The position numbers were made by a program, and so were the translations under genes. A stretch of 61,147 bases of DNA from Candidatus Amulumruptor caecigallinarius (GTDB lineage: Bacteria > Bacteroidota > Bacteroidia > Bacteroidales > Muribaculaceae), in assembly GCA_023665575.1 (NCBI GenBank), contig JAMPDQ010000007.1, positions 1 to 61,147 of the forward strand, read 5' to 3'. Positions 1 through 61,147 of the stretch are shown here, piece after piece; within the stretch, counting starts at the first letter, position 1; every line of letters starts with the position of its first letter. The notes under the pieces are model-generated. The model saw only the letters and a program-made list of their open reading frames with translations. It had not been told where the DNA came from and ran no database searches.

Positions 1-76
1 ATATTCCTTCATCTGCAAGAATAAATCTGCGCCAAATTTGCGACCCCTGCTTTAACATTTTTGGGGAATGGGACCT
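1..76. repeat. Inverted-end intergenic element, right end only (copy 1)
   Basis: The first 76 bases match the right part of the element at 5135..5469: the block with the CTGCAAGAATAAATCTGCGCC core at about 14-34, then the terminal repeat at 44-76 (CCCTGCTTTAAC...GGGGAATGGGACC). The window edge cuts off the left part. TAA follows the end directly, as at other copies. No protein is encoded. The stretch from 77 to 147 holds nothing I recognise and leads to the stop of the membrane protein gene. Confidence 0.75.
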
Positions 77-147
77 AAATGGTTGGCTTGACACTTATAT
101 AGTCTATTCACAAATATAACAAATAAATGCAACGAATAAAAGATGTT

Positions 148-1581
148 TTATAACATTTCTGAGGGTTCCCCCGCTTCTATTGCGACTCTTGAGACAATTT
201 CTTCCGGGGTTGGCAATGGAAGGTCTTTTATGAGTATCCCGGAGAAGTTTCCATAAGCTTTCTCTTTGAGTGTGTTGATCTCCTTGAGAAATTTTGAGTA
301 TACAATGCTGAAATCGGGAAACATGTGTGTCTCGCCGGTTGAAAGGAACACTTTCAGGAAATCTTCTACAGTGAAATTTGTAGGCTCAACGGCCGGTGAT
401 ATGCCGGTGTTGCCGCTGTCCAATTTTATATAATACACGAGTTTGCTTTCCCGGAGCTTGTCAAATATCCGGTGAACAATCCTGATGGGAAGATTATATT
501 CCATTGCTATTTCCCCCTCTGTAAGAGGAATTTTTTTGTCAACAAACCGTTTGAATACCACTGACATAATAATCAACGCCATATTCAGCCAGCTGTCTGT
601 GGAGATGGTTGAGGAGTCACCCATAAGATTGAATGTGAATACATTCTGCATTGAATAGCAGATCATGCATCCGGAAAGCAACAGCAGCCAGGAAAATTGC
701 AGCCATATTAGAAGAAGAGGCAGAAATGCAAACGAGCCATATATGGCGTTGTATTTCGATACATAAATCTGTCCGTTGAGAAAAAGCATCTGCAACACAA
801 TGAAGCATATTGCGGCGAACAATCCCGAGATGGCGGCATATTTGAATTTTACTTTTGTGTTGGGAATGATAAAGTATGACAGTGTAAATGCCAGCCAATA
901 CAACACAAGCGGTACAAGACTGAGGATAACATTCACCAATGGCGTGAGAAAGGGGAGCGTGATGTTGCTCTGGATTATGTCGGTCATAAAAAATGAGACC
1001 CCGCTTGAGCAGATAATCAAAACCGGAATTATCAGGCACACCGCAATATAGTCTGTGATTTTTTGATAGAATGAGCGTGATGTCTTTATTCCCCATATTG
1101 AATTGAATGCATCTTCAATGTTGGAAAGTAGCGAAATCATTGTCCATAACAGCACTATTATGCCTATTCCGACAAACATCCCTTTTGTGGTTGTTGACAG
1201 ATATGAGTCGACAAATTTCAAGGCCGTTGCCACACTTTGGCTTTGTGCCGGGAAAATGTTATACAATTGCTGCTGCAGAATATCGTCAAGGCCGAACCCC
1301 CGTCCGATTGCCACGAGCATTGCGAATGCCGGGACAATTGAGAGCACTGTGGAATAGGTGAGAGCCATCGATTTGTTTTGCAAGTCATTGTCTAAAAATG
1401 AGCTCAGTGTGAGATTGATAATTTTAACAATCCTTGTTTTTAGTGAGCTGCTGGGGTCGTTCCATACATCTTTTGATACATATTCATAAAAATTCATCCC
1501 CTTGCTCATCAATTTTGAGAAGAAGCTCTGTTCCTGCGGTTGAGTGTTGGCGGAATTGTGTGAATCTGCTGTGTTTTTCAT
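148..1581 (-). CDS. YihY/BrkB family inner-membrane protein
   Basis: A 477-residue protein of the YihY/BrkB (once called RNase BN) family of polytopic inner-membrane proteins, whose biochemical role is unsettled. About six hydrophobic segments lie between residues ~70 and ~310, starting with the segment around ALTYSTVLSIVPAFAMLVA, typical of the family. The last ~130 residues are soluble and include a winged-helix-like stretch (LTEGEIAMEYNLPIRIVHRI), seen in longer Bacteroidetes members. The start chosen is MKNTADS at 1581. The frame stays open upstream to 1731, but that extension would run through the RNase P terminator and into the RNA itself, so it is rejected. Confidence 0.87.
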   Translation of the reverse strand: MKNTADSHNSANTQPQEQSFFSKLMSKGMNFYEYVSKDVWNDPSSSLKTRIVKIINLTLSSFLDNDLQNKSMALTYSTVLSIVPAFAMLVAIGRGFGLDDILQQQLYNIFPAQSQSVATALKFVDSYLSTTTKGMFVGIGIIVLLWTMISLLSNIEDAFNSIWGIKTSRSFYQKITDYIAVCLIIPVLIICSSGVSFFMTDIIQSNITLPFLTPLVNVILSLVPLVLYWLAFTLSYFIIPNTKVKFKYAAISGLFAAICFIVLQMLFLNGQIYVSKYNAIYGSFAFLPLLLIWLQFSWLLLLSGCMICYSMQNVFTFNLMGDSSTISTDSWLNMALIIMSVVFKRFVDKKIPLTEGEIAMEYNLPIRIVHRIFDKLRESKLVYYIKLDSGNTGISPAVEPTNFTVEDFLKVFLSTGETHMFPDFSIVYSKFLKEINTLKEKAYGNFSGILIKDLPLPTPEEIVSRVAIEAGEPSEML

Positions 1582-1631
1582 CGGATTCCGGATTGATTTG
1601 GAATGTGTCACAATATTTGATTGGATGCTTG

Positions 1632-1668
1632 GAAAAAAGAAAACACCGGGAGAAATCACCCCCGGTGT
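1632..1668 (-). terminator. Rho-independent terminator of RNase P RNA
   Basis: On the minus strand ACACCGGG (1668-1661) pairs with CCCGGTGT (1650-1643), followed by a T-rich run (TTTCTTTTTT, 1642-1632). It lies a few bases past the RNase P 3' helix and before the membrane protein start, so it ends the RNA and separates the two genes. Confidence 0.85.
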
Positions 1669-1674
1669 GTTGAA

Positions 1675-2062
1675 CGACAGAAATGATATAAGCCGGGTTA
1701 TGTGCCCCGCACTAAAGCGGGCGTCTGTCATTTATCTTTGCGGTCGGTTGCCCGACTCGCTATAGCAGTCTACCCCCCGGCAACGGACGAGCAGCCCTTG
1801 GCTGCCGGTATATTTGACCTTGCAACTCGCAGGATGTGCGGCTTCGGATGTCACCATCCGAACCGGTGGGCTCTTACCCCGCCTTTTCACCCTTGCCGCA
1901 ACTCTTGGCTGCGGCGGTTGTTTTCTGTCACATTGTCCCCGACGTCGCCGCCGGCTTTCTGTTAGAAAATGCGATGCCCTGTGTTGCCCGGACTTTCCTC
2001 TTTATGGCGGCTTCAGCAACACTTGTGCGGCCTCCATATAGCGACAGACCTCATTTCTGCCT
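1675..2062 (-). ncRNA. rnpB: RNase P RNA (class A)
   Basis: Catalytic RNA of RNase P, which matures tRNA 5' ends. The minus strand carries the conserved GAGGAAAGTCCGGGC block near the 5' end (about 2002-1985) and the 3' block with ACCCGGCTTAT (about 1700-1690). The closing P1 helix is visible: CAGAAATGA (2059-2051) pairs perfectly with TCATTTCTG (1686-1678). A promoter stands immediately upstream and a terminator immediately downstream, so it is a single-gene unit. The length near 388 nt fits Bacteroidales. The ends are set from P1 and may be off by a few bases. Confidence 0.96.
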
Positions 2063-2072
2063 GTATGTATTG

Positions 2073-2103
2073 CAAATTTAGTCATATTTAATATGTTTTC
2101 AAA
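2073..2103 (-). promoter_or_regulatory. Promoter of rnpB
   Basis: On the minus strand TTTG (2103-2100), a 19-base spacer and TAAATTTG (2080-2073) match the Bacteroidetes primary sigma consensus exactly. The start point would fall about 7-10 bases downstream, at the 5' end of the RNase P RNA. Confidence 0.85.
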
Positions 2104-2125
2104 ATCCGGATACCCTTAAGCCTTA

Positions 2126-2146
2126 AAAAAAATATGAAACAGACTT
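2126..2146. repeat. Solo end of the GTCTGTTTCATA-type repeat
   Basis: ATATGAAACAGACTTTTAACATT here resembles, in reverse orientation, the left end of the palindromic element at 14900 (GTCTGTTTCATAA). It sits just past the 3' end of the outer-membrane protein gene. Only the end is recognisable. Confidence 0.4.
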
Positions 2147-2162
2147 TTAACATTCATTATGT

Positions 2163-2843
2163 TCACCATTCGTAAACTATATTCACTCCGATGCCATTGA
2201 TTGTGGCGTTGTGTTGCCAATTTGCCCAATAATCGGATGCCATGAGCCGATAGTGGATACCTATGTCAATCGCTTTTTTGGGCGTGTCGTTGCTCACCGG
2301 AATACGCACCCCAATGGCGGGCTGTGTGTAAAAATAGCTCCGGTTGGTGAGATATCCATCGCGAATCTGAACATAACTGTCAGTGCACAAAAATGCCATG
2401 CCAAGACGAAGATTAAAATAGAGTGATGTGTTTGAAATCCCCCCAATAATAAATCGGAAATCTGTAAACACCGGAATCATCACTGCCGTTGAGGTGTGCT
2501 CATGGGCATACCATTCCGGGTTTGACGCGCTCCAGTCGCTTCCCCACCCGGTGTCGACTGTCGACCATAGAAAGTCCACACCGATGCCGGCTCCGACATA
2601 TAGCCATTTGTTCACCATGTATCCCTGCGAGGTGGCAAGTGTCACAAAATTCGATCTGTAACGTCCGAATCCCTCCGTGAAGTCTGCCTCGATATAGCCC
2701 TTATATCCGGAGCCTCTCCGCATAGCCGGAATGGCAACATTGGTGAGCCCGTTGACAACATCGGCAATTTGGGCTGAAGCGCCGGTTATGCCCCCGGCAA
2801 TGACCGAAATCAAAAGTAAAATATGCCTTAATGACTGTTTCAT
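2163..2843 (-). CDS. Outer-membrane beta-barrel-like protein, unknown function
   Basis: A 226-residue secreted protein. Residues 1-25 form a signal peptide ending in GASAQ. The mature part has alternating polar/hydrophobic stretches with many Tyr, Trp and Gly, and an aromatic C-terminal residue (NIVYEW), as expected for a small outer-membrane barrel inserted by BAM. It resembles the loosely defined porin-family/OmpW-like barrels of Bacteroidetes, but I recognise no specific family. It stands alone: RNase P RNA lies downstream on the same strand and the divergent sigma factor upstream. Function is unknown. Confidence 0.8.
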   Translation of the reverse strand: MKQSLRHILLLISVIAGGITGASAQIADVVNGLTNVAIPAMRRGSGYKGYIEADFTEGFGRYRSNFVTLATSQGYMVNKWLYVGAGIGVDFLWSTVDTGWGSDWSASNPEWYAHEHTSTAVMIPVFTDFRFIIGGISNTSLYFNLRLGMAFLCTDSYVQIRDGYLTNRSYFYTQPAIGVRIPVSNDTPKKAIDIGIHYRLMASDYWANWQHNATINGIGVNIVYEW

Positions 2844-3163
2844 AATTGTTTGACTTTGGCCGGCTGAAGCTTGTACCGATTCTTTCCAAATTTTCGCAGG
2901 TTATGAATCAGGAGGTTGGAATAGTTAATGATACAACCTTTCTGATTTTACAATATGTTTGTTGTTAAAAATATAACATCTCACCCATAACATTCCTGAT
3001 TTTTTGCAAGTTGCAAACTTGCGAAACTTGTTTTTATTATATAACAATAATTGCTTTTCCCCGGTTTTTCAGTTTCCTGCCTGTTGCAAAAATTGGCGGG
3101 GGAATTTTTTGTAATGATAATTTTGACTAACTTTACGGAATAATTAGCCAAACAATTGCAATA
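2844..3163. other. Intergenic region between divergent OMP and sigma genes
   Basis: No gene is visible. At 3004-3028 lies the palindromic motif TTGCAAGTTGCAAACTTGCG (7-base arms GCAAGTT/AACTTGC), which recurs near 7691 and 61108. TAATTTTG at 3118-3125 is a possible -7 element for the sigma gene, but the nearest TTG is 22 bases upstream, longer than usual. Both divergent genes must be driven from here. Confidence 0.5.
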
Positions 3164-3742
3164 ATGCCATATGTAGCCCCCATCGACGAGAAGCTGTTGG
3201 TGGCCGACCTTCATAATCCAAAGAAGGCGGCCGATGCCTTTGACGCGCTAATACGTAAATATGGAGAGCAAATTTATTGGCAAATCAGAAAAATGGTGGT
3301 GTCGCACGATGATGCCAATGACTTGCTTCAGAATTGCTTTATCAAGGCCTGGAACAATCTGCATAATTTCCGAGGTGATGCCAAATTGTCTACATGGCTA
3401 TATAAAATCGCTGTGAATGAATCGATAAATTTCCTTAATAAGGAGCGCTTGAGAGAGAACCATTCTGTAAAAGCCGGCGATGAAGAGGATGATTCATATT
3501 TGTTGCAGAATATTGAAAGTGACGAATATTTCGATGGCGATGAGCTGCAAGTGACGTTGCAAAGGGCGATTGCCACTTTGCCGGAGAAGCAAAGACTCGT
3601 GTTCAACATGCGTTATTTCGATGAAATGAAATATGAAGAGATGTCTGAAATCCTCGGCACATCGGTTGGCGCACTAAAAGCCTCTTACCACCATGCAGTA
3701 AAAAAAATAGAGGCTGCAATCCGCGATGCGGAGATTCTATGA
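3164..3742 (+). CDS. ECF-type RNA polymerase sigma factor
   Basis: A 192-residue extracytoplasmic-function sigma factor that would direct RNA polymerase to a small regulon, probably envelope-related. Region 2 spans about residues 25-90, with the DDANDLLQNCFIKAW helix and STWLYKIAVNESINFL. Region 4 (about 130-185) has LPEKQRLVFNMRYFDEMKYEEM and the helix-turn-helix EILGTSVGALKASYHHAVKK. The stop codon overlaps an ATG (ATGA, 3739-3742), the usual sign of a translationally coupled partner, yet that frame runs straight into a repeat copy. The likely partners (anti-sigma-like, Spy-like) now start 4.5 kb away at 8230. Confidence 0.93.
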   Translation: MPYVAPIDEKLLVADLHNPKKAADAFDALIRKYGEQIYWQIRKMVVSHDDANDLLQNCFIKAWNNLHNFRGDAKLSTWLYKIAVNESINFLNKERLRENHSVKAGDEEDDSYLLQNIESDEYFDGDELQVTLQRAIATLPEKQRLVFNMRYFDEMKYEEMSEILGTSVGALKASYHHAVKKIEAAIRDAEIL

Positions 3743-3753
3743 AACAAACTATA

Positions 3754-3812
3754 AGGCGTCATCCCCAAAAAATTGTTAAAGTAAGAGCGGTGTTTTTGGG
3801 GGAATGGAGCCT
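3754..3812. repeat. Inverted-end element, minimal copy (copy 2)
   Basis: Two ends of the element stand almost back to back: AGGCGTCATCCCCAAAAAAT at the left and, in reverse complement, AGGCTCCATTCCCCCAAAAA at the right. The interior present in copy 3 is missing. TAA flanks both sides (left 3752-3754, right about 3811-3814), which may be a 3-bp target duplication. It lies 12 bases after the sigma factor stop and supplies the last codons of the opposite-strand DUF2284 gene. Confidence 0.75.
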
Positions 3813-4372
3813 AAGCTGTCAGAATTGTGAAACAATGCGCATACCAGCACCAGATATTCGGGCAAACCTCCATTTTTGCCCCAAATCAGCTGAATATCGA
3901 ATAATTCGGTCAGTGTGCGTGATATGTCGAAGCCGAACGCTTCAAGCGAAGGACGCACTTTGTCAGGGTGTAGGCATGGCTTCTTGAATTTACGCATGCA
4001 CTCCGCCCCCTTGCAGTGCAGACAGCTCCCTATGTAGGCGAAGGCGCGCCCCCCATATTTCTTTTCCATTTCAAGCAATCTCTTTTCTATGCGGATACGC
4101 TCGGGACGTATGAATTCCTGAATAGAGCCTGCAAACATATCCGGATGTCGGGGCGTTATCTTTGTCGCCATCAGATGCACATGCCTGTATTGCCGCATAT
4201 ATGATTCAGTGTCAAAATTGAACGGAGGACATCCCCACGAATTGCCATGATTCGGACACTGTCTGCACATTTCAATGAAACGCGCCTCATCTCTAAAGTT
4301 TGCAATGTATTCTTCAACAGATATATCGGTTGAAAAATACTCAATTGAGTATTCGCTTCGGTTTTCCATCAT
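3776..4372 (-). CDS. DUF2284 family predicted metal-binding protein
   Basis: A 198-residue soluble protein of the DUF2284 family, predicted from its cysteines to bind metal; its activity is unknown to me. Visible cysteine groups are CRQCPNHGNSWGCPP (about residues 36-50) and a second group around GSCLHCKGAECMRKFKKPC (about 115-133). The start overlaps the end of the ABC ATPase gene by 32 bases, so it is the last gene of the importer operon and may handle the imported metal or cofactor. The last ~12 residues (LGSIPPKTPLLL) are encoded by repeat copy 2, so the native C-terminus was probably replaced when the element landed. Confidence 0.82.
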   Translation of the reverse strand: MMENRSEYSIEYFSTDISVEEYIANFRDEARFIEMCRQCPNHGNSWGCPPFNFDTESYMRQYRHVHLMATKITPRHPDMFAGSIQEFIRPERIRIEKRLLEMEKKYGGRAFAYIGSCLHCKGAECMRKFKKPCLHPDKVRPSLEAFGFDISRTLTELFDIQLIWGKNGGLPEYLVLVCALFHNSDSLGSIPPKTPLLL

Positions 4373-5126
4373 TTTTTCTGATTATTGATGCTGAGGAGGC
4401 ATCAAAGGTCATGTTGTCGTTTTGAAACAATTTGTTGATTAAACCGCTTGTCCGCATTTCCTCAGTTGGAAGGCAATATAGATGAGGTGTGTCTATAAGA
4501 GCTATGTCATCGCACAGCGACAAAGCAATGTCAAGTTCGTGTGTGGAAAAAAGAATACATTTTCCCTCTTTGTGGGCAAGGTCGGCCAAAAGGGAGCATA
4601 GCTCAAAGCGATTCGGAAGATCGAGAAATGAAGTGGGCTCGTCAAGTATGATTATTGGGGTTGACTGAGCCAACGCCCTTGCAATCATCACCCGCTGACA
4701 TTCTCCATCACTCATGCGGTCCATGGTTTTGTCAGCGAATTCCAGCATGCCTACGGAGCTGAGCGAACGCTCCACAATCTCATGGTCGTTATCTTGCAGA
4801 TTCCCTATCCAGTTGGTGTAAGGCGCACGCCCGATTGCAACCACGTCGCGACATTGCAAGTTGGGAATCCGGGTGCGCTCTGTTGAGACATAGGCCAGAT
4901 TTTTTGCTAATTGTGCCGGTGTCATTGCAGATTGACTCTCCCCGTTCATGAGAATTTCACCCTCATAGTGAGTGTTTAATCGCGCTATGGCTCTCAGCAA
5001 AGTAGACTTCCCAGAACCATTACGCCCTATCAGCGCAGTAAGCTTCCCATCGGGAATCTTTTCATTTATTTTTGAAAGCAGTTGTCGTTTGCCGTATCCT
5101 ATGGAAAAATTTCGAAATTCTATCAT
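4341..5126 (-). CDS. ABC importer ATPase (FecE/BtuD-like)
   Basis: A 261-residue cytoplasmic ATPase of an iron-chelate/corrinoid type II importer. Walker A is GRNGSGKST (about residues 34-42), the signature is MSDGECQRV with a D in place of the usual S, Walker B is IIILDEPTSFLD, and the switch histidine is in STHELD. The start chosen is MIEFRN at 5126. An ATG 24 bases further upstream would add MENGVWTT, but those codons lie in the end of repeat copy 3. It is separated from the permease gene by that 335-bp element, yet all four genes still run the same way. Confidence 0.92.
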   Translation of the reverse strand: MIEFRNFSIGYGKRQLLSKINEKIPDGKLTALIGRNGSGKSTLLRAIARLNTHYEGEILMNGESQSAMTPAQLAKNLAYVSTERTRIPNLQCRDVVAIGRAPYTNWIGNLQDNDHEIVERSLSSVGMLEFADKTMDRMSDGECQRVMIARALAQSTPIIILDEPTSFLDLPNRFELCSLLADLAHKEGKCILFSTHELDIALSLCDDIALIDTPHLYCLPTEEMRTSGLINKLFQNDNMTFDASSASIIRKNDGKPKRILN

Positions 5127-5134
5127 TGTTGTCC

Positions 5135-5469
5135 AGACTCCATTTTCCAAAAAATGTTAAAGCAGGGGCGGCTTGTTTTTGCGCTAATTTGCTTTATCTC
5201 TGAGGGAGCATAGCGATCTATGTGACCGCGGAGATGAAGCAAAGTAGCCAAAAAGAGGCCGGTCGATGCCAATATTTCTTTATCAGAATGAAGCATTAAT
5301 TAAAATTTGTAAAATTATTCAGCTTTTAAAGTTGCCCGCGTCTCGCAAATCCGGGCATATTTGTCCCTTTTGACTCAGTCATATAGCTCGCTATATTCCT
5401 TCATCTGCAAGAATAAATCTGCGCCAAATTTGCGACTCCTGCTTTAATATTTTTTGGGGAATGGAGCCT
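5135..5469. repeat. Inverted-end element, fullest copy (copy 3)
   Basis: 335 bp with about 33-base imperfect inverted ends: left AGACTCCATTTTCCAAAAAA(TGTTAAAGCAGGGG), right in reverse complement AGGCTCCATTCCCCAAAAAA(TATTAAAGCAGGAG). Inside are an 18-base inverted repeat (5183-5200 with 5231-5248, 16 matches) and the palindrome ATATAGCTCGCTATAT (5381-5396). No frame of useful length is present. It lies inside the importer operon between permease and ATPase, with the permease stop codon starting at its last base. It looks like a non-autonomous miniature transposable element. Confidence 0.85.
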
Positions 5470-6437
5470 TACTTATTTCTGATTACAACCCATATTACGA
5501 TTGGAATTCCCAATAAAGCAGTGACGGCATTGACCGGCAACGTAAATATTTTTGAAATCATGTCGCACAGCAACAGTATGCTTGCCCCGGAAAATATGGT
5601 GCCCGGCAGCAGAACCCGGTGATTACTGTTGCAAAACAGCATCCGGGTGACATGCGGCATTGCCAGCCCAATAAATCCTATCGGCCCGCAGAATGCCGTG
5701 ACTGTGCCGGCAAGAAGTGTTGTCGACACGAAGAGCATGTTTCTTGAACGTTTTACGTTCAACCCCATTGTTACCGCATATTCTTCGCCGAACATCATCA
5801 GATTCAATGGCTTGATTGCCAGGATGGCTATCAGCAGGCCAAGAACAACCGAAGGCGCAAAGATTTGCATCTGTCGCCATGTCACATCCCCGAGAGAGCC
5901 CATGGTCCATATCACAAAAGCCTTGAGCGACTCTTCCTTGCTGAGAAATTGCAGAATCTGTACCACCGCACCAACGCCCGATGAGAACATCATTCCGAGA
6001 ATTAGAATCACCATTATGTCGCGGATACGGTGTCCCACAGCTGAAATAACAACCAATACTGCTGCTGCCCCTAACCATGCTGCACCGGCAATGCCAAGTG
6101 GAAAACTCACGCCCGCGAGCACTATGATTGCCACGCCAAGACTTGCCCCGGCACTTATACCCAACACATATGGGCCGGCCAAAGGATTGCGGAATAATGT
6201 CTGCATTTGAAGTCCGCTCACCGACAGGGCCGCACCGGCAAACAATGCCACAATTGCTTTTACCAGGCGAATATTTAGTATTATCCTCGCTGTGGTTGGC
6301 GGACAATCCCCTCCACATAATGCTCCCCACACATCGTGGATTGGTATGGAAATTTCTCCAACCGACAGATCCACGACAAATAGGAAAAGCGTGAGGAGTA
6401 TCAATATGATGAATAAAAGTGAGGTCTTCGAGCGCAT
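5469..6437 (-). CDS. FecCD-family ABC importer permease
   Basis: A 322-residue integral membrane permease of the FecCD/BtuC family, which forms the homodimeric channel for iron-siderophore, haem or vitamin B12. About nine to ten hydrophobic helices run the whole length. Family hallmarks include GAALSVSGLQMQTLFRNPLA (about residues 58-77), LGISAGASLG, and GPIGFIGLAMPHVTRML near residue 255. It starts 2 bases after the binding-protein stop, so the two are co-translated. Substrate cannot be told from this sequence. Confidence 0.94.
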   Translation of the reverse strand: MRSKTSLLFIILILLTLFLFVVDLSVGEISIPIHDVWGALCGGDCPPTTARIILNIRLVKAIVALFAGAALSVSGLQMQTLFRNPLAGPYVLGISAGASLGVAIIVLAGVSFPLGIAGAAWLGAAAVLVVISAVGHRIRDIMVILILGMMFSSGVGAVVQILQFLSKEESLKAFVIWTMGSLGDVTWRQMQIFAPSVVLGLLIAILAIKPLNLMMFGEEYAVTMGLNVKRSRNMLFVSTTLLAGTVTAFCGPIGFIGLAMPHVTRMLFCNSNHRVLLPGTIFSGASILLLCDMISKIFTLPVNAVTALLGIPIVIWVVIRNK

Positions 6438-6439
6438 TT

Positions 6440-7618
6440 TTATTTTACGGTTTTTGGAGCGCTGCTCTTTTCCGCGGGTTTCAATTGCTGATAATACACG
6501 AAGTCTTCAGAAACAAGCTCCGGATGAAATATTTTTACAAGGTCGCGAAGCACTATGTCAGGATTAACAACCGCAGACTCAAAATAGTCGTTGCCGCCGA
6601 TGGAGTTGGATCGCAGATTGTTGTTGAAAATATTCCCGGTTGTAAAACAGCGGGTGTCTGTGAATTTCGGACACATCTCTTTGAGAGATTCAAGATTCTT
6701 TGCCGTGCCGACGTTAATCCAGACGTCTGCCTCCGATGCAAGACGATAGGCTTCTTCCATGCCAATGGGAATGGATGTGTTGCCTGTATTTTTCTTATAA
6801 AGCAATTCTCCTCCGGCATCTTTTATCAGAGCCGCCACATAGCTTTGTGTTGAGGGCATTGACCAGGAGTCGCCATAGGGCGCATTCACCATTACTTTCA
6901 TGGGGTGGCTTATGATGTTGGCCACCCTCTTTTTCAGGGCATCGTATCTTTGAGGAATTCCGGCAAACCGCTTCACCCCCTCCTCTCTTTTGCCTGCCAC
7001 TTCTGCAAGTGCAACCATCCATTCGGCTTTCCCGAGCGGTGATTCTTCAAGATAATCTCCTACATACATATATGGTATGCCCAGCTCCTTGAGCTTCCCT
7101 TCCATAGAGCTTGCTCCGTTTATGCCATAAAGCAAAATCAGATCGGGATTAAGTGAGAGCAGCAATTCGTAATTTATGTTTCCCTCATAGCCAATATCTC
7201 CGATGCTGTCGCGGCGTGCCTGTATGTGAGGATTGATGATATAATCAATTCCCGACACTCCCACAACTCTGCCATCTTCTCCAATGGCATTTAGCATTGC
7301 TATGTGTGTAGATGACATTGCCACAATTCTATGGGCGTCTCCATTGAGCACCTGTCCGGGAAATCCGTCGGGGACGGCCTCTCCGTTGCGTGATATAAAA
7401 AGCTGCGTGCTTATGCCGTCAGCTCCTTGCCAGGGAGCGTTGGTTGTGATAATCACACTCTCTTTCCCCTCAGCCCCTTTTATATTAAAGCCGTTTGAAT
7501 GTGCTGCGGAGTAAATGTCCTTATTAAAATCTTCAATTTTTGAAGCCTTATTCCCTCCGCATGAATATAATAGAAATGTCAGAAAAAATATATTGGCAAT
7601 TTTTACAGTGGTTTTCAT
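6440..7618 (-). CDS. ABC importer substrate-binding lipoprotein (BtuF/FecB-like)
   Basis: A 392-residue periplasmic-side lipoprotein that would capture an iron chelate or corrinoid and deliver it to the permease. The signal peptide ends in a lipobox, LYSC, with Cys20 as the anchor. The fold shows the two-lobed type III pattern: RIVAMSSTHIAMLNAIGEDGR begins lobe 1, a helix linker follows around residue 210, and DVWINVGTAKN lies in lobe 2. It is the first gene of the minus-strand operon (binding protein, permease, ATPase, DUF2284). No TonB-dependent receptor is adjacent, and I see no cobalamin riboswitch in the 600 bases upstream. Confidence 0.9.
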   Translation of the reverse strand: MKTTVKIANIFFLTFLLYSCGGNKASKIEDFNKDIYSAAHSNGFNIKGAEGKESVIITTNAPWQGADGISTQLFISRNGEAVPDGFPGQVLNGDAHRIVAMSSTHIAMLNAIGEDGRVVGVSGIDYIINPHIQARRDSIGDIGYEGNINYELLLSLNPDLILLYGINGASSMEGKLKELGIPYMYVGDYLEESPLGKAEWMVALAEVAGKREEGVKRFAGIPQRYDALKKRVANIISHPMKVMVNAPYGDSWSMPSTQSYVAALIKDAGGELLYKKNTGNTSIPIGMEEAYRLASEADVWINVGTAKNLESLKEMCPKFTDTRCFTTGNIFNNNLRSNSIGGNDYFESAVVNPDIVLRDLVKIFHPELVSEDFVYYQQLKPAEKSSAPKTVK

Positions 7619-8229
7619 ATCGTCTGTTTCATAAGAAATTTAACATTAGGAGTCGCATGCGAGGCCAACAGTAATTTAAATATTCAACTTTTGCAAGTTT
7701 ACAAATTGCGAAAGTAAGGAGCTTAGAGGTTGTTTCTTTAGCAAATTGTGTAAATTCAGAATGGAAAATTACAAAATACTCTGTTGTCGTCCAAAACTTT
7801 CACGATTAATTTGTTTGGCTTGACTGAAATTGCTTTGACTCAGGCCTGCAGAACGTGCAATAATAAAGCAAATGCAGCCGGAATAAAGCAAATGCAGCCG
7901 GTTTCCCAACCGGCTGCATTCAAGTGTTTTCCATAATACTTTTCGAACTAACCTAACATCATGAAACGATTTCTTATATCCTTTAAACACTACTGATGAG
8001 AAAAAGTTTTGGGAAACCACATTTTTTTTTCGAAAACTGCAATTTTTTTTGAGAATCGCCGATTTTTTCTGAATTGTTTCCTTTTTCATTAAACCACTTG
8101 AAACAAATTCAGTCAAAAATTCAAACTGCAAAACTGATTTTGCAGCAGCAATTGAAATAATAAAGAAGTAATTTAAACTTTTTTCTTTGCTATTTATAAA
8201 CCGGATATAGGATAGATCAAACAGGAAAT
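7619..8229. other. 611-bp intergenic region between importer and anti-sigma-like genes
   Basis: No convincing gene. It holds, in order: a solo end of the GTCTGTTTCATAA repeat (7622-7650); the motif GCATGCGAGGCCAACAG (7655-7671), also at 48801; a degenerate copy of the TTGCAAGTT palindromic motif (7691-7710); a tandem duplication with a hairpin (7862-7920); and an A/T-rich stretch to 8229. Promoters of the importer operon (minus) and of the anti-sigma-like operon (plus) must lie here, but I find no clean TTTG/TAnnTTTG pair. Confidence 0.55.
7862..7920. repeat. 20-bp tandem duplication leading into a 13-bp hairpin
   Basis: AATAAAGCAAATGCAGCCGG occurs twice in a row (7862-7881, 7882-7901). The second copy forms the left arm of a perfect 13-base inverted repeat, AATGCAGCCGGTT (7891-7903) with AACCGGCTGCATT (7908-7920), loop TCCC. 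It has terminator-like strength but only a weak T-run, and no visible gene ends here. It may be the relic of a former transcript end. Confidence 0.8.
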
Positions 8230-8679
8230 ATGAATGAAGAGAAAAAACTCATAGATAAAGTTGGGAAGGAATCCCCCTGGCGCGTTCCGGAGGGTTATTT
8301 TGATTCGGTGAGAGCCGAAATAATATCAAATCTTCCTGATTATAGGGTTGCACCGAAACCGCAGAAATTGTCGACGTGGCATCGTGTGCGGCCATATGTT
8401 TATCTCGCGGCTATGTTCGCCGGTATATGGTGCATGATGAAAGTGTTTCACAATGTTTCGGGCATGAATCGTTTAAGCATAGAAAATCCGCCGGAAAATA
8501 TCGCTGCCCTGATGGCCGACCCCGAAATTACCGACACATATATGCTCCCTACAACAATCTCTGACGAAGAGTTGTTAAATGAAGTGAGTGATTCCTATGC
8601 CTCAATTGATGAATTTGAAAAGGATTTCGGATATTCTTTTGAACCGGAATATGATAATATTGACATAAGTAAGTTATGA
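8230..8679 (+). CDS. Anti-sigma-like single-pass membrane protein
   Basis: A 149-residue protein with the Bacteroidetes motif WRVPEGYFDSV near residues 17-27, followed by a basic linker and one membrane helix (about residues 53-70). This layout, a short cytoplasmic head, one helix and a periplasmic tail, is that of small proteins encoded beside ECF sigma factors, and I infer an anti-sigma or sensor role for the sigma factor at 3164. Its stop overlaps the start of the Spy-like gene (ATGA). Sequence alone does not prove sigma binding. Confidence 0.65.
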   Translation: MNEEKKLIDKVGKESPWRVPEGYFDSVRAEIISNLPDYRVAPKPQKLSTWHRVRPYVYLAAMFAGIWCMMKVFHNVSGMNRLSIENPPENIAALMADPEITDTYMLPTTISDEELLNEVSDSYASIDEFEKDFGYSFEPEYDNIDISKL

Positions 8680-9134
8680 GAAAATATTTACTTTTTATTC
8701 TGATATTTCTAACAGCGTTCGCATCTGTTTCAGCTCAAGGACGCAAGCATGAGCGTAATCGCGAATCAATGCGCAAGGAGGTGAGGGAATTCAAGCTCAA
8801 ATTCATGGCACAGGAAATGGATCTCAAGGAAGACCAACAGAAAAAATTCTTTGAGGTTTATAATCAGCTTGACGATGAGCGTATGAAAATTTTCAGAGAA
8901 ATAAAGACTCTCGAGAGAAGGGTGGAAAATATGGAAAATGCCTCTGACGCTGATTACGAACAATTGAGCAAATCCATAACTTCAGCTAAGGAGAAGGATG
9001 CGGAGATTGAAAGAAAATATGATGAAAAATTCGCTACCTTCCTTTCCCCGCGCCAAATATTTAAAATGAAGAAGGCTGAAGAGTCGTTCCGCCATAAACT
9101 GCATAAAATGCATAGAGACAAGTCAAAAAAATGA
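8676..9134 (+). CDS. Spy/CpxP-like periplasmic protein
   Basis: A 152-residue exported protein. Residues 1-21 are a signal peptide ending in VSAQ. The mature part is almost wholly charged helix (Lys, Glu, Arg), with EMDLKEDQQKKFFEVYNQLD resembling the LTxxQ-type repeats of the Spy/CpxP family, and a second matching segment near FATFLSPRQIFKMKKAEE. Such proteins act as periplasmic chaperones or dampers of envelope stress signalling. It is coupled by a 4-base overlap to the anti-sigma-like gene and stands 38 bases before the macroglobulin-like gene, so all three are probably one transcript. Confidence 0.75.
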   Translation: MRKYLLFILIFLTAFASVSAQGRKHERNRESMRKEVREFKLKFMAQEMDLKEDQQKKFFEVYNQLDDERMKIFREIKTLERRVENMENASDADYEQLSKSITSAKEKDAEIERKYDEKFATFLSPRQIFKMKKAEESFRHKLHKMHRDKSKK

Positions 9135-9172
9135 AGGTTGGCTCTCTTTTGAAATATATGAATTGAAATATT

Positions 9173-12100
9173 ATGAAAATACTGACTGTAAATAAAGGGA
9201 GGCATATAAGCTTCCTTTTGTTGTTAATTGCCAATTTCACAGTGATGGGTTTTGCAGATGTCAAGAAGGAGAAAACTCCCGATTTCGCATTTCCGGCACA
9301 GGTGTCGTCGCATGCCGGCAAGGCTTTTAAAGAGGCTGTGGAAAGAAACAACGGCCTCGACGCGATGAAGTATGCCGTTCAGGCCAATATAGCACGCAAC
9401 CTCATCGCAAGTAAGGATTTTACACGGGGCATAGCCGATTTTAACATCATTGCAGATAAATTCCCGGCTCCATGGAGAAATTTGGCCTATCTTGCCCAAG
9501 CCAACATTTATTCGTCTGTCTACAGGTCGGATTCCTATACATATAATAATCGCGTAATCCCGGCTACCCCGATACCGGAAAATGTGCAGGAATGGAGCAC
9601 ACCGATGTTTACTGACAAGGTGATGGAATTGCTCCACAAAGCCTTCTCTGACATGACGGTTGTTGAAAAAATGCCATTAAAAGAAATCAGCCCGATTTTG
9701 GCCGACTATGATGCTCATGACCTGGAAAATCTATATGTGTCTGATTTTATGACTCTCAATGCAATGGAGTTGCTCACACCATGTCTCCCGGAATATACTG
9801 CCGAAATAATCCCCTTTGGCAATGACAAACCTCATACGAACAGTGTAGTCTCCTTTTGTGAAAAAATTCTCAATAAGGCTATTGCCAATCATGAAAATAC
9901 ACCATCGCGCGTGTTGTCGGACCTAATGCTGTCGAAATATGATTTTCTGAACAGAGTGGGGCAGAATGAAGCTGCCGATAAATTCCTTCAAAGTTGTCTT
10001 GATAAAATGATTGACACTCCTTATGGAGCTGGAATTCTCACGGCATGGGTTGAAAATAAATTGAGGAGGGGCAATGCATTATCTGATAATAGCGAGTTTT
10101 CGTCGGATAATAATGAGAGTATCGAGCGTATATGTCTTGGGAAACTGAAGAATTATTCTGAACGTTTCCCCAATGCGTTCAATATAGCAGTCGTGAAGAA
10201 TAAGATTGCATATATGCTCAACAGAAATATTTCTGTGAATTTCCCGTCGATGGCATTACCCGGACAAGAGATTCCTGTCAATGTGTCAGCTAAAAATATC
10301 TATAATTTTAATTTGCTGGTTTTCTCTCTGCCGGAAAAGAATGCTGTTACGGATTGCAACTATGCTAACGTGCGTAAACACGGGCAATTGAAGCATGTGC
10401 TACCTGTGGCTTCAGGCAATGCCACACCGGAAGAATTTAAGGATACGTTGCGCCTGCCGGCGCTCGATGCCGGATATTATGTTATCCTCCCTTCAATATC
10501 CGCGAATGTAGACGGACTGATATGCACAAATGAGAAGAATTCTGTCAGAGTGATGAATGTCTCCGACCTCTCTTATTTCACACTTGATGCTGCTGATAAT
10601 TCTCCAAAGTCACTCTATATTGTGTCTGCACGCAATCAGCAGCCATGCCGGGGAGTGACGGTGAACTTTGAAAGCCTCTCGGGGAAAAACAAAGGGAGCG
10701 TTATCTCAAAAGTAACTGACACGTCAGGTTATGTTGAGGTGCCTGAAGGAAATTTCAGATTCAGAGCAGTAAGCAACGGCAGTGTCGTGCGCGATGATGT
10801 GTGGAATTACACACATGGCTCAGTCGCGACTAAACCTGAAATGCTGGCTTCTGTGTTCAGCTCGCTCTCTGTGTATCATCCGGGAGATACGGTGCGCTAT
10901 TCGGCTGTGGTGTATCAACAGAACGATAATGAGCAGCATGTGGCGAAGCTTTTCCCACTGAAAATGCTGATGAAGGATGCCAATGGAAAGACTGTTGGTT
11001 CGGCAGAACATGTAACCGACAACATGGGTAGAGTTTGGGGTGAAATGCAAATCCCCGAAACAGGGCTTCTCGGCACATATATGTTGCAGCTCGCCGATAG
11101 CACAAAACATGTGATTTCTTCGCAAAATATTGAAGTGGCCGAATATAAGTCGCCCACATTCATGGTCGATGTGTCAATGCCTGCTGAAGAAATAGCTGTG
11201 GGAAGCCCGATTGTGATAAGAGGCTTGGTCAGAACATATTCCGGAATGCCTGTGATTAATGGCAAGGTGGCATATAAAATCGATTATATGCCGGGATGGT
11301 GGCGCAGAATCGCCGGTGGCAATGCAAGTTATGCCGGGGAAACTGTGACAGATGGTGCCGGAAATTTTGAGTTGTCTCTTGAAACAGGAAATCTGCAAGG
11401 CACACGATTTGAAAAGGGAAAATATAGATTATCGGTGACGGTGACAAATGCGGCCGGAGAGTCGCAGGAAGCAGATGATAAATATTTTGCACTTGGTTCT
11501 GCATATGAAATTGTGCCGGATATCCCAAATGAAATTACCGTGACTGAAAAGCCGGCTGAGTTCCCTGTCAGAGTATTGAATATGGTTGGCAAGCCAATTG
11601 TTCAAAAGGTTTATTATTCAATTTCAAATGCCTCAGGCACAGTTGGCAGGGGCGAATTTGAATCGCCGACGTTTAAAATTGACTTGTCACATTTTGCATC
11701 GGGTGAATATAAGTTGAAGTTCTCTCTAAATGATAATAACCGGGAAAGTAATAATAAAGCAGATACGGCTGAGACATTGGTAGTGATTTATAGAAAGTCT
11801 GATAAGAAAGCGCCTGTGCAAACTCCGTTATGGGTGTTTGAAAAGAACATAATTGTGGCAAAGGAACAAAAATCAGTCGATTTGAAATTCGCTTCTTATT
11901 ATCCTGATAGTTATGTCATGGCAGTCATATCTGATTCAAACGGTGAATCACGCAGCGAATGGGTTGAGATAAAAGATGGTTATGCCACTATTAAAGTGGA
12001 TGCGCCTGCCAATAATCAGCGTGTGTTTGTCTCGCTGCTCGCAATGCATGATTTTGTTGTGAAGAAGGAGACTGTTACATTGATGCCGGAATGCCAGATG

Positions 12101-14899
12101 GAAAAACTGAAGATTGAAACACTTACTTTCCGCAATAATATCACCCCGGGTGACAGGGAACAATGGAAATTCAGATTTACAGTCAATGACGAGGTTGCGA
12201 AAGATGTGGCCTCCATGGCTGTTATGTCTAACGCAGCTCTGAATGCTGTTGCGCCTTTTAAATGGGAGTTTAATCCTTCTGCATATCTTTTCTGGAACAA
12301 TCCGCTGCGTGTGTCGTTTGATAATCTTTATGTAAAATCAAACTATGGATTTTTCAAACCCGGAAAAACTTATAATGTAGAACCGCAGGGTAATCCACAG
12401 TGGCAACTTTATTCATATTCATGGTATGTGCCTCAATATTACGTTACCGGTATGGTGAGACGCAAACTCCTCACATCTGGGGGAAATTCTAACTCGAGGA
12501 ATGAAAAAGAAGAGGTGTTTGAATGTGTTGAGACTACGTCTGCTGATTATGCTGCGGCAAAGGTTTCGGCTGATTTGGCGAAAGCAGAAGGTGAGGATAT
12601 GGGTGGAACAGCTAAATCCGGGCAATCTGACATTAGTTATAGGCAAATGGAATATCCGCTGGCTTTCTTTATGCCGTCTCTGAACACGCAAAACGGAGAG
12701 TTGGCATTGGAATTTGAGGCTCCGCAGTTTGTTGGTGAATGGCAGTTCCAATTATTGGGATACACCCCTGATATGAAGGGAGACGTGATTATGCTTAATG
12801 CTGTTTCCGCCAAGAAGGTAATGGTGCAGATGAATGCTCCGAGGTTCATGCGAACCGGTGATGAAGTGGAAATCTCCGCAACACTATTTAATAACGACGA
12901 TGCCACTCGCCCTGTATCCGGTGTTATGGAAATCTGCAGCGCGGCAACGGGCGAGGTTATCGCATCGAGCGAGTTTGAAGCCGAGAATCTGGCTCCTTCA
13001 ATGTCGCGCGTGGTGTCGATGATATGGAATGTGCCTTCGGATTTGTCTGAGGTAGTAGTTAGGGCGTATGCCCGCCTGGATGGGAATTCTGATGGAGAAC
13101 AGACAAATGTAGCCATTCTTCCGGCTTCAGCACCTGTTATTGACTCCAAAGTTTTCTATATCTCTCCGAGCCAATCGGTATATAAGTTTGATATTCCCGA
13201 TTTTGCTAAAAACGCGCAAGTGACATTGTCATATTGTCAAAACCCTGTCTGGGAATGCGTCACAGCTTTGCCGTCGATTGTTGTTCCGAAATCAATCAAT
13301 ACTCTTTCGCAAGTGAGCGCACTTTATGGCAACGCCATGGCTTCGGGATTGTTTGATAAATATCCGATTCTGATTGATGCGTTGATGCGTGCAGCTTCCG
13401 ACACTGCCGGGGGAGCACTCAAATCAAATCTTGAGAAAAATTTCGAATTGAAGATTGTGAATCTCAACAACACTCCTTGGGTGAATAATGCTGAATGTGA
13501 AACACTCAGGATGCGCTCGCTGTTGAAATATTCTGATCGGAAGAATGCGGATGCGGCTGTCGCTGATATAGTTGAATCTCTCGGAAAGATGCAGAATCCG
13601 GATGGCGGATTCAGCTGGTGTCCGGGAATGACAAGCTCTGAATTTATCACAATGCGTGTGATTTCCGCATTCTCAATGCTTAAGCGTGCCGGATTCCTGC
13701 CTCCGGAAGTGGAGTCAATGGCTAAAAAGGCTGTTGAATATTCTGACCGGCAGCTTGTGAAGGAGTGGAAGAAATCTAAATATAAAAATATCCCGACCTC
13801 TGAGATGCTGAATTATATTTATTTTAGAAGCAGCTTCAGCGGAGTGAAGGAATCTTCAGCATTTGCCGGATTGAAGGCAGAGGCTTATCGTAATATTAAG
13901 AAGTCGTGGAAAAAGTTTGGCATTTATGACAAGGCTCTGGCTGCTTCAGTGTTCTTCCGCTCAGGAGAAAAAACATTGGCACGCACCGTGCTTGAATCGC
14001 TTGGGGAGTATGCTTCAAAAAGTGAGGAGAGGGGCATGTGGTTTGAAAATCTCGGCTTCGAATATTCGGGTGTCAGTGCATTGATTGTTACATCCAAGGT
14101 TCTCGAGGCTTATGCAGAGATTTCTCCCGCAGCTCCTGAGATAGACTTGTTGCGCCAGTGGCTGTTAGTGTCTAAACAGGTGCAAGACTGGGGTAGCGAT
14201 AATGAGACATCCGAAGTAATTAATGCAATTCTCACCACGGGGAGTGATTGGATTGGAAGTGAACGTATGTCAGAATTTTATATTGATGGAAAGCCGCTTG
14301 AAGTTGGTGGCAGGGATGCTCTTACAGGCGCGTTCACTGTTGATATTGCCAACCTTCGTGGTGCCCGGATACTGGAGATTGTAAAGAAAACGGACGGACC
14401 GGCATGGGGCGGCGTCATATCTCAATATGTGGCTCCGATAAGTGAAGTGAAGGCTGCAACTGTGCCGATGCTCTCTGTTAATAAAAATATCTATGTTGAA
14501 AATGTTGCGGATAACAGTGTGGTTGCCAATGCCGGGGGATTTTCAGTGGGCCAAAGGGCAAGAGTGACACTCACTATTGTCACTGACCGCGATATTGATT
14601 ATGTTGTCGTAAGCGATCCTCGCCCTTGCTGCCTTGAACCGGCCGAGCAACTTTCGGAATATACTGTTGCAGATGGAGTATGGTTCTACAAAGAGGTGCG
14701 CAACACCGCAACAAATCTGTTTATTCCGTATCTGCCGAAGGGCACACATGTGATATCTTATGATTGTTATTTCGACCGTTCCGGGAAGTATACCGACGGG
14801 AGCACAGTTGTGCAGTCACAATATGAGCCTTTGATTACGGCACATTCAGCCGGTGGAATTATAAAGGTTTCCGAAAATAAAGTTTCAGCCTTTGACTAG
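9173..14899 (+). CDS. Alpha-2-macroglobulin-like giant envelope protein without thioester
   Basis: A 1908-residue exported protein (signal peptide about residues 1-28) of the bacterial alpha-2-macroglobulin family, envelope proteins thought to trap proteases. Macroglobulin domains are visible, for example LSVYHPGDTVRYSAVVYQ (about 565-582) and MVDVSMPAEEIAVGSPIVIR. The A2M core begins near YPLAFFMPSLNTQNGELALE. An alpha-barrel domain follows, with MQNPDGGFSWCPG near residue 1475. Where relatives carry YPYECxEQ, this protein has VVPKSINTLSQ (about 1371-1381), so the reactive thioester Cys and Glu are gone. It would be a thioester-less, structural or non-covalent type. It ends at the start of a palindromic element. 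Confidence 0.88.
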   Translation: MKILTVNKGRHISFLLLLIANFTVMGFADVKKEKTPDFAFPAQVSSHAGKAFKEAVERNNGLDAMKYAVQANIARNLIASKDFTRGIADFNIIADKFPAPWRNLAYLAQANIYSSVYRSDSYTYNNRVIPATPIPENVQEWSTPMFTDKVMELLHKAFSDMTVVEKMPLKEISPILADYDAHDLENLYVSDFMTLNAMELLTPCLPEYTAEIIPFGNDKPHTNSVVSFCEKILNKAIANHENTPSRVLSDLMLSKYDFLNRVGQNEAADKFLQSCLDKMIDTPYGAGILTAWVENKLRRGNALSDNSEFSSDNNESIERICLGKLKNYSERFPNAFNIAVVKNKIAYMLNRNISVNFPSMALPGQEIPVNVSAKNIYNFNLLVFSLPEKNAVTDCNYANVRKHGQLKHVLPVASGNATPEEFKDTLRLPALDAGYYVILPSISANVDGLICTNEKNSVRVMNVSDLSYFTLDAADNSPKSLYIVSARNQQPCRGVTVNFESLSGKNKGSVISKVTDTSGYVEVPEGNFRFRAVSNGSVVRDDVWNYTHGSVATKPEMLASVFSSLSVYHPGDTVRYSAVVYQQNDNEQHVAKLFPLKMLMKDANGKTVGSAEHVTDNMGRVWGEMQIPETGLLGTYMLQLADSTKHVISSQNIEVAEYKSPTFMVDVSMPAEEIAVGSPIVIRGLVRTYSGMPVINGKVAYKIDYMPGWWRRIAGGNASYAGETVTDGAGNFELSLETGNLQGTRFEKGKYRLSVTVTNAAGESQEADDKYFALGSAYEIVPDIPNEITVTEKPAEFPVRVLNMVGKPIVQKVYYSISNASGTVGRGEFESPTFKIDLSHFASGEYKLKFSLNDNNRESNNKADTAETLVVIYRKSDKKAPVQTPLWVFEKNIIVAKEQKSVDLKFASYYPDSYVMAVISDSNGESRSEWVEIKDGYATIKVDAPANNQRVFVSLLAMHDFVVKKETVTLMPECQMEKLKIETLTFRNNITPGDREQWKFRFTVNDEVAKDVASMAVMSNAALNAVAPFKWEFNPSAYLFWNNPLRVSFDNLYVKSNYGFFKPGKTYNVEPQGNPQWQLYSYSWYVPQYYVTGMVRRKLLTSGGNSNSRNEKEEVFECVETTSADYAAAKVSADLAKAEGEDMGGTAKSGQSDISYRQMEYPLAFFMPSLNTQNGELALEFEAPQFVGEWQFQLLGYTPDMKGDVIMLNAVSAKKVMVQMNAPRFMRTGDEVEISATLFNNDDATRPVSGVMEICSAATGEVIASSEFEAENLAPSMSRVVSMIWNVPSDLSEVVVRAYARLDGNSDGEQTNVAILPASAPVIDSKVFYISPSQSVYKFDIPDFAKNAQVTLSYCQNPVWECVTALPSIVVPKSINTLSQVSALYGNAMASGLFDKYPILIDALMRAASDTAGGALKSNLEKNFELKIVNLNNTPWVNNAECETLRMRSLLKYSDRKNADAAVADIVESLGKMQNPDGGFSWCPGMTSSEFITMRVISAFSMLKRAGFLPPEVESMAKKAVEYSDRQLVKEWKKSKYKNIPTSEMLNYIYFRSSFSGVKESSAFAGLKAEAYRNIKKSWKKFGIYDKALAASVFFRSGEKTLARTVLESLGEYASKSEERGMWFENLGFEYSGVSALIVTSKVLEAYAEISPAAPEIDLLRQWLLVSKQVQDWGSDNETSEVINAILTTGSDWIGSERMSEFYIDGKPLEVGGRDALTGAFTVDIANLRGARILEIVKKTDGPAWGGVISQYVAPISEVKAATVPMLSVNKNIYVENVADNSVVANAGGFSVGQRARVTLTIVTDRDIDYVVVSDPRPCCLEPAEQLSEYTVADGVWFYKEVRNTATNLFIPYLPKGTHVISYDCYFDRSGKYTDGSTVVQSQYEPLITAHSAGGIIKVSENKVSAFD

Positions 14900-15066
14900 A
14901 GTCTGTTTCATAAAAAATTAACATTAGTCTCGCAGCTGTGCCTCATATTTCTTCTTTAGCTCAAGTCACTTGTCTCGATAAGGTCCTTCAGCTAAAGAAG
15001 AAATCTGAGGCACATCTGCGCTCACTGCATTAGCAATTTTTGGGGAATGGATTATGAAACGGGTCT
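14900..15066. repeat. Palindromic intergenic element with 24-bp hairpin arms
   Basis: A 167-bp imperfect palindrome. The left end GAGTCTGTTTCATAAAAAAT and the right end (reverse complement AGACCCGTTTCATAATCCAT) are related. In the middle, 14938-14961 and 14990-15013 form 24-base arms (GTGCCTCATATTTCTTCTTT and its complement, one or two mismatches). The right end also carries the GGGGAATGG block of the other element family. It fills the gap between the macroglobulin stop and the convergent RNase Z stop exactly, so the folded RNA could serve both genes as a 3' stem. Confidence 0.85.
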
Positions 15067-15979
15067 AATCCAGGTTAGTCACGAGTCCTTCGCGATTAAG
15101 AATTACATTCGGGAATACACTTCGGGCCTCTTCAGCAAACAGGTTGTCATCATTATATCTTGAAGAATAATGCCCGGTGATTAATGCCTTTGCGCCGGAA
15201 TCACGTGCCACCATGGCAGCCTGCTCGGCTGTGCTGTGGTAGCGCTCCTTAGCTTCAGCCCGGTTGCAGTCGAGATAGGTGGTTTCGTGGAAAAGCAAGT
15301 CTGACGGGCCTATTTTCTCAGCCAATTCGGGCATGTATATAGTGTCGCTAATGTGTGAATATTTCAGCGAAGGCGTTGGGGGAGTGGTGAGAATCTCATT
15401 CCTTATAATTGTGCCATCGGATTTTATAAAATCGGCACCCCCTTTGATATCGCGCATTTGCGACACAGGCACATGGTGAAAATCCACCATTTCGCGGTTG
15501 ATGTGTCTGAGCTTTGGCTTCTCTTCAAATATATATCCTACCGTCGGAACGCGATGCCGCAACTTTACAGTGCGGATGGTCAGTGATGATGTTTCCCATA
15601 TAAGCTTGTCTTCAGGTTTTATCACATTGAACGATAGTTTGTAGCTCAGGTCGCGAGCAAAAAAATCAAATATTTCGGTCAGAATCTCTTTTCCATCTTC
15701 AAAAGTGTGAATCACCAGTTCGCCTCCCTGATTCCCCAGTGCAAGTGTGGATATCAGCCCCGGAAGCCCGAGCACATGATCTCCATGCAAGTGGGTGAGG
15801 AAAATGTGTCCCAAACGTGAGAATTTCAGCCTCTGGCGCTGAAAGGCAAGTTGTGCTCCCTCGCCACAGTCTATCATGAACAGATTGCCGCGATGGTCAA
15901 TCACTGTTGACGATGGCTGATGTCGCATTGTAGGCTTGGCTGATCCGCATCCTAATGTGTGAATACTGAAAGTTGACAT
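15065..15979 (-). CDS. rnz: Ribonuclease Z (tRNA 3' endonuclease)
   Basis: A 304-residue zinc beta-lactamase-fold endonuclease that removes 3' trailers from tRNA precursors. The metal motif HLHGDH is at residues 63-68, the GEGAQLAFQR segment precedes it, further ligands are in GADFIKSDG... and FHETTYLD, and the C-terminal ALITGHYSSRY holds the last His. Length matches the usual ~305 residues. The stop codon lies within the last bases of the palindromic element. The gene stands alone on the minus strand. Confidence 0.95.
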   Translation of the reverse strand: MSTFSIHTLGCGSAKPTMRHQPSSTVIDHRGNLFMIDCGEGAQLAFQRQRLKFSRLGHIFLTHLHGDHVLGLPGLISTLALGNQGGELVIHTFEDGKEILTEIFDFFARDLSYKLSFNVIKPEDKLIWETSSLTIRTVKLRHRVPTVGYIFEEKPKLRHINREMVDFHHVPVSQMRDIKGGADFIKSDGTIIRNEILTTPPTPSLKYSHISDTIYMPELAEKIGPSDLLFHETTYLDCNRAEAKERYHSTAEQAAMVARDSGAKALITGHYSSRYNDDNLFAEEARSVFPNVILNREGLVTNLD

Positions 15980-16042
15980 ATTTTAGCAACGAATGCCGGG
16001 TGAATTTTGTTGTGACTCGAGGCTTTCATTTAGGAAAGATTT

Positions 16043-16177
16043 AGGCTCCATTCCCCAAATATTGTTAAAGAAGAGGCTAGCCATTCACAAGCGAGTGGTT
16101 ACTCCTTTCAGTCCAAGACAAAAATCGACTCAAGGTTGCGATCACGGGCGACCGCTATTTTTTATAAAATGGAGTCT
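16043..16177. repeat. Inverted-end element (copy 4)
   Basis: 135 bp. Left end AGGCTCCATTCCCCAAATAT, right end in reverse complement AAGACTCCATTTTATAAAAA. TTA precedes the left end and follows the right end, a possible 3-bp target duplication. The interior differs from copies 3 and 7. The rest of the 307-bp gap (15980-16286) shows no gene and no clear promoter for the lipoprotein gene. Confidence 0.75.
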
Positions 16178-16286
16178 TAATCTCAATAAAAATCAATGCT
16201 TTTCGTTTTATGTGTAAACAACCTTGCTGCCGAATGCATTGTTTGGAGCATTATGAAACGAAATTTTATATAATACTGCATTATAA

Positions 16287-17192
16287 ATGAAAAAGATAAC
16301 TTTAATTGGTGCTGCCGTTGCAGCGCTTGCGCTTGCATCTTGTTCGTCAGATAATGAGAATTCGCAAACGCGCAATTATTCTCTTACGGCTTATAATCTT
16401 TATGTGCCGGCAACCGGTGGCGGAAATGTTGAATTCAAGGAAGTAGTGTATAATCTGACAGCACGCACACCTGAGAACAAGTTGATGATTTCTGTTGACA
16501 ACATGCCGGTCACGGGTGCATCTGTAGCGAGTTTCAGAACAGTAGAGATGCCTTTCACCATTGGCTATAGTCAAATTGATGGCAGCTCTTTCCAGTCGGT
16601 AGCGGCTTCATCTGCCAATCCTACTGCCTCCGGTCTCGCAGTGAAAAATCTTAACATGCTGTGGACACAGGCTTTTTACGCACCCCCCTACGCAGTGGCG
16701 GGATATGAAAATTGGCTCACACCCGGAGGTATGCGCGAATTTCTGGTCATGCAATATAATCTCTCGGATATGTGGAATGTGCGCACATTTTTTCCTGATC
16801 TTATTTTTCATGGCGCCACAACCACTGAATATGGCATGGGTCCATATGAAAATTCCGGAACAGTGTATAGAATAAAGATGAATCTTGACAACCCGGTGAG
16901 CTCGCATTATACAGCTGATTTGATTGTCTATAATGCGGCATTTGAAAAGGGAGCTGATTCGGCTACAGTGATTCTCAAGAATCTCGACTTGTCATTCTCA
17001 TCATCCGGAATTGATGTGTCGGGCAATAACGTCAATGCCACTATGCAGTCTGCAGGATCATCTTCTTCTTCCACAGTAATGTTTGATTCGTTCAAGGCAA
17101 AGATATTGGGTGACTTGACAAATGTTTCGATAAATTATCGGGTGGATGGCAGAATCAATGGTGCATTCACCGGTTCTTGCGTGAAAAAATAA
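16287..17192 (+). CDS. Lipoprotein of unknown function
   Basis: A 301-residue lipoprotein with a clear lipobox (LASC, Cys19) after a short signal peptide, so it is anchored in the outer or inner membrane. The mature part is rich in Ser, Asn and Gly and predicted to be mostly beta strand. The pattern of two similar halves (MPVTGASVASFRTVEMPF and a later SSSSTVMFDSFKAKILGDL) suggests a calycin- or lipid-binding-like sandwich, but I do not recognise the family. The last 26 bases overlap the end of the convergent VanZ-like gene. Confidence 0.75.
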   Translation: MKKITLIGAAVAALALASCSSDNENSQTRNYSLTAYNLYVPATGGGNVEFKEVVYNLTARTPENKLMISVDNMPVTGASVASFRTVEMPFTIGYSQIDGSSFQSVAASSANPTASGLAVKNLNMLWTQAFYAPPYAVAGYENWLTPGGMREFLVMQYNLSDMWNVRTFFPDLIFHGATTTEYGMGPYENSGTVYRIKMNLDNPVSSHYTADLIVYNAAFEKGADSATVILKNLDLSFSSSGIDVSGNNVNATMQSAGSSSSSTVMFDSFKAKILGDLTNVSINYRVDGRINGAFTGSCVKK

Positions 17193-17559
17193 GAAATGTG
17201 CCGCATCCCGCAGTGATGATGCCGCCCAGGTCGGCGAGGAAATCATAAATGTCGCCCGACCTTCCAATTCCCATTGTGCTTTGTGCGTATTCATCAAGCG
17301 CGGAAAAAACAACTATACATATAATGACAGTCGCAAATGTGCCGGCTGTCATTTTTTTTGTGCTTTCTTTGCGTGATTTGCTAAGGTCGTGCATGGCAGT
17401 GACAGTAAGAGTTGCCATCATCAAGGCATGCACAAGTTTGTCGGCATCGTGAAAAAGCGGCAGATTGTTTTCGGGAATGGGGTGGGGAGCAAGAGTAAGC
17501 CAGAGAATAATTGCCGTGGCAGTGGCAGTGAGCCACCAGTTTCTAAGAAACTGTTTCAT
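17167..17559 (-). CDS. VanZ-like small membrane protein
   Basis: A 130-residue protein with about four hydrophobic helices. The pattern matches the VanZ-like family: a first helix with LTLAPHPIPE, HDADKLVHALMMATL (compare the family D-K-xxH), SALDEYAQSTMGIGRSGDIYDFLADLGG with the conserved E-x-x-Q and D-x-x-A-N/D-x-x-G motif, and a final helix. Members include teicoplanin-resistance VanZ, but most are housekeeping membrane proteins of unknown function. The 3' end overlaps the lipoprotein gene tail to tail by 26 bases. Confidence 0.85.
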   Translation of the reverse strand: MKQFLRNWWLTATATAIILWLTLAPHPIPENNLPLFHDADKLVHALMMATLTVTAMHDLSKSRKESTKKMTAGTFATVIICIVVFSALDEYAQSTMGIGRSGDIYDFLADLGGIITAGCGTFLIFSRKNR

Positions 17560-17710
17560 GGGAGACGATATGAAAAAGATTGCAACGGGGTTGTATTTTA
17601 CACTTTTTGGAAATAGTGTATTTGTTTTTACAAAAATAAAAATTGTTGGTCTAAGGGGTTTAATGTTTAAGATTTTTTAACAATTGCATAAAAAGTGAAT
17701 GAATAAATTG

Positions 17711-17741
17711 TTTGCGGATTAGCAAAAATTATCTAATTTTG
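17711..17741 (+). promoter_or_regulatory. Promoter of the nuo-atp unit
   Basis: TTTG (17711-17714), a spacer of exactly 19 bases and TAATTTTG (17734-17741) match the Bacteroidetes primary sigma consensus. Transcription would start near 17748, giving a leader of about 65 bases before nuoA. No equally good promoter was seen in the next 17.5 kb. Confidence 0.88.
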
Positions 17742-17812
17742 TGAATAATTGGCGGCGCATTGTTGGAATGCATCTGCATATAACTGAATAACTGTTTAAA
17801 CATTAGTATTAT

Positions 17813-18184
17813 ATGAATCTGTTGTGCGAGATAAGTAATGGCGTGCTGTCCATCACGGCTCTGCTTACCGGGGTCGGTTTGGTGGTGGCTGCGATGCTAA
17901 TCGCGAAATTGATTTCGCCGAAATCTTATTCGGTAAAGAAAGCCGAGCCTTATGAATGTGGTATTCCTACACGCGGGGAGTCTATGATTCAATTCAGGGT
18001 CGGCTATTATATTTTTGCAATCCTCTTCCTTCTGTTTGATGTCGAGGTTGTGTTTCTTTACCCATGGTCGGTGGTGATGCGCAATATGGGGCCCGGGGGA
18101 ATCCTTTGTATCGGAATATTTATGTTTGTTCTAATTATGGGTCTGGCTTATGCCTGGCGGAAAGGAGCGCTTAAATGGGATTAG
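17813..18184 (+). CDS. nuoA: NADH-quinone oxidoreductase-like subunit A
   Basis: A 123-residue, three-helix membrane subunit of the respiratory complex I family. Hallmarks are [15 protein letters not shown] (about residues 43-57, with the quinone-site loop cysteine) and [26 protein letters not shown]. It overlaps nuoB by 10 bases. First gene of the 18-gene nuo-atp unit. Confidence 0.96.
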
Positions 18185-18789
18185 ATCATATAAAAAGCAT
18201 GAGTCGCGAAGACTTCAAAAACAACGATTATATCGACAAGTTGGTTGAAGAGCTGAATGCGACGGGCGCCAATGTAATGGTTGGCAAATTTGATGAGCTT
18301 ATTAATTGGGGCATCTCCAACTCTTTGTGGCCGTTGTGCTTTGGCACAAGCTGTTGCGCCATCGAGTTTATGAGCCTGGGCGCGGCGCGTTATGACATGG
18401 CACGCTTTGGATTTGAGGTGGCTCGAAATTCACCTCGCCAGGCCGACTATATTATGGTGCAGGGCACAATTGTGCATCGCATGGCGCCGGCGCTTCGCCG
18501 CCTTTATGAGCAGCTCGCCGAGCCGAAATATGTTATTGCATGCGGAGGTTGTGCTGTTTCGGGCGGCCCGTTCAAAAATTCTTACTGTGTTGTTCCCGGT
18601 GTGGATGAAATTCTTCCGGTCGATGTCTATATCCCCGGATGTCCTCCCCGCCCGGAAGCAATGTTTTACGGGCTGATGCAGTTGCAGCGTAAAATAAAGG
18701 TGCAAAAATTCTTCGGCGGGGTGAACCGCAAAGAGAAAGTAGAAGAATTTTTCGCAGAGCATCCTGAGGAAAAGGGTGAGATTGGATAA
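18175..18789 (+). CDS. nuoB: NADH-quinone oxidoreductase-like subunit B (cluster N2)
   Basis: A 204-residue peripheral subunit that holds the terminal 4Fe-4S cluster N2 and passes electrons to quinone. The four ligands are visible: the tandem cysteines in [11 protein letters not shown], the Cys in [12 protein letters not shown] and the Cys in [11 protein letters not shown]. The C-terminal ~25 residues are charged. The start overlaps nuoA, and nuoCD begins 30 bases downstream. Confidence 0.97.
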
Positions 18790-18819
18790 CCGCAAACCGA
18801 TAGATTCTACATATAGACT

Positions 18820-20451
18820 ATGAGTGATTTAAAAGATAAAATCCTGAAGATATATCCGGCGGCTCAGTTTGAAGAGGGTGAGTGCCTGATGGTTACAGTA
18901 GCCGAGAAAGATTGGCTTGAAGTGGCCTCAAAGCTTAAAACAGCCCTCGGTTTCGATGTTTTGTCTGCCGTTGTGGGAATGGATTGGAAGGATAAGCTCG
19001 GTGTGGTGTATTATCTCACTGCCACATTGATGAATTGGGATATGCTCGCTGTGAAAGTGGAAGCTGCCGGTGATGACCGTGATAATGCCTATATACATTC
19101 GGTTTGCTCTCTTTGGAAAGTTGCTAATTTCCAGGAACGCGAGGTCTACGATATGTTCGGCATCAAGTTTGTCGGCCATCCCGACATGCGCCGTTTCTTC
19201 TTGCGCAACGATTGGGTGGGACATCCCCTCCGCAAAGATTATGACACCGACCCGAAGCTCAATCCCATCCGTCTTGACGATGAGATTAATGAGGATGATA
19301 CTCGCTCTTTTTCGTTGGATGAAAACGGGAAGCTGAAAGCAACCCCCGGAAAGGTGTTTGAAAAAAATGATTACGTAGTCAACATAGGTCCGCAGCATCC
19401 CTCCACTCATGGTGTAATGCGTTTTAGAGCTGCAATAGAGGGCGAAACCGTAAAAAAGGTTGATGTTGTTTCCGGCTACATTCATCGTGGCATAGAGAAG
19501 CTCACCGAGGGCATGACTTATCCGCAGATTCTCCATTTCACCGACCGTATGGACTATATGTCGGCTCATCAGAACCGCCATTGTCTTTGCATGTGCATAG
19601 AGAAGGCACTCGGCCTTGAGGTGCCTCATCGCGCTCAGGTGATTCGCACAATGATGGATGAGCTGATGCGAATCTCCTCCCACCTGCTGTCATTTGGATG
19701 CACCGCAATGGATCTTGGCGCCACAACCGCGTTCTTTTACGGATTCCGCGAGCGCGAAATGGTGCTCGATATATTTGAAAAGACATGCGGAGCACGTATG
19801 TCAATGAATTATAATGTGATTGGAGGTGTAATTGCCGACCTTCATCCTGATTTCCGGAAAGATGTGAAGAAACTCATAGATATAATGCCTTCACGTTTGA
19901 AGGAGTATCATGATGTATTCTCCAACAATCTTATCGCCAAGAACCGCCTTGAAGGGGTAGGAATCCTGAAGAAGGAGGATGCCGTCAATTATGCCATCAC
20001 CGGTCCGAGCGGGCGTGGCTCTAACTGGAGTTGTGACTGTCGCAAAAAACACCCATATGCCGCATATCCCGAAGTGGAATTTGATGAGGTGCTCCTCGAT
20101 GGTTGCGACTCATATTCGCGCTATATGGTGCGCATGAAGGAAATTGAGCAGAGTTGTCGAATTCTTGCGCAGCTTGTCGACAATATTCCCGAAGGCGACA
20201 TTAGGGCGCAAGTGCCGAAAGTTGTCAAGCTGCCGGCTGGTCGGTGGTATCAACAGGTAGAGGCAAGCCGCGGCACTTTCGGTGTATACATCGAGAGTGA
20301 CGGGCAGAAGAATCCCTATCGCGTGCATTTCCAGAGCCCGTGCTTCAATCTTGTGGGTGTGATGGATCTTACATGTGCCGGATATATGATTGCCGACCTT
20401 ATCACAATCGGTGCGGCACTCGATTTTGTAATTCCTGATATCGATCGTTGA
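18820..20451 (+). CDS. nuoCD: Fused NADH-quinone oxidoreductase-like subunit C/D
   Basis: A 543-residue fusion of the 30-kDa (NuoC, about 1-155) and 49-kDa (NuoD, about 180-543) subunits, joined by a linker near residues 160-180. The C part shows WKVANFQEREVYDMFGIKFVGHPDMRR. The D part shows NIGPQHPSTHGVMRFRAAIEGE, the quinone-site HPSTHG motif, and GYIHRGIEKLTEGMTYPQ. The fusion is usual in Bacteroidetes and some proteobacteria. No nuoE, F or G follows, so the NADH-oxidising module is absent. Confidence 0.96.
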   Translation: MSDLKDKILKIYPAAQFEEGECLMVTVAEKDWLEVASKLKTALGFDVLSAVVGMDWKDKLGVVYYLTATLMNWDMLAVKVEAAGDDRDNAYIHSVCSLWKVANFQEREVYDMFGIKFVGHPDMRRFFLRNDWVGHPLRKDYDTDPKLNPIRLDDEINEDDTRSFSLDENGKLKATPGKVFEKNDYVVNIGPQHPSTHGVMRFRAAIEGETVKKVDVVSGYIHRGIEKLTEGMTYPQILHFTDRMDYMSAHQNRHCLCMCIEKALGLEVPHRAQVIRTMMDELMRISSHLLSFGCTAMDLGATTAFFYGFREREMVLDIFEKTCGARMSMNYNVIGGVIADLHPDFRKDVKKLIDIMPSRLKEYHDVFSNNLIAKNRLEGVGILKKEDAVNYAITGPSGRGSNWSCDCRKKHPYAAYPEVEFDEVLLDGCDSYSRYMVRMKEIEQSCRILAQLVDNIPEGDIRAQVPKVVKLPAGRWYQQVEASRGTFGVYIESDGQKNPYRVHFQSPCFNLVGVMDLTCAGYMIADLITIGAALDFVIPDIDR

Positions 20452-20512
20452 TATCACACGCGTTGCAATAAATTTCAGAACGGTTATTTATAAATAAAAT
20501 TGAATCGATAAA

Positions 20513-21592
20513 ATGTTTGATTTCGGAAAATGGACATCCGCCTTTAACGACTTCCTTCTTGGAACAGGCATGGCCGAGTGGCTCGCAGTTGTGATTGAAT
20601 GCGTGCTAATCGGTGTTGCCCTGATGGTGATGTATGCCGTGCTGGCGATTTTCTATATCTTCTACGAACGCAAGCTTTGTGCATGGTTTCAATGCCGACT
20701 CGGACCAATGCGTGTCGGCAAATGGGGCTTACTGCAGTTGTTTGCCGATGTGATTAAAATCCTAATCAAGGAGCTTATCAGTCTTAAAGGCACCGACAGA
20801 TTTCTCTTTAAGCTTGCACCCTATCTTGTTATTGCCTCTTCAGTGGTGATGTTTGCATGCCTGCCTTGGGGCAACGGATTGCAAATCATTGATTGGAATA
20901 TCGGAGTGTTCTTTATCCTGGCCGCCTCATCGGTAGGTGTGCTTGGAATTCTGTTGGCAGGTTGGGCATCTAATAATAAATACACACTTATTGGTGCCAT
21001 GCGAAGCGGCGCTCAGATGATTAGTTATGAAATTTCAATCGGTCTGGCTATAATCACTATTGCGTTGTTGGCAGGCTCACTGAATATCTCAACGCTTGTG
21101 CAGGAGCAGGCCGATTGCTGGTTTATATTCAAAGGCCATGTGCCGGCAGTGATTGCTTTTATTATCTATGTAATCGCCGCCACTGCCGAAACAAACCGTG
21201 GACCTTTCGATCTTCCGGAGGCAGAGCATGAGCTTACAGCCGGTTATCACACCGAATATTCCGGTATGCATTTCGGATTTTTCTATCTTGCAGAATATCT
21301 CAACCTGTTCATCGTATCCGGAATTGCTTCGCTGATGTTCCTTGGCGGCTGGATGCCCTTGCATGTGCCGGGTTGGGAGGGGTTTAATGATGTAATGAAT
21401 TATATTCCTTCGATTGTTTGGTTCCTCGGAAAGGCAATCTTCGTATCGTTCATCATTATCTGGTTCAAATGGACATTCCCGCGCGTAAGAATCGACCAGC
21501 TACTGGCCTTTGAATGGAAATATCTCATGCCGTTCGCACTCGCAAATCTTTTACTTATGACTGTGCTGGTGGCTTACGGATGGCATTTTTAA
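20513..21592 (+). CDS. nuoH: NADH-quinone oxidoreductase-like subunit H
   Basis: A 359-residue membrane subunit with about eight helices that joins the quinone chamber to the pumping arm. Conserved blocks are YERKLCAWFQCRLGPMRVG (about 51-69), LLQLFADVIKILIKE, SYEISIGLAIITIALLAGS and AETNRGPFDLPEAEHELTAG (about 224-243). Unexpectedly, the next gene is atpD of the ATP synthase, 137 bases on, rather than nuoI. Confidence 0.96.
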   Translation: MFDFGKWTSAFNDFLLGTGMAEWLAVVIECVLIGVALMVMYAVLAIFYIFYERKLCAWFQCRLGPMRVGKWGLLQLFADVIKILIKELISLKGTDRFLFKLAPYLVIASSVVMFACLPWGNGLQIIDWNIGVFFILAASSVGVLGILLAGWASNNKYTLIGAMRSGAQMISYEISIGLAIITIALLAGSLNISTLVQEQADCWFIFKGHVPAVIAFIIYVIAATAETNRGPFDLPEAEHELTAGYHTEYSGMHFGFFYLAEYLNLFIVSGIASLMFLGGWMPLHVPGWEGFNDVMNYIPSIVWFLGKAIFVSFIIIWFKWTFPRVRIDQLLAFEWKYLMPFALANLLLMTVLVAYGWHF

Positions 21593-23232
<1,640 letters not shown>

Positions 23233-23285
23233 CCAAGCCGCTATATACTTCTAAATGGCCTCTTGGTAGATACAATTTACACAAT

Positions 23286-23522
23286 ATGAAACTCGAAGTT
23301 ATATCAGCCCATGAAGTGACATTTTCCGGAGAAGTGACTTCAGTCACTTTGCCCGGTGTTCTCGGCTCATTCACCGTTTTGAAAGATCATGCGCCTCTGA
23401 TTTCTGTTCTGACAAAGGGAAACATGAAATATACTGATGCACAGGGCGAATCGGGAAATTTTGAGATTGAAGGGGGAATTTGCGATGTGAATAACAACGT
23501 TGTCTCTGTTTGTGTTTATTAA
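23286..23522 (+). CDS. atpC: ATP synthase F1 subunit epsilon (short form)
   Basis: A 78-residue epsilon subunit made only of the N-terminal beta-sandwich (LPGVLGSFTVLKDHAPLIS is the conserved block). The usual C-terminal helical hairpin, which in other bacteria inhibits ATP hydrolysis, is absent. Short epsilon subunits are common in Bacteroidetes, so this is probably native and not a truncation. It implies that hydrolysis control by the epsilon helices is lacking. Confidence 0.93.
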   Translation: MKLEVISAHEVTFSGEVTSVTLPGVLGSFTVLKDHAPLISVLTKGNMKYTDAQGESGNFEIEGGICDVNNNVVSVCVY

Positions 23523-23568
23523 AATTTAATGAAACTTCGCAAGAAGAAATAATTTAACAACCCTGAAG

Positions 23569-24855
23569 ATGTCAAATCTGAACGCACTTCAACGTATGAA
23601 TCGTTATCTTCTCCGTGGCGGAATGTTTGCATGGTTGGTAATTGTATTGGCAATTCTCATCCCTGAGAGTGTCAACGCATCCAATGTCAAACAAGACGAA
23701 ATGGATGTGAAGGAAATCATCTTCGAACATCTCGGCGATGGCTACGGATGGGAAGTGCCTTTCTCTCACAGCCGCAGAATTCCGTTGCCGGTTATTGTTC
23801 GTGCTGAAGATGGCGAATGGTTTTGCTTCAGTTCTGCCCGGCTGACAAAGTTGGTGTCGCATATGGATGAGGCAACAGGCAAGACCCACGAATCTCTTGA
23901 ACCGGTGGTTTACACCACTAACCGCAACGGAAAATCTTATAGTTTCGAAATTGCAACTACCGGTCCCCACAAGGATAAAGTGGTGGAAATCTTCCCGGGG
24001 AGCAATTCCACAAACGAAGGGGAGTATCGCCCATGGGATTTTTCTATCACCAAGAATGTTTGTGCGCTTTTCATAACCATGCTTATCGTAATAGCTGTGG
24101 TTTTAGGGCTAGTGAGATATTACAGGAAAAACAATCTGAAAGCTCCGAGAAAAGGGATGGGCTTCTTTGAGATGCTTGTAGGTTTTGTGTATTATGATGT
24201 AATCAAAGCCACTCTTGGAAAGAAGACAGAGAAATTCGCTCCTTATCTGCTCACAGCCTTCTTCTTCATTCTCACAATGAATCTGGTCGGACTGATTGTG
24301 ATTTTTCCCGGAGGCGCAAACCTTACAGGCAACATAGCAATAACGTTGGTGCTTGCAGTGCTTACGTTTATTATGACAAACGTTTTGGGCACTAAAGACT
24401 ATTGGAAAGAAATATTCTGGCCCGATGTGCCTATCTGGTTGAAATTTCCTCTTCCTATCATGCAGGTAATAGAGGTGTTTGGAATTTTCACCAAGCCTGC
24501 CGCATTGTGCGTGCGTCTGTTCGCCAATATGATGGGAGGCCACATGATTGTGATCACACTCACGTTACTGATATTTATTTTCGCAGCTTTCGGCACAGCC
24601 GCAGCCGGTGGGGCAACTGTGATTTCAGTGCTCTTCTCGCTCTTCATGCTGGCGCTTGATGTGTTAGTCAGCTTTATTCAGGCATATGTATTCACAATGT
24701 TGTCTGCAATGTTCATCGGTGCGGCGCAAGTGCATGAAGATGAACATCATGTGTTGCGTGATGAGCTCGAAGACCAGCCCGACTCTCGCGATCGCGCTGA
24801 GCTGCGGCAAGAAGAAGCCCTGCTTCACACTGAGGCGCAGGCCATAGATAAATAA
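23569..24855 (+). CDS. atpB: ATP synthase Fo subunit a with long N-terminal extension
   Basis: A 428-residue proton-channel subunit. The essential Arg is in PAALCVRLFANMMGGHM (Arg near residue 312). The five or six core helices start near residue 165. Before them lie an apparent signal-like helix (about 16-38) and ~120 periplasmic residues with no match I know, and at the end an acidic, His/Glu-rich tail of ~45 residues. The N-terminal extension is seen in Bacteroidetes, but this one is on the long side. No atpI precedes it. Confidence 0.94.
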   Translation: MSNLNALQRMNRYLLRGGMFAWLVIVLAILIPESVNASNVKQDEMDVKEIIFEHLGDGYGWEVPFSHSRRIPLPVIVRAEDGEWFCFSSARLTKLVSHMDEATGKTHESLEPVVYTTNRNGKSYSFEIATTGPHKDKVVEIFPGSNSTNEGEYRPWDFSITKNVCALFITMLIVIAVVLGLVRYYRKNNLKAPRKGMGFFEMLVGFVYYDVIKATLGKKTEKFAPYLLTAFFFILTMNLVGLIVIFPGGANLTGNIAITLVLAVLTFIMTNVLGTKDYWKEIFWPDVPIWLKFPLPIMQVIEVFGIFTKPAALCVRLFANMMGGHMIVITLTLLIFIFAAFGTAAAGGATVISVLFSLFMLALDVLVSFIQAYVFTMLSAMFIGAAQVHEDEHHVLRDELEDQPDSRDRAELRQEEALLHTEAQAIDK

Positions 24856-24913
24856 TCGAAGTCGAATTTTGAAGAATAATAAAACGAATTAAATAAACAA
24901 TTAAAAAAACTGA

Positions 24914-25174
<261 letters not shown>

Positions 25175-25241
25175 AAGGCAGATTAATTATGGGGAGAGTT
25201 GCTGCAACTCTCCCCGAATATAAACGTATAAAAGTTCTGTT

Positions 25242-25736
25242 ATGGAATTATTCACGCCCGATTTTGGCCTGGTGTTCTGGATGTTCGTATCGTTCATTCT
25301 ATTATTCCTCGTCCTTGCGAAATGGGGATGGCCTGTTATCATTAAAATGATGGACAAGCGTGCCGACACCATCGACCAGGGTGTGGAAGATGCCCGGAAT
25401 GCCAGGGAGCAGCTTGATAATGCAAGGGCTGAAGCGCAAAAATATGTGAAAGATGCTCAGGCACAACAAGCTGAAATGCTTCGCGAAGCCGCAAAAATGA
25501 AGTCGGAAATAATTGAAGAGGCCCGTAAAGAAGCACAAAGTGCTGCTAAAAAGGAGATGGATGCCGCAAAGATGGCCATCGAACAGGCCCGCAAGGAAGC
25601 CGAGCTTTCATTCAGAGATGAAGTGAGTCGATTCTCAATCGATATCGCAGAGAAAATGATGCGCCGGAATATGAATAACGATAAGGCTCAGACCGAACTT
25701 GTTAATAAGCTTCTGGACGAAATAGAGAAAAATTAA
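25242..25736 (+). CDS. atpF: ATP synthase Fo subunit b
   Basis: A 164-residue peripheral-stalk subunit: one N-terminal membrane helix (about residues 5-27, FGLVFWMFVSFILLFLVLAK) and a long Ala/Glu/Lys/Gln coiled coil. Bacterial b subunits dimerise through this coil and hold the delta subunit at the C-terminus. The gene ends 5 bases before atpH. Confidence 0.96.
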   Translation: MELFTPDFGLVFWMFVSFILLFLVLAKWGWPVIIKMMDKRADTIDQGVEDARNAREQLDNARAEAQKYVKDAQAQQAEMLREAAKMKSEIIEEARKEAQSAAKKEMDAAKMAIEQARKEAELSFRDEVSRFSIDIAEKMMRRNMNNDKAQTELVNKLLDEIEKN

Positions 25737-25741
25737 AAGGC

Positions 25742-26284
25742 ATGACTTCCGGATTGATTCCTCACCGATATGCAATGGCATTATATAAATATGCCGGCGA
25801 AAACAACCAACGCAAAGATGTTTATGGCATCATGAAGACAGTGGCTGAAGCCTTTCGCTCCAACCCGGATCTTGAAAAAGTGCTGTCTAACCCATATGTT
25901 CACACCGATGACAAGAGAAAACTCCTTCTCTCTGCCGCAGGCGAGAATCCGGGCGATGACTATGTTCGCTTTGTACAACTTGTGCTTGACCATAAGCGTG
26001 AAGAGTTCATGTATATGATGTCTCTTGCATACGGCGACATTTACCGCACTGAAAACAACATCTCGCAAGTCAAAATCACCACAGCCTCCGAACTCCCGGA
26101 TATAGAGTTGCAGAAACTTCGCGGCGTGGTTGAGAAATCATTCAAGGGAGAAACTTTTGAATATAGTTATGCTATTGACCCCGACCTCATAGGCGGATTC
26201 GTTATCGATGTTGATTCCACCCGAATGGATGCATCGATTAGCAATGAACTTGAACAATTACGACAAAACCTAACAAGCAATTAA
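25742..26284 (+). CDS. atpH: ATP synthase F1 subunit delta
   Basis: A 180-residue stalk subunit. The N-terminal helical domain begins [16 protein letters not shown], the family-typical opening. The C-terminal end has [25 protein letters not shown], matching the conserved G-G-x-x-x-x-x-x-x-x-x-D-x-S block. It caps the F1 head and binds subunit b. Four bases separate it from atpA. Confidence 0.95.
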
Positions 26285-26288
26285 TAAG

Positions 26289-27881
26289 ATGCTTAATCCC
26301 AGCGAAATATCAGATGTTCTGAAACAAGAACTTGAGAACATCAATTCTAAAGTGAAATTTGAAGAAGTGGGCACTGTGCTCAACGTCGGTGATGGTGTTG
26401 CGCATGTTTATGGTCTTGACAACGTTCGAAGCAATGAATTGGTAGAGTTTGAGAACGGCGCCAAGGGTGTCGCCCTTAACCTTGAGGAGAGCAATGTCGG
26501 CGTTGTGCTCCTTGATAAGGTGAATTCTATCACTGAGAATATGTCGGTGAAGCGCACGGGACAAGTGGCTTCCATACCCGTAGGGGAGGGCTTGCTCGGT
26601 CGCGTCATAAATATGCTCGGTGAGCCTATCGATGGTAAAGGCCCCATCGAAGGAGAGCGTATCCTGCTGCCTCTTGAGCGCAAGGCTCCCGGTGTTATTT
26701 TCCGTCAACCGGTGAATCAACCGTTGCAAACCGGTATCAAGGCTATAGATGCCATGATTCCTATCGGTCGCGGTCAGCGCGAGCTGATTATCGGTGACCG
26801 TCAGGTGGGCAAAACTGCCATCGCAGTTGATACCATCATCAATCAGAAAGAAAATTATGACAAGGGTCAGCCCGTATATTGTATCTATGTGGCAATCGGA
26901 CAAAAAGCCTCAACTGTGGCATCTATCGTGCACACCTTGGAGAAATATGGCGCAATGGCTTACACGGTAGTCGTAGCGGCCAATGCTTCTGACTCCTCGT
27001 CAATGAGATATTATGCTCCCTTTGCAGGCGTTGCAATCGGAGAATTCTTCCGTGATTCAGGTCGTGACGCCTTGATTGTATACGATGACTTGTCGAAACA
27101 GGCCGTGGCATATCGTGAGGTCTCACTTATCTTGAAGCGCCCATCCGGACGTGAAGCTTACCCGGGCGATATCTTCTATCTCCACTCGCGTCTGCTGGAA
27201 CGTGCCGCTAAAATTAATGCCGACCAAAAAGTGGCAGAAAATATGAACGACCTTCCGGAAGTGATGAAATCTCGCGTGAAGGGCGGTGGATCTCTTACTG
27301 CGCTCCCGATTATTGAAACGCAAGCGGGCGATGTCTCGGCTTATATCCCGACCAATGTGATTTCAATCACCGATGGACAGATATTTCTCGAAACTGCTCT
27401 CTTCAACCAAGGTATTCGCCCCGCCATTAATGTGGGTATATCTGTGTCTCGTGTAGGTGGTAATGCACAGATTAAATGTATGAAGAAAGTGGCCGGCACT
27501 CTTAAAATAGCGCAGGCACAGTATCGAGAGCTTGAATCGTTCACCAAATTTGGCGGCGATATAGACCCTGTAACTGCAGCCACCATAGACCGTGGGCGCA
27601 AAAATCAGCAGATTCTTGTGCAGCCGCAGTATAATCCATGGCCCGTTGAACAGGAGGTAGCTGTGATTTATTGCGGTGTTAACGGACTCCTTGAGAATGT
27701 TCCCATCGAGAAAGTGAAAGAATTTGAACAGCAGCTTATCACGCGTCTTAAGATGAATGCACAAAAAGAAGTGCTGGATGTGCTGAAATCTGGCAAGCTC
27801 ACTGCCGAGTGCGAGGAAAAACTCACAGCATGCGCTCGTGAGGTGGCTGATATGATTAGTGCTGACACTGCAAAAAATTGA
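26289..27881 (+). CDS. atpA: ATP synthase F1 subunit alpha
   Basis: A 530-residue regulatory nucleotide-binding subunit. The P-loop GDRQVGKT lies near residue 172, followed by [15 protein letters not shown] and the arginine-finger region in [14 protein letters not shown] (about 384-397). It alternates with beta in the F1 hexamer. Length is slightly above the ~510 of E. coli, as usual in Bacteroidetes. Confidence 0.98.
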
Positions 27882-27910
27882 GATATTCGCTAACGGCAAT
27901 ATTATATTAA

Positions 27911-28798
27911 ATGGCAACGCTAAGAGAATTAAAGACAAGAATCGGGTCGGTTGCATCTACTGAGAAAATCACCGGCGCGATGAAAATGATCTCCTCTGCA
28001 AAGGTGCATCAAAGCGAGCAATCGCTTCGCAAGTTGCAGCCGTTTAAGGATAAGATCAAGTCGATTATGGGGCACATTTTGTCCACCGATATGAATTTCA
28101 ACTCATCGCTCATTGAGGCTCGCGAAGTCAAGAGAGCGGCTGTCGTTGTGTTTGGTTCCGATGACGGACTCTGCGGTGCCTATAACATCAATATCCTGAA
28201 GGGATTTTTGATTAAGATTGACGAGTTGCGCAATACACATGGCTCTGATATCGACATTGACGTGTATCCGGTCGGCAAAAAAATGCTGAAGGCAGTGAAG
28301 CGTCTCAGCGACCCTCATATGCATGTAATCACCATGGAGGGTGTAGACAGCAAAATGTTGGGCGAGAAAGTCAATGAATTCACCAAGATTCTCAGAGACC
28401 GTTTTATCCGCGGGGATGTGGATATTGTAGAAGTGGTGTACATGCGTTATTATTCCATGAGCAAACAAAGGCTGACAGAAGATCAGCTTTTCCCGGTGGT
28501 TGAGGAGCAACTTCGTGACGGACTGCCCGACATTTCCGATAATCAGCTTTATATTTTCGAGCCGGATGCCAACAGTATTTTCAATGAGGTGTTGCCGATG
28601 TTTGTTTTGTCGATGATGCAAGAAATAACAATTGAGAACCGCAGCTCCGAGCAAGCGGCCAGGGTTATGGCAATGCAGAGTGCAAATGATAATGCAAAGG
28701 ATCTTCTCGAACAGTTGCAGCTTGAATATAATAAGTTGCGTCAGCAAAACATCACCACCGAACTTCTTGATATTCTGGGCGGTCAGGTGGAGAGGTAA
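27911..28798 (+). CDS. atpG: ATP synthase F1 subunit gamma
   Basis: A 295-residue rotor shaft. The two coiled-coil ends are conserved: ATLRELKTRIGSVASTEKIT at the N-terminus with AMKMISSAKVHQ, and SSEQAARVMAMQSANDNAKD near residue 255 at the C-terminus. GSDDGLCGAYNINI is the usual central block. Last atp gene; nuoI starts only 44 bases later with no terminator between. Confidence 0.97.
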   Translation: MATLRELKTRIGSVASTEKITGAMKMISSAKVHQSEQSLRKLQPFKDKIKSIMGHILSTDMNFNSSLIEAREVKRAAVVVFGSDDGLCGAYNINILKGFLIKIDELRNTHGSDIDIDVYPVGKKMLKAVKRLSDPHMHVITMEGVDSKMLGEKVNEFTKILRDRFIRGDVDIVEVVYMRYYSMSKQRLTEDQLFPVVEEQLRDGLPDISDNQLYIFEPDANSIFNEVLPMFVLSMMQEITIENRSSEQAARVMAMQSANDNAKDLLEQLQLEYNKLRQQNITTELLDILGGQVER

Positions 28799-28842
28799 CT
28801 TTTCAGAACGATATAGGATAAGAAAGATACACATTAATTAGA

Positions 28843-29457
28843 ATGAGTAATATATTAGATTATTTCAAATCTGTCGGACAAGGCGTAAAAAGCCTCCTTG
28901 TGGGCATGGGCGTCACCGGAAAAGAACTCGTAACTCCCAAAGTCACCGAGCAATATCCCGAGAATCGCGCAACGCTTCAGATTGCTGACCGTTTCAGGGC
29001 CGAACTGACTCTTATTTATGACGCGGAAGGGCATCATAAATGCATTGCATGTGGAATATGTCAGATGAATTGCCCCAATGGCACCATCAAGCTTGAAACA
29101 AAGATGGTTGACATGCCTGACGGAAAAAAGAAGCGCAAGCTCGACAAATATTTCTATGACCTTGGAAGTTGCACATTTTGCATGTTGTGTGTCACCACAT
29201 GCCCGCAGCATGCATTGGAATTCTCCAATGATTTCGAACAGGCTGTTTTTGAGCGCGACAAATTGATTAAAAAACTCAATTATCGTCCGGAGCCGGAAGG
29301 AGAGCCTGTGGCTCCGCCCAAACCGGCCATGGATCCCGAGCAGCTCGCAAAGATAAAAGCCGAAGCTCTTAAAAAGGCTGCTGCAATAAAGGCTGCTAAA
29401 GAGGCCGCTGCAAAAGAGGCTGCTGCAAACGTAGACGGCAAGACGGCTGAAAATTAA
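28843..29457 (+). CDS. nuoI: NADH-quinone oxidoreductase-like subunit I (2 x 4Fe-4S)
   Basis: A 204-residue ferredoxin-like subunit carrying clusters N6a and N6b. The motifs are CIACGICQMNCP (about residues 67-78) and CTFCMLCVTTCP (about 110-121). After residue ~150 comes a low-complexity Pro-, then Ala/Lys-rich helix (KAEALKKAAAIKAAKEAAAK) not present in E. coli NuoI. With NuoE/F/G missing, this subunit or its surroundings is the likely entry point for electrons from ferredoxin or flavodoxin; that is inference. Confidence 0.96.
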   Translation: MSNILDYFKSVGQGVKSLLVGMGVTGKELVTPKVTEQYPENRATLQIADRFRAELTLIYDAEGHHKCIACGICQMNCPNGTIKLETKMVDMPDGKKKRKLDKYFYDLGSCTFCMLCVTTCPQHALEFSNDFEQAVFERDKLIKKLNYRPEPEGEPVAPPKPAMDPEQLAKIKAEALKKAAAIKAAKEAAAKEAAANVDGKTAEN

Positions 29458-29484
29458 AAATTATAATCAAACAACAACTTTATA

Positions 29485-30012
29485 ATGGATTCTGTAGCAA
29501 ATATAATCTTGTATTTTGTGGTAGCGGCCATTGTCTGTATTTTTTCTGTGATGACAGTGGTGTCGCGCAAAATACTTAGAGCAGCGACATATCTGCTGTT
29601 TGTGCTCCTCGGAAGTTCGGTGTTCTATTTCCAACTCGGATTCCAATTTCTCGGAGCTGTGCAGATAGCGGTATATGCGGGCGGCATAATGGTGCTGTTT
29701 GTTTTTGCAATCCTGCTCACACATCATCCGGACGAGAAATCTCCTTTGCTAGATTCTCACCGCCGCACACTCGGGGTGATTACCGCTGTGCTTGGCGCGG
29801 CATTGCTCACAGTCGCTGTGTTCACAATGCCAGTGCTCCATGGTCTGTCACTGACAGAATGCATATCTGCCGGCAGAGAGATAACGATGCAGGATATCGG
29901 CCGCGCGTTTACCGGCACCGAAAAATTTCAGTATCTGCTTCCTTTCGAGGCAATCAGTGTGCTTCTTCTTGCATGTATAATCGGCGGCGTCACTGTGGCC
30001 CGCAAAAGATAA
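29485..30012 (+). CDS. nuoJ: NADH-quinone oxidoreductase-like subunit J
   Basis: A 175-residue, five-helix membrane subunit. SRKILRAATYLLFVLLGSSV and QLGFQFLGAVQIAVYAGGIM (about 50-69) hold the conserved helix-3 pattern linked to the pi-bulge in complex I. It is followed 9 bases later by nuoK. Confidence 0.94.
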   Translation: MDSVANIILYFVVAAIVCIFSVMTVVSRKILRAATYLLFVLLGSSVFYFQLGFQFLGAVQIAVYAGGIMVLFVFAILLTHHPDEKSPLLDSHRRTLGVITAVLGAALLTVAVFTMPVLHGLSLTECISAGREITMQDIGRAFTGTEKFQYLLPFEAISVLLLACIIGGVTVARKR

Positions 30013-30021
30013 ACAACAATA

Positions 30022-30333
30022 ATGGACCTGACAATACTTTGGTATCTTGTGCCGAGCATAGTGATGTTCGCATGCGGCGTTTACGGGTTTATCACTCGTA
30101 AGAATATGATTGCGCTTCTCCTCTCGCTTGAGCTTATGCTCAATTCCGCCGATTTGAATTTCGTTGTGTTCAATCGTTTCTTGTTTCCCGGATCTATGGA
30201 GGGAATGGTTTTCACATTGTTTGCCATTGCCATTGCGGCTGCTGAAACTGCCATCGCAATCGCGATTGTGGTCAATATTTATCGCAAGGTGGGCAATTCT
30301 GATATTAACTCTGTAAAACAAATGAAATTCTAA
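30022..30333 (+). CDS. nuoK: NADH-quinone oxidoreductase-like subunit K
   Basis: A 103-residue, three-helix membrane subunit, homologous to the MrpC antiporter subunit. Conserved acidic residues stand in LLLSLELMLNSADLNFV (about Glu36) and AIAAAETAIAIAIVVNIYR (about Glu72), the two carboxylates of the proton path. One base separates it from nuoL. Confidence 0.95.
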   Translation: MDLTILWYLVPSIVMFACGVYGFITRKNMIALLLSLELMLNSADLNFVVFNRFLFPGSMEGMVFTLFAIAIAAAETAIAIAIVVNIYRKVGNSDINSVKQMKF

Positions 30334-30334
30334 A

Positions 30335-32323
30335 ATGGGAATTACTCTTCCAATATTGATTCTGGCCATACCTTTCACAATGTTTCTTGTGCTGGGTATC
30401 GGCGGAGTGAAGATGAGCAGAAAGCTCGCCGGCCTGCTTGGCATCGTGGCCAACGGCACACTCGCCGTGCTGGCTTATTATGTGGCGTTCACTTATTTCT
30501 TCTCAGGCGATGAAGCTTTCATCAGCGCGGAGGGTGTGCGCAAGCAGTTGGAATTGTTTGATGTCACGTGGCTTGCATTCACCGACCGACTTGTTGTCAA
30601 CATCGGATTTATCCTGGATCCCATTTGTGCCATGATGCTTGTGGTGATTACCACAATTTCATTTATGGTGCATCTCTACAGTTGGGGATATATGGAGCAT
30701 GAGCCCGGATTCCAGCGCTATTATGCTTTTCTTGCTTTGTTCACATTCTCGATGCTCGGCCTCGTTGTGGCAACAAATATTTTCCAGATGTATATTTTCT
30801 GGGAGCTTGTGGGTGTGTCGTCTTATCTGCTTATCGGATTCTTCTATAAGTTGCCGTCGGCTGTGTCAGCCTCTAAAAAGGCCTTTATTGTGACGCGTTT
30901 CGCCGACTTGTTCATGCTTATCGGAATCCTTGTGCTCTCATATTGTGTGGCGCAGACACCTGCTGATGGCCCTCTCGGCAGCGCATCTGCATTCAATTTC
31001 CTGATGCTTGATTCGCACCCCACCAATGTGCTCGCCTCTACACTTGGCTCCACATTCCTTGGCGGCTCTGTGCTTACCTGGGCAATGATTCTTATTTTTG
31101 TCGGCGGTATGGGTAAATCTGCCATGATGCCCCTTCATATATGGCTTCCCGATGCCATGGAGGGTCCGACCCCTGTATCGGCATTGATTCATGCTGCAAC
31201 AATGGTTGTGGCAGGTGTATATCTCGTGGCACGTTTCTTCCCTCTATTCTGCATAGTGCCGGATTCGCTGGATTTCATAAGCATTGTCGGCGCAATTACA
31301 GCCTTCTATGCAGCGGTTGTTGCTTGTGCACAGATCGATATCAAGAGAATCCTTGCATTCTCTACAATTTCGCAGATAGCATTCATGATGGTATCGCTTG
31401 GTTGCGCTTACAATCAGCCCATAGAGGGTGTGCACTATTCCGGTTTGGGATATATGGCAGGAATGTTCCATCTCTTTACACATGCAATGTTCAAGGCATT
31501 GCTATTCCTTGGAGCGGGAGCGTTGATTCATGCTGTGCACAGTAATAATTACACTGAGATGGGTGGTCTGCGCAAATATATGCCAATCACCCACTGGACA
31601 TTTCTCATCGGGTGTCTTGCAATTGCAGGTATCCCCCCCTTCTCGGGATTCTTCTCAAAAGACGAAATGCTCGCAGCGATGTTCAACCGTCATATATTCT
31701 ATGGAGTCTGGATGACAATGGTCGCCGGTTTGACTGCATTCTATATGTTCCGTATGTATTTCCTCGTGTTCTGGTGGGAAGTGAACCCCAAATATTCACA
31801 TGAGGGACACAAACCGCATGATGCCCCCTGGCAGATGTCTCTTCCGCTGATTATCCTGGCGGCTGTGTCGTGCGTTGCCGGTTTCATCCCGTTCGGAAAG
31901 CTTGTCACATTCAATGGTGAGCCTTATAATATAGAGCTTGAGCTTCCTGTGGCCATCACATCTATAGCAGTGGCAGTAGCGGCTATCGTTCTGGCAACGG
32001 TGATGTATGCGCGTAAAAATCCTGTTCCATCAAAAATACGTCAGGCTGTGCCGGGACTTTGGACAGCGGCCAATCGTCGTTTCTATTGGGATGAGATTTA
32101 CATGTTTGTGACGCATAAGATTATCTTTAACATAATCTGCCGCGGAATCGCATGGTTTGACCGTCACATCATCGACGGCACTATGGATGCGCTTGCAGCT
32201 ATGACACAATATTTCTCTGTCAAAATCAAAGGCATGCAGAATGGAAGTGTCCAGACTTATGTGACATGGTATATTCTCGGAGCAATCGCTCTTTCTGTAA
32301 TAACTTGGATTTGTATATTATAA
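30335..32323 (+). CDS. nuoL: NADH-quinone oxidoreductase-like subunit L
   Basis: A 662-residue antiporter-like pump subunit with about 15-16 helices and the C-terminal lateral helix. Conserved features are FWELVGVSSYLLIGFFY (the helix-5 Glu), GKSAMMPLHIWLPDAMEGPTP, SALIHAATMVVAGVYL and KRILAFSTISQIAFMM. Its stop is directly followed by the nuoM frame. Confidence 0.97.
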   Translation: MGITLPILILAIPFTMFLVLGIGGVKMSRKLAGLLGIVANGTLAVLAYYVAFTYFFSGDEAFISAEGVRKQLELFDVTWLAFTDRLVVNIGFILDPICAMMLVVITTISFMVHLYSWGYMEHEPGFQRYYAFLALFTFSMLGLVVATNIFQMYIFWELVGVSSYLLIGFFYKLPSAVSASKKAFIVTRFADLFMLIGILVLSYCVAQTPADGPLGSASAFNFLMLDSHPTNVLASTLGSTFLGGSVLTWAMILIFVGGMGKSAMMPLHIWLPDAMEGPTPVSALIHAATMVVAGVYLVARFFPLFCIVPDSLDFISIVGAITAFYAAVVACAQIDIKRILAFSTISQIAFMMVSLGCAYNQPIEGVHYSGLGYMAGMFHLFTHAMFKALLFLGAGALIHAVHSNNYTEMGGLRKYMPITHWTFLIGCLAIAGIPPFSGFFSKDEMLAAMFNRHIFYGVWMTMVAGLTAFYMFRMYFLVFWWEVNPKYSHEGHKPHDAPWQMSLPLIILAAVSCVAGFIPFGKLVTFNGEPYNIELELPVAITSIAVAVAAIVLATVMYARKNPVPSKIRQAVPGLWTAANRRFYWDEIYMFVTHKIIFNIICRGIAWFDRHIIDGTMDALAAMTQYFSVKIKGMQNGSVQTYVTWYILGAIALSVITWICIL

Positions 32324-32344
32324 TTGTCGCAAAATAACTTGATT

Positions 32345-33862
32345 ATGTTATTCGGAAATATATTAATTTGGTTTGTAGTAATTCCCATCCTGATGATGGC
32401 GGGACTTGCATGTTGCGGCAACGGCAATATGAAGGCCATCCGCACAGTGATGGTGACATGTTCCACCGTGTTGCTTGGAATGGCGATATGGCTTGTGTGT
32501 GATTTTCTGGCTCTGCGGGCCGCAGGTGAAACTGCCGCCATGCTCTACACCGGCAGTTGGATGTGGTATGAGCCTCTGAATATACATCTCGCTGTAGGTG
32601 TTGACGGAATTTCCGTGCTGATGTTGCTTCTTTCAGCCATCATCGTGTTTGCCGGAACATTCGCCTCATGGAAGATAGATCCTCTGCCAAAGAACTTCTT
32701 TTTGTGGTTTGCGTTGCTTTCCACAGGTGTATTCGGTTTCTTTATCTCCATCGACATGTTCACCATGTTCATGTTCTATGAAGTGGCATTGATTCCGATG
32801 TATCTTTTAATTGGCGTTTGGGGCACGGGACGCAAGGAATATTCAGCCATGAAGCTCACGCTGATGCTTATGGGAGGTTCAGCCTTTCTTATGCTCGGCT
32901 TGCTCGGCATTTATTGGCACAGTGCTCCTGAAGGGGAAGTGCTCACGTGGAATATTCTTGAAATTGCAAATAATAACGCAATTGACCCATCATGGCAGAA
33001 TCTTCTGTTTTGTTTCACATTTGTAGGATTCGGTGTGCTTGGCGCAATGTTCCCCTTCCACACATGGAGCCCTGATGGTCACGCATGCGCTCCGACTGCA
33101 GTGTCAATGCTTCATGCAGGCGTGTTGATGAAGCTTGGAGGCTACGGATGTTTCCGCATTGCAATCTTCCTGCTTCCCTCTGCAGCACAGGAACTCTCCT
33201 GGATATTCATTATCCTTACAGGCATAAGCATTGTTTATGGTGCTTTCTCCGCGTGTGTGCAGACCGACTTGAAATATATCAACGCATATTCATCGGTGTC
33301 ACACTGCGGCATGGTGCTTTTCGCAATTCTGATGTTGAATCAAACTGCGATGACGGGTGGTATTCTGCAAATGTTGAGCCATGGTTTGATGACAGCCCTC
33401 TTCTTTGCACTCATAGGTATGATATACGGCCGCACACACACACGCGATATCCGTCAAATGGGAGGCATGATGAAGATAATGCCATATCTCGGTGTATGCT
33501 ACATGATTGCCGGTTTCGCATCGCTCGGACTTCCGGGTATGTCAGGCTTTGTTGCCGAGATGACCATCTTCTTCGGTGCTTTTGAAAACAGCGACTTGTT
33601 CCATAGAATATTTGTTATAGCAGCAACATGCTCGATTGTAATCACCGCAGTCTATATCCTGCGGGTGGTTGGCAAACTTATTCTCGGACCTGTGCAGGAC
33701 GAGCATCATCTCAAGCTCACTGATGCCACATGGTGGGAGCGTCTCTCCACAGTGACTCTAATAGCGTGTCTCGCCGGAATCGGATTCTTCCCCAACTGGA
33801 TTAATGACACAATTCGCGAAAGTTTCGTGCCAATTATCAACGCACTTAATTCGGCAATCTAA
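32345..33862 (+). CDS. nuoM: NADH-quinone oxidoreductase-like subunit M
   Basis: A 505-residue antiporter-like pump subunit (14 helices). The conserved carboxylate lies in MFMFYEVALIPMYLLIGVWG, followed by FPFHTWSPDGHACAPTAVSM, LHAGVLMKLGGYG and KYINAYSSVSHCGMVL. The start chosen is the ATG at 32345. A TTG directly after the nuoL stop (32324) would add seven residues and is the alternative. Confidence 0.95.
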   Translation: MLFGNILIWFVVIPILMMAGLACCGNGNMKAIRTVMVTCSTVLLGMAIWLVCDFLALRAAGETAAMLYTGSWMWYEPLNIHLAVGVDGISVLMLLLSAIIVFAGTFASWKIDPLPKNFFLWFALLSTGVFGFFISIDMFTMFMFYEVALIPMYLLIGVWGTGRKEYSAMKLTLMLMGGSAFLMLGLLGIYWHSAPEGEVLTWNILEIANNNAIDPSWQNLLFCFTFVGFGVLGAMFPFHTWSPDGHACAPTAVSMLHAGVLMKLGGYGCFRIAIFLLPSAAQELSWIFIILTGISIVYGAFSACVQTDLKYINAYSSVSHCGMVLFAILMLNQTAMTGGILQMLSHGLMTALFFALIGMIYGRTHTRDIRQMGGMMKIMPYLGVCYMIAGFASLGLPGMSGFVAEMTIFFGAFENSDLFHRIFVIAATCSIVITAVYILRVVGKLILGPVQDEHHLKLTDATWWERLSTVTLIACLAGIGFFPNWINDTIRESFVPIINALNSAI

Positions 33863-33900
33863 CATTTCTGAAACAATAGACAACAAGACAACAAGAAATA

Positions 33901-35352
33901 ATGGATTATTCACAATTTGGGGCAATGGTGCCCGAACTCATAATTCTTGGATTGTTTTTCATCGTGTTCATTTTTGACACCTTTGCCAACGGTCCCAAGA
34001 AATGGCTGACGCCTATGACAGCAGTGCTGTTTGGCATTGCCACTGTGGCTATATGGATAATTCCTTCGAGCGGCGTTGAGGCGTTCGCGGGGATGTATGT
34101 CGATAATACGGCGTGCAAGGCAATGAAGGCCATCCTGAATGTTGGTGTTTTTATCGTGATTCTGCAATCATCGAAATGGGCTTTGAGCGAGGAAATCGCT
34201 ATAAGGAGGGGAGAGTTCTATGAGTTGTTGCTCGTTACACTCTTCGGAATGTATCTGATGATTTCCGCTCGCCATTTCTTGATTTTCATAATAGGGCTTG
34301 AGGCGGCATCGCTTCCGCTTGCTGCTTTGGTTGCATTCAACAAGCATCAGTATGAAAGCCATGAGGCCGCTATCAAATATATTCTGACAGCTGTGTTCTC
34401 ATCTGCTATATTATTGATGGGATTGTCGCTCGTGTATGCATTCTCTGGCAATGGTTCGCTCTATTTTGATGACATTCGCGCAGCAATCACCGGAGTCAAC
34501 CCCTCGGGATTGCTTATTGCTGCGGTGGCTTTTGTGATTGCCGGTATCGGTTTCAAACTGTCTCTGGTTCCTTTCCATTTGTGGACTGCTGATGTTTATG
34601 AAGGTGCACCCACTGCAATCACAGGTTATCTCTCGGTTATCTCCAAGGGTGCCGCAGCATTCGCATTCTTTGTGATTTTTGTGCAGGCTTTCGGCCCTCT
34701 GTATGAGGGGATGTGGGAATGGATGATGTATGCAGTGATAATTGCCACTATCACTGTCGGCAACTTGTTTGCCATCCGACAGAAAAACATGAAACGATTC
34801 ATGGCTTTCTCATCAATTTCCCAAGCCGGATATATCATGCTGGGTGTGATGACTGAATCTTCTCTCGGACTTGCTTCCATGATGTATTACATATTTGTAT
34901 ATGTAGTGAGCAATCTTGCAGTGTTCAGCGTGATTTCTGCAGTTGAGAACAAAACAGGTAAAGTGGGTATGACCGATTACGATGGTCTGCACAAAACGAA
35001 TCCTTGGCTGTCGTTTGCCATGACGCTTGCAATGTTCTCACTTGCCGGAATTCCTCCGTTTGCCGGATTCTTCAGCAAGATCTTGATTTTTACATCAGTG
35101 ACAGCCTCTAATTCGATGGCATTGTATATGCTCGTGCTTATAGCATTAATCAATACAATCGTGTCTCTCTATTATTATCTGCTTGTGGTGAAAGCAATCT
35201 GGATTAATCCCGGCGAAGCCAAAGTGGAGCAGTTCCGCAGCTCATGTGGCGAGAGAATGGCTCTTTGGATATGTGTTGCAGGCATCGTATTCTTCGGCAT
35301 TGTGCCGTGTATATATCAATACTGTGTTAATGCAGCGCTCCCAATGTTCTGA
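33901..35352 (+). CDS. nuoN: NADH-quinone oxidoreductase-like subunit N
   Basis: A 483-residue antiporter-like pump subunit. Family blocks are LEAASLPLAALVAFNKH (about residues 131-147, with the key Glu), GIGFKLSLVPFHLWTADVYEGAPT, MKRFMAFSSISQAGYIMLGV and SLAGIPPFAGFFSK. It is the last gene of the 18-gene unit and is followed by a strong terminator. Confidence 0.96.
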   Translation: MDYSQFGAMVPELIILGLFFIVFIFDTFANGPKKWLTPMTAVLFGIATVAIWIIPSSGVEAFAGMYVDNTACKAMKAILNVGVFIVILQSSKWALSEEIAIRRGEFYELLLVTLFGMYLMISARHFLIFIIGLEAASLPLAALVAFNKHQYESHEAAIKYILTAVFSSAILLMGLSLVYAFSGNGSLYFDDIRAAITGVNPSGLLIAAVAFVIAGIGFKLSLVPFHLWTADVYEGAPTAITGYLSVISKGAAAFAFFVIFVQAFGPLYEGMWEWMMYAVIIATITVGNLFAIRQKNMKRFMAFSSISQAGYIMLGVMTESSLGLASMMYYIFVYVVSNLAVFSVISAVENKTGKVGMTDYDGLHKTNPWLSFAMTLAMFSLAGIPPFAGFFSKILIFTSVTASNSMALYMLVLIALINTIVSLYYYLLVVKAIWINPGEAKVEQFRSSCGERMALWICVAGIVFFGIVPCIYQYCVNAALPMF

Positions 35353-35378
35353 TAACAGAGTTGAAATTATAAAGAGTG

Positions 35379-35416
35379 AGTGGGACTCCTGATTTAAGGA
35401 GCCCCACTCTTTTTTT
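35379..35416 (+). terminator. Terminator of the nuo-atp unit
   Basis: AGTGGGACTCCT (35379-35390) pairs with AGGAGCCCCACT (35397-35408), 11 of 12 pairs, followed by seven T (35410-35416). It lies 26 bases after nuoN and 4 bases before the end of the convergent glycosyltransferase gene, and may stop both directions. Confidence 0.9.
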
Positions 35417-35420
35417 ACAA

Positions 35421-36464
35421 TTATTGATGTTGCATAAATTTGTTAAGGAAGGGTTTGAGCCGGGAATAAACCTCTGACACGGTGATTTTCTGATAGGCAT
35501 CGGTAATATCGCATTCATGCGGATTATGCCCGGAATCAATATCGCTCACTGTTAAACACACGGCAGTTTCACTCTCTTTTACCCATAGACCTTTAGGAAT
35601 TGTCGGACTCCCAATCACAAAAGATGGTGTGCCCATCGATTCCACAATATGCCTTGCGCCGCCCTCATTGCCGAAATATGCATCAGAAAATGTGGCAAGA
35701 CACATCAGTTCACGCATGCTTTTAGCTTTGACATGAAAAAATATATTGTCCGGTTTGCCAAGTGTTTCATACATCGTCAGTGCTTTCTTTTCCTCATGAC
35801 CGGGAGCATAATTGAATATGAGTTGTGCTGTAGGGAAATCTTCCATAATTTTTGTAAGCGATTCGCACATCCTGTCGGCGGCCCATTCTTTGTCGTCATC
35901 CTTGGTGACAACTCCACATAGAAGCACCGGCCTGTTAAAATCAATGCCTGATTCTGTTAAATATTTCCGGTAGGCATCAAGTTCTTCATTGGTCACCGCG
36001 AGCGACATGCGCACATTCAAATCAAGCTGTTTGATCTTAGACAGGGGAGAGAGCAGATTCACATCATGGACACACATATTGCCGGAGATGCATTCGTTGA
36101 ACCGATAATTGAAGAAAGGGAGGGTGTATTTTTTATCAATACCTATCCTGAATCTGCAACTTGGAGCAAACATAGTGAATGGGAGAGTGTTGAGAGTGGA
36201 ACGCATATCTATAATAACATCATATTTTTCACTGCGCATGATTCTGAAGATTTTCTTCAAATATTTCAGCGGCGAGTGCCTTTCTTCTTTAGAGAAGGTG
36301 ATGAGTCGGTTGATTGCCGGATGTCCCTCAAACAGAGGAGCGATGTTGTCGTTCAAGACAAAATGAGTTTCGCTGTCAGGGAAATTATTTTTAATGGCAT
36401 TCAGCAAGCTTGTGGAGAGAATAGCGTCTCCCATTTGTCTGAAACGTATAACAAGAAATTTCAT
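35421..36464 (-). CDS. Glycosyltransferase family 9 (heptosyltransferase-like)
   Basis: A 347-residue cytoplasmic GT-B enzyme that would add a heptose or similar sugar to lipopolysaccharide core or another glycan. The N-terminal FLVIRFRQMGDAILSTSLL is the GT9 signature. The C-terminal half has YFGNEGGARHIVESMGTPSF, matching the conserved T/N-x-x-G-x-x-H-x-A block with the nucleotide-sugar site. The start chosen is MKFLVIRF at 36464; an upstream ATG would add 11 residues not typical of the family. A TAATTTTG box on the minus strand (36524-36517) could be its -7 element. Confidence 0.9.
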   Translation of the reverse strand: MKFLVIRFRQMGDAILSTSLLNAIKNNFPDSETHFVLNDNIAPLFEGHPAINRLITFSKEERHSPLKYLKKIFRIMRSEKYDVIIDMRSTLNTLPFTMFAPSCRFRIGIDKKYTLPFFNYRFNECISGNMCVHDVNLLSPLSKIKQLDLNVRMSLAVTNEELDAYRKYLTESGIDFNRPVLLCGVVTKDDDKEWAADRMCESLTKIMEDFPTAQLIFNYAPGHEEKKALTMYETLGKPDNIFFHVKAKSMRELMCLATFSDAYFGNEGGARHIVESMGTPSFVIGSPTIPKGLWVKESETAVCLTVSDIDSGHNPHECDITDAYQKITVSEVYSRLKPFLNKFMQHQ

Positions 36465-36579
36465 GGTTTTTTCTATCAAAAATTTTGCCGCGAACATTGT
36501 ATATAATCGCGAGAGGCAAAATTAATTAAAATAATTAAAAAAAAATTCTTAAATTTGCACACGAGGCAGACTCTAAGTG

Positions 36580-36610
36580 GCAGACCAGTTTAAGCAGACC
36601 AGCTTAAACT
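36580..36610. promoter_or_regulatory. Inverted repeat and 14-bp duplication upstream of the TetR gene (operator candidate)
   Basis: GCAGACCAGTTTAA and GCAGACCAGCTTAA stand in tandem (36580-36593, 36594-36607). Across them runs a perfect inverted repeat, AGTTTAAGC (36587-36595) and GCTTAAACT (36602-36610), with a 6-base spacer: 24 bases, the size of a TetR-family operator. It lies 158 bases before the TetR start and about 120 bases before the divergent glycosyltransferase. The rest of the 303-bp gap shows no gene. Confidence 0.5.
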
Positions 36611-36767
36611 GTGATTATGCTGATTAAGATTTTAGCAGATTTTGCCGGTTGAAGCGATATCAATGCGTGCATTATGACTGTGATGCTTTGCAAAAGTTGC
36701 AAAAATTTTACGGAATTATATCAATTGTGGTTTGCGCAATTCCGGTCACTCTTATTTCCGATACTGC

Positions 36768-37355
36768 ATGGTTAAGAAAACGCGTGATAGGTTTATTGAA
36801 GTGGCACGCTCTCTGTTTGCAAGAAAGGGCGTGGAGAATACCACTATGAACGATATAGCGGCGGCTTCTGATAAAGGGCGTAGAACTATCTATACCTATT
36901 TTAAAAGTAAGCGGGAGATATTTAATGCCGTGATTGAGAGTGAGTCGGATGATTTGTTGAAGAATCTCCGGCGCATTGTGGCACTTCCGGTGAGCCCGGA
37001 GCAGAAATTGTGCGAATACGTGGATGTCCGACTTGAGACAATGCGCGAGATTGTGTCGCGCAATGGCTCCTTGCGGGCGGGCTTTTTTCGCGATGTCAGA
37101 AAAGTGGACCGAGCACGTGCTGTGATTTCCAAGAAAGAGATTCAGCTGCTTATGAGGATATTGCATGAAGGAGCTGAATCCGGAGATTTCAACATAGCAA
37201 ATATCAAAGAGTGTGCGATAATCATAACAAATTCCATTCACGGATTTGATGTGCCTTTCATACGCAATAGCCTCGCAGAATACGGAATTGACAAGTCAGA
37301 TTTGAAACGCATGGTTTCGGAGCTGATACTTAATGGTATACGAATGAGAACATAA
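36768..37355 (+). CDS. TetR family transcriptional regulator
   Basis: A 195-residue repressor-type regulator. The N-terminal helix-turn-helix is clear: RDRFIEVARSLFARKGVENT, then MNDIAAASDKGRRTIYTYFKSKREIF (about residues 25-50). The C-terminal ligand domain is all-helical and unassigned. The start chosen is MVKKTRD at 36768; 12 more residues upstream are possible but atypical. It stands about 100 bases before fabG, so it may regulate lipid synthesis, itself, or the divergent glycosyltransferase. Confidence 0.92.
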   Translation: MVKKTRDRFIEVARSLFARKGVENTTMNDIAAASDKGRRTIYTYFKSKREIFNAVIESESDDLLKNLRRIVALPVSPEQKLCEYVDVRLETMREIVSRNGSLRAGFFRDVRKVDRARAVISKKEIQLLMRILHEGAESGDFNIANIKECAIIITNSIHGFDVPFIRNSLAEYGIDKSDLKRMVSELILNGIRMRT

Positions 37356-37456
37356 GCGGCCGGAGGCAGCTTTATATAATCTGCTTTTGCTATATGAAGT
37401 AATTGGCATACTCTAAAGCCCCGCTTGATAGCCGTTTTTTTAAACATGATATGGAA

Positions 37457-38203
37457 ATGAAAATGTTAGAAGGTAAAGTAGCCGTTGTCACCGGCGCGGC
37501 TCGTGGAATTGGAAAAGAAATAGCCCTTAAATTTGCATCGGAGGGATGTGACATTGCATTCACTGACCTTGTAATTGATGAAAATGGCAAGAAAACAGAG
37601 GAGGAAATTGCCGCATATGGTGTGAAATGCAAAGGTTATGCTTCAAATGCAGCTGATTTTGCAGCCACTGAGGAAACTGTGAAACAAATCAAGGATGATT
37701 TCGGCCACATTGATATCCTGGTGAACAACGCAGGAATTACCAAAGACGGCCTGATGCTCCGTATGACAGAACAGCAATGGGATGCTGTGATTGCAGTGAA
37801 TCTGAAGTCAGCGTTTAATTATATTCATGCAATTCTTCCCATCATGGTTCGCCAGAAGGGAGGCTCAATCATCAATATGGCCTCTGTTGTCGGTGTTCAT
37901 GGTAATGCCGGACAAGCTAACTATGCCGCCTCAAAGGCCGGTTTGATTGCCCTTGCCAAGAGTATCGCCCAGGAGGTGGGATCAAGGGGAATTCGCGCTA
38001 ATGCAATCGCTCCGGGTTTCATCGAAACAGCCATGACTGCAGCGCTGCCTGATGAAGTGCGTGCCGAATGGTGTCAGAAAATTCCGCTCAGAAGAGGAGG
38101 AAAAGTAGAGGATATCGCAAATGTTGCAACATTCCTTGCCTCCGACATGTCAAGCTATGTAACCGGACAGGTAATACAGGTTGACGGCGGCATGAATATG
38201 TAA
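37457..38203 (+). CDS. fabG: 3-oxoacyl-[ACP] reductase
   Basis: A 248-residue short-chain dehydrogenase that reduces 3-oxoacyl-ACP in fatty-acid elongation. The NADPH loop is TGAARGIGKEIA, followed by NNAGITKDGLMLRM. The catalytic Ser-Tyr-Lys lie in NMASVVGVHGNAGQANYAASKAG. The end ASDMSSYVTGQVIQVDGGMNM is the family hallmark. The start at MKMLEGK gives the usual 248 residues; ATG codons at 37451 and a TTG at 37403 are also in frame. A terminator follows. Confidence 0.93.
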   Translation: MKMLEGKVAVVTGAARGIGKEIALKFASEGCDIAFTDLVIDENGKKTEEEIAAYGVKCKGYASNAADFAATEETVKQIKDDFGHIDILVNNAGITKDGLMLRMTEQQWDAVIAVNLKSAFNYIHAILPIMVRQKGGSIINMASVVGVHGNAGQANYAASKAGLIALAKSIAQEVGSRGIRANAIAPGFIETAMTAALPDEVRAEWCQKIPLRRGGKVEDIANVATFLASDMSSYVTGQVIQVDGGMNM

Positions 38204-38211
38204 AAATTCTT

Positions 38212-38248
38212 AGGAGTCCGTCATGATTGGCGGACTCCTTCTTTCTTA
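38212..38248 (+). terminator. Terminator after fabG
   Basis: AGGAGTCCG (38212-38220) and CGGACTCCT (38231-38239) form a perfect 9-base stem with a 10-base loop, followed by TCTTTCTT. Transcription of ispD, 58 bases further, would then need its own start. Confidence 0.85.
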
Positions 38249-38305
38249 GGGCCTGCGGCAGGCTTCAATTTAGATACGGTCACAAACCTCATGCTTTTTA
38301 TTTGA

Positions 38306-39010
38306 ATGGCTACTGAAAAATATGTGCTTATACTCGCAGGTGGCGAGGGACATCGTGCCGGAACAGAAATTCCCAAACAATTTATAAATCTTTGCGGTGT
38401 TCCGATGCTGTGGTGGTCTGTACGGGCATTTCACCGGGCATCTCCACAGGCTAAGATTATTGTGGTGCTTCACCCTGGATTTTTCGCAGATTGGAATATT
38501 ATGTATTCTACATTAAGCGAGGCAGACAGGATGATAGACGTGAAAGTGGTGGCTGGCGGACGCACCCGCAATGATTCAGTGAAAAACGGGTTGATGTCGG
38601 TCAGTTGTGATTCACATTCATATGTGGCAGTTCATGATGCTGCTCGGCCAATGCTTACAGTTGCAATGATAGAGCGTGGCTGGCGTTGTGCAGCAGAGCA
38701 TTCCACGGCAGTCCCCGCTGTGCCGCTGACCGATTCTCTGAGAATAGTTGAAAAAGAAGGCAGCAGAGCCGTTGACCGATGTGATTATGTGGCAGTGCAG
38801 ACGCCGCAGATATTTCGTGCCGATATTATTAAGCAAGCTTGCGAATTGGAAGATAGTCCGGGATTCACCGATGATGCTTCGCGTGTGGAAGCATCCGGCC
38901 ATAAGATTGCCCTGTATGAAGGAGATCCGTCAAATATGAAGGTGACAACGCCGGTGGATTTCCCGATAGCCGAGACACTGCTTGCCCGCAGAATGATGGA
39001 GCCTGTGTAA
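38306..39010 (+). CDS. ispD: 2-C-methyl-D-erythritol 4-phosphate cytidylyltransferase
   Basis: A 234-residue enzyme of the MEP isoprenoid pathway that couples methylerythritol phosphate to CTP. The nucleotide-binding opening is ILAGGEGHRAGTEIPKQF (residues 8-25), followed by VAGGRTRNDSVKNGL, VAVHDAARPMLT and the C-terminal TPQIFRADIIKQA with FTDDASRVEASG. Its stop overlaps an ATG (TAATG) in the recG frame. The window does not show other MEP genes. Confidence 0.94.
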   Translation: MATEKYVLILAGGEGHRAGTEIPKQFINLCGVPMLWWSVRAFHRASPQAKIIVVLHPGFFADWNIMYSTLSEADRMIDVKVVAGGRTRNDSVKNGLMSVSCDSHSYVAVHDAARPMLTVAMIERGWRCAAEHSTAVPAVPLTDSLRIVEKEGSRAVDRCDYVAVQTPQIFRADIIKQACELEDSPGFTDDASRVEASGHKIALYEGDPSNMKVTTPVDFPIAETLLARRMMEPV

Positions 39011-39030
39011 TGAAAATAGTGGCAGATGGT

Positions 39031-39049
39031 TTTTTTATGAAGCAGACTC
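39031..39049. repeat. Solo end of the GTCTGTTTCATAA-type repeat
   Basis: TTTTTTATGAAGCAGACTC is a reverse-orientation match to the left end of the palindromic element at 14900. It lies between ispD and the likely recG start and would add odd residues to RecG if the upstream ATG were used. Confidence 0.5.
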
Positions 39050-39060
39050 TTATGCCGGGC

Positions 39061-41208
39061 ATGAAGACTTTATTAGACACCAATATACAATATCTGAAAG
39101 GAGTAGGCGAGAAGCGCGCAAAGCTCCTTCTGGATGAATATGGCATCTCCACTTATCGGGATCTGGCGCATACATTCCCATTCAGACACATTGACAAAAG
39201 CAAATTTTATAAGATAAGAGATTTCCACGGTGACATGCCGAGCGTTCAGGTGAGAGGCCGGTTCATTAGTTTCGATATAGAAGGAGAGGGTGTGCGCAAA
39301 CGCCTTGTGGCCCTCTTTTCCGATGGCGACCGACTGATGCAAGTGGTTTGGTTTTCACGGATTCATGCGTTGAAAGATGCATATCATACAGGTGTGGATT
39401 ATGTGATTTTTGGCAAACCTACTCCATATCGCGGTGATTATAGCATGACTCACCCCGAGGTGTCTCAATATAATCCGGGAGATGTGCCCAAAGGGTTTCG
39501 CGGAATATATTCCATTTCCGAGAAAATGCGCAAGGCGGGGTATAGCTCTCGATTTTTGTCGGGTTTGATGGAGGCAATGGTGGCATTGCCGCAATTCAAG
39601 GATTTACCCGACACATTACCTGTCGAAATATTAAGGAAGTATAATTTACTCGGATATGCATATTCCATAAGACAGATGCATTTTCCGGAAAGTGTGGAAT
39701 TGCTGCAGAAGGCGAGGGAAAGACTTAAATTTGAAGAGCTCTTCTATCTGGAGTTGCATATATTGCGTTTTGCGAGAGAGCGCGGGCGGCGCACCAAAGG
39801 GATGATGTTTCCGAGGATTGGGGAATATTTTAATGGGTTTTATTCAAATTGCATGCCCTTTGAGCTGACTGATGCGCAGAAAAGGGTGCTCAAGGAGATA
39901 CGCGCTGATATGCGCACCGGAAAACAAATGAACCGACTGTTGCAAGGCGATGTCGGATCAGGAAAGACCATGGTGGCTTTTATGACGATGCTGATAGGTG
40001 TTGACAATGGATGTCAGGCTGCCCTGATGGCTCCGACTGAAATATTGGCCACGCAACATTTTGAAACTATCCATAAATGGGGGCATCAGATAGGCTTGAA
40101 TGTGCGTTTGCTCACCGGAAGCACACGCACGGCTGAGCGTTGTGAAATTTTGTCCGGATTGCTCAGCGGCAGCGTGAACATAATTGTGGGCACACATGCG
40201 CTGATAGAAGCAAAGGTGGAATTCAAAAACCTCGGTGTGGCTGTGATTGATGAGCAGCATAGATTCGGTGTGGCCCAACGGGCAAAATTATGGGGAAAGA
40301 GAAGTGTGGCTCCACATGTGCTGGTCATGACCGCCACCCCCATTCCGCGCACATTGGCAATGACAGTATATGGCGATCTCGACGTGTCGGTGATTGATGA
40401 ATTGCCCCCCGGAAGGAAGCCGGTTACAACAATGCTGAGATATGATGATAACCGAATGGAGGTGAATCGACTGCTCGCACGTGAGCTTGCAGAGGGGAGA
40501 CAGGTGTATGTGGTCTACCCGCTTGTCGCCGACAATCCGAAGCTTGAATACAAAAGTGTCGAAACCGGTTATGAGCGTATATGCGGAATTTTTCCGCAAT
40601 ATAAGGTCAGCTGTGTACACGGCAAAATGAAAGCTGATGTAAAGGATGCGCAGATGCAGCGCTTTGCAAGCGGTGAGGCTCGCATTCTTGTGGCCACTAC
40701 TGTGATCGAAGTGGGAGTGAATGTGCCTAATGCATCGGTAATGCTTATTGAAAACGCCGAGCGCTTCGGACTTTCGCAACTCCATCAGCTTCGCGGAAGA
40801 GTCGGACGGGGATCCGAAAAAAGTTATTGCATACTTGTCACTAAGCCCGATGTGAGCGGTGACACCAAAAAACGGCTGAAAATCATGACTGAGACATCAG
40901 ATGGCTTTCTGATTTCAGAAGCTGATATGAAGATCCGCGGTCCCGGCGATATGGAAGGCACACAGCAAAGTGGAATAGCATTCGATTTAAGGATAGCTAA
41001 TCTCACCACCGATGGACAGATACTGAATGTGGCGCGCGATGCCGCAACAAAAGTGCTTGATGCACACCCCGAGTTGTTTGAAAAAGATGCCGCTATTTCC
41101 CTCCCCGCCGGCGATATGATTCAGCTAAGCACGGAATCAGTCAATCTTTTAAAGGAACAGTTGCGTTATAGATATGGCAAGAAGATTGACTGGTCGATGA
41201 TATCATGA
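39061..41208 (+). CDS. recG: ATP-dependent DNA helicase RecG
   Basis: A 715-residue superfamily 2 helicase that reverses and branch-migrates stalled forks. The N-terminal wedge starts DTNIQYLKGVGEKRAKLL. Walker A is LLQGDVGSGKT (about residue 300), the DEAH-type box is VIDEQHRFGVAQR, motif III is MTATPIPRTLA, and the C-terminal domain has GRVGRGSEKSYC and IRGPGDMEGTQQSG. The frame is open to an ATG at 39010 overlapping the ispD stop, but those 17 residues come from a repeat end, so MKTLLDT at 39061 is preferred. Confidence 0.94.
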   Translation: MKTLLDTNIQYLKGVGEKRAKLLLDEYGISTYRDLAHTFPFRHIDKSKFYKIRDFHGDMPSVQVRGRFISFDIEGEGVRKRLVALFSDGDRLMQVVWFSRIHALKDAYHTGVDYVIFGKPTPYRGDYSMTHPEVSQYNPGDVPKGFRGIYSISEKMRKAGYSSRFLSGLMEAMVALPQFKDLPDTLPVEILRKYNLLGYAYSIRQMHFPESVELLQKARERLKFEELFYLELHILRFARERGRRTKGMMFPRIGEYFNGFYSNCMPFELTDAQKRVLKEIRADMRTGKQMNRLLQGDVGSGKTMVAFMTMLIGVDNGCQAALMAPTEILATQHFETIHKWGHQIGLNVRLLTGSTRTAERCEILSGLLSGSVNIIVGTHALIEAKVEFKNLGVAVIDEQHRFGVAQRAKLWGKRSVAPHVLVMTATPIPRTLAMTVYGDLDVSVIDELPPGRKPVTTMLRYDDNRMEVNRLLARELAEGRQVYVVYPLVADNPKLEYKSVETGYERICGIFPQYKVSCVHGKMKADVKDAQMQRFASGEARILVATTVIEVGVNVPNASVMLIENAERFGLSQLHQLRGRVGRGSEKSYCILVTKPDVSGDTKKRLKIMTETSDGFLISEADMKIRGPGDMEGTQQSGIAFDLRIANLTTDGQILNVARDAATKVLDAHPELFEKDAAISLPAGDMIQLSTESVNLLKEQLRYRYGKKIDWSMIS

Positions 41209-41291
41209 TTGCATGGGTTATGATGACGAATATAGGAAAATGAGCGGCAGGCGTAAAGCCGGGTCAAGGCCTTGACAAATAATGTGAAATA

Positions 41292-42632
41292 ATGAGAGAA
41301 AAGGAGTTTCTACCAATAGTGAGGGATGTGCTCGGAATTCCGGAGCTTAATCCGATGCAGAAAAAAATGATGGAACAGTCATCGCAAACACGGGATATAA
41401 TATTGCTGTCGCCTACAGGCTCCGGAAAAACACTCGCCTTTATATTGCCGGTGCTCAAGATGCTAAAGCCGGCCTCGGGCAGAGTGCAGGTGATAGTGGT
41501 GGCTCCCTCGCGCGAACTTGTGATTCAAATCAGCCGTGTAATGAATCTTGTTGCTTCGGGCTATAAAGTAACACCTCTTTATGGTGGCCACAAGGTGGAA
41601 GATGAAGTGAATTCATTGTCAGCCGGTGCAGATATGGTGGTCGCAACTCCGGGGCGTTTGCTCGACCAAATTCGAAGAAGAAATATAGATGTGCTGCCCG
41701 CGCGCATCCTCGTGCTTGACGAATTTGACAAATCCCTTGAACTGGGATTTGAAGAGGAAATGAAAAAAATTGTGACAAGACTGAAAAATGTAAGCCGGAT
41801 AATATTGACATCTGCCACAAGAAGCAAAGAAATCCCTGATTTCTTAGAATTGAACAATCCTGTCACGCTTGATTATCTTGCAGATAACGAGACATTGAAA
41901 GAGCGATTGAGAGTTTATCGTGTCGATTCTGATTCCAATGACAAACTCCGCACATTGCTCACCCTCTTGCATCATCTCGCCGCTGAAAATGACGGCTATG
42001 AACGCAGCATTGTCTTTGTGAACCACAGAGAAAGCGCTGAGAGAATTGCAGGATTTCTCAAGAGAAACGATGTCCCCTGCATTCTCTATCATGGAGCGCT
42101 TGACCAGCGTGCCCGCGAAATGGCTGTGTCAATGTTCAACAATGGTAGTCGCCCGGTGTTGATAGCCACTGATCTGGCATCTCGCGGACTTGATATAGAA
42201 AATGTAAAGTCTGTGATTCATTATCATCAGCCACTCACTGTTGAAATTTACACGCACCGCAACGGACGCACCGCACGTGTTGACAATGAGGGAGATGTGT
42301 ATGTCTTGGTTGGCCCTGATGAAGAATTGAAAGAATATGTGAAGTGTGATTCCACATTCAAGCCCGGCAGAAAAAGCTTTTTGGGTAAAGGAGCGCATTT
42401 CGAAACAATCGCTTTTACAGCAGGAAAAAAGGAGAAACTGTCGAAAGGAGATATATTGGGTTTCTTTGTTAAGGAGGCGGGGGCGTCTCCGGCTGATATA
42501 GGCAGAATAGATGTTTACGACCACTATTCGCTTGCTGCTGTTCGGGCAGAAAAAGCGAAGGAGATAATATCAGAAACAAAAAACAAAAAAATCAAGGGTG
42601 AAAAGCGCAAGTTGTATATCCCTGGAGAATAG
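41292..42632 (+). CDS. DEAD-box-like RNA helicase with DEFD motif
   Basis: A 446-residue ATP-dependent helicase. Motif I is SPTGSGKT (about residues 41-48), Ia APSRELVIQ, motif II is LDEFDKS (Phe in place of the Ala of DEAD), motif III is SAT, motif V is ATDLASRGLDIENV and motif VI is HRNGRTAR. The last ~90 residues are basic and may bind RNA. The helicase core is complete, so activity is expected. It belongs to a Bacteroidetes subfamily related to DbpA/RhlE; the exact RNA target is unknown. Confidence 0.92.
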   Translation: MREKEFLPIVRDVLGIPELNPMQKKMMEQSSQTRDIILLSPTGSGKTLAFILPVLKMLKPASGRVQVIVVAPSRELVIQISRVMNLVASGYKVTPLYGGHKVEDEVNSLSAGADMVVATPGRLLDQIRRRNIDVLPARILVLDEFDKSLELGFEEEMKKIVTRLKNVSRIILTSATRSKEIPDFLELNNPVTLDYLADNETLKERLRVYRVDSDSNDKLRTLLTLLHHLAAENDGYERSIVFVNHRESAERIAGFLKRNDVPCILYHGALDQRAREMAVSMFNNGSRPVLIATDLASRGLDIENVKSVIHYHQPLTVEIYTHRNGRTARVDNEGDVYVLVGPDEELKEYVKCDSTFKPGRKSFLGKGAHFETIAFTAGKKEKLSKGDILGFFVKEAGASPADIGRIDVYDHYSLAAVRAEKAKEIISETKNKKIKGEKRKLYIPGE

Positions 42633-42672
42633 GGCATCAAATGAATCCAATATCCGGAAAAATAGAAAATGA

Positions 42673-42703
42673 TTGGTAAAAACGCAAAAAAGTGTTAATT
42701 TTG
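42673..42703 (+). promoter_or_regulatory. Promoter of the PFOR gene
   Basis: TTG (42673-42675), 20 bases and TAATTTTG (42696-42703) match the Bacteroidetes consensus. The start would be near 42710, leaving a leader of about 225 bases that includes the repeat end at 42769. Confidence 0.82.
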
Positions 42704-42768
42704 CGAAACGAAACAACCAATATGTGGTTTTTTTCAATAAAAAGGGTTAACTGATTGTTATAATAAAA

Positions 42769-42793
42769 GAGTCTGTCTCATAAAAAATTAACT
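42769..42793. repeat. Solo end of the GTCTGTTTCATAA-type repeat in the PFOR leader
   Basis: AGTCTGTCTCATAAAAAATT (from about 42770) matches 18-19 bases of the left end of the palindromic element at 14900. It lies between the promoter and the start codon of the PFOR gene, so it would be part of the mRNA leader. Otherwise the 302-bp gap (42633-42934) shows no gene. Confidence 0.65.
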
Positions 42794-42934
42794 AAACAGA
42801 TCCTGAGACTTGCGCATGAAACTTGAAAATTATGTGCATGTAAAGGTCTATTCTATTAAGCTATTGGCCGTTGGGTCATGGCTGACAATGATAGATTCAA
42901 AAAATTGGCTTTAAATAAATATTCAAGGAACATT

Positions 42935-45900
42935 ATGAGCAAACCGAAACAATTTCTGACGTGCGATGGCAACCAGGCTGCTGCGCATATCAGCTATATG
43001 TTTAGCGAAGTAGCTGCCATTTATCCCATCACTCCGTCATCTACAATGGCGGAATATGTTGATGACTGGTCGGCAGCAGGTAGAAAAAACATCTTCGGAG
43101 AAACAGTTTTAGTGCAGGAGATGCAAAGTGAGGCCGGCGCCGCCGGTGCCGTTCACGGCTCTCTTCAAGCCGGAGCACTCACCACCACCTATACAGCGTC
43201 ACAGGGACTCCTTTTGATGATTCCCAATATGTATAAAATAGCCGGAGAACTTCTCCCCTGTGTGTTCCATGTTTCGGCGCGCACTCTGGCTTCTCATGCA
43301 CTCAGCATTTTCGGCGACCATCAGGATGTGATGGCTGCGCGCCAAACCGGCTTCGCAATGTTCTGCGAGGGTTCCGTGCAAGAGGTTATGGATCTTGCCG
43401 CTGTAGCCCATCTGTCGGCAATCAAGGGCCGTGTGCCCTTTGTGAATTTCTTCGACGGATTCCGCACTTCTCATGAAATTCAAAAGATTGAGGCTCTCTC
43501 AGAAGAAGACCTGGCACCGCTCGTGGATCAGGAAGCTCTCGCTGAATTCAGAAAGCGTGCCCTCAATCCCGATAAGCCTGTTTCGCGTGGTATGGCTGAA
43601 AATCCTGACGTCTTCTTCCAGCACCGCGAATCAAGCAATCCCTATTATGACGCAATTCCCGATATCGTTGAGCATTATGTCAATGAAATGAATCGTCTCA
43701 CAGGCCGCAATTATGGCTTGTTCGACTATTACGGCGACCCCGAGGCTGAGAATGTCATCATCGCCATGGGCAGCGTCACCCAGTGTATCAAAGAGACAAT
43801 CGATTATCTTCGCGAGAAGGGAGAGAAGGTGGGCCTTGTGGCTGTGCATCTTTATCGTCCGTTCTCCGCGCGTCATTTCCTCTCTGCCGTGCCGGCTTCT
43901 GCAAAGAAAATTGCTGTGCTCGACCGCACCAAAGAGCCGGGTGCCAATGGAGAACCCCTCTATCTTGATGTGGTAGACTGTTTCTATGGCAAAGAGAATG
44001 CCCCGATTATTGTGGGCGGCCGTTATGGGTTGAGTTCGAAAGACACCACCCCCGCACAGATTGTGGAAGTATATGAAAATCTTAAGTCTGATGCTCCCCG
44101 TAGCAATTTTACTATCGGAATAGTCGATGACATCACTAATCACTCTCTTCCGTTGTCTCCCGAAATCAACGTGGCCGACAAGGGCATGTTCCAGGCCAAA
44201 TTTTATGGCCTCGGTGCTGACGGAACTGTGGGTGCAAATAAGAATTCGGTAAAAATAATCGGCGACAATACAGATAAATATTGTCAGGCCTATTTCTCCT
44301 ACGACTCCAAGAAGTCGGGCGGCTTCACTTGCTCTCATCTCCGTTTCGGTGATAATCCCATCCGCTCCACATATTTGGTGAATACACCCAACTTTGTGGC
44401 ATGCCATGTGCAGGCTTATCTCCACATGTATGATGTGACACGTGGTCTTCAGCCTAACGGCACATTCCTGCTCAACACTATCTGGGAGGGTGAAGAGCTC
44501 GCCAAAAACCTTCCAAACAAGGTGAAACGTTATTTTGCCAAAAACAATATCACCGTATATTATATCAACGCCACAAAGATTGCACAGGAAATCGGACTTG
44601 GCAACCGCACCAACACCATTCTTCAGAGTGCATTCTTCCGCATCACAGAGGTGATTCCCGTTGATTTGGCCATTGCGCAGATGAAAAAATTCATTGTGAA
44701 GTCGTATGGCAAGAAGGGTGAGAATGTGGTAAATATGAATAATCAGGCCGTTGACCGCGGTGGAGAATATCATAAACTTGATGTGGATCCGGCATGGGCA
44801 AATCTTTCGGACGATGCACCCGCTCCGGCTCCTGCTCCCCTTTTCGTGCAAACGGTTGTTCGCCCGATAAACGCCCAGGATGGCGACCTGCTCCCGGTTA
44901 GCTCATTTAAAGATAACGCCGACGGCACATGGACTCCCGGCACAGCTGCATATGAAAAACGAGGTGTGGCCGCTTTCGTTCCGGAATGGAACCCCGCAAA
45001 CTGTATTCAATGTAACAAATGCTCGTTCGTTTGTCCCCACGCATCAATTCGTCCGTTTATCCTGACCCCGGAAGAGGCAGCCGCGGCTCCCTTCGGTGAG
45101 GAACACTCCAAGCCCGCTATCGGCAAGGGGCTTACAGGCATGCGTTTTGTGGAACAAGTGGATGTGCTTGACTGTCTCGGCTGCGGCAACTGTGCAGATG
45201 TCTGCCCGGGCATGAAGGGTGAGAAGGCTCTCAAAATGGTTCATCTTGAAAGCCAGCTCGATCAGGATAAGAACTGGGAATGGCTTGTGAAGAATGTCAA
45301 AAACAAAGCAGATCTCTTTGATGTGTCTGCCAATGTAAAAAACAGCCAGTTTGCACAGCCTCTGTTTGAATTCTCCGGAGCTTGCGCCGGTTGCGGTGAA
45401 ACGCCCTATGTGAAGCTCATTACCCAGCTCTTCGGTTCTCGTGAGGTAGTGGCAAATGCCACCGGTTGTAGCTCTATTTATTCAGGTTCGGTTCCTTCCA
45501 CACCTTACACCACCAATGAGCACGGCCACGGGCCGGCATGGGCCAACTCTCTCTTCGAGGATTTCTGCGAATTTGGTCTCGGCATGTATATAGCTTATGA
45601 AAAGCTCCACGACAGAGTAAAAGTTGCGGCCGACAATATCAGAAACAATGCCGAAGCGCCTGCGAATCTTCGTGAAGCTGCCGGTGCATGGCTTGAAGCC
45701 CGCAACGATGCGAAAGAGTCTCATCTTAAGGGCGTGGTTCTTGCCGAGGCATGCAAGGAGGGTGCAGCCAAGGGGTGTCCCGATTGCAGCACAGTGGTGA
45801 ATCTCTCCGGATATCTCACAAAGCGCAGCCAATGGATTATCGGAGGTGACGGTGCAAGTTACGACATCGGCTTCGGCGGTCTTGACCATGTGATTGCGTC

Positions 45901-46531
45901 AGGAAAGAATGTGAATATTCTTGTGCTTGACACTGAAGTATATTCCAACACCGGCGGACAGTCGTCAAAATCCACACCTATAGGTGCGATTGCAAAATTT
46001 GCTGCTGCAGGCAAGCGAATCAGAAAGAAAGATCTTGGGCTTATTGCCACCACCTATGGCTATGTATATGTTGCCCAAATTGCAATGGGGGCAGACAATG
46101 CGCAGACATTGAAGGCAATCCGTGAGGCTGAGGCTTACGACGGTCCATCGCTGATAATTGCATATTCACCCTGTATCAATCATGGAATCAAGAAAGGTAT
46201 GGGTCACAGTCAGGAAGAGGAAAGACAGGCTGTAGAATGTGGCTACTGGCATTTGTGGCGATATAATCCCTCTCTTGAAGCTGAAGGAAAGAATCCCTTC
46301 TCACTCGACAGCAAGGAGCCGGATTGGGAAAAATTTGATGATTTCCTGAAAGGTGAAGTGCGATTCGCATCTCTCTACAAATCATTCCCGCAGGCTGCTG
46401 ATGAACTCTTTGCAGCAGCCAAGGCAAACGCTCAATGGAGATATAACAACTATAAGCGTCTTGCCGCGCAAAACTGGGGAGTGGATCCCGAGCTGACACC
46501 GGAAGAAATAGAACTTCGCAAGCAAAACTAA
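42935..46531 (+). CDS. nifJ: Pyruvate:ferredoxin (flavodoxin) oxidoreductase
   Basis: A 1198-residue single-chain enzyme that oxidises pyruvate and CoA to acetyl-CoA, CO2 and two reduced ferredoxins. It opens with FLTCDGNQAAAHISYMFSEV, the family signature. Two 4Fe-4S motifs lie near residues 690-760 (CIQCNKCSFVCP and CLGCGNCADVCP). CAGCGETPY near residue 817 and VYSNTGGQSSKSTPIG hold the proximal cluster and thiamine diphosphate. The start chosen is MSKPKQF at 42935; 19 further upstream residues are possible but not family-like. It would supply electrons to the Nuo complex encoded 7.6 kb away. Confidence 0.97.
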   Translation: MSKPKQFLTCDGNQAAAHISYMFSEVAAIYPITPSSTMAEYVDDWSAAGRKNIFGETVLVQEMQSEAGAAGAVHGSLQAGALTTTYTASQGLLLMIPNMYKIAGELLPCVFHVSARTLASHALSIFGDHQDVMAARQTGFAMFCEGSVQEVMDLAAVAHLSAIKGRVPFVNFFDGFRTSHEIQKIEALSEEDLAPLVDQEALAEFRKRALNPDKPVSRGMAENPDVFFQHRESSNPYYDAIPDIVEHYVNEMNRLTGRNYGLFDYYGDPEAENVIIAMGSVTQCIKETIDYLREKGEKVGLVAVHLYRPFSARHFLSAVPASAKKIAVLDRTKEPGANGEPLYLDVVDCFYGKENAPIIVGGRYGLSSKDTTPAQIVEVYENLKSDAPRSNFTIGIVDDITNHSLPLSPEINVADKGMFQAKFYGLGADGTVGANKNSVKIIGDNTDKYCQAYFSYDSKKSGGFTCSHLRFGDNPIRSTYLVNTPNFVACHVQAYLHMYDVTRGLQPNGTFLLNTIWEGEELAKNLPNKVKRYFAKNNITVYYINATKIAQEIGLGNRTNTILQSAFFRITEVIPVDLAIAQMKKFIVKSYGKKGENVVNMNNQAVDRGGEYHKLDVDPAWANLSDDAPAPAPAPLFVQTVVRPINAQDGDLLPVSSFKDNADGTWTPGTAAYEKRGVAAFVPEWNPANCIQCNKCSFVCPHASIRPFILTPEEAAAAPFGEEHSKPAIGKGLTGMRFVEQVDVLDCLGCGNCADVCPGMKGEKALKMVHLESQLDQDKNWEWLVKNVKNKADLFDVSANVKNSQFAQPLFEFSGACAGCGETPYVKLITQLFGSREVVANATGCSSIYSGSVPSTPYTTNEHGHGPAWANSLFEDFCEFGLGMYIAYEKLHDRVKVAADNIRNNAEAPANLREAAGAWLEARNDAKESHLKGVVLAEACKEGAAKGCPDCSTVVNLSGYLTKRSQWIIGGDGASYDIGFGGLDHVIASGKNVNILVLDTEVYSNTGGQSSKSTPIGAIAKFAAAGKRIRKKDLGLIATTYGYVYVAQIAMGADNAQTLKAIREAEAYDGPSLIIAYSPCINHGIKKGMGHSQEEERQAVECGYWHLWRYNPSLEAEGKNPFSLDSKEPDWEKFDDFLKGEVRFASLYKSFPQAADELFAAAKANAQWRYNNYKRLAAQNWGVDPELTPEEIELRKQN

Positions 46532-46556
46532 TCTGAAACTTGCAGATAAAAAATAC

Positions 46557-46605
46557 AGGAGTGCACAATTTCGTGTGCTCCTTTATTTATTATTTTTTTT
46601 TGTGA
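46557..46605 (+). terminator. Terminator after PFOR
   Basis: GGAGTGCAC and GTGTGCTCC pair with two G-U wobbles around a short loop, followed by a long T-rich run (about 46581-46601). It separates PFOR from the tRNA promoter. Confidence 0.75.
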
Positions 46606-46610
46606 GAAAT

Positions 46611-46641
46611 TTTGCAGATTCAAAAAAAAGTTGTACTTTTG
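46611..46641 (+). promoter_or_regulatory. Promoter of the initiator tRNA gene
   Basis: TTTG (46611-46614), 19 bases and TACTTTTG (46634-46641). The spacing to the mature tRNA 5' end (17 bases) leaves a short 5' leader for RNase P to remove. Confidence 0.88.
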
Positions 46642-46657
46642 TAATCGAAAATAACAC

Positions 46658-46732
<75 letters not shown>

Positions 46733-46787
46733 AAGGCCGCCGGATATCAGATGATGTTCAGCGGCTTATCTTTTATATCGGGCACTC

Positions 46788-47447
46788 ATGCAGATCGTCT
46801 ACGAAGATAATCACATCATAATTGTCAACAAATGCTCCGGTGAAATCGTGCAGGGAGACAAAACCGGCGACAAGCCTCTTTCTGAATTTGTGAAGGAGTA
46901 TATTAAGGAGAAGTATCAAAAACCAGGTAATGTGTTCTGCGGAGTAGTGCATAGAATTGACCGCCCCGTGTCAGGTCTCGTTATTTTCGCGCGCACGTCC
47001 AAAGCGCTTGAACGGCTTAACAAAATGTTGCGCAACGGAGAAATCCATAAAACTTATTATGCACTGGTTGAAGGATTCCCCTCAAAACAGGAAGCTACGC
47101 TTGAGAATTACCTTGTCTCGGATGGGCGTATTAACAAAACCTTTATATCGGATGCATCCACTCCCTCGGCAAAAAAATCAATGCTTAAATATAGGATTAT
47201 TTCAAAGGGTGACAGATATTCTCTCCTCGAAGTGAATCTGCTGACAGGCAGAAAACATCAGATTCGTGCGCAATTGGCGGCAATGGGAAATCCAATTAAA
47301 GGCGATTTGAAATATGGGGCGAGAAGAAGCAATCGCGATGGCGGAATTTCCTTGCAAGCGCACAGTATAGAATTTATGCATCCCGTAAGCAAAATGCCAA
47401 TACGTGTGGAGGCGGAGCCATTGCCTGATTTTGTTCCTTTTTTATGA
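46788..47447 (+). CDS. RluA-family RNA pseudouridine synthase
   Basis: A 219-residue enzyme that isomerises uridine in rRNA or tRNA. The catalytic Asp is in VVHRIDRPVSGLVIFARTSK (about residues 55-74, canonical HRLDRxTSG). LLTGRKHQIRAQLAAMG near residue 150 and LQAHSIEFMHPVSK near 190 are the other family blocks. There is no S4 domain at the N-terminus. Exact target (RluA, RluC or TruC type) cannot be assigned. The gene begins 55 bases after the tRNA. Confidence 0.92.
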   Translation: MQIVYEDNHIIIVNKCSGEIVQGDKTGDKPLSEFVKEYIKEKYQKPGNVFCGVVHRIDRPVSGLVIFARTSKALERLNKMLRNGEIHKTYYALVEGFPSKQEATLENYLVSDGRINKTFISDASTPSAKKSMLKYRIISKGDRYSLLEVNLLTGRKHQIRAQLAAMGNPIKGDLKYGARRSNRDGGISLQAHSIEFMHPVSKMPIRVEAEPLPDFVPFL

Positions 47448-47523
47448 GGCAGAGTGTGGCCTCCTGCTCTATGCCAATAGTAATTTAAATATAAAACAGT
47501 CATGTGATTTATTGTCAATTTAT

Positions 47524-47683
47524 TTAGGCTTCATTCCCCAAAAAATATTAAAGCAGGGGGCGCAAATGCGTGCATTTTTATCCTTTTGATTCAGTCATAT
47601 AGCTCGCTATGTTTCTTCTTCTGCAAGAATAAATCTGCGCCAAATTTACGCCCTCTACTTTACAATTTTGGAGAATGGAGACT
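47524..47683. repeat. Inverted-end element (copy 5)
   Basis: 160 bp. Left end AGGCTTCATTCCCCAAAAAA, right end in reverse complement AGTCTCCATTCTCCAAAATT. The interior carries the ATATAGCTCGCTAT palindrome (about 47597-47610) and the CTGCAAGAATAAATCTGCGC block of copies 1, 3 and 6. Upstream (about 47466-47490) is a degenerate copy of the GCCAACAGTAATTTAAAT motif. The rest of the 307-bp gap before pheS shows TAATTTTG at 47703-47710, a possible -7 element without a clear partner. Confidence 0.82.
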
Positions 47684-47754
47684 GAAAGTCGCAAATATTT
47701 ATTAATTTTGTGTTTGTTCACTGAAATCCCGGACTTGATAAGAGTCAACATAAT

Positions 47755-48780
47755 ATGATAGATAAAATAAATGCGCTTCGCGCTGAAATAGAAGCATGCA
47801 CTGCTGCCACACTTGATGTAGTGGAGCAGTTGAGAATAAAATATCTGAGTAAAAAGGGGGCTGTCTCAGAGCTTATGGCCGATTTCCGCAATGTTCCGGC
47901 AGAGCAAAAACGCGAAATTGGTCAGAAAATAAACGAGTTGAAAAAAATAGCTACGGATAAAATCAATTCACTGAAAGATAATTTTCTTACAGCCGAAGAC
48001 CCGGCTTTATCAGAGATAGACCTTACTCGCACTCCCTCACCGATTGGCCTCGGCACGCGCCATCCACTCTCTATCGTGAAGAATGAAATGCTCCGCATAT
48101 TCGCTTCAATGGGCTTTACAATTGCAGAGGGTCCTGAAATAGAGGATGACTGGCATGTGTTTGAAAGCCTCAATTTCCCACCCGATCATCCGGCACGTGA
48201 CATGCAGGACACTTTCTTTATCTCGCGCAATCCGGTGGAAATACTCCTTCGCACTCACACATCTTCCGTGCAAACCCGTGTGATGGAAAAAACACAGCCA
48301 CCCATAAGAATTGTTTGCCCCGGACGTGTATATCGTAATGAAGCCATATCTGCTCGCGCGCACTGCTTCTTCCATCAGGTGGAAGGCCTTTACATTGATA
48401 AAAACGTGTCGTTTGCCGACTTGCGCCAGGTGCTCCTTGCATTCGCGAAGCAGATGTTTGGCCCTGACACAAAGATTCGTCTGCGACCTTCATATTTCCC
48501 ATTCACCGAGCCGTCTGCGGAAATGGATATCAGTTGTGATATCTGCGGCGGAAAAGGTTGCGCATTCTGTAAGGGAACAGGATGGGTGGAGATTCTCGGC
48601 TGCGGAATGGTTGACCCCAATGTGTTGAAAGCTTGTGGTATTGATCCGGAAGTTTACTCCGGATATGCATTCGGCATGGGAATAGAGCGAATCACCAATC
48701 TTAAATACAAGGTGAAGGATTTACGGATGTTCTCGGAAAACGATGTGCGTTTCCTTCGCGAGTTCGAGTCAGCTTTGTAA
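47755..48780 (+). CDS. pheS: Phenylalanine-tRNA ligase alpha subunit
   Basis: A 341-residue catalytic subunit that charges tRNA-Phe. An N-terminal coiled coil (about residues 1-85) is followed by motif 2 (RIVCPGRVYRNEAISARAHC and FFHQVEGLYID) and motif 3 (GYAFGMGIERITNLKY). The zinc-like block CDICGGKGCAFCKGTGW, with four cysteines near residue 260, is seen in several Bacteroidetes PheS. pheT is not adjacent; a repeat element and nth follow. Confidence 0.96.
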   Translation: MIDKINALRAEIEACTAATLDVVEQLRIKYLSKKGAVSELMADFRNVPAEQKREIGQKINELKKIATDKINSLKDNFLTAEDPALSEIDLTRTPSPIGLGTRHPLSIVKNEMLRIFASMGFTIAEGPEIEDDWHVFESLNFPPDHPARDMQDTFFISRNPVEILLRTHTSSVQTRVMEKTQPPIRIVCPGRVYRNEAISARAHCFFHQVEGLYIDKNVSFADLRQVLLAFAKQMFGPDTKIRLRPSYFPFTEPSAEMDISCDICGGKGCAFCKGTGWVEILGCGMVDPNVLKACGIDPEVYSGYAFGMGIERITNLKYKVKDLRMFSENDVRFLREFESAL

Positions 48781-48800
48781 TAAGAATCAAACTCAGCCAT

Positions 48801-48825
48801 GCATGCGAGGCCAACAGCGATTTAA
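48801..48825. repeat. Short motif GCATGCGAGGCCAACAG (second copy)
   Basis: GCATGCGAGGCCAACAGCGA then TTTAAA here matches 7655-7681 (GCATGCGAGGCCAACAGTAA then TTTAAA). Both stand just beside an element end. Together with a degenerate version near 47470 they form a third, short repeat type. No function is known to me. Confidence 0.6.
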
Positions 48826-48876
48826 AATACGTAATAACGTATGTTTTATTGAAGTTGTCTAAACTAATTTTAAATT

Positions 48877-49120
48877 AGGGCTTCATTCTCCCAAAAATGT
48901 TAAATCATGGGGCGTAAATTTGGCGCAGATTTATTCTTGCAGATGAAGGAATATAGCGAGCTATATGATTGAATCAATATTATAAAGATGCCCAAATTTG
49001 CGAGACAGGGGTAACTTTAAAAGCAGAATAATTTAACAAATTTAAATTAATGCTTCATTCTGATAAAGAAATAATGGCATCGGCCGGCCCCTGCTTTGAC
49101 ATTTTTAGGGAATGGAGTCT
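48877..49120. repeat. Inverted-end element, reversed orientation (copy 6)
   Basis: 244 bp. Left end AGGGCTTCATTCTCCCAAAA, right end in reverse complement AGACTCCATTCCCTAAAAAT. The interior is the reverse complement of copy 3's right three quarters: the CTGCAAGAATAAATCTGCGCC block, the ATATAGCGAGCTATAT palindrome (48951-48966) and CAGAATGAAGCATTAAT. It ends 8 bases before the nth start, so nth is transcribed through or from it. Confidence 0.85.
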
Positions 49121-49128
49121 ATGAATTT

Positions 49129-49785
49129 ATGACATTAAAAGAGAGATACGAGGGCATTATTTCGACATTCAGGGAGACAATGCCCAATCCTAAAACGGAG
49201 TTGCATTATGACACTCCGTTTCATCTTTTATTGGCTGTGATTCTCTCGGCACAATGCACAGACAGGAGAATCAACATGGTTACTCCGGCTCTGTTTGCCC
49301 GTTATCAGGATGCGCGACAACTTGCGGATTCCAGCGAAGAAGAGGTGTTGTCGTATATTTCAAGTGTTACATTTCCCAACAATAAGGCGCGGAATTTGCT
49401 GAAAACAGCCGTTATGCTATGCGAGGAGTTCGGCGGCGAAGTTCCTTCCGATATAGATTCTCTCATGCGCCTCCCGGGTGTGGGACGCAAAACGGCAAAT
49501 GTAATGCTCTCAGTGGTGTGGAATCAGGCTGCGATGGCTGTTGACACGCATGTGTTCAGAGTGAGCAACAGGATTGGCCTGACACGGAAATCACCCAATC
49601 CGATGGTCACGGAAAAGACGCTTGTAAAGCATATTCCTCGTGAAATTATACCTGATGCCCATCATTGGCTTATATTGCATGGGCGCTATGTGTGCAAGGC
49701 GCGCAAACCGGATTGCATGAGTTGTGTGATTCGTAAATATTGCGCCTCCTATGAAAAGTCGGATATCCCATCTCTCAAAAAATGA
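49129..49785 (+). CDS. nth: Endonuclease III (DNA glycosylase/AP lyase)
   Basis: A 218-residue base-excision repair enzyme that removes oxidised pyrimidines. The helix-hairpin-helix LMRLPGVGRKTANVML precedes the catalytic-Asp helix AVDTHVFRVSNRIGL; the lysine of the family is in LSAQCTDRRINMVTPAL region (HhH first part). Three cysteines of the 4Fe-4S loop are seen near the end, CKARKPDCMSCVIRKYC. The start chosen is MTLKERYE at 49129. An ATG at 49096 would add 11 residues read from the repeat end, so it is rejected. Confidence 0.93.
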   Translation: MTLKERYEGIISTFRETMPNPKTELHYDTPFHLLLAVILSAQCTDRRINMVTPALFARYQDARQLADSSEEEVLSYISSVTFPNNKARNLLKTAVMLCEEFGGEVPSDIDSLMRLPGVGRKTANVMLSVVWNQAAMAVDTHVFRVSNRIGLTRKSPNPMVTEKTLVKHIPREIIPDAHHWLILHGRYVCKARKPDCMSCVIRKYCASYEKSDIPSLKK

Positions 49786-49799
49786 CTATAAAGCAGACT

Positions 49800-50384
49800 C
49801 TATAAATCCACATAGGCACGATATGACATGGTAGCAGCAGAAACTTTTCTTACATCTGTTCGCTTGCAAATCTTTACAATTCTTTTAATGATGAGTTGGT
49901 CAATGGATATGCGCCCGGGACCGAGGATAAAAAGCATCAAAGGAGTAATTGCATAAATCAGAATGCCGGGATTGAAATTTGCAAAACCAGTCTGCATAAT
50001 TATAAATGAGGCAAAATAAAAAGATGCCGCAGCGCACGACAACCGCATCAGTGTGCCCGTAAGAATAGAGAACGAGCAAAATGCGAGCAGATAGGCATTG
50101 AAGAAAGGTGCAGTGGTATTAAATTCCGAAAATGCTGCATATCCGAAAAATATTGCAATGATAAATCTGACTGTAAGAAGCTTGTAGCTCGATGAAAAAT
50201 CAGCCTTGGGATTTATCCCGAAGCAGATATTTAGAAAAGACCTAAGCGGAGCGCGCAGTTTCGGAGTGTTGGTGATGGTGCGTGTGATGCGCTCTAAGTT
50301 AAACAAGGCGTATAATTCACCTCGTGTTTTTTTGCCCGGATTCACTGATATTACATTGCCTGCGCATACGTTCTGCGTGTTCAT
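49800..50384 (-). CDS. DoxX-like small membrane protein
   Basis: A 194-residue protein with four hydrophobic helices between residues ~65 and ~160. The late block LFILGPGRISIDQLI matches the GPGRYSLD end of DoxX-family proteins, a loosely defined group linked to redox and quinone processes. The N-terminal ~60 residues and C-terminal ~35 are soluble. It ends 14 bases from nth, tail to tail. Function is not known. Confidence 0.7.
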   Translation of the reverse strand: MNTQNVCAGNVISVNPGKKTRGELYALFNLERITRTITNTPKLRAPLRSFLNICFGINPKADFSSSYKLLTVRFIIAIFFGYAAFSEFNTTAPFFNAYLLAFCSFSILTGTLMRLSCAAASFYFASFIIMQTGFANFNPGILIYAITPLMLFILGPGRISIDQLIIKRIVKICKRTDVRKVSAATMSYRAYVDL

Positions 50385-50617
50385 TTTAACCTCCTCTCTT
50401 TACTATATGACAAAGCTGTCGGGATAGTCTTTATCAATTTAACAAGTGTATAAATATAATAGTTTTCCCAACTGTCCTAATTTTAGGCAATTATAAATAA
50501 ATTTTCTGTTTTTTAACATTTTTTTGATAATTGCCGCAAATGTTGCCATGTTGTTGAAAACTTTTTTGAAAATATTTTTCAAGATGCGAAATTATGCGTA
50601 AATTCGCAATTATCCGT

Positions 50618-50653
50618 GCAACGCCGGTTTATGAGCGGAATTCAAGGCGTTGC
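50618..50653 (+). promoter_or_regulatory. Stem-loop in the leader of thymidine kinase
   Basis: GCAACGCC (50618-50625) and GGCGTTGC (50646-50653) form a perfect 8-base stem with a 20-base loop, ending 17 bases before the tdk ATG and 5 bases before the GAGAGG ribosome site. It could affect translation. The rest of the gap from 50385 is A/T-rich, with no gene and no clear promoter pair. Confidence 0.5.
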
Positions 50654-50670
50654 AAACGAGAGGAAACGGC

Positions 50671-51294
50671 ATGAAACGAATAGGGAAACTATATTTTAGA
50701 TATGGCACAATGGGCTCGGCCAAAACAGCTCTTCTGCTTACAACAGCTTATAATTTTGAGGAACGGGGCATGGCCTACAGATGCTTCAAACCTGTAATTG
50801 ACACTCGCGATAACAAGAATGTGATTCATTCCCGCATAGGAATCGAAAGGGAATGCAGCTGGATTTATCCTGAAACAAATCTATATGATGAGATTGCCGT
50901 GATGAAGCTTGAGGGAGACGTGCGTCCCGACTGGATTCTGATTGATGAAGCTCAGTTTCTAAATCCTGAACAGGTGGATCAGCTGGCCAAAGTTGTCGAT
51001 GATTTTGGAATCAATGTGATTTGCTATGGCTTGCGCACTGATTTTCGCACCAAACTCTTCGATGGTTCGAAGCGGTTGCTTGAAATTGCCGACTCCATTG
51101 ATGAAGTGAAGTCTACATGCAGTTGCGGACGGAAAACAATCGTCAATGCCAGAGTTAACAGCTTGGGAGAAATAATCACCGAAGGGCGCGTGGTGGAAAT
51201 AGGGGGGAATGAAAAATATGTGGCAGTGTGTAGAAACTGTTGGAGAAACAAGCGGATAGAGCAGAGTAGAAAGGGGCAGCTGCCGCTCGACTGA
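50671..51294 (+). CDS. tdk: Thymidine kinase
   Basis: A 207-residue type II thymidine kinase that phosphorylates thymidine in the salvage pathway. The phosphate loop is YGTMGSAKT (about residues 9-17), then ILIDEAQFL (Walker B), and CYGLRTDF at the lasso. Zinc cysteines are seen as CSCGRK near 150 and CRNCWR near 188. The start chosen is the ATG at 50671, preceded by GAGAGG; a TTG at 50650 would add seven residues. Confidence 0.95.
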   Translation: MKRIGKLYFRYGTMGSAKTALLLTTAYNFEERGMAYRCFKPVIDTRDNKNVIHSRIGIERECSWIYPETNLYDEIAVMKLEGDVRPDWILIDEAQFLNPEQVDQLAKVVDDFGINVICYGLRTDFRTKLFDGSKRLLEIADSIDEVKSTCSCGRKTIVNARVNSLGEIITEGRVVEIGGNEKYVAVCRNCWRNKRIEQSRKGQLPLD

Positions 51295-51306
51295 CATCTT
51301 TACGGC

Positions 51307-51360
51307 TAACACCTTGAATATAACACCTTGAATATAACACCTTGAACATAATATCATGAA
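51307..51360 (+). repeat. 14-bp tandem repeat in the leader of the cysteine desulfidase gene
   Basis: TAACACCTTGAATA occurs at 51307-51320 and 51321-51334, TAACACCTTGAACA at 51335-51348, and a fourth, diverged copy TAATATCATGAACG at 51349-51362 contains the start codon ATG (51356-51358). The array fills the whole gap between tdk and the next gene. Confidence 0.9.
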
Positions 51361-52633
51361 CGAAAAAGAAACGAATCAAATCATATCCTTGATCAAGAGG
51401 GAGGTAGTTCCGGCAATTGGGTGCACAGAGCCGGTGGCAGTGGCGCTATGTGTGGCCAAGGCCACGGAAGTCTTGGGCTGTTTGCCGGATAAAATAGAAT
51501 TATATCTGAGTGGGAATATCATAAAAAACGCAATGGGCGTCGGAATTCCGGGCACAGGCATGATTGGCCTCCCCATTGCGGTGGCTTTGGGCGCAATAGT
51601 GGGCAAATCTGAATATCAGCTTGAAGTTCTCAACGATGTGAATCCGGAAGCTCTTGAAAAGGGGAAACAATATATCGCAGATGGCAGAATAAAGATATTG
51701 CATAAAGCTGATGCCCCGTCGAATCTCCACATTGAGGCATATGTGGAGGCAGCCGGCCACAAAGCTTGTGCTGTGATTTCCGGTGCGCACACAAATTTTG
51801 TGTATATTGAAAAGGATGGCAAAGTTCTCTTTGAAAAGACACAAGAGACGGCTGCTGACAACACTGATGATGATATTCGCCTCACAGAACACATGGTGTA
51901 TGATTTCGCCATGCAGACACCGCTCGAGAAAATCGAGTTTATTCTGGAGGCTGCTGAAATGAACAGAAAGGCCGCACTTATGGCTTTAGAAAATGATTAC
52001 GGACATGGTCTCGGTTCCACAATCCGCAAGCACGGCAAGTTCATATTCGGCGACACTCCCATATCGCATATCTTGTCTGTCACATCGGCTGCGTGCGATG
52101 CAAGAATGGGGGGCGCACAGGTGGCTGTAATGTCAAATTCCGGAAGTGGCAATCAAGGCATCACTGCAATCCTGCCGGTGGCTTGTTATGCCACCGAGAT
52201 TAACGCATCTCGCGAAGACCTTGTCAGGGCTCTTATATTGAGCAGTCTCACGAGTATCTATATCAAGCAGAGTCTCGGCCGACTTTCGGCATTGTGCGGT
52301 TGTGTTGTGGCTTCCACCGGTGCGTCAGCCGGACTTGTGCATTTGATGGGAGGCGGATTCAACGAGCTTTGCTCCGCAATCAAAAATATGGTGGCAAATC
52401 TCGCCGGAATGATATGTGATGGTGCCAAACCCGCATGTGCAATGAAAATCAGCTCCGGAGTGTCAACAGCTTTGCTGTCGGCAATGCTCGCAATGAACGG
52501 AACATGTGTGTCTTCGGCAGAGGGTATAGTATGCGATGATATTGACGGCACAATCCGCAACCTTACTTCAATAGGGCGCGAAGCAATGACGGAGACCGAC
52601 CGCCATGTGCTCAATATTATGGTGAATAAATAA
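51356..52633 (+). CDS. L-cysteine desulfidase / UPF0597 (YhaM-CyuA-like)
   Basis: A 425-residue cytoplasmic enzyme of the serine dehydratase alpha/UPF0597 group, where characterised members (CyuA, CdsB) break down L-cysteine to pyruvate, ammonia and sulfide with an iron-sulfur cluster. VVPAIGCTEPVAVALCVAKA begins the protein; further conserved Cys lie in LGRLSALCGCVVASTGASAG, MICDGAKPACAMKISSG and EGIVCDDIDGTIRN. Its start codon is the last part of a 14-bp tandem array. A terminator follows. Confidence 0.87.
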   Translation: MNEKETNQIISLIKREVVPAIGCTEPVAVALCVAKATEVLGCLPDKIELYLSGNIIKNAMGVGIPGTGMIGLPIAVALGAIVGKSEYQLEVLNDVNPEALEKGKQYIADGRIKILHKADAPSNLHIEAYVEAAGHKACAVISGAHTNFVYIEKDGKVLFEKTQETAADNTDDDIRLTEHMVYDFAMQTPLEKIEFILEAAEMNRKAALMALENDYGHGLGSTIRKHGKFIFGDTPISHILSVTSAACDARMGGAQVAVMSNSGSGNQGITAILPVACYATEINASREDLVRALILSSLTSIYIKQSLGRLSALCGCVVASTGASAGLVHLMGGGFNELCSAIKNMVANLAGMICDGAKPACAMKISSGVSTALLSAMLAMNGTCVSSAEGIVCDDIDGTIRNLTSIGREAMTETDRHVLNIMVNK

Positions 52634-52646
52634 AATTTGCAATAAC

Positions 52647-52695
52647 CACGCCGGAACATTATATTTGTCCGGCGTGTTTTTATTTTACAGATTAG
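52647..52695 (+). terminator. Terminator after the cysteine desulfidase-like gene
   Basis: CACGCCGGA (52647-52655) pairs perfectly with TCCGGCGTG (52678-52686), followed by TTTTTATTTTA. Confidence 0.88.
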
Positions 52696-52723
52696 GCTTC
52701 GTTCCCCAAAAAATGTTAAAGCA
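52694..52723. repeat. Solo end of the inverted-end element (copy 7)
   Basis: AGGCTTCGTTCCCCAAAAAA then TGTTAAAGCA matches the element terminus; no second end is visible before the protease gene at 52822. Confidence 0.65.
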
Positions 52724-52781
52724 ACGGTTGGTGTTGGAGTTTTGACACATAGCGTGTATATATTTGTATCATATAGTTGAA

Positions 52782-52813
52782 AGATAGAAATCATTAAAGA
52801 TAGAAATCATTAA
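52782..52813 (+). repeat. 16-bp tandem duplication in the M48 protease leader
   Basis: AGATAGAAATCATTAA stands twice (52782-52797, 52798-52813), ending 8 bases before the ATG. TATATTTG at 52759-52766 could be the -7 element of this gene, with TTG 22 bases upstream. Confidence 0.85.
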
Positions 52814-52821
52814 GGTTAAAG

Positions 52822-53637
52822 ATGAAAAGATTAAAAATCGCAGTTGCGGCGATAGCGATTGGACTGACGTGTCCGGTTGTGCAGGCTCAGGATTGGGGAA
52901 GTTTGCTCAAAGGTGGAATCGGACTTGTAAAATCATTTACAATTTCGGATAATCAGGTGAAGGAATATGTGCATCAGTTTGTGGTGCAGAGTGACAAGGA
53001 GAATAAAGTGGCCGATTCCAACAGCGCATATGGCAAGCGCTTGAGCAAAATAGTTTCCGGTATTGATGAAGTGGAAGGACAGCCACTTAATTTCAAGGTG
53101 TATATCACAAAAGATATCAATGCCTTCGCATGTGCAGATGGAAGTGTGCGTGTATATTCGGGGCTAATGGATGTGATGAACGATGACGAGGTGTTGGGCG
53201 TGATTGGACATGAAATCGGACATGTGGCTCACCACGACACTAAGAATGCCATGAAAACCGCATTGCGTACAACTGCTTTCCGCGATGTGCTCGGTGCGGA
53301 CACGGGCGTGATTGGCACACTCTCCAAATCGCAACTCGGTGCCCTCGGAGAGACCCTTGTCAATTCCAAATATTCCCAGAGTCAGGAATCGAATGCCGAC
53401 ACGTATGCTTATCATTTTCTGAAGGAAAACGGAAAAAATCCTCTTGTATTGGCTTTGGCATTCAAAAAGCTTGGTGAACTTGAAAGCTCGGGAAAGGCTT
53501 CGTTGGTGCAGAAACTTTTCTCCAGCCATCCTGAAACATCTAAAAGAATCTCAAAAATAGAAAAGCTTGCTTTTGCCGAAGGTTACACATATCCAGAAAC
53601 AACCAACAATTCAACATCCAAAAAAGGTAAAAAATGA
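52822..53637 (+). CDS. M48 family metalloprotease (secreted)
   Basis: A 271-residue zinc protease of the envelope. A signal peptide (about residues 1-23, ending VQAQ) is followed by the catalytic motif IGHEIGHVAHHD (HEIGH near residues 131-135) and the third ligand in SQSQESNADTYAYHFL. The family includes BepA/Oma1/LoiP, which maintain or cut outer-membrane proteins. It lacks the TPR domain of BepA. Its stop overlaps the ATG of the thioredoxin-like gene, so the two are co-translated. Confidence 0.93.
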   Translation: MKRLKIAVAAIAIGLTCPVVQAQDWGSLLKGGIGLVKSFTISDNQVKEYVHQFVVQSDKENKVADSNSAYGKRLSKIVSGIDEVEGQPLNFKVYITKDINAFACADGSVRVYSGLMDVMNDDEVLGVIGHEIGHVAHHDTKNAMKTALRTTAFRDVLGADTGVIGTLSKSQLGALGETLVNSKYSQSQESNADTYAYHFLKENGKNPLVLALAFKKLGELESSGKASLVQKLFSSHPETSKRISKIEKLAFAEGYTYPETTNNSTSKKGKK

Positions 53638-54635
53638 TGATGAGAAACCGGATTATTCCACTTCTGATGATAGGGAGCTTGTGTTTCGCAAGCTGCAGGA
53701 AGGAAGGGAAATTGTCGATGCAACTCCCTGAAAAATTTGAGGGTGCGAAAGTTGAGATGATTGACTATCTTGACTCCACGATAATAGCATCGCAACCGGT
53801 CAGGGATGGCAAAGTGGAATTTGTGTTGACGGAGTCAGACTCTGTAAAATTCCCGAGATTCACCATGCTTGTGGTGGATGGTCGCGTCAACGCTTATTAT
53901 ATCGCCGAGCCGGGTGGCGGATTTGTGACAGACTCCACATCTTTTGCCACCGGCACTCCTCTCAATGATCGGCTGTCTGAAGTCATGACGGAACTTGACT
54001 CTGTTGAAAACATGGATGACATGAATCTCTATGTGAAGTTTGTAGAGAAAAAATATAATGAAAATCGCAATAATGTAATCAGTGGGTTTCTTGGCATAGA
54101 GTGGCTTAAATATGCTAATCCGGAGAAGATAGACAGCATGTTGACACACGCTGACACACATCTGAAAAATTCACGCAGAGCCAAATATTATATAAATATG
54201 GCAGGTCACCGGCTTGCCACCGCTCCCGGCAAGAAATATGTTGATCTTTCCGGTGAAGACAGCTTAGGCGCCCCGGTAAGTCTTTCCAAATATGTTGTGC
54301 CCGGAAAATATAATATTATTGACTTCTGGGCAAGCTGGTGCCCCTATTGCATCAGGGAATTGCCTGAATTGAAAGATCTGGCTGCCGATTATGCTGACAA
54401 GCTGAATATCATTGGAGTGGCTGTGAGAGATATCCCCGAGGATACCCGCAGAATGGTCAGAAAGCAGAGAATTACGTGGCCCGTGATTTATAATACGAAG
54501 CGTGTGCCTTACGATAAATATGGATTTGCCGGCATACCACATCATATCCTTATTGCTCCCGACGGCACTATCATCAGCAGAGGTGAGAATGTGGCCCAAT
54601 TGCGTGAACGTATTAAAAATTTGTCAACCAATTAG
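53634..54635 (+). CDS. TlpA-like thioredoxin-family lipoprotein
   Basis: A 333-residue lipoprotein (lipobox FASC, Cys near residue 21). The N-terminal ~180 residues form a beta/helical domain like the DUF4369 domain found in Bacteroidetes thiol-disulfide proteins. The C-terminal part (about 205-333) is a TlpA/AhpC-type thioredoxin fold with the redox motif WASWCPYCIRELPEL. It probably keeps envelope cysteines reduced, perhaps for substrates handled together with the co-translated M48 protease. ATG ATG ATG at the start leaves the exact first residue open by two. Confidence 0.91.
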   Translation: MMMRNRIIPLLMIGSLCFASCRKEGKLSMQLPEKFEGAKVEMIDYLDSTIIASQPVRDGKVEFVLTESDSVKFPRFTMLVVDGRVNAYYIAEPGGGFVTDSTSFATGTPLNDRLSEVMTELDSVENMDDMNLYVKFVEKKYNENRNNVISGFLGIEWLKYANPEKIDSMLTHADTHLKNSRRAKYYINMAGHRLATAPGKKYVDLSGEDSLGAPVSLSKYVVPGKYNIIDFWASWCPYCIRELPELKDLAADYADKLNIIGVAVRDIPEDTRRMVRKQRITWPVIYNTKRVPYDKYGFAGIPHHILIAPDGTIISRGENVAQLRERIKNLSTN

Positions 54636-54648
54636 TCCCCGTAGAAAT

Positions 54649-56310
54649 ATGGAAAACACAAAATCTTTAAACCGGCTTATAGAGCTGGCAGTAATAAATA
54701 ATTGGAACAGAATGGCCCTCTCCGATATCGGAGGTGCCAATTATCAATACAAGGATGTTGCAGAGCTTATTGAAAAACTTCATATCCTGTATGAGCATGC
54801 GAACCTGAAACCGGGTGATAAAATTGCAATCTGCGGCAAAAATTCAGCCACATGGGCAGTTGTGTTCCTCTCCGGACTCACCGCAGGCCTGGTGGTGGTG
54901 CCGATTCTCCATGAATTCAAGCCTGACAATATCCATCATCTTGTAAACCATAGTGGGTCTAAACTCCTTTTCACAGATGCTGCAATATGGGAGAATCTTG
55001 ATGAAAACAAAATGCCGAAGCTTATAGGAGCTCTCTTTATAAGCGAGTTCGGCATGCCCTTGTCAAGATTGAAAAGCCTAACTGAAGCCCGCGAAAATAT
55101 CAACAAACTCTTTGGTAATAAATATCCGAGCGAGTTCTCAAAAAACGACATTCATTATCATGAAGATCAACAGGATGAATTGGCAGTGATAAATTATACA
55201 TCCGGAAGCACCGGATTGTCGAAGGGCGTGATGCTTCCCTATGTGAGTTTTTGGAGCAACGTGCAGTTTTGTCTTGACAATCTGAAAGTGCTCACCCCCG
55301 GCAGCGGAATCGTAAACATGTTGCCATTGGCACATATGTATGGTTTGACAATCGATTTGATTCATCCGTTCTGCAGAGGATGTCATCTGAATTTTCTTAC
55401 AAAGCTCCCGTCTCCCAAAGTGCTTTTGAAAGCTTTTGCACAGGTAAAACCCAAGTTGATTGTGACGGTGCCTCTGATAGTTGAAAAAATAATTCGCAAC
55501 AATGTGTTCCCTATGCTCGACAAACCCCTTATGAAGGTGCTTTTGAAAGTGCCTGTGATAGATGACAGGTTGCTTGCGAAAATAAAGGATAATCTTCTGC
55601 AGGCTTTTGGAGGTGAACTTAAGGAAATGATAATAGGGGGTGCCCCGCTCAATGTAGAGGTGGAAAGATTCCTCTCAAGAATAGGATTCCCTTATACAGT
55701 GGGATATGGCATGACCGAATGCGGTCCGCTGATTTCATATGCCCCCGCCGGCGATAATCGTGCACACACGGTGGGACGCGTTGTTGACAGAATGGAAGTG
55801 AAGATTGATTCTCCCGACCCGGAGCATATACCGGGCAACATATTGGTGCGTGGCGACAATGTGATGCTTGGATATTACAACAACGAAAAAGGCACAAATG
55901 AGGCATTCCCTGATAACAACGGATGGCTGAGCACGGGCGACTTGGGTGTGATCGACAGTGACGGATATATAAGAATCAGCGGAAGGTCGAAAACAATGAT
56001 ACTAGGTCCCTCCGGACAAAACATATATCCGGAAGAAATTGAGCAGAAACTTAACATTCTGCCATATGTCAATGAATCGCTGATTATTGATGAGGGCGGG
56101 CATCTCACAGCCCTGATTTATCCCGACATGGATGCAATAGAGTCGCAGGGAATCAGCGCAGAGGAGCTGCGCAAAATAATGGATCAGAATCTTGACACAC
56201 TTAACGGAATGATGCCGGGTTATAGCAAAGTGAAGCGATATAAGCTTCTTGAGGAGGAGTTTGAGAAAACACCGAAGCGCTCCATAAAGCGCTTCCTTTA
56301 CCAGCCATAG
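54649..56310 (+). CDS. Long-chain fatty-acid-CoA ligase
   Basis: A 553-residue AMP-forming acyl-CoA synthetase that activates fatty acids. The P-loop-like motif is INYTSGSTGLSKGVMLPYVS (about residues 180-199), then YGMTECGPLISYAP, STGDLGVIDSDGYIRISGRSK, and the C-terminal catalytic Lys in TPKRSIKRFLYQP. The start MENTKSL at 54649 stands 13 bases after the thioredoxin-like gene; an open frame upstream overlaps that gene and is not used. Acyl chain preference cannot be read. Confidence 0.94.
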   Translation: MENTKSLNRLIELAVINNWNRMALSDIGGANYQYKDVAELIEKLHILYEHANLKPGDKIAICGKNSATWAVVFLSGLTAGLVVVPILHEFKPDNIHHLVNHSGSKLLFTDAAIWENLDENKMPKLIGALFISEFGMPLSRLKSLTEARENINKLFGNKYPSEFSKNDIHYHEDQQDELAVINYTSGSTGLSKGVMLPYVSFWSNVQFCLDNLKVLTPGSGIVNMLPLAHMYGLTIDLIHPFCRGCHLNFLTKLPSPKVLLKAFAQVKPKLIVTVPLIVEKIIRNNVFPMLDKPLMKVLLKVPVIDDRLLAKIKDNLLQAFGGELKEMIIGGAPLNVEVERFLSRIGFPYTVGYGMTECGPLISYAPAGDNRAHTVGRVVDRMEVKIDSPDPEHIPGNILVRGDNVMLGYYNNEKGTNEAFPDNNGWLSTGDLGVIDSDGYIRISGRSKTMILGPSGQNIYPEEIEQKLNILPYVNESLIIDEGGHLTALIYPDMDAIESQGISAEELRKIMDQNLDTLNGMMPGYSKVKRYKLLEEEFEKTPKRSIKRFLYQP

Positions 56311-56364
56311 AAACCGGCTGTCAAATCAAGAAACGAGGTATGAAAGTTTCGAATCACAAAAGGC

Positions 56365-56394
56365 AAAAGGAGCGGATATATGTCCGCTCCTTTT
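56365..56394. terminator. Bidirectional terminator between acyl-CoA ligase and tRNA-Leu
   Basis: AAAAGGAGCGGA (56365-56376) and TCCGCTCCTTTT (56383-56394) form a perfect 12-base stem with a six-base loop and T-runs on both strands. It ends the ligase transcript rightward and the tRNA-Leu transcript leftward. Confidence 0.92.
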
Positions 56395-56411
56395 GATTAT
56401 AAGAAATCTTG

Positions 56412-56493
56412 TGCGCATGATAGGACTCGAACCTACACGTCGTGAGACACCAGATCCTAAGTCTGGCGCGGCTACCAATTACGCCACATGCGC
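56412..56493 (-). tRNA. tRNA-Leu (UAG)
   Basis: 82 nt on the minus strand. The acceptor stem is GCGCATG with CATGCGC. The anticodon loop CTTAGGA between CCAGA and TCTGG gives UAG (Leu, CUA/CUN). A long variable arm (class II) lies between the anticodon and T arms. The T arm is TAGGTTCGAGTCCTA. The CCA end is not encoded. The discriminator is A73. Confidence 0.95.
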
Positions 56494-56502
56494 GAAGCAG
56501 TG

Positions 56503-56533
56503 CAAAATTAAAAAATTAATTCAATTTTTGCAA
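56503..56533 (-). promoter_or_regulatory. Promoter of tRNA-Leu
   Basis: On the minus strand TTG (56533-56531), 20 bases and TAATTTTG (56510-56503). The start falls next to the mature tRNA 5' end. Confidence 0.85.
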
Positions 56534-56565
56534 CACTTTTTTCACACGCAGGGAGAAATGATTCC

Positions 56566-56859
56566 TTATATTGAATCGGTCACTTCCCACACGAAGGCGC
56601 GCAGTCCGAGCCGCGGCTTCTCTTCATCAATAGCTTTCAGCCTCCTCAGCAACGGCTCAACCCGATTGTCTTCTACAATTGTAATGATTGCCGAGGCTAG
56701 AGAGGGCCATGCGTGCGACCCGTAGTGCGGGTCGCCGGTTTTTGACCCGCGTCCCTGCACTGTGCCCAGCGCCGTGAATCCACGGCATGATGTGGCGTTC
56801 AGAATATTGATTATCTGCTCATGATGAGCTTGATCATAGGCTATGAATACAGCTTTCAT
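56566..56859 (-). CDS. PII-like small protein of the RND efflux operon
   Basis: A 97-residue protein with the beta-alpha-beta-beta-alpha-beta pattern of PII/CutA-like trimers: MKAVFIAYDQAHHEQIINIL at the N-terminus, then GRGSKTGDPHYGSHAWPSLA (about residues 36-55) and SAIITIVEDNRVEPLLRRLK. Such proteins are found next to RND pumps in Bacteroidetes and may sense a ligand or metal and act on the pump, but the role here is inference. Its start overlaps the pump gene's stop by 4 bases (ATGA), so it is translated with it. Confidence 0.8.
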   Translation of the reverse strand: MKAVFIAYDQAHHEQIINILNATSCRGFTALGTVQGRGSKTGDPHYGSHAWPSLASAIITIVEDNRVEPLLRRLKAIDEEKPRLGLRAFVWEVTDSI

Positions 56860-59800
56860 TTCTTAAGATTTTTGAGTGACTTGTGAATGCGCTTGCGTGT
56901 GTTGCGCACGCCATTGCCGGCAAATACGCAATATAACACCGGCACAAACAGCAGTGTCAGCGTGGTTGAGAAAACAAGACCTCCAATCACCGACACGCCC
57001 ATCGGACGCCACATTTCTGAGCCCTCGCCCGTGCCGAGCGCCATAGGCACCATACCGAGCACCGTGGTCAGTGTGGTCATGACTACCGGACGCAGGCGCG
57101 AGCGGCCTCCGTCAATCACAGCACGCCTGATTGACATGCCGCGTTCGCGGTTGAGCGTGATATAGTCGATCAGCACAATGCCGTTTTTCACAACAATACC
57201 AATCAACATTATGGCTCCAATCATTGACATCACATTGAGCGTATGCCCGGTGAGCCACAAAATCAGGAACACTCCCGAGAATGCGAAAAGCAATGAGGTC
57301 ATGATAATACCCGGATATGTGAAGGATTCGAACTGTGCGGCCATCACTATATACACCAGAATGATTATAAGCAATCCTAATGTCATAAGGTCGCCAAATG
57401 AGTCCTGCTGATCCTCAAAGCTGCCGGCAATGCCGATGCTGATTCCTGATGGAATATCCATATTGTCAATTCCCGCTTCAGCTTCAGCCACTACCTGGCT
57501 CATCGGCACGCCATCCACTACGGCTGACACTGTGATGACACGTTCGCGGTCTTTGCGCTCGATTGTGGGAGGAGTGAAGCGCTCCACAACCGTGCCAAGC
57601 TCTTTGAGGCGTATCCCCTGTCCGGAGGGGGTGTAGATGAGAATGTTCTCAATATCGGATATCTGAGTGCGGTATTCGGGGGCATACATCACCTTGATGT
57701 CATATTCTTCGCCATCTTCGCGAAATTGCGATGCAGTGGCTCCATTAATGCGATTTCGAAGATAATAAGCCGCTGTCTGAAGGTTGATGCCATACATTGA
57801 CAATTTCTCGCGATCGAAGTCAACCTGATATTCCGGCTGATAATCGGAGCGGGAAATGGTGATGTCGGCGGTGCCGTTAATTCCGCTGAGAAGCTGTTTT
57901 AGGTCGCGTGCCACTTTGTCTGTTTCTTCAAAGTCATAACCGAAGATTTCAAAATCCACGGTCGACTGGCCACCCATGCCCATACCGCGACCTCCGCCCA
58001 CATTCACCTGAGCCTTGCGGAAATCGGGAAATTGCTCCTCTATGTCGCGGCGCATGCCATCTGCCACCTCAACAATGCTGCGGTCGCGGTCGCCCGGATT
58101 CTTGAGTCTGATATTCATTGATATGATGTGCGCACCGTTGTCGGAAAGCGAAGCGAATGTGTTGTCGCTGCTGGCCGGTCCTACAGTGTAGCTGCTCACC
58201 AGAATCTCGGGATATTTAGCGCGCCAAAGGGAGTCAAGACGTCCTGTCACCTCTTGGGCATATTCCACACGCGAACCTATGGGGAGCTCAAGACTTACCC
58301 CTATTCGCGAGTTGTCTTGCGTTGGGAAGAATTCGGTGCCTACACCCTTCATGAGAAACAGCGAACCGATGAAAATGCCCAAACACACAAGTATGGTCAC
58401 CATTCTGTGGGAAATAACAGTGCGCAACAGCGAAGCATAACCGTTGTCGAATCTGTCGAGCGCACGCTCTACATGGCTGAACCAGTTTTTCTTGCTATCT
58501 CCCTCCTTGTCGCGGTGGCGCAGGCGGAGCCATTGGCTGCAAAGCATCGGAGTGAGTGTAAGCGCACAGGTGGTGGATATAATCATCATGATTGTCACCA
58601 TCCAGCCAAGCTGGCGGAAAAGCACTCCAGTCATGCCGGTGACAAGTGTTAGGGGGAAGAACACAGCGATAAGTGTCAGTGTGGACGCAATCACGGAGAT
58701 GGCCACCTCATTGGTGCCATGCACCGCGGCCTGCTTCGGGTCGGCCCCGCGCTCTATGTGTGTGGTGACATTCTCAAGCACCACGATTGCATCGTCCACC
58801 ACCATACCGATTGATATGGAGAGTGCTGACAGCGACACGATGTTAAGTGTGTTGCCTGTGGCATAAAGATATATGAACGATGCAATCAGCGACACGGGAA
58901 TCGTAATTACAATAATCATGGTGGCGCGCCAGCGTCCGAGGAAGAGGAACACCACTATCATCACAAACAGCAAAGCATAGAACACCGTCTCTACCAGAGA
59001 GTTGATAGTGTTCCGGATATTGTCGGAGGTGTCAACAATCACACCTATTTTAATGTCAGACGGAAGATTCTTCTGTAAGCGTGGAAGCATCTCCATCACT
59101 TTATTGGAGATTTCCACAGAGTTGGCCCCCGATTGCTTCTGAATCACAATGGTTGCGCCCTCCACTCCGTTGATATATGATTGCTGTGTGCGCTCCTCAA
59201 GGGTGTCTTCAATGCGGGCCACATCCTTTAGGAAAATTGTGCGGCCGCCGAAGCTGCCGACAGGGATTTCTTTTAGCTGGTCGGTGCTTGCAAACTCCCC
59301 TTGCACACGCAAAGCATATGTGTTGGAGCCGATATCAAATGATCCGCCCGGCACATTCCTGTTTTCGGCACCGATAATGTTTGATATTGTCTCCACCGAC
59401 ATGTTGTAGGCCTCCAGCCTGTTGGGGTCAATATATACATGCACTTCGCGTTTGGGCGCTCCCGATATTGACACAGAGCCCACACCATCGACGCGTGCCA
59501 GCGGATTTACAAGATTGTCATCGAGAATCTTATATAATCCCGCCATGCTTTCTTTTGCCTGCACTGAAAGCAGACATATGGGAATCATGTCGGTAGAAAA
59601 CTTGAATATGATCGGATTTTCCGAATCATCGGGAAGTTGCGACTCCACCATGTCGAGCTTGTCACGCACATCATTTGTGAGCACATCGATATCATAACCA
59701 TATTCAAATTCAAGAGTAATCACCGATGTGTTTTCGCGTGATGTGGATGTGATGTGCTTGAGATGCTCAACAGAATTTAGTGTGTTCTCAAGGGGTTTTG

Positions 59801-59990
59801 TCACATTTTGCTCAATATCCTTCGCGCTCGCACCCGGATACATGGTGATAACCATAATCGAATTGGTATCAATGTCGGGATAAAGGTCAATCGGGAGTTT
59901 GGCAAGAGAAAAAAGACCCAGAATAATCACCACTACAAAGCATAACAAAGTGGTGATGGGGCGTTTTACCGCAGAACCGTAAAGACTCAT
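56856..59990 (-). CDS. RND efflux transporter, AcrB family (HAE1)
   Basis: A 1044-residue inner-membrane pump that would expel drugs, bile acids or other hydrophobic molecules. The layout is two halves, each with a periplasmic loop, and twelve helices. SIGMVVDDAIVVLENVTTHI (about residue 395) carries the proton-relay Asp pair, and the second half has GIVVKNGIVLIDYITLN. Loops such as GTEFFPTQDNSRIGVSLELP are typical. The start overlaps the adaptor stop by 4 bases. The cognate TolC-like outer-membrane channel is not in the window. Confidence 0.96.
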   Translation of the reverse strand: MSLYGSAVKRPITTLLCFVVVIILGLFSLAKLPIDLYPDIDTNSIMVITMYPGASAKDIEQNVTKPLENTLNSVEHLKHITSTSRENTSVITLEFEYGYDIDVLTNDVRDKLDMVESQLPDDSENPIIFKFSTDMIPICLLSVQAKESMAGLYKILDDNLVNPLARVDGVGSVSISGAPKREVHVYIDPNRLEAYNMSVETISNIIGAENRNVPGGSFDIGSNTYALRVQGEFASTDQLKEIPVGSFGGRTIFLKDVARIEDTLEERTQQSYINGVEGATIVIQKQSGANSVEISNKVMEMLPRLQKNLPSDIKIGVIVDTSDNIRNTINSLVETVFYALLFVMIVVFLFLGRWRATMIIVITIPVSLIASFIYLYATGNTLNIVSLSALSISIGMVVDDAIVVLENVTTHIERGADPKQAAVHGTNEVAISVIASTLTLIAVFFPLTLVTGMTGVLFRQLGWMVTIMMIISTTCALTLTPMLCSQWLRLRHRDKEGDSKKNWFSHVERALDRFDNGYASLLRTVISHRMVTILVCLGIFIGSLFLMKGVGTEFFPTQDNSRIGVSLELPIGSRVEYAQEVTGRLDSLWRAKYPEILVSSYTVGPASSDNTFASLSDNGAHIISMNIRLKNPGDRDRSIVEVADGMRRDIEEQFPDFRKAQVNVGGGRGMGMGGQSTVDFEIFGYDFEETDKVARDLKQLLSGINGTADITISRSDYQPEYQVDFDREKLSMYGINLQTAAYYLRNRINGATASQFREDGEEYDIKVMYAPEYRTQISDIENILIYTPSGQGIRLKELGTVVERFTPPTIERKDRERVITVSAVVDGVPMSQVVAEAEAGIDNMDIPSGISIGIAGSFEDQQDSFGDLMTLGLLIIILVYIVMAAQFESFTYPGIIMTSLLFAFSGVFLILWLTGHTLNVMSMIGAIMLIGIVVKNGIVLIDYITLNRERGMSIRRAVIDGGRSRLRPVVMTTLTTVLGMVPMALGTGEGSEMWRPMGVSVIGGLVFSTTLTLLFVPVLYCVFAGNGVRNTRKRIHKSLKNLKK

Positions 59991-61048
59991 TTCGCAAGTT
60001 TCACTTTTTTGCCGTCGGCAAGTTTCGACTGTCCGTTAACAATCACTTTCGCGCCTGATTCCACACCCGAAATCAGTTCGTATTCATCTCCGAGGCGCTG
60101 GCCGAGTTCCACAAGGTTATAGCTGACAGTGCCATCGGAATTATATACATATACATATTTGTTTCCGGAACCCTGTTGTTTCACCACTGCTTTGTCAGGC
60201 ACAACCACGCGGTTGGCTTTCCCGAGGTTAAGTGTGACGCGGCCGAACATGCCGGGGAGAATCTTGCTGTTAGCATTAGGGAGTGTGATTTCCACACCGA
60301 AGGTGCGGCTTTGTGTGTCGATTGTGGGCATCACTGTTGAAACAACACCCCTAAACACCTCATCCCCATATGTGTCGAATCTAATGTCAGCCGCCATGCC
60401 GCGTCGGATTTTCGGCAGTTCGCTTTCTGTCACATTTATCACAATTTTTACCGGCTGGATTCTGGCTATTGTCAATATGGGGAGATTGCCGGTCATATCG
60501 CCCGGATCATAATTTCTGGCTGTCACTACGCCTGAAATGGGGGAGGTCAGCACAGTGTTTTCACGGGCATTGCGCAGGGCGCGTTCTGCCTGCGCGAGCA
60601 CATTTTTCGCATTCACCAGTTGTGTGTGCATGGCATCCACCTGTTGTTTGGTGCCACCGCCTATCCTCAGAAGTTCCACTGCGCGGTCATAGTCGAGCTG
60701 CACATTGTTGAGGTTAGCACGCGCATTGTTCACCTGCGTCTCATAGCTGAACGTGTTGACATCATCGAGCACTGCCACACGCTGGCCTGCCGACACACGC
60801 TGACCCTCGTCCACATATATCTGCTTGATGCGGTTGGCCATATTGGCGGAGATATTATTTATAATCTCCGGCTCCACTGTGGCTGTATATGTGCCAATCT
60901 GGTCTACAACGCGCGATGTCACTGTCATGGCGTTAACCACCGGAACAGTTTCTCCCTTATCTTTGGCAGCATTTTTTTCATCTTTGCCTGAGCATGATGC
61001 CAGAATAATCACGGCCACCAAAGGCAATATTCCTATATATCTATTCAT
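59987..61048 (-). CDS. RND efflux periplasmic adaptor (membrane fusion protein)
   Basis: A 353-residue lipoprotein adaptor (lipobox LASC, Cys19). It links the RND pump to the outer-membrane channel. Domains in order: barrel-sandwich hybrid (IYVDEGQRVSAGQRVAVLDD, about 75-94), alpha-helical hairpin with a coiled coil (about 95-165), a second lipoyl half (TSPISGVVTARNYDPGD), the beta barrel, and a membrane-proximal domain. It starts the operon adaptor-pump-PII-like. A perfect 8-base inverted repeat stands ~60 bases upstream. Confidence 0.95.
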   Translation of the reverse strand: MNRYIGILPLVAVIILASCSGKDEKNAAKDKGETVPVVNAMTVTSRVVDQIGTYTATVEPEIINNISANMANRIKQIYVDEGQRVSAGQRVAVLDDVNTFSYETQVNNARANLNNVQLDYDRAVELLRIGGGTKQQVDAMHTQLVNAKNVLAQAERALRNARENTVLTSPISGVVTARNYDPGDMTGNLPILTIARIQPVKIVINVTESELPKIRRGMAADIRFDTYGDEVFRGVVSTVMPTIDTQSRTFGVEITLPNANSKILPGMFGRVTLNLGKANRVVVPDKAVVKQQGSGNKYVYVYNSDGTVSYNLVELGQRLGDEYELISGVESGAKVIVNGQSKLADGKKVKLAK

Positions 61049-61107
61049 TGTTATGTTTTTTATGCGGATTCCTTAATTTGTTAAGCAGTTATTTAACTCA
61101 AGTTTCG

Positions 61108-61125
61108 CAAGTTGCAAGCAACTTG
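61108..61125. promoter_or_regulatory. Inverted repeat upstream of the RND operon (operator candidate)
   Basis: CAAGTTGC, AA, GCAACTTG: an 18-base perfect palindrome with two-base spacer, 60 bases before the adaptor start. Related sequences lie at 3004-3028 and near 7691, all between genes and next to envelope or import genes. It may be an operator, or part of a short dispersed repeat. The last 22 bases of the window show nothing further. Confidence 0.45.
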
Positions 61126-61147
61126 GAATCTTGAAGGTTAGAGTTAG

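Follow-up and report, generated by a model that had tools for sequence, protein, structure and literature searches.

Introduction

Integration of an F-type ATP synthase in the complex I locus was described by Ormerod et al. in 2016 for family S24-7; the portion of that report used here lists 26 genomes with ATP synthase and one genome devoid of both complex I and ATP synthase (PMC4936053). The nuo genes of Bacteroides fragilis are BF638R_0850-0841, ten locus tags in a run (PMC7002350, in the part used here), and Prevotella is reported, in the sections drawn on here, to possess a complex I that lacks NuoEFG, together with NQR and an ATP synthase driven by protons (PMC6560451). Among the excerpts on which we rely, nesting of the two gene sets is described in PMC4936053, and those of PMC7002350, PMC6560451, PMC7143216, PMC8219983, PMC5927463 and PMC7366714 make no mention of it. 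The nested arrangement is real, old and already reported for the family.

Here we analyze such a locus in a 61,147-nucleotide stretch of DNA from Candidatus Amulumruptor caecigallinarius (hereafter, the window). An earlier note, made from the sequence alone, described an ATP synthase operon nested within the nuo cluster and could not say whether this order was known in a whole family; as the 2016 report demonstrates (PMC4936053, in the part used here), it was. We compare the locus with its relatives, gene by gene, and examine the signals that might govern its transcription.

Results

Gene content and order of the locus

The cluster consists of 18 intact open reading frames (ORFs) on the plus strand, spanning 17.5 kb (17813-35352), in the order nuoA-B-CD-H, atpD-C-B-E-F-H-A-G, nuoI-J-K-L-M-N. 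For each of the 18 the top NCBIfam match is the expected subunit, with several scoring below the curated cut-off of their particular model; gene order and identities thus agree with the earlier note. The first nuo block comprises nuoA (17813-18184), nuoB (18175-18789), a nuoCD fusion (18820-20451) and nuoH (20513-21592). It is followed by atpD, encoding F1 beta (21730-23232), atpC (epsilon, 23286-23522), atpB (a subunit, 23569-24855), atpE (c subunit, 24917-25174), atpF (b subunit, 25242-25736), atpH (delta, 25742-26284), atpA (F1 alpha, 26289-27881) and atpG (gamma, 27911-28798). The second nuo block includes nuoI (28843-29457), nuoJ (29485-30012), nuoK (30022-30333), nuoL (30335-32323), nuoM, which has a TTG start in the ORF list (32324-33862), and nuoN (33901-35352).

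The nuoH-atpD gap measures 137 bases, the largest in the cluster, and the atpG-nuoI gap 44 bases, exactly as had been claimed. The remaining 15 intergenic gaps range from -10 to 67 bases, and several neighbours overlap or almost touch. The junctions had also been described as free of terminators, repeats and transposon scars. This held with respect to a terminator, as the nuoH-atpD gap harbors no hairpin with a T-tract, and calls for a slight qualification with respect to repeats, as there is an inverted repeat without T-tract at about 21680-21710 on the plus strand (whole-gap z -2.0). We considered whether this junction carries a mobile repeat and rejected the idea, since bases 21600-21729 compared with their own genome gave, besides themselves, just five weak partial matches, the best of 28 bases (E 7e-4). 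Likewise, a conserved nuoH-atpD hairpin was dismissed as a family feature, given a mean z of -0.17 over 72 gaps of at least 40 bases.

All eight F-type ATP synthase subunits are present in the window. The epsilon subunit (78 residues) is restricted to the N-terminal beta-sandwich domain, without the C-terminal helical domain, and scores just below its TIGR cut-off, while the a subunit carries 168 residues ahead of the conserved Pfam domain. Sodium-type c subunits have Ser or Thr after the carboxylate Glu; at this position AtpE reads LIEGVALF, with no Ser or Thr following the Glu.

NuoA, B, CD and H to N are all found in the cluster by NCBIfam, and nuoE, nuoF and nuoG are absent from it. Furthermore, the window's genome, which is 94% complete, has no match to PF01257 (NuoE) or to PF10589 (C-terminal domain of NuoF); each of these models matches in 7 of 14 control genomes. 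The predicted complex I is a headless, 11-subunit enzyme. The missing NuoE and NuoF matches suggest that NADH is probably oxidised elsewhere and that complex I is probably fed by a donor other than NADH; the genome carries one NqrB/RnfD-type gene outside the cluster. Electron supply from another donor has been argued for the B. fragilis complex I (PMC7002350, in the part used here). A separate case of reduced gene content was seen in a 1.2-Mb genome from the order, in which nuoA to nuoK were found and the fetched stretch gave no nuoL, nuoM or nuoN match.

Distribution among relatives

The closest named NuoH match, at 85%, bears the name Muribaculaceae; names further down the list of 80 include Porphyromonadaceae, Prevotellaceae, Bacteroides, Prevotella and Bacteroidales, which we regard as imprecise labels of assembled genomes. 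Among the best 80 of 338 NuoH loci, which served as the set of named genomes, nuoH is followed by atpD in 79 and atpG by nuoI in 67, and those without a junction stop at a contig end first. In a family sample of 119 genomes, the window's own included, NuoH is followed on its own strand, at a distance of 5.8-6.9 kb, by AtpG (nested spacing) in 100. In the other 19 genomes the locus is interrupted, by contig ends in 18 and next to stretches of N in one. The nuoH-atpD junction occurs in 14 of these 19, the atpG-nuoI junction in 13 and at least one of the two in 17; two end within about 140 bases of nuoH. No differing gene order was found among the pieces of all 19. In one of them, a 99% complete genome, the cluster breaks inside atpF, which we considered as a true rearrangement and discarded: the break lies beside runs of N and the pieces share AtpF residues 40-53, so we read it as a scaffolding artefact.

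For the order we used 139 genomes and kept NuoH matches at E 5.4e-78 or better (53 of 86 matching genomes), excluding weaker ones as likely hydrogenase relatives and placing AtpG for the 53 alone. Forty-six of the 53 also have AtpG, and nested spacing is present in 9 of the 46, in seven family groups. The full 18-gene order is identical in all 7 genomes fetched from the six of these groups other than the window's own. The other 37 of the 46 were called as lacking nested spacing from coordinates; for 14 of them the nuo region was retrieved, and some of the rest may be affected by contig breaks. Sixteen nuo loci without nesting were retrieved from the order, and in each of them nuoI adjoins nuoH. 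Outside the order, 69 genomes of the phylum were sampled; both genes passed the thresholds applied in 63 of them, and nested spacing was found in none of the 63. The earlier note had proposed comparing nuo and atp order across Bacteroidales, and had described the two as separate loci in Bacteroides; the comparison puts nested spacing in 9 of 46 genomes, and the description fits both the ten-tag nuo run of B. fragilis (PMC7002350, in the part used here) and the 16 non-nested loci.

Two further arrangements were observed. In genome G223, the source of one of the 16 non-nested loci, the nuo and atp clusters are convergent and separated by about 11 kb, which is perhaps a neighbour state of the nested one. 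In one genome from outside the order, atpG precedes nuoH by about 8.5 kb, with both genes on one strand, and is not nested.

Origin of the nested arrangement

Each tree came from a quick search over 23-25 rows and was rooted on a single selected genome; some rows drew warnings for being long or gappy. Eight nested rows fall on one side of a branch in the rpoC tree (SH-aLRT 97), and nine nested rows do so in the NUO tree (SH-aLRT 93). In the ATP tree, whose rows were taken with score cut-offs and several of whose loci lack atpD, nested rows group with support of 100, with the non-nested G223 included in an unresolved fork; this tree therefore does not show one origin. Two of the three trees thus support a single origin. 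The eight atp genes form one run, atpD-C-B-E-F-H-A-G, in four fetched non-nested relatives (L126, L130, L156 and L170), and nine others have atpB-E-F-H-A-G with atpD-C not adjoining. The simplest history would be that a whole, intact atp operon was inserted at the boundary of nuoH and nuoI.

Promoter and terminator

The Bacteroidetes promoter consensus consists of a -7 element, TAnnTTTG, and a TTTG around -33 (PMC7366714, in the part used here). Scanning the plus strand from 17001 to 36000 with TTTG-N19-21-TAnnTTTG returned a single full match, TTTG-N19-TAATTTTG at 17711-17741, about 70 bases upstream of nuoA, and this is the promoter that had been singled out as the only clear one. A terminator, previously placed at 35379, is likewise predicted after nuoN: the hairpin at 35378-35409, with its surroundings, folds at -25.5 kcal/mol (z -5.8) and is followed by seven T. 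It lies between nuoN and a convergent, glycosyltransferase-like gene on the minus strand (35421-36497).

We examined whether these signals recur in relatives, using a looser form of the motif in the 300-base stretches upstream of each gene and comparing the counts with shuffled sequence. All counts over loci given here are of loci related by descent and hence not independent. Upstream of nuoA the motif is found in 48 of 81 loci (shuffled mean 1.8), and in 41 of these 48 it starts 99-114 bases before the gene. Corresponding counts are 2 of 87 upstream of atpD (shuffled 1.5) and 1 of 75 upstream of nuoI (shuffled 0.2). The looser motif was not found upstream of nuoA in 33 of the 81 loci, among them four of the seven from other families (L115, L117, L119 and L120), and even the -7 part was not found in 11. 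The -7 motif shows a slight excess upstream of nuoI (14 of 75 loci versus 4.5 expected), which we set aside as a promoter signal, 10 of the 14 sites lying inside atpG at scattered places.

An energy-based terminator scan, from which one locus was left out because too little sequence follows its nuoN, showed that 19 of 21 loci carry a hairpin with T-tract within the 200 bases that follow nuoN, as against 1 of 21 in one shuffle; a stricter scan for perfect stems found 5 of 21 and missed the window's own terminator. No such structure occurs in the nuoH-atpD gap of any of 87 loci. In the atpG-nuoI gap a hairpin with a T-rich stretch is found in 10 of 75 loci, and these may be partial terminators in a minority of relatives; examples occur in L005, L061, L064, L069, L072 and L074. 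The window's own atpG-nuoI gap gave no stable fold. When length-matched 200-base stretches reaching into the next gene were scanned, hairpins with T matched in 17 of 87 loci after nuoH and 13 of 75 after atpG, the examples being mostly weaker folds (-9 to -14 kcal/mol). Together, the promoter and terminator counts in relatives support one promoter and one terminator, and the cluster is most likely a single transcription unit. The signals in the window and those of its relatives thus speak for the one promoter and one terminator that the earlier note had suggested.

Hairpins between atp genes

Folding of the gaps within the atp part revealed a near-perfect hairpin without T-tract between atpE and atpF of the window (25188-25218, plus strand). 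The gap folds at -22.7 kcal/mol (z -4.1), and none of 200 shuffles was as good. A strong stem is likewise present in this gap in L006, L007 and L008.

In relatives the commonest position is another one. A long stem between atpA and atpG is found in 27 of 75 loci, as against 2 in one shuffle, and the next commonest stem-bearing junctions reach 8 of 87 and 7 of 78. These atpA-atpG stems begin a median of 15 bases after the atpA stop, and a T-rich stretch (at least 5 T in the 8 bases after the stem) follows in 2 of the 27. Gaps of at least 40 bases at this junction have z below -2 in 34 of 38 cases; shorter gaps, including those of the window and of other families, are mostly without such a stem. 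The hairpins are long, GC-rich and variable in sequence at a similar place after the atpA stop, for example L018:8753-8855, L035:17238-17353 and L054:17296-17372. We aligned eight loci picked by eye for likeness (seven of the 27, and L048); in this uncertain alignment 7 of 13 consensus pairs change on both sides with pairing kept, and the covariation term is small (-0.72).

In an established type of operon control, stem-loops that lie between cistrons and lack poly(U) stabilise the segment upstream of them, and Clostridium ATP synthases are among the predicted cases (PMC8219983, in the part used here). Stem-loops without poly(U), the mark of selective RNA processing and stabilization (SRPS) operons, were found here at atpE-atpF of the window and at atpA-atpG in nearly all of the 27 loci. 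Such hairpins might lower gamma relative to alpha, or b relative to c.

Discussion

Our data are best explained, with a probability of roughly 85%, if this is the usual nuo-atp locus that Muribaculaceae and related Bacteroidales have inherited. According to this reading, which draws on sequence comparison, a headless nuo operon received an atp operon of eight genes, still intact, between its nuoH and nuoI. This most likely happened a single time, before several families split from one another, and the arrangement was then kept. Transcription would most likely run from the promoter before nuoA to the terminator after nuoN, and the products would be a complex I that is headless and probably pumps protons, and an F-type ATP synthase that draws on the gradient. 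Differences in subunit amounts would most likely be established post-transcriptionally, through translation and, in many relatives, also through the hairpins that separate atp genes.

The same gene order could in principle arise otherwise. We give next to no weight to an assembly chimera or a recent transposition, as the order is identical in many independent assemblies; one of these, from the same family, is a single 3.3-Mb contig, so the junctions are no product of chimeric assembly. Alternatively, the three blocks may adjoin one another yet be transcribed separately, from internal promoters ahead of atpD and nuoI that escape a consensus scan. In favour of this, the window's nuoH-atpD gap is the longest among 87 loci, and sigma-70-type matches between 17000 and 36500 on both strands number 50 versus 33.8 (sd 5.3) in shuffled sequence, although this is not the main promoter type of the phylum. 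Against separate units, the phylum's own motif is frequent before nuoA (48/81), at chance before atpD (2/87 versus 1.5) and rare before nuoI (1/75 versus 0.2), and hairpins with T-tract are absent from all 87 nuoH-atpD gaps, so we consider this arrangement improbable.

A further proposal, put forward in the earlier note, accepts the single message and holds that it fixes the ratio of pump to ATP synthase, selection for this ratio keeping the genes nested. Nested spacing in seven family groups and the comparative support for one promoter and one terminator agree with it. Yet 37 of the 46 genomes in the order sample are without nested spacing (contig breaks being possible in some), and retention may follow from shared ancestry alone. 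A shared message by itself does not fix protein ratios, since the machine has unequal subunit copies, and the strong intercistronic hairpins, chiefly at atpA-atpG (27/75), could separate upstream from downstream amounts, so that segment levels could differ. With a headless complex I and hairpins between atp genes in many relatives, the claim is unproven, and we regard it as doubtful. A bolder extension of the inherited-locus reading is that the nested operon arose once, in a clade comprising at least seven Bacteroidales families, and that its long message is cut by species-specific hairpins placed behind the ATP synthase subunits of high copy number (between alpha and gamma in many relatives, between c and b in the window), with RNA processing, and not the shared promoter, setting the amounts of pump and synthase. 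This we offer as a tentative idea, on which we would not bet at even odds.

In the nuo-atp locus, the proton pump and the enzyme that makes ATP in an abundant family of gut bacteria share a single stretch of DNA, so that both can be lost in one deletion. Being old and widespread, the locus lends itself to testing whether co-transcription is important in bioenergetics, and the hairpins provide a concrete hypothesis for how unequal subunit amounts arise in a long operon.

Compared with described systems, as far as the portions of the reports cited here go, the B. fragilis nuo operon (BF638R_0850-0841) is likewise headless, without nuoEFG, and no atp genes are mentioned within it (PMC7002350). 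The headless NDH-I of Prevotella is likewise a complex I without NuoEFG; unlike for the present locus, its gene order is not given in that portion (PMC6560451). SRPS operons of Clostridium share with the nuo-atp locus the intercistronic stem-loops without poly(U) within operons, but those were tested by RNA sequencing, whereas ours are predicted folds in another phylum (PMC8219983). The closest match is the locus of S24-7 ('Ca. Homeothermaceae', Muribaculaceae), which shares both the 11-subunit complex I without NuoEFG and the integrated ATP synthase (PMC4936053). To that report, in the part used here, the present analysis adds the gene-by-gene order across relatives, the spread over seven family groups within and beyond the family, with a likely single origin, the promoter and terminator with their comparative support, and the intercistronic hairpins.
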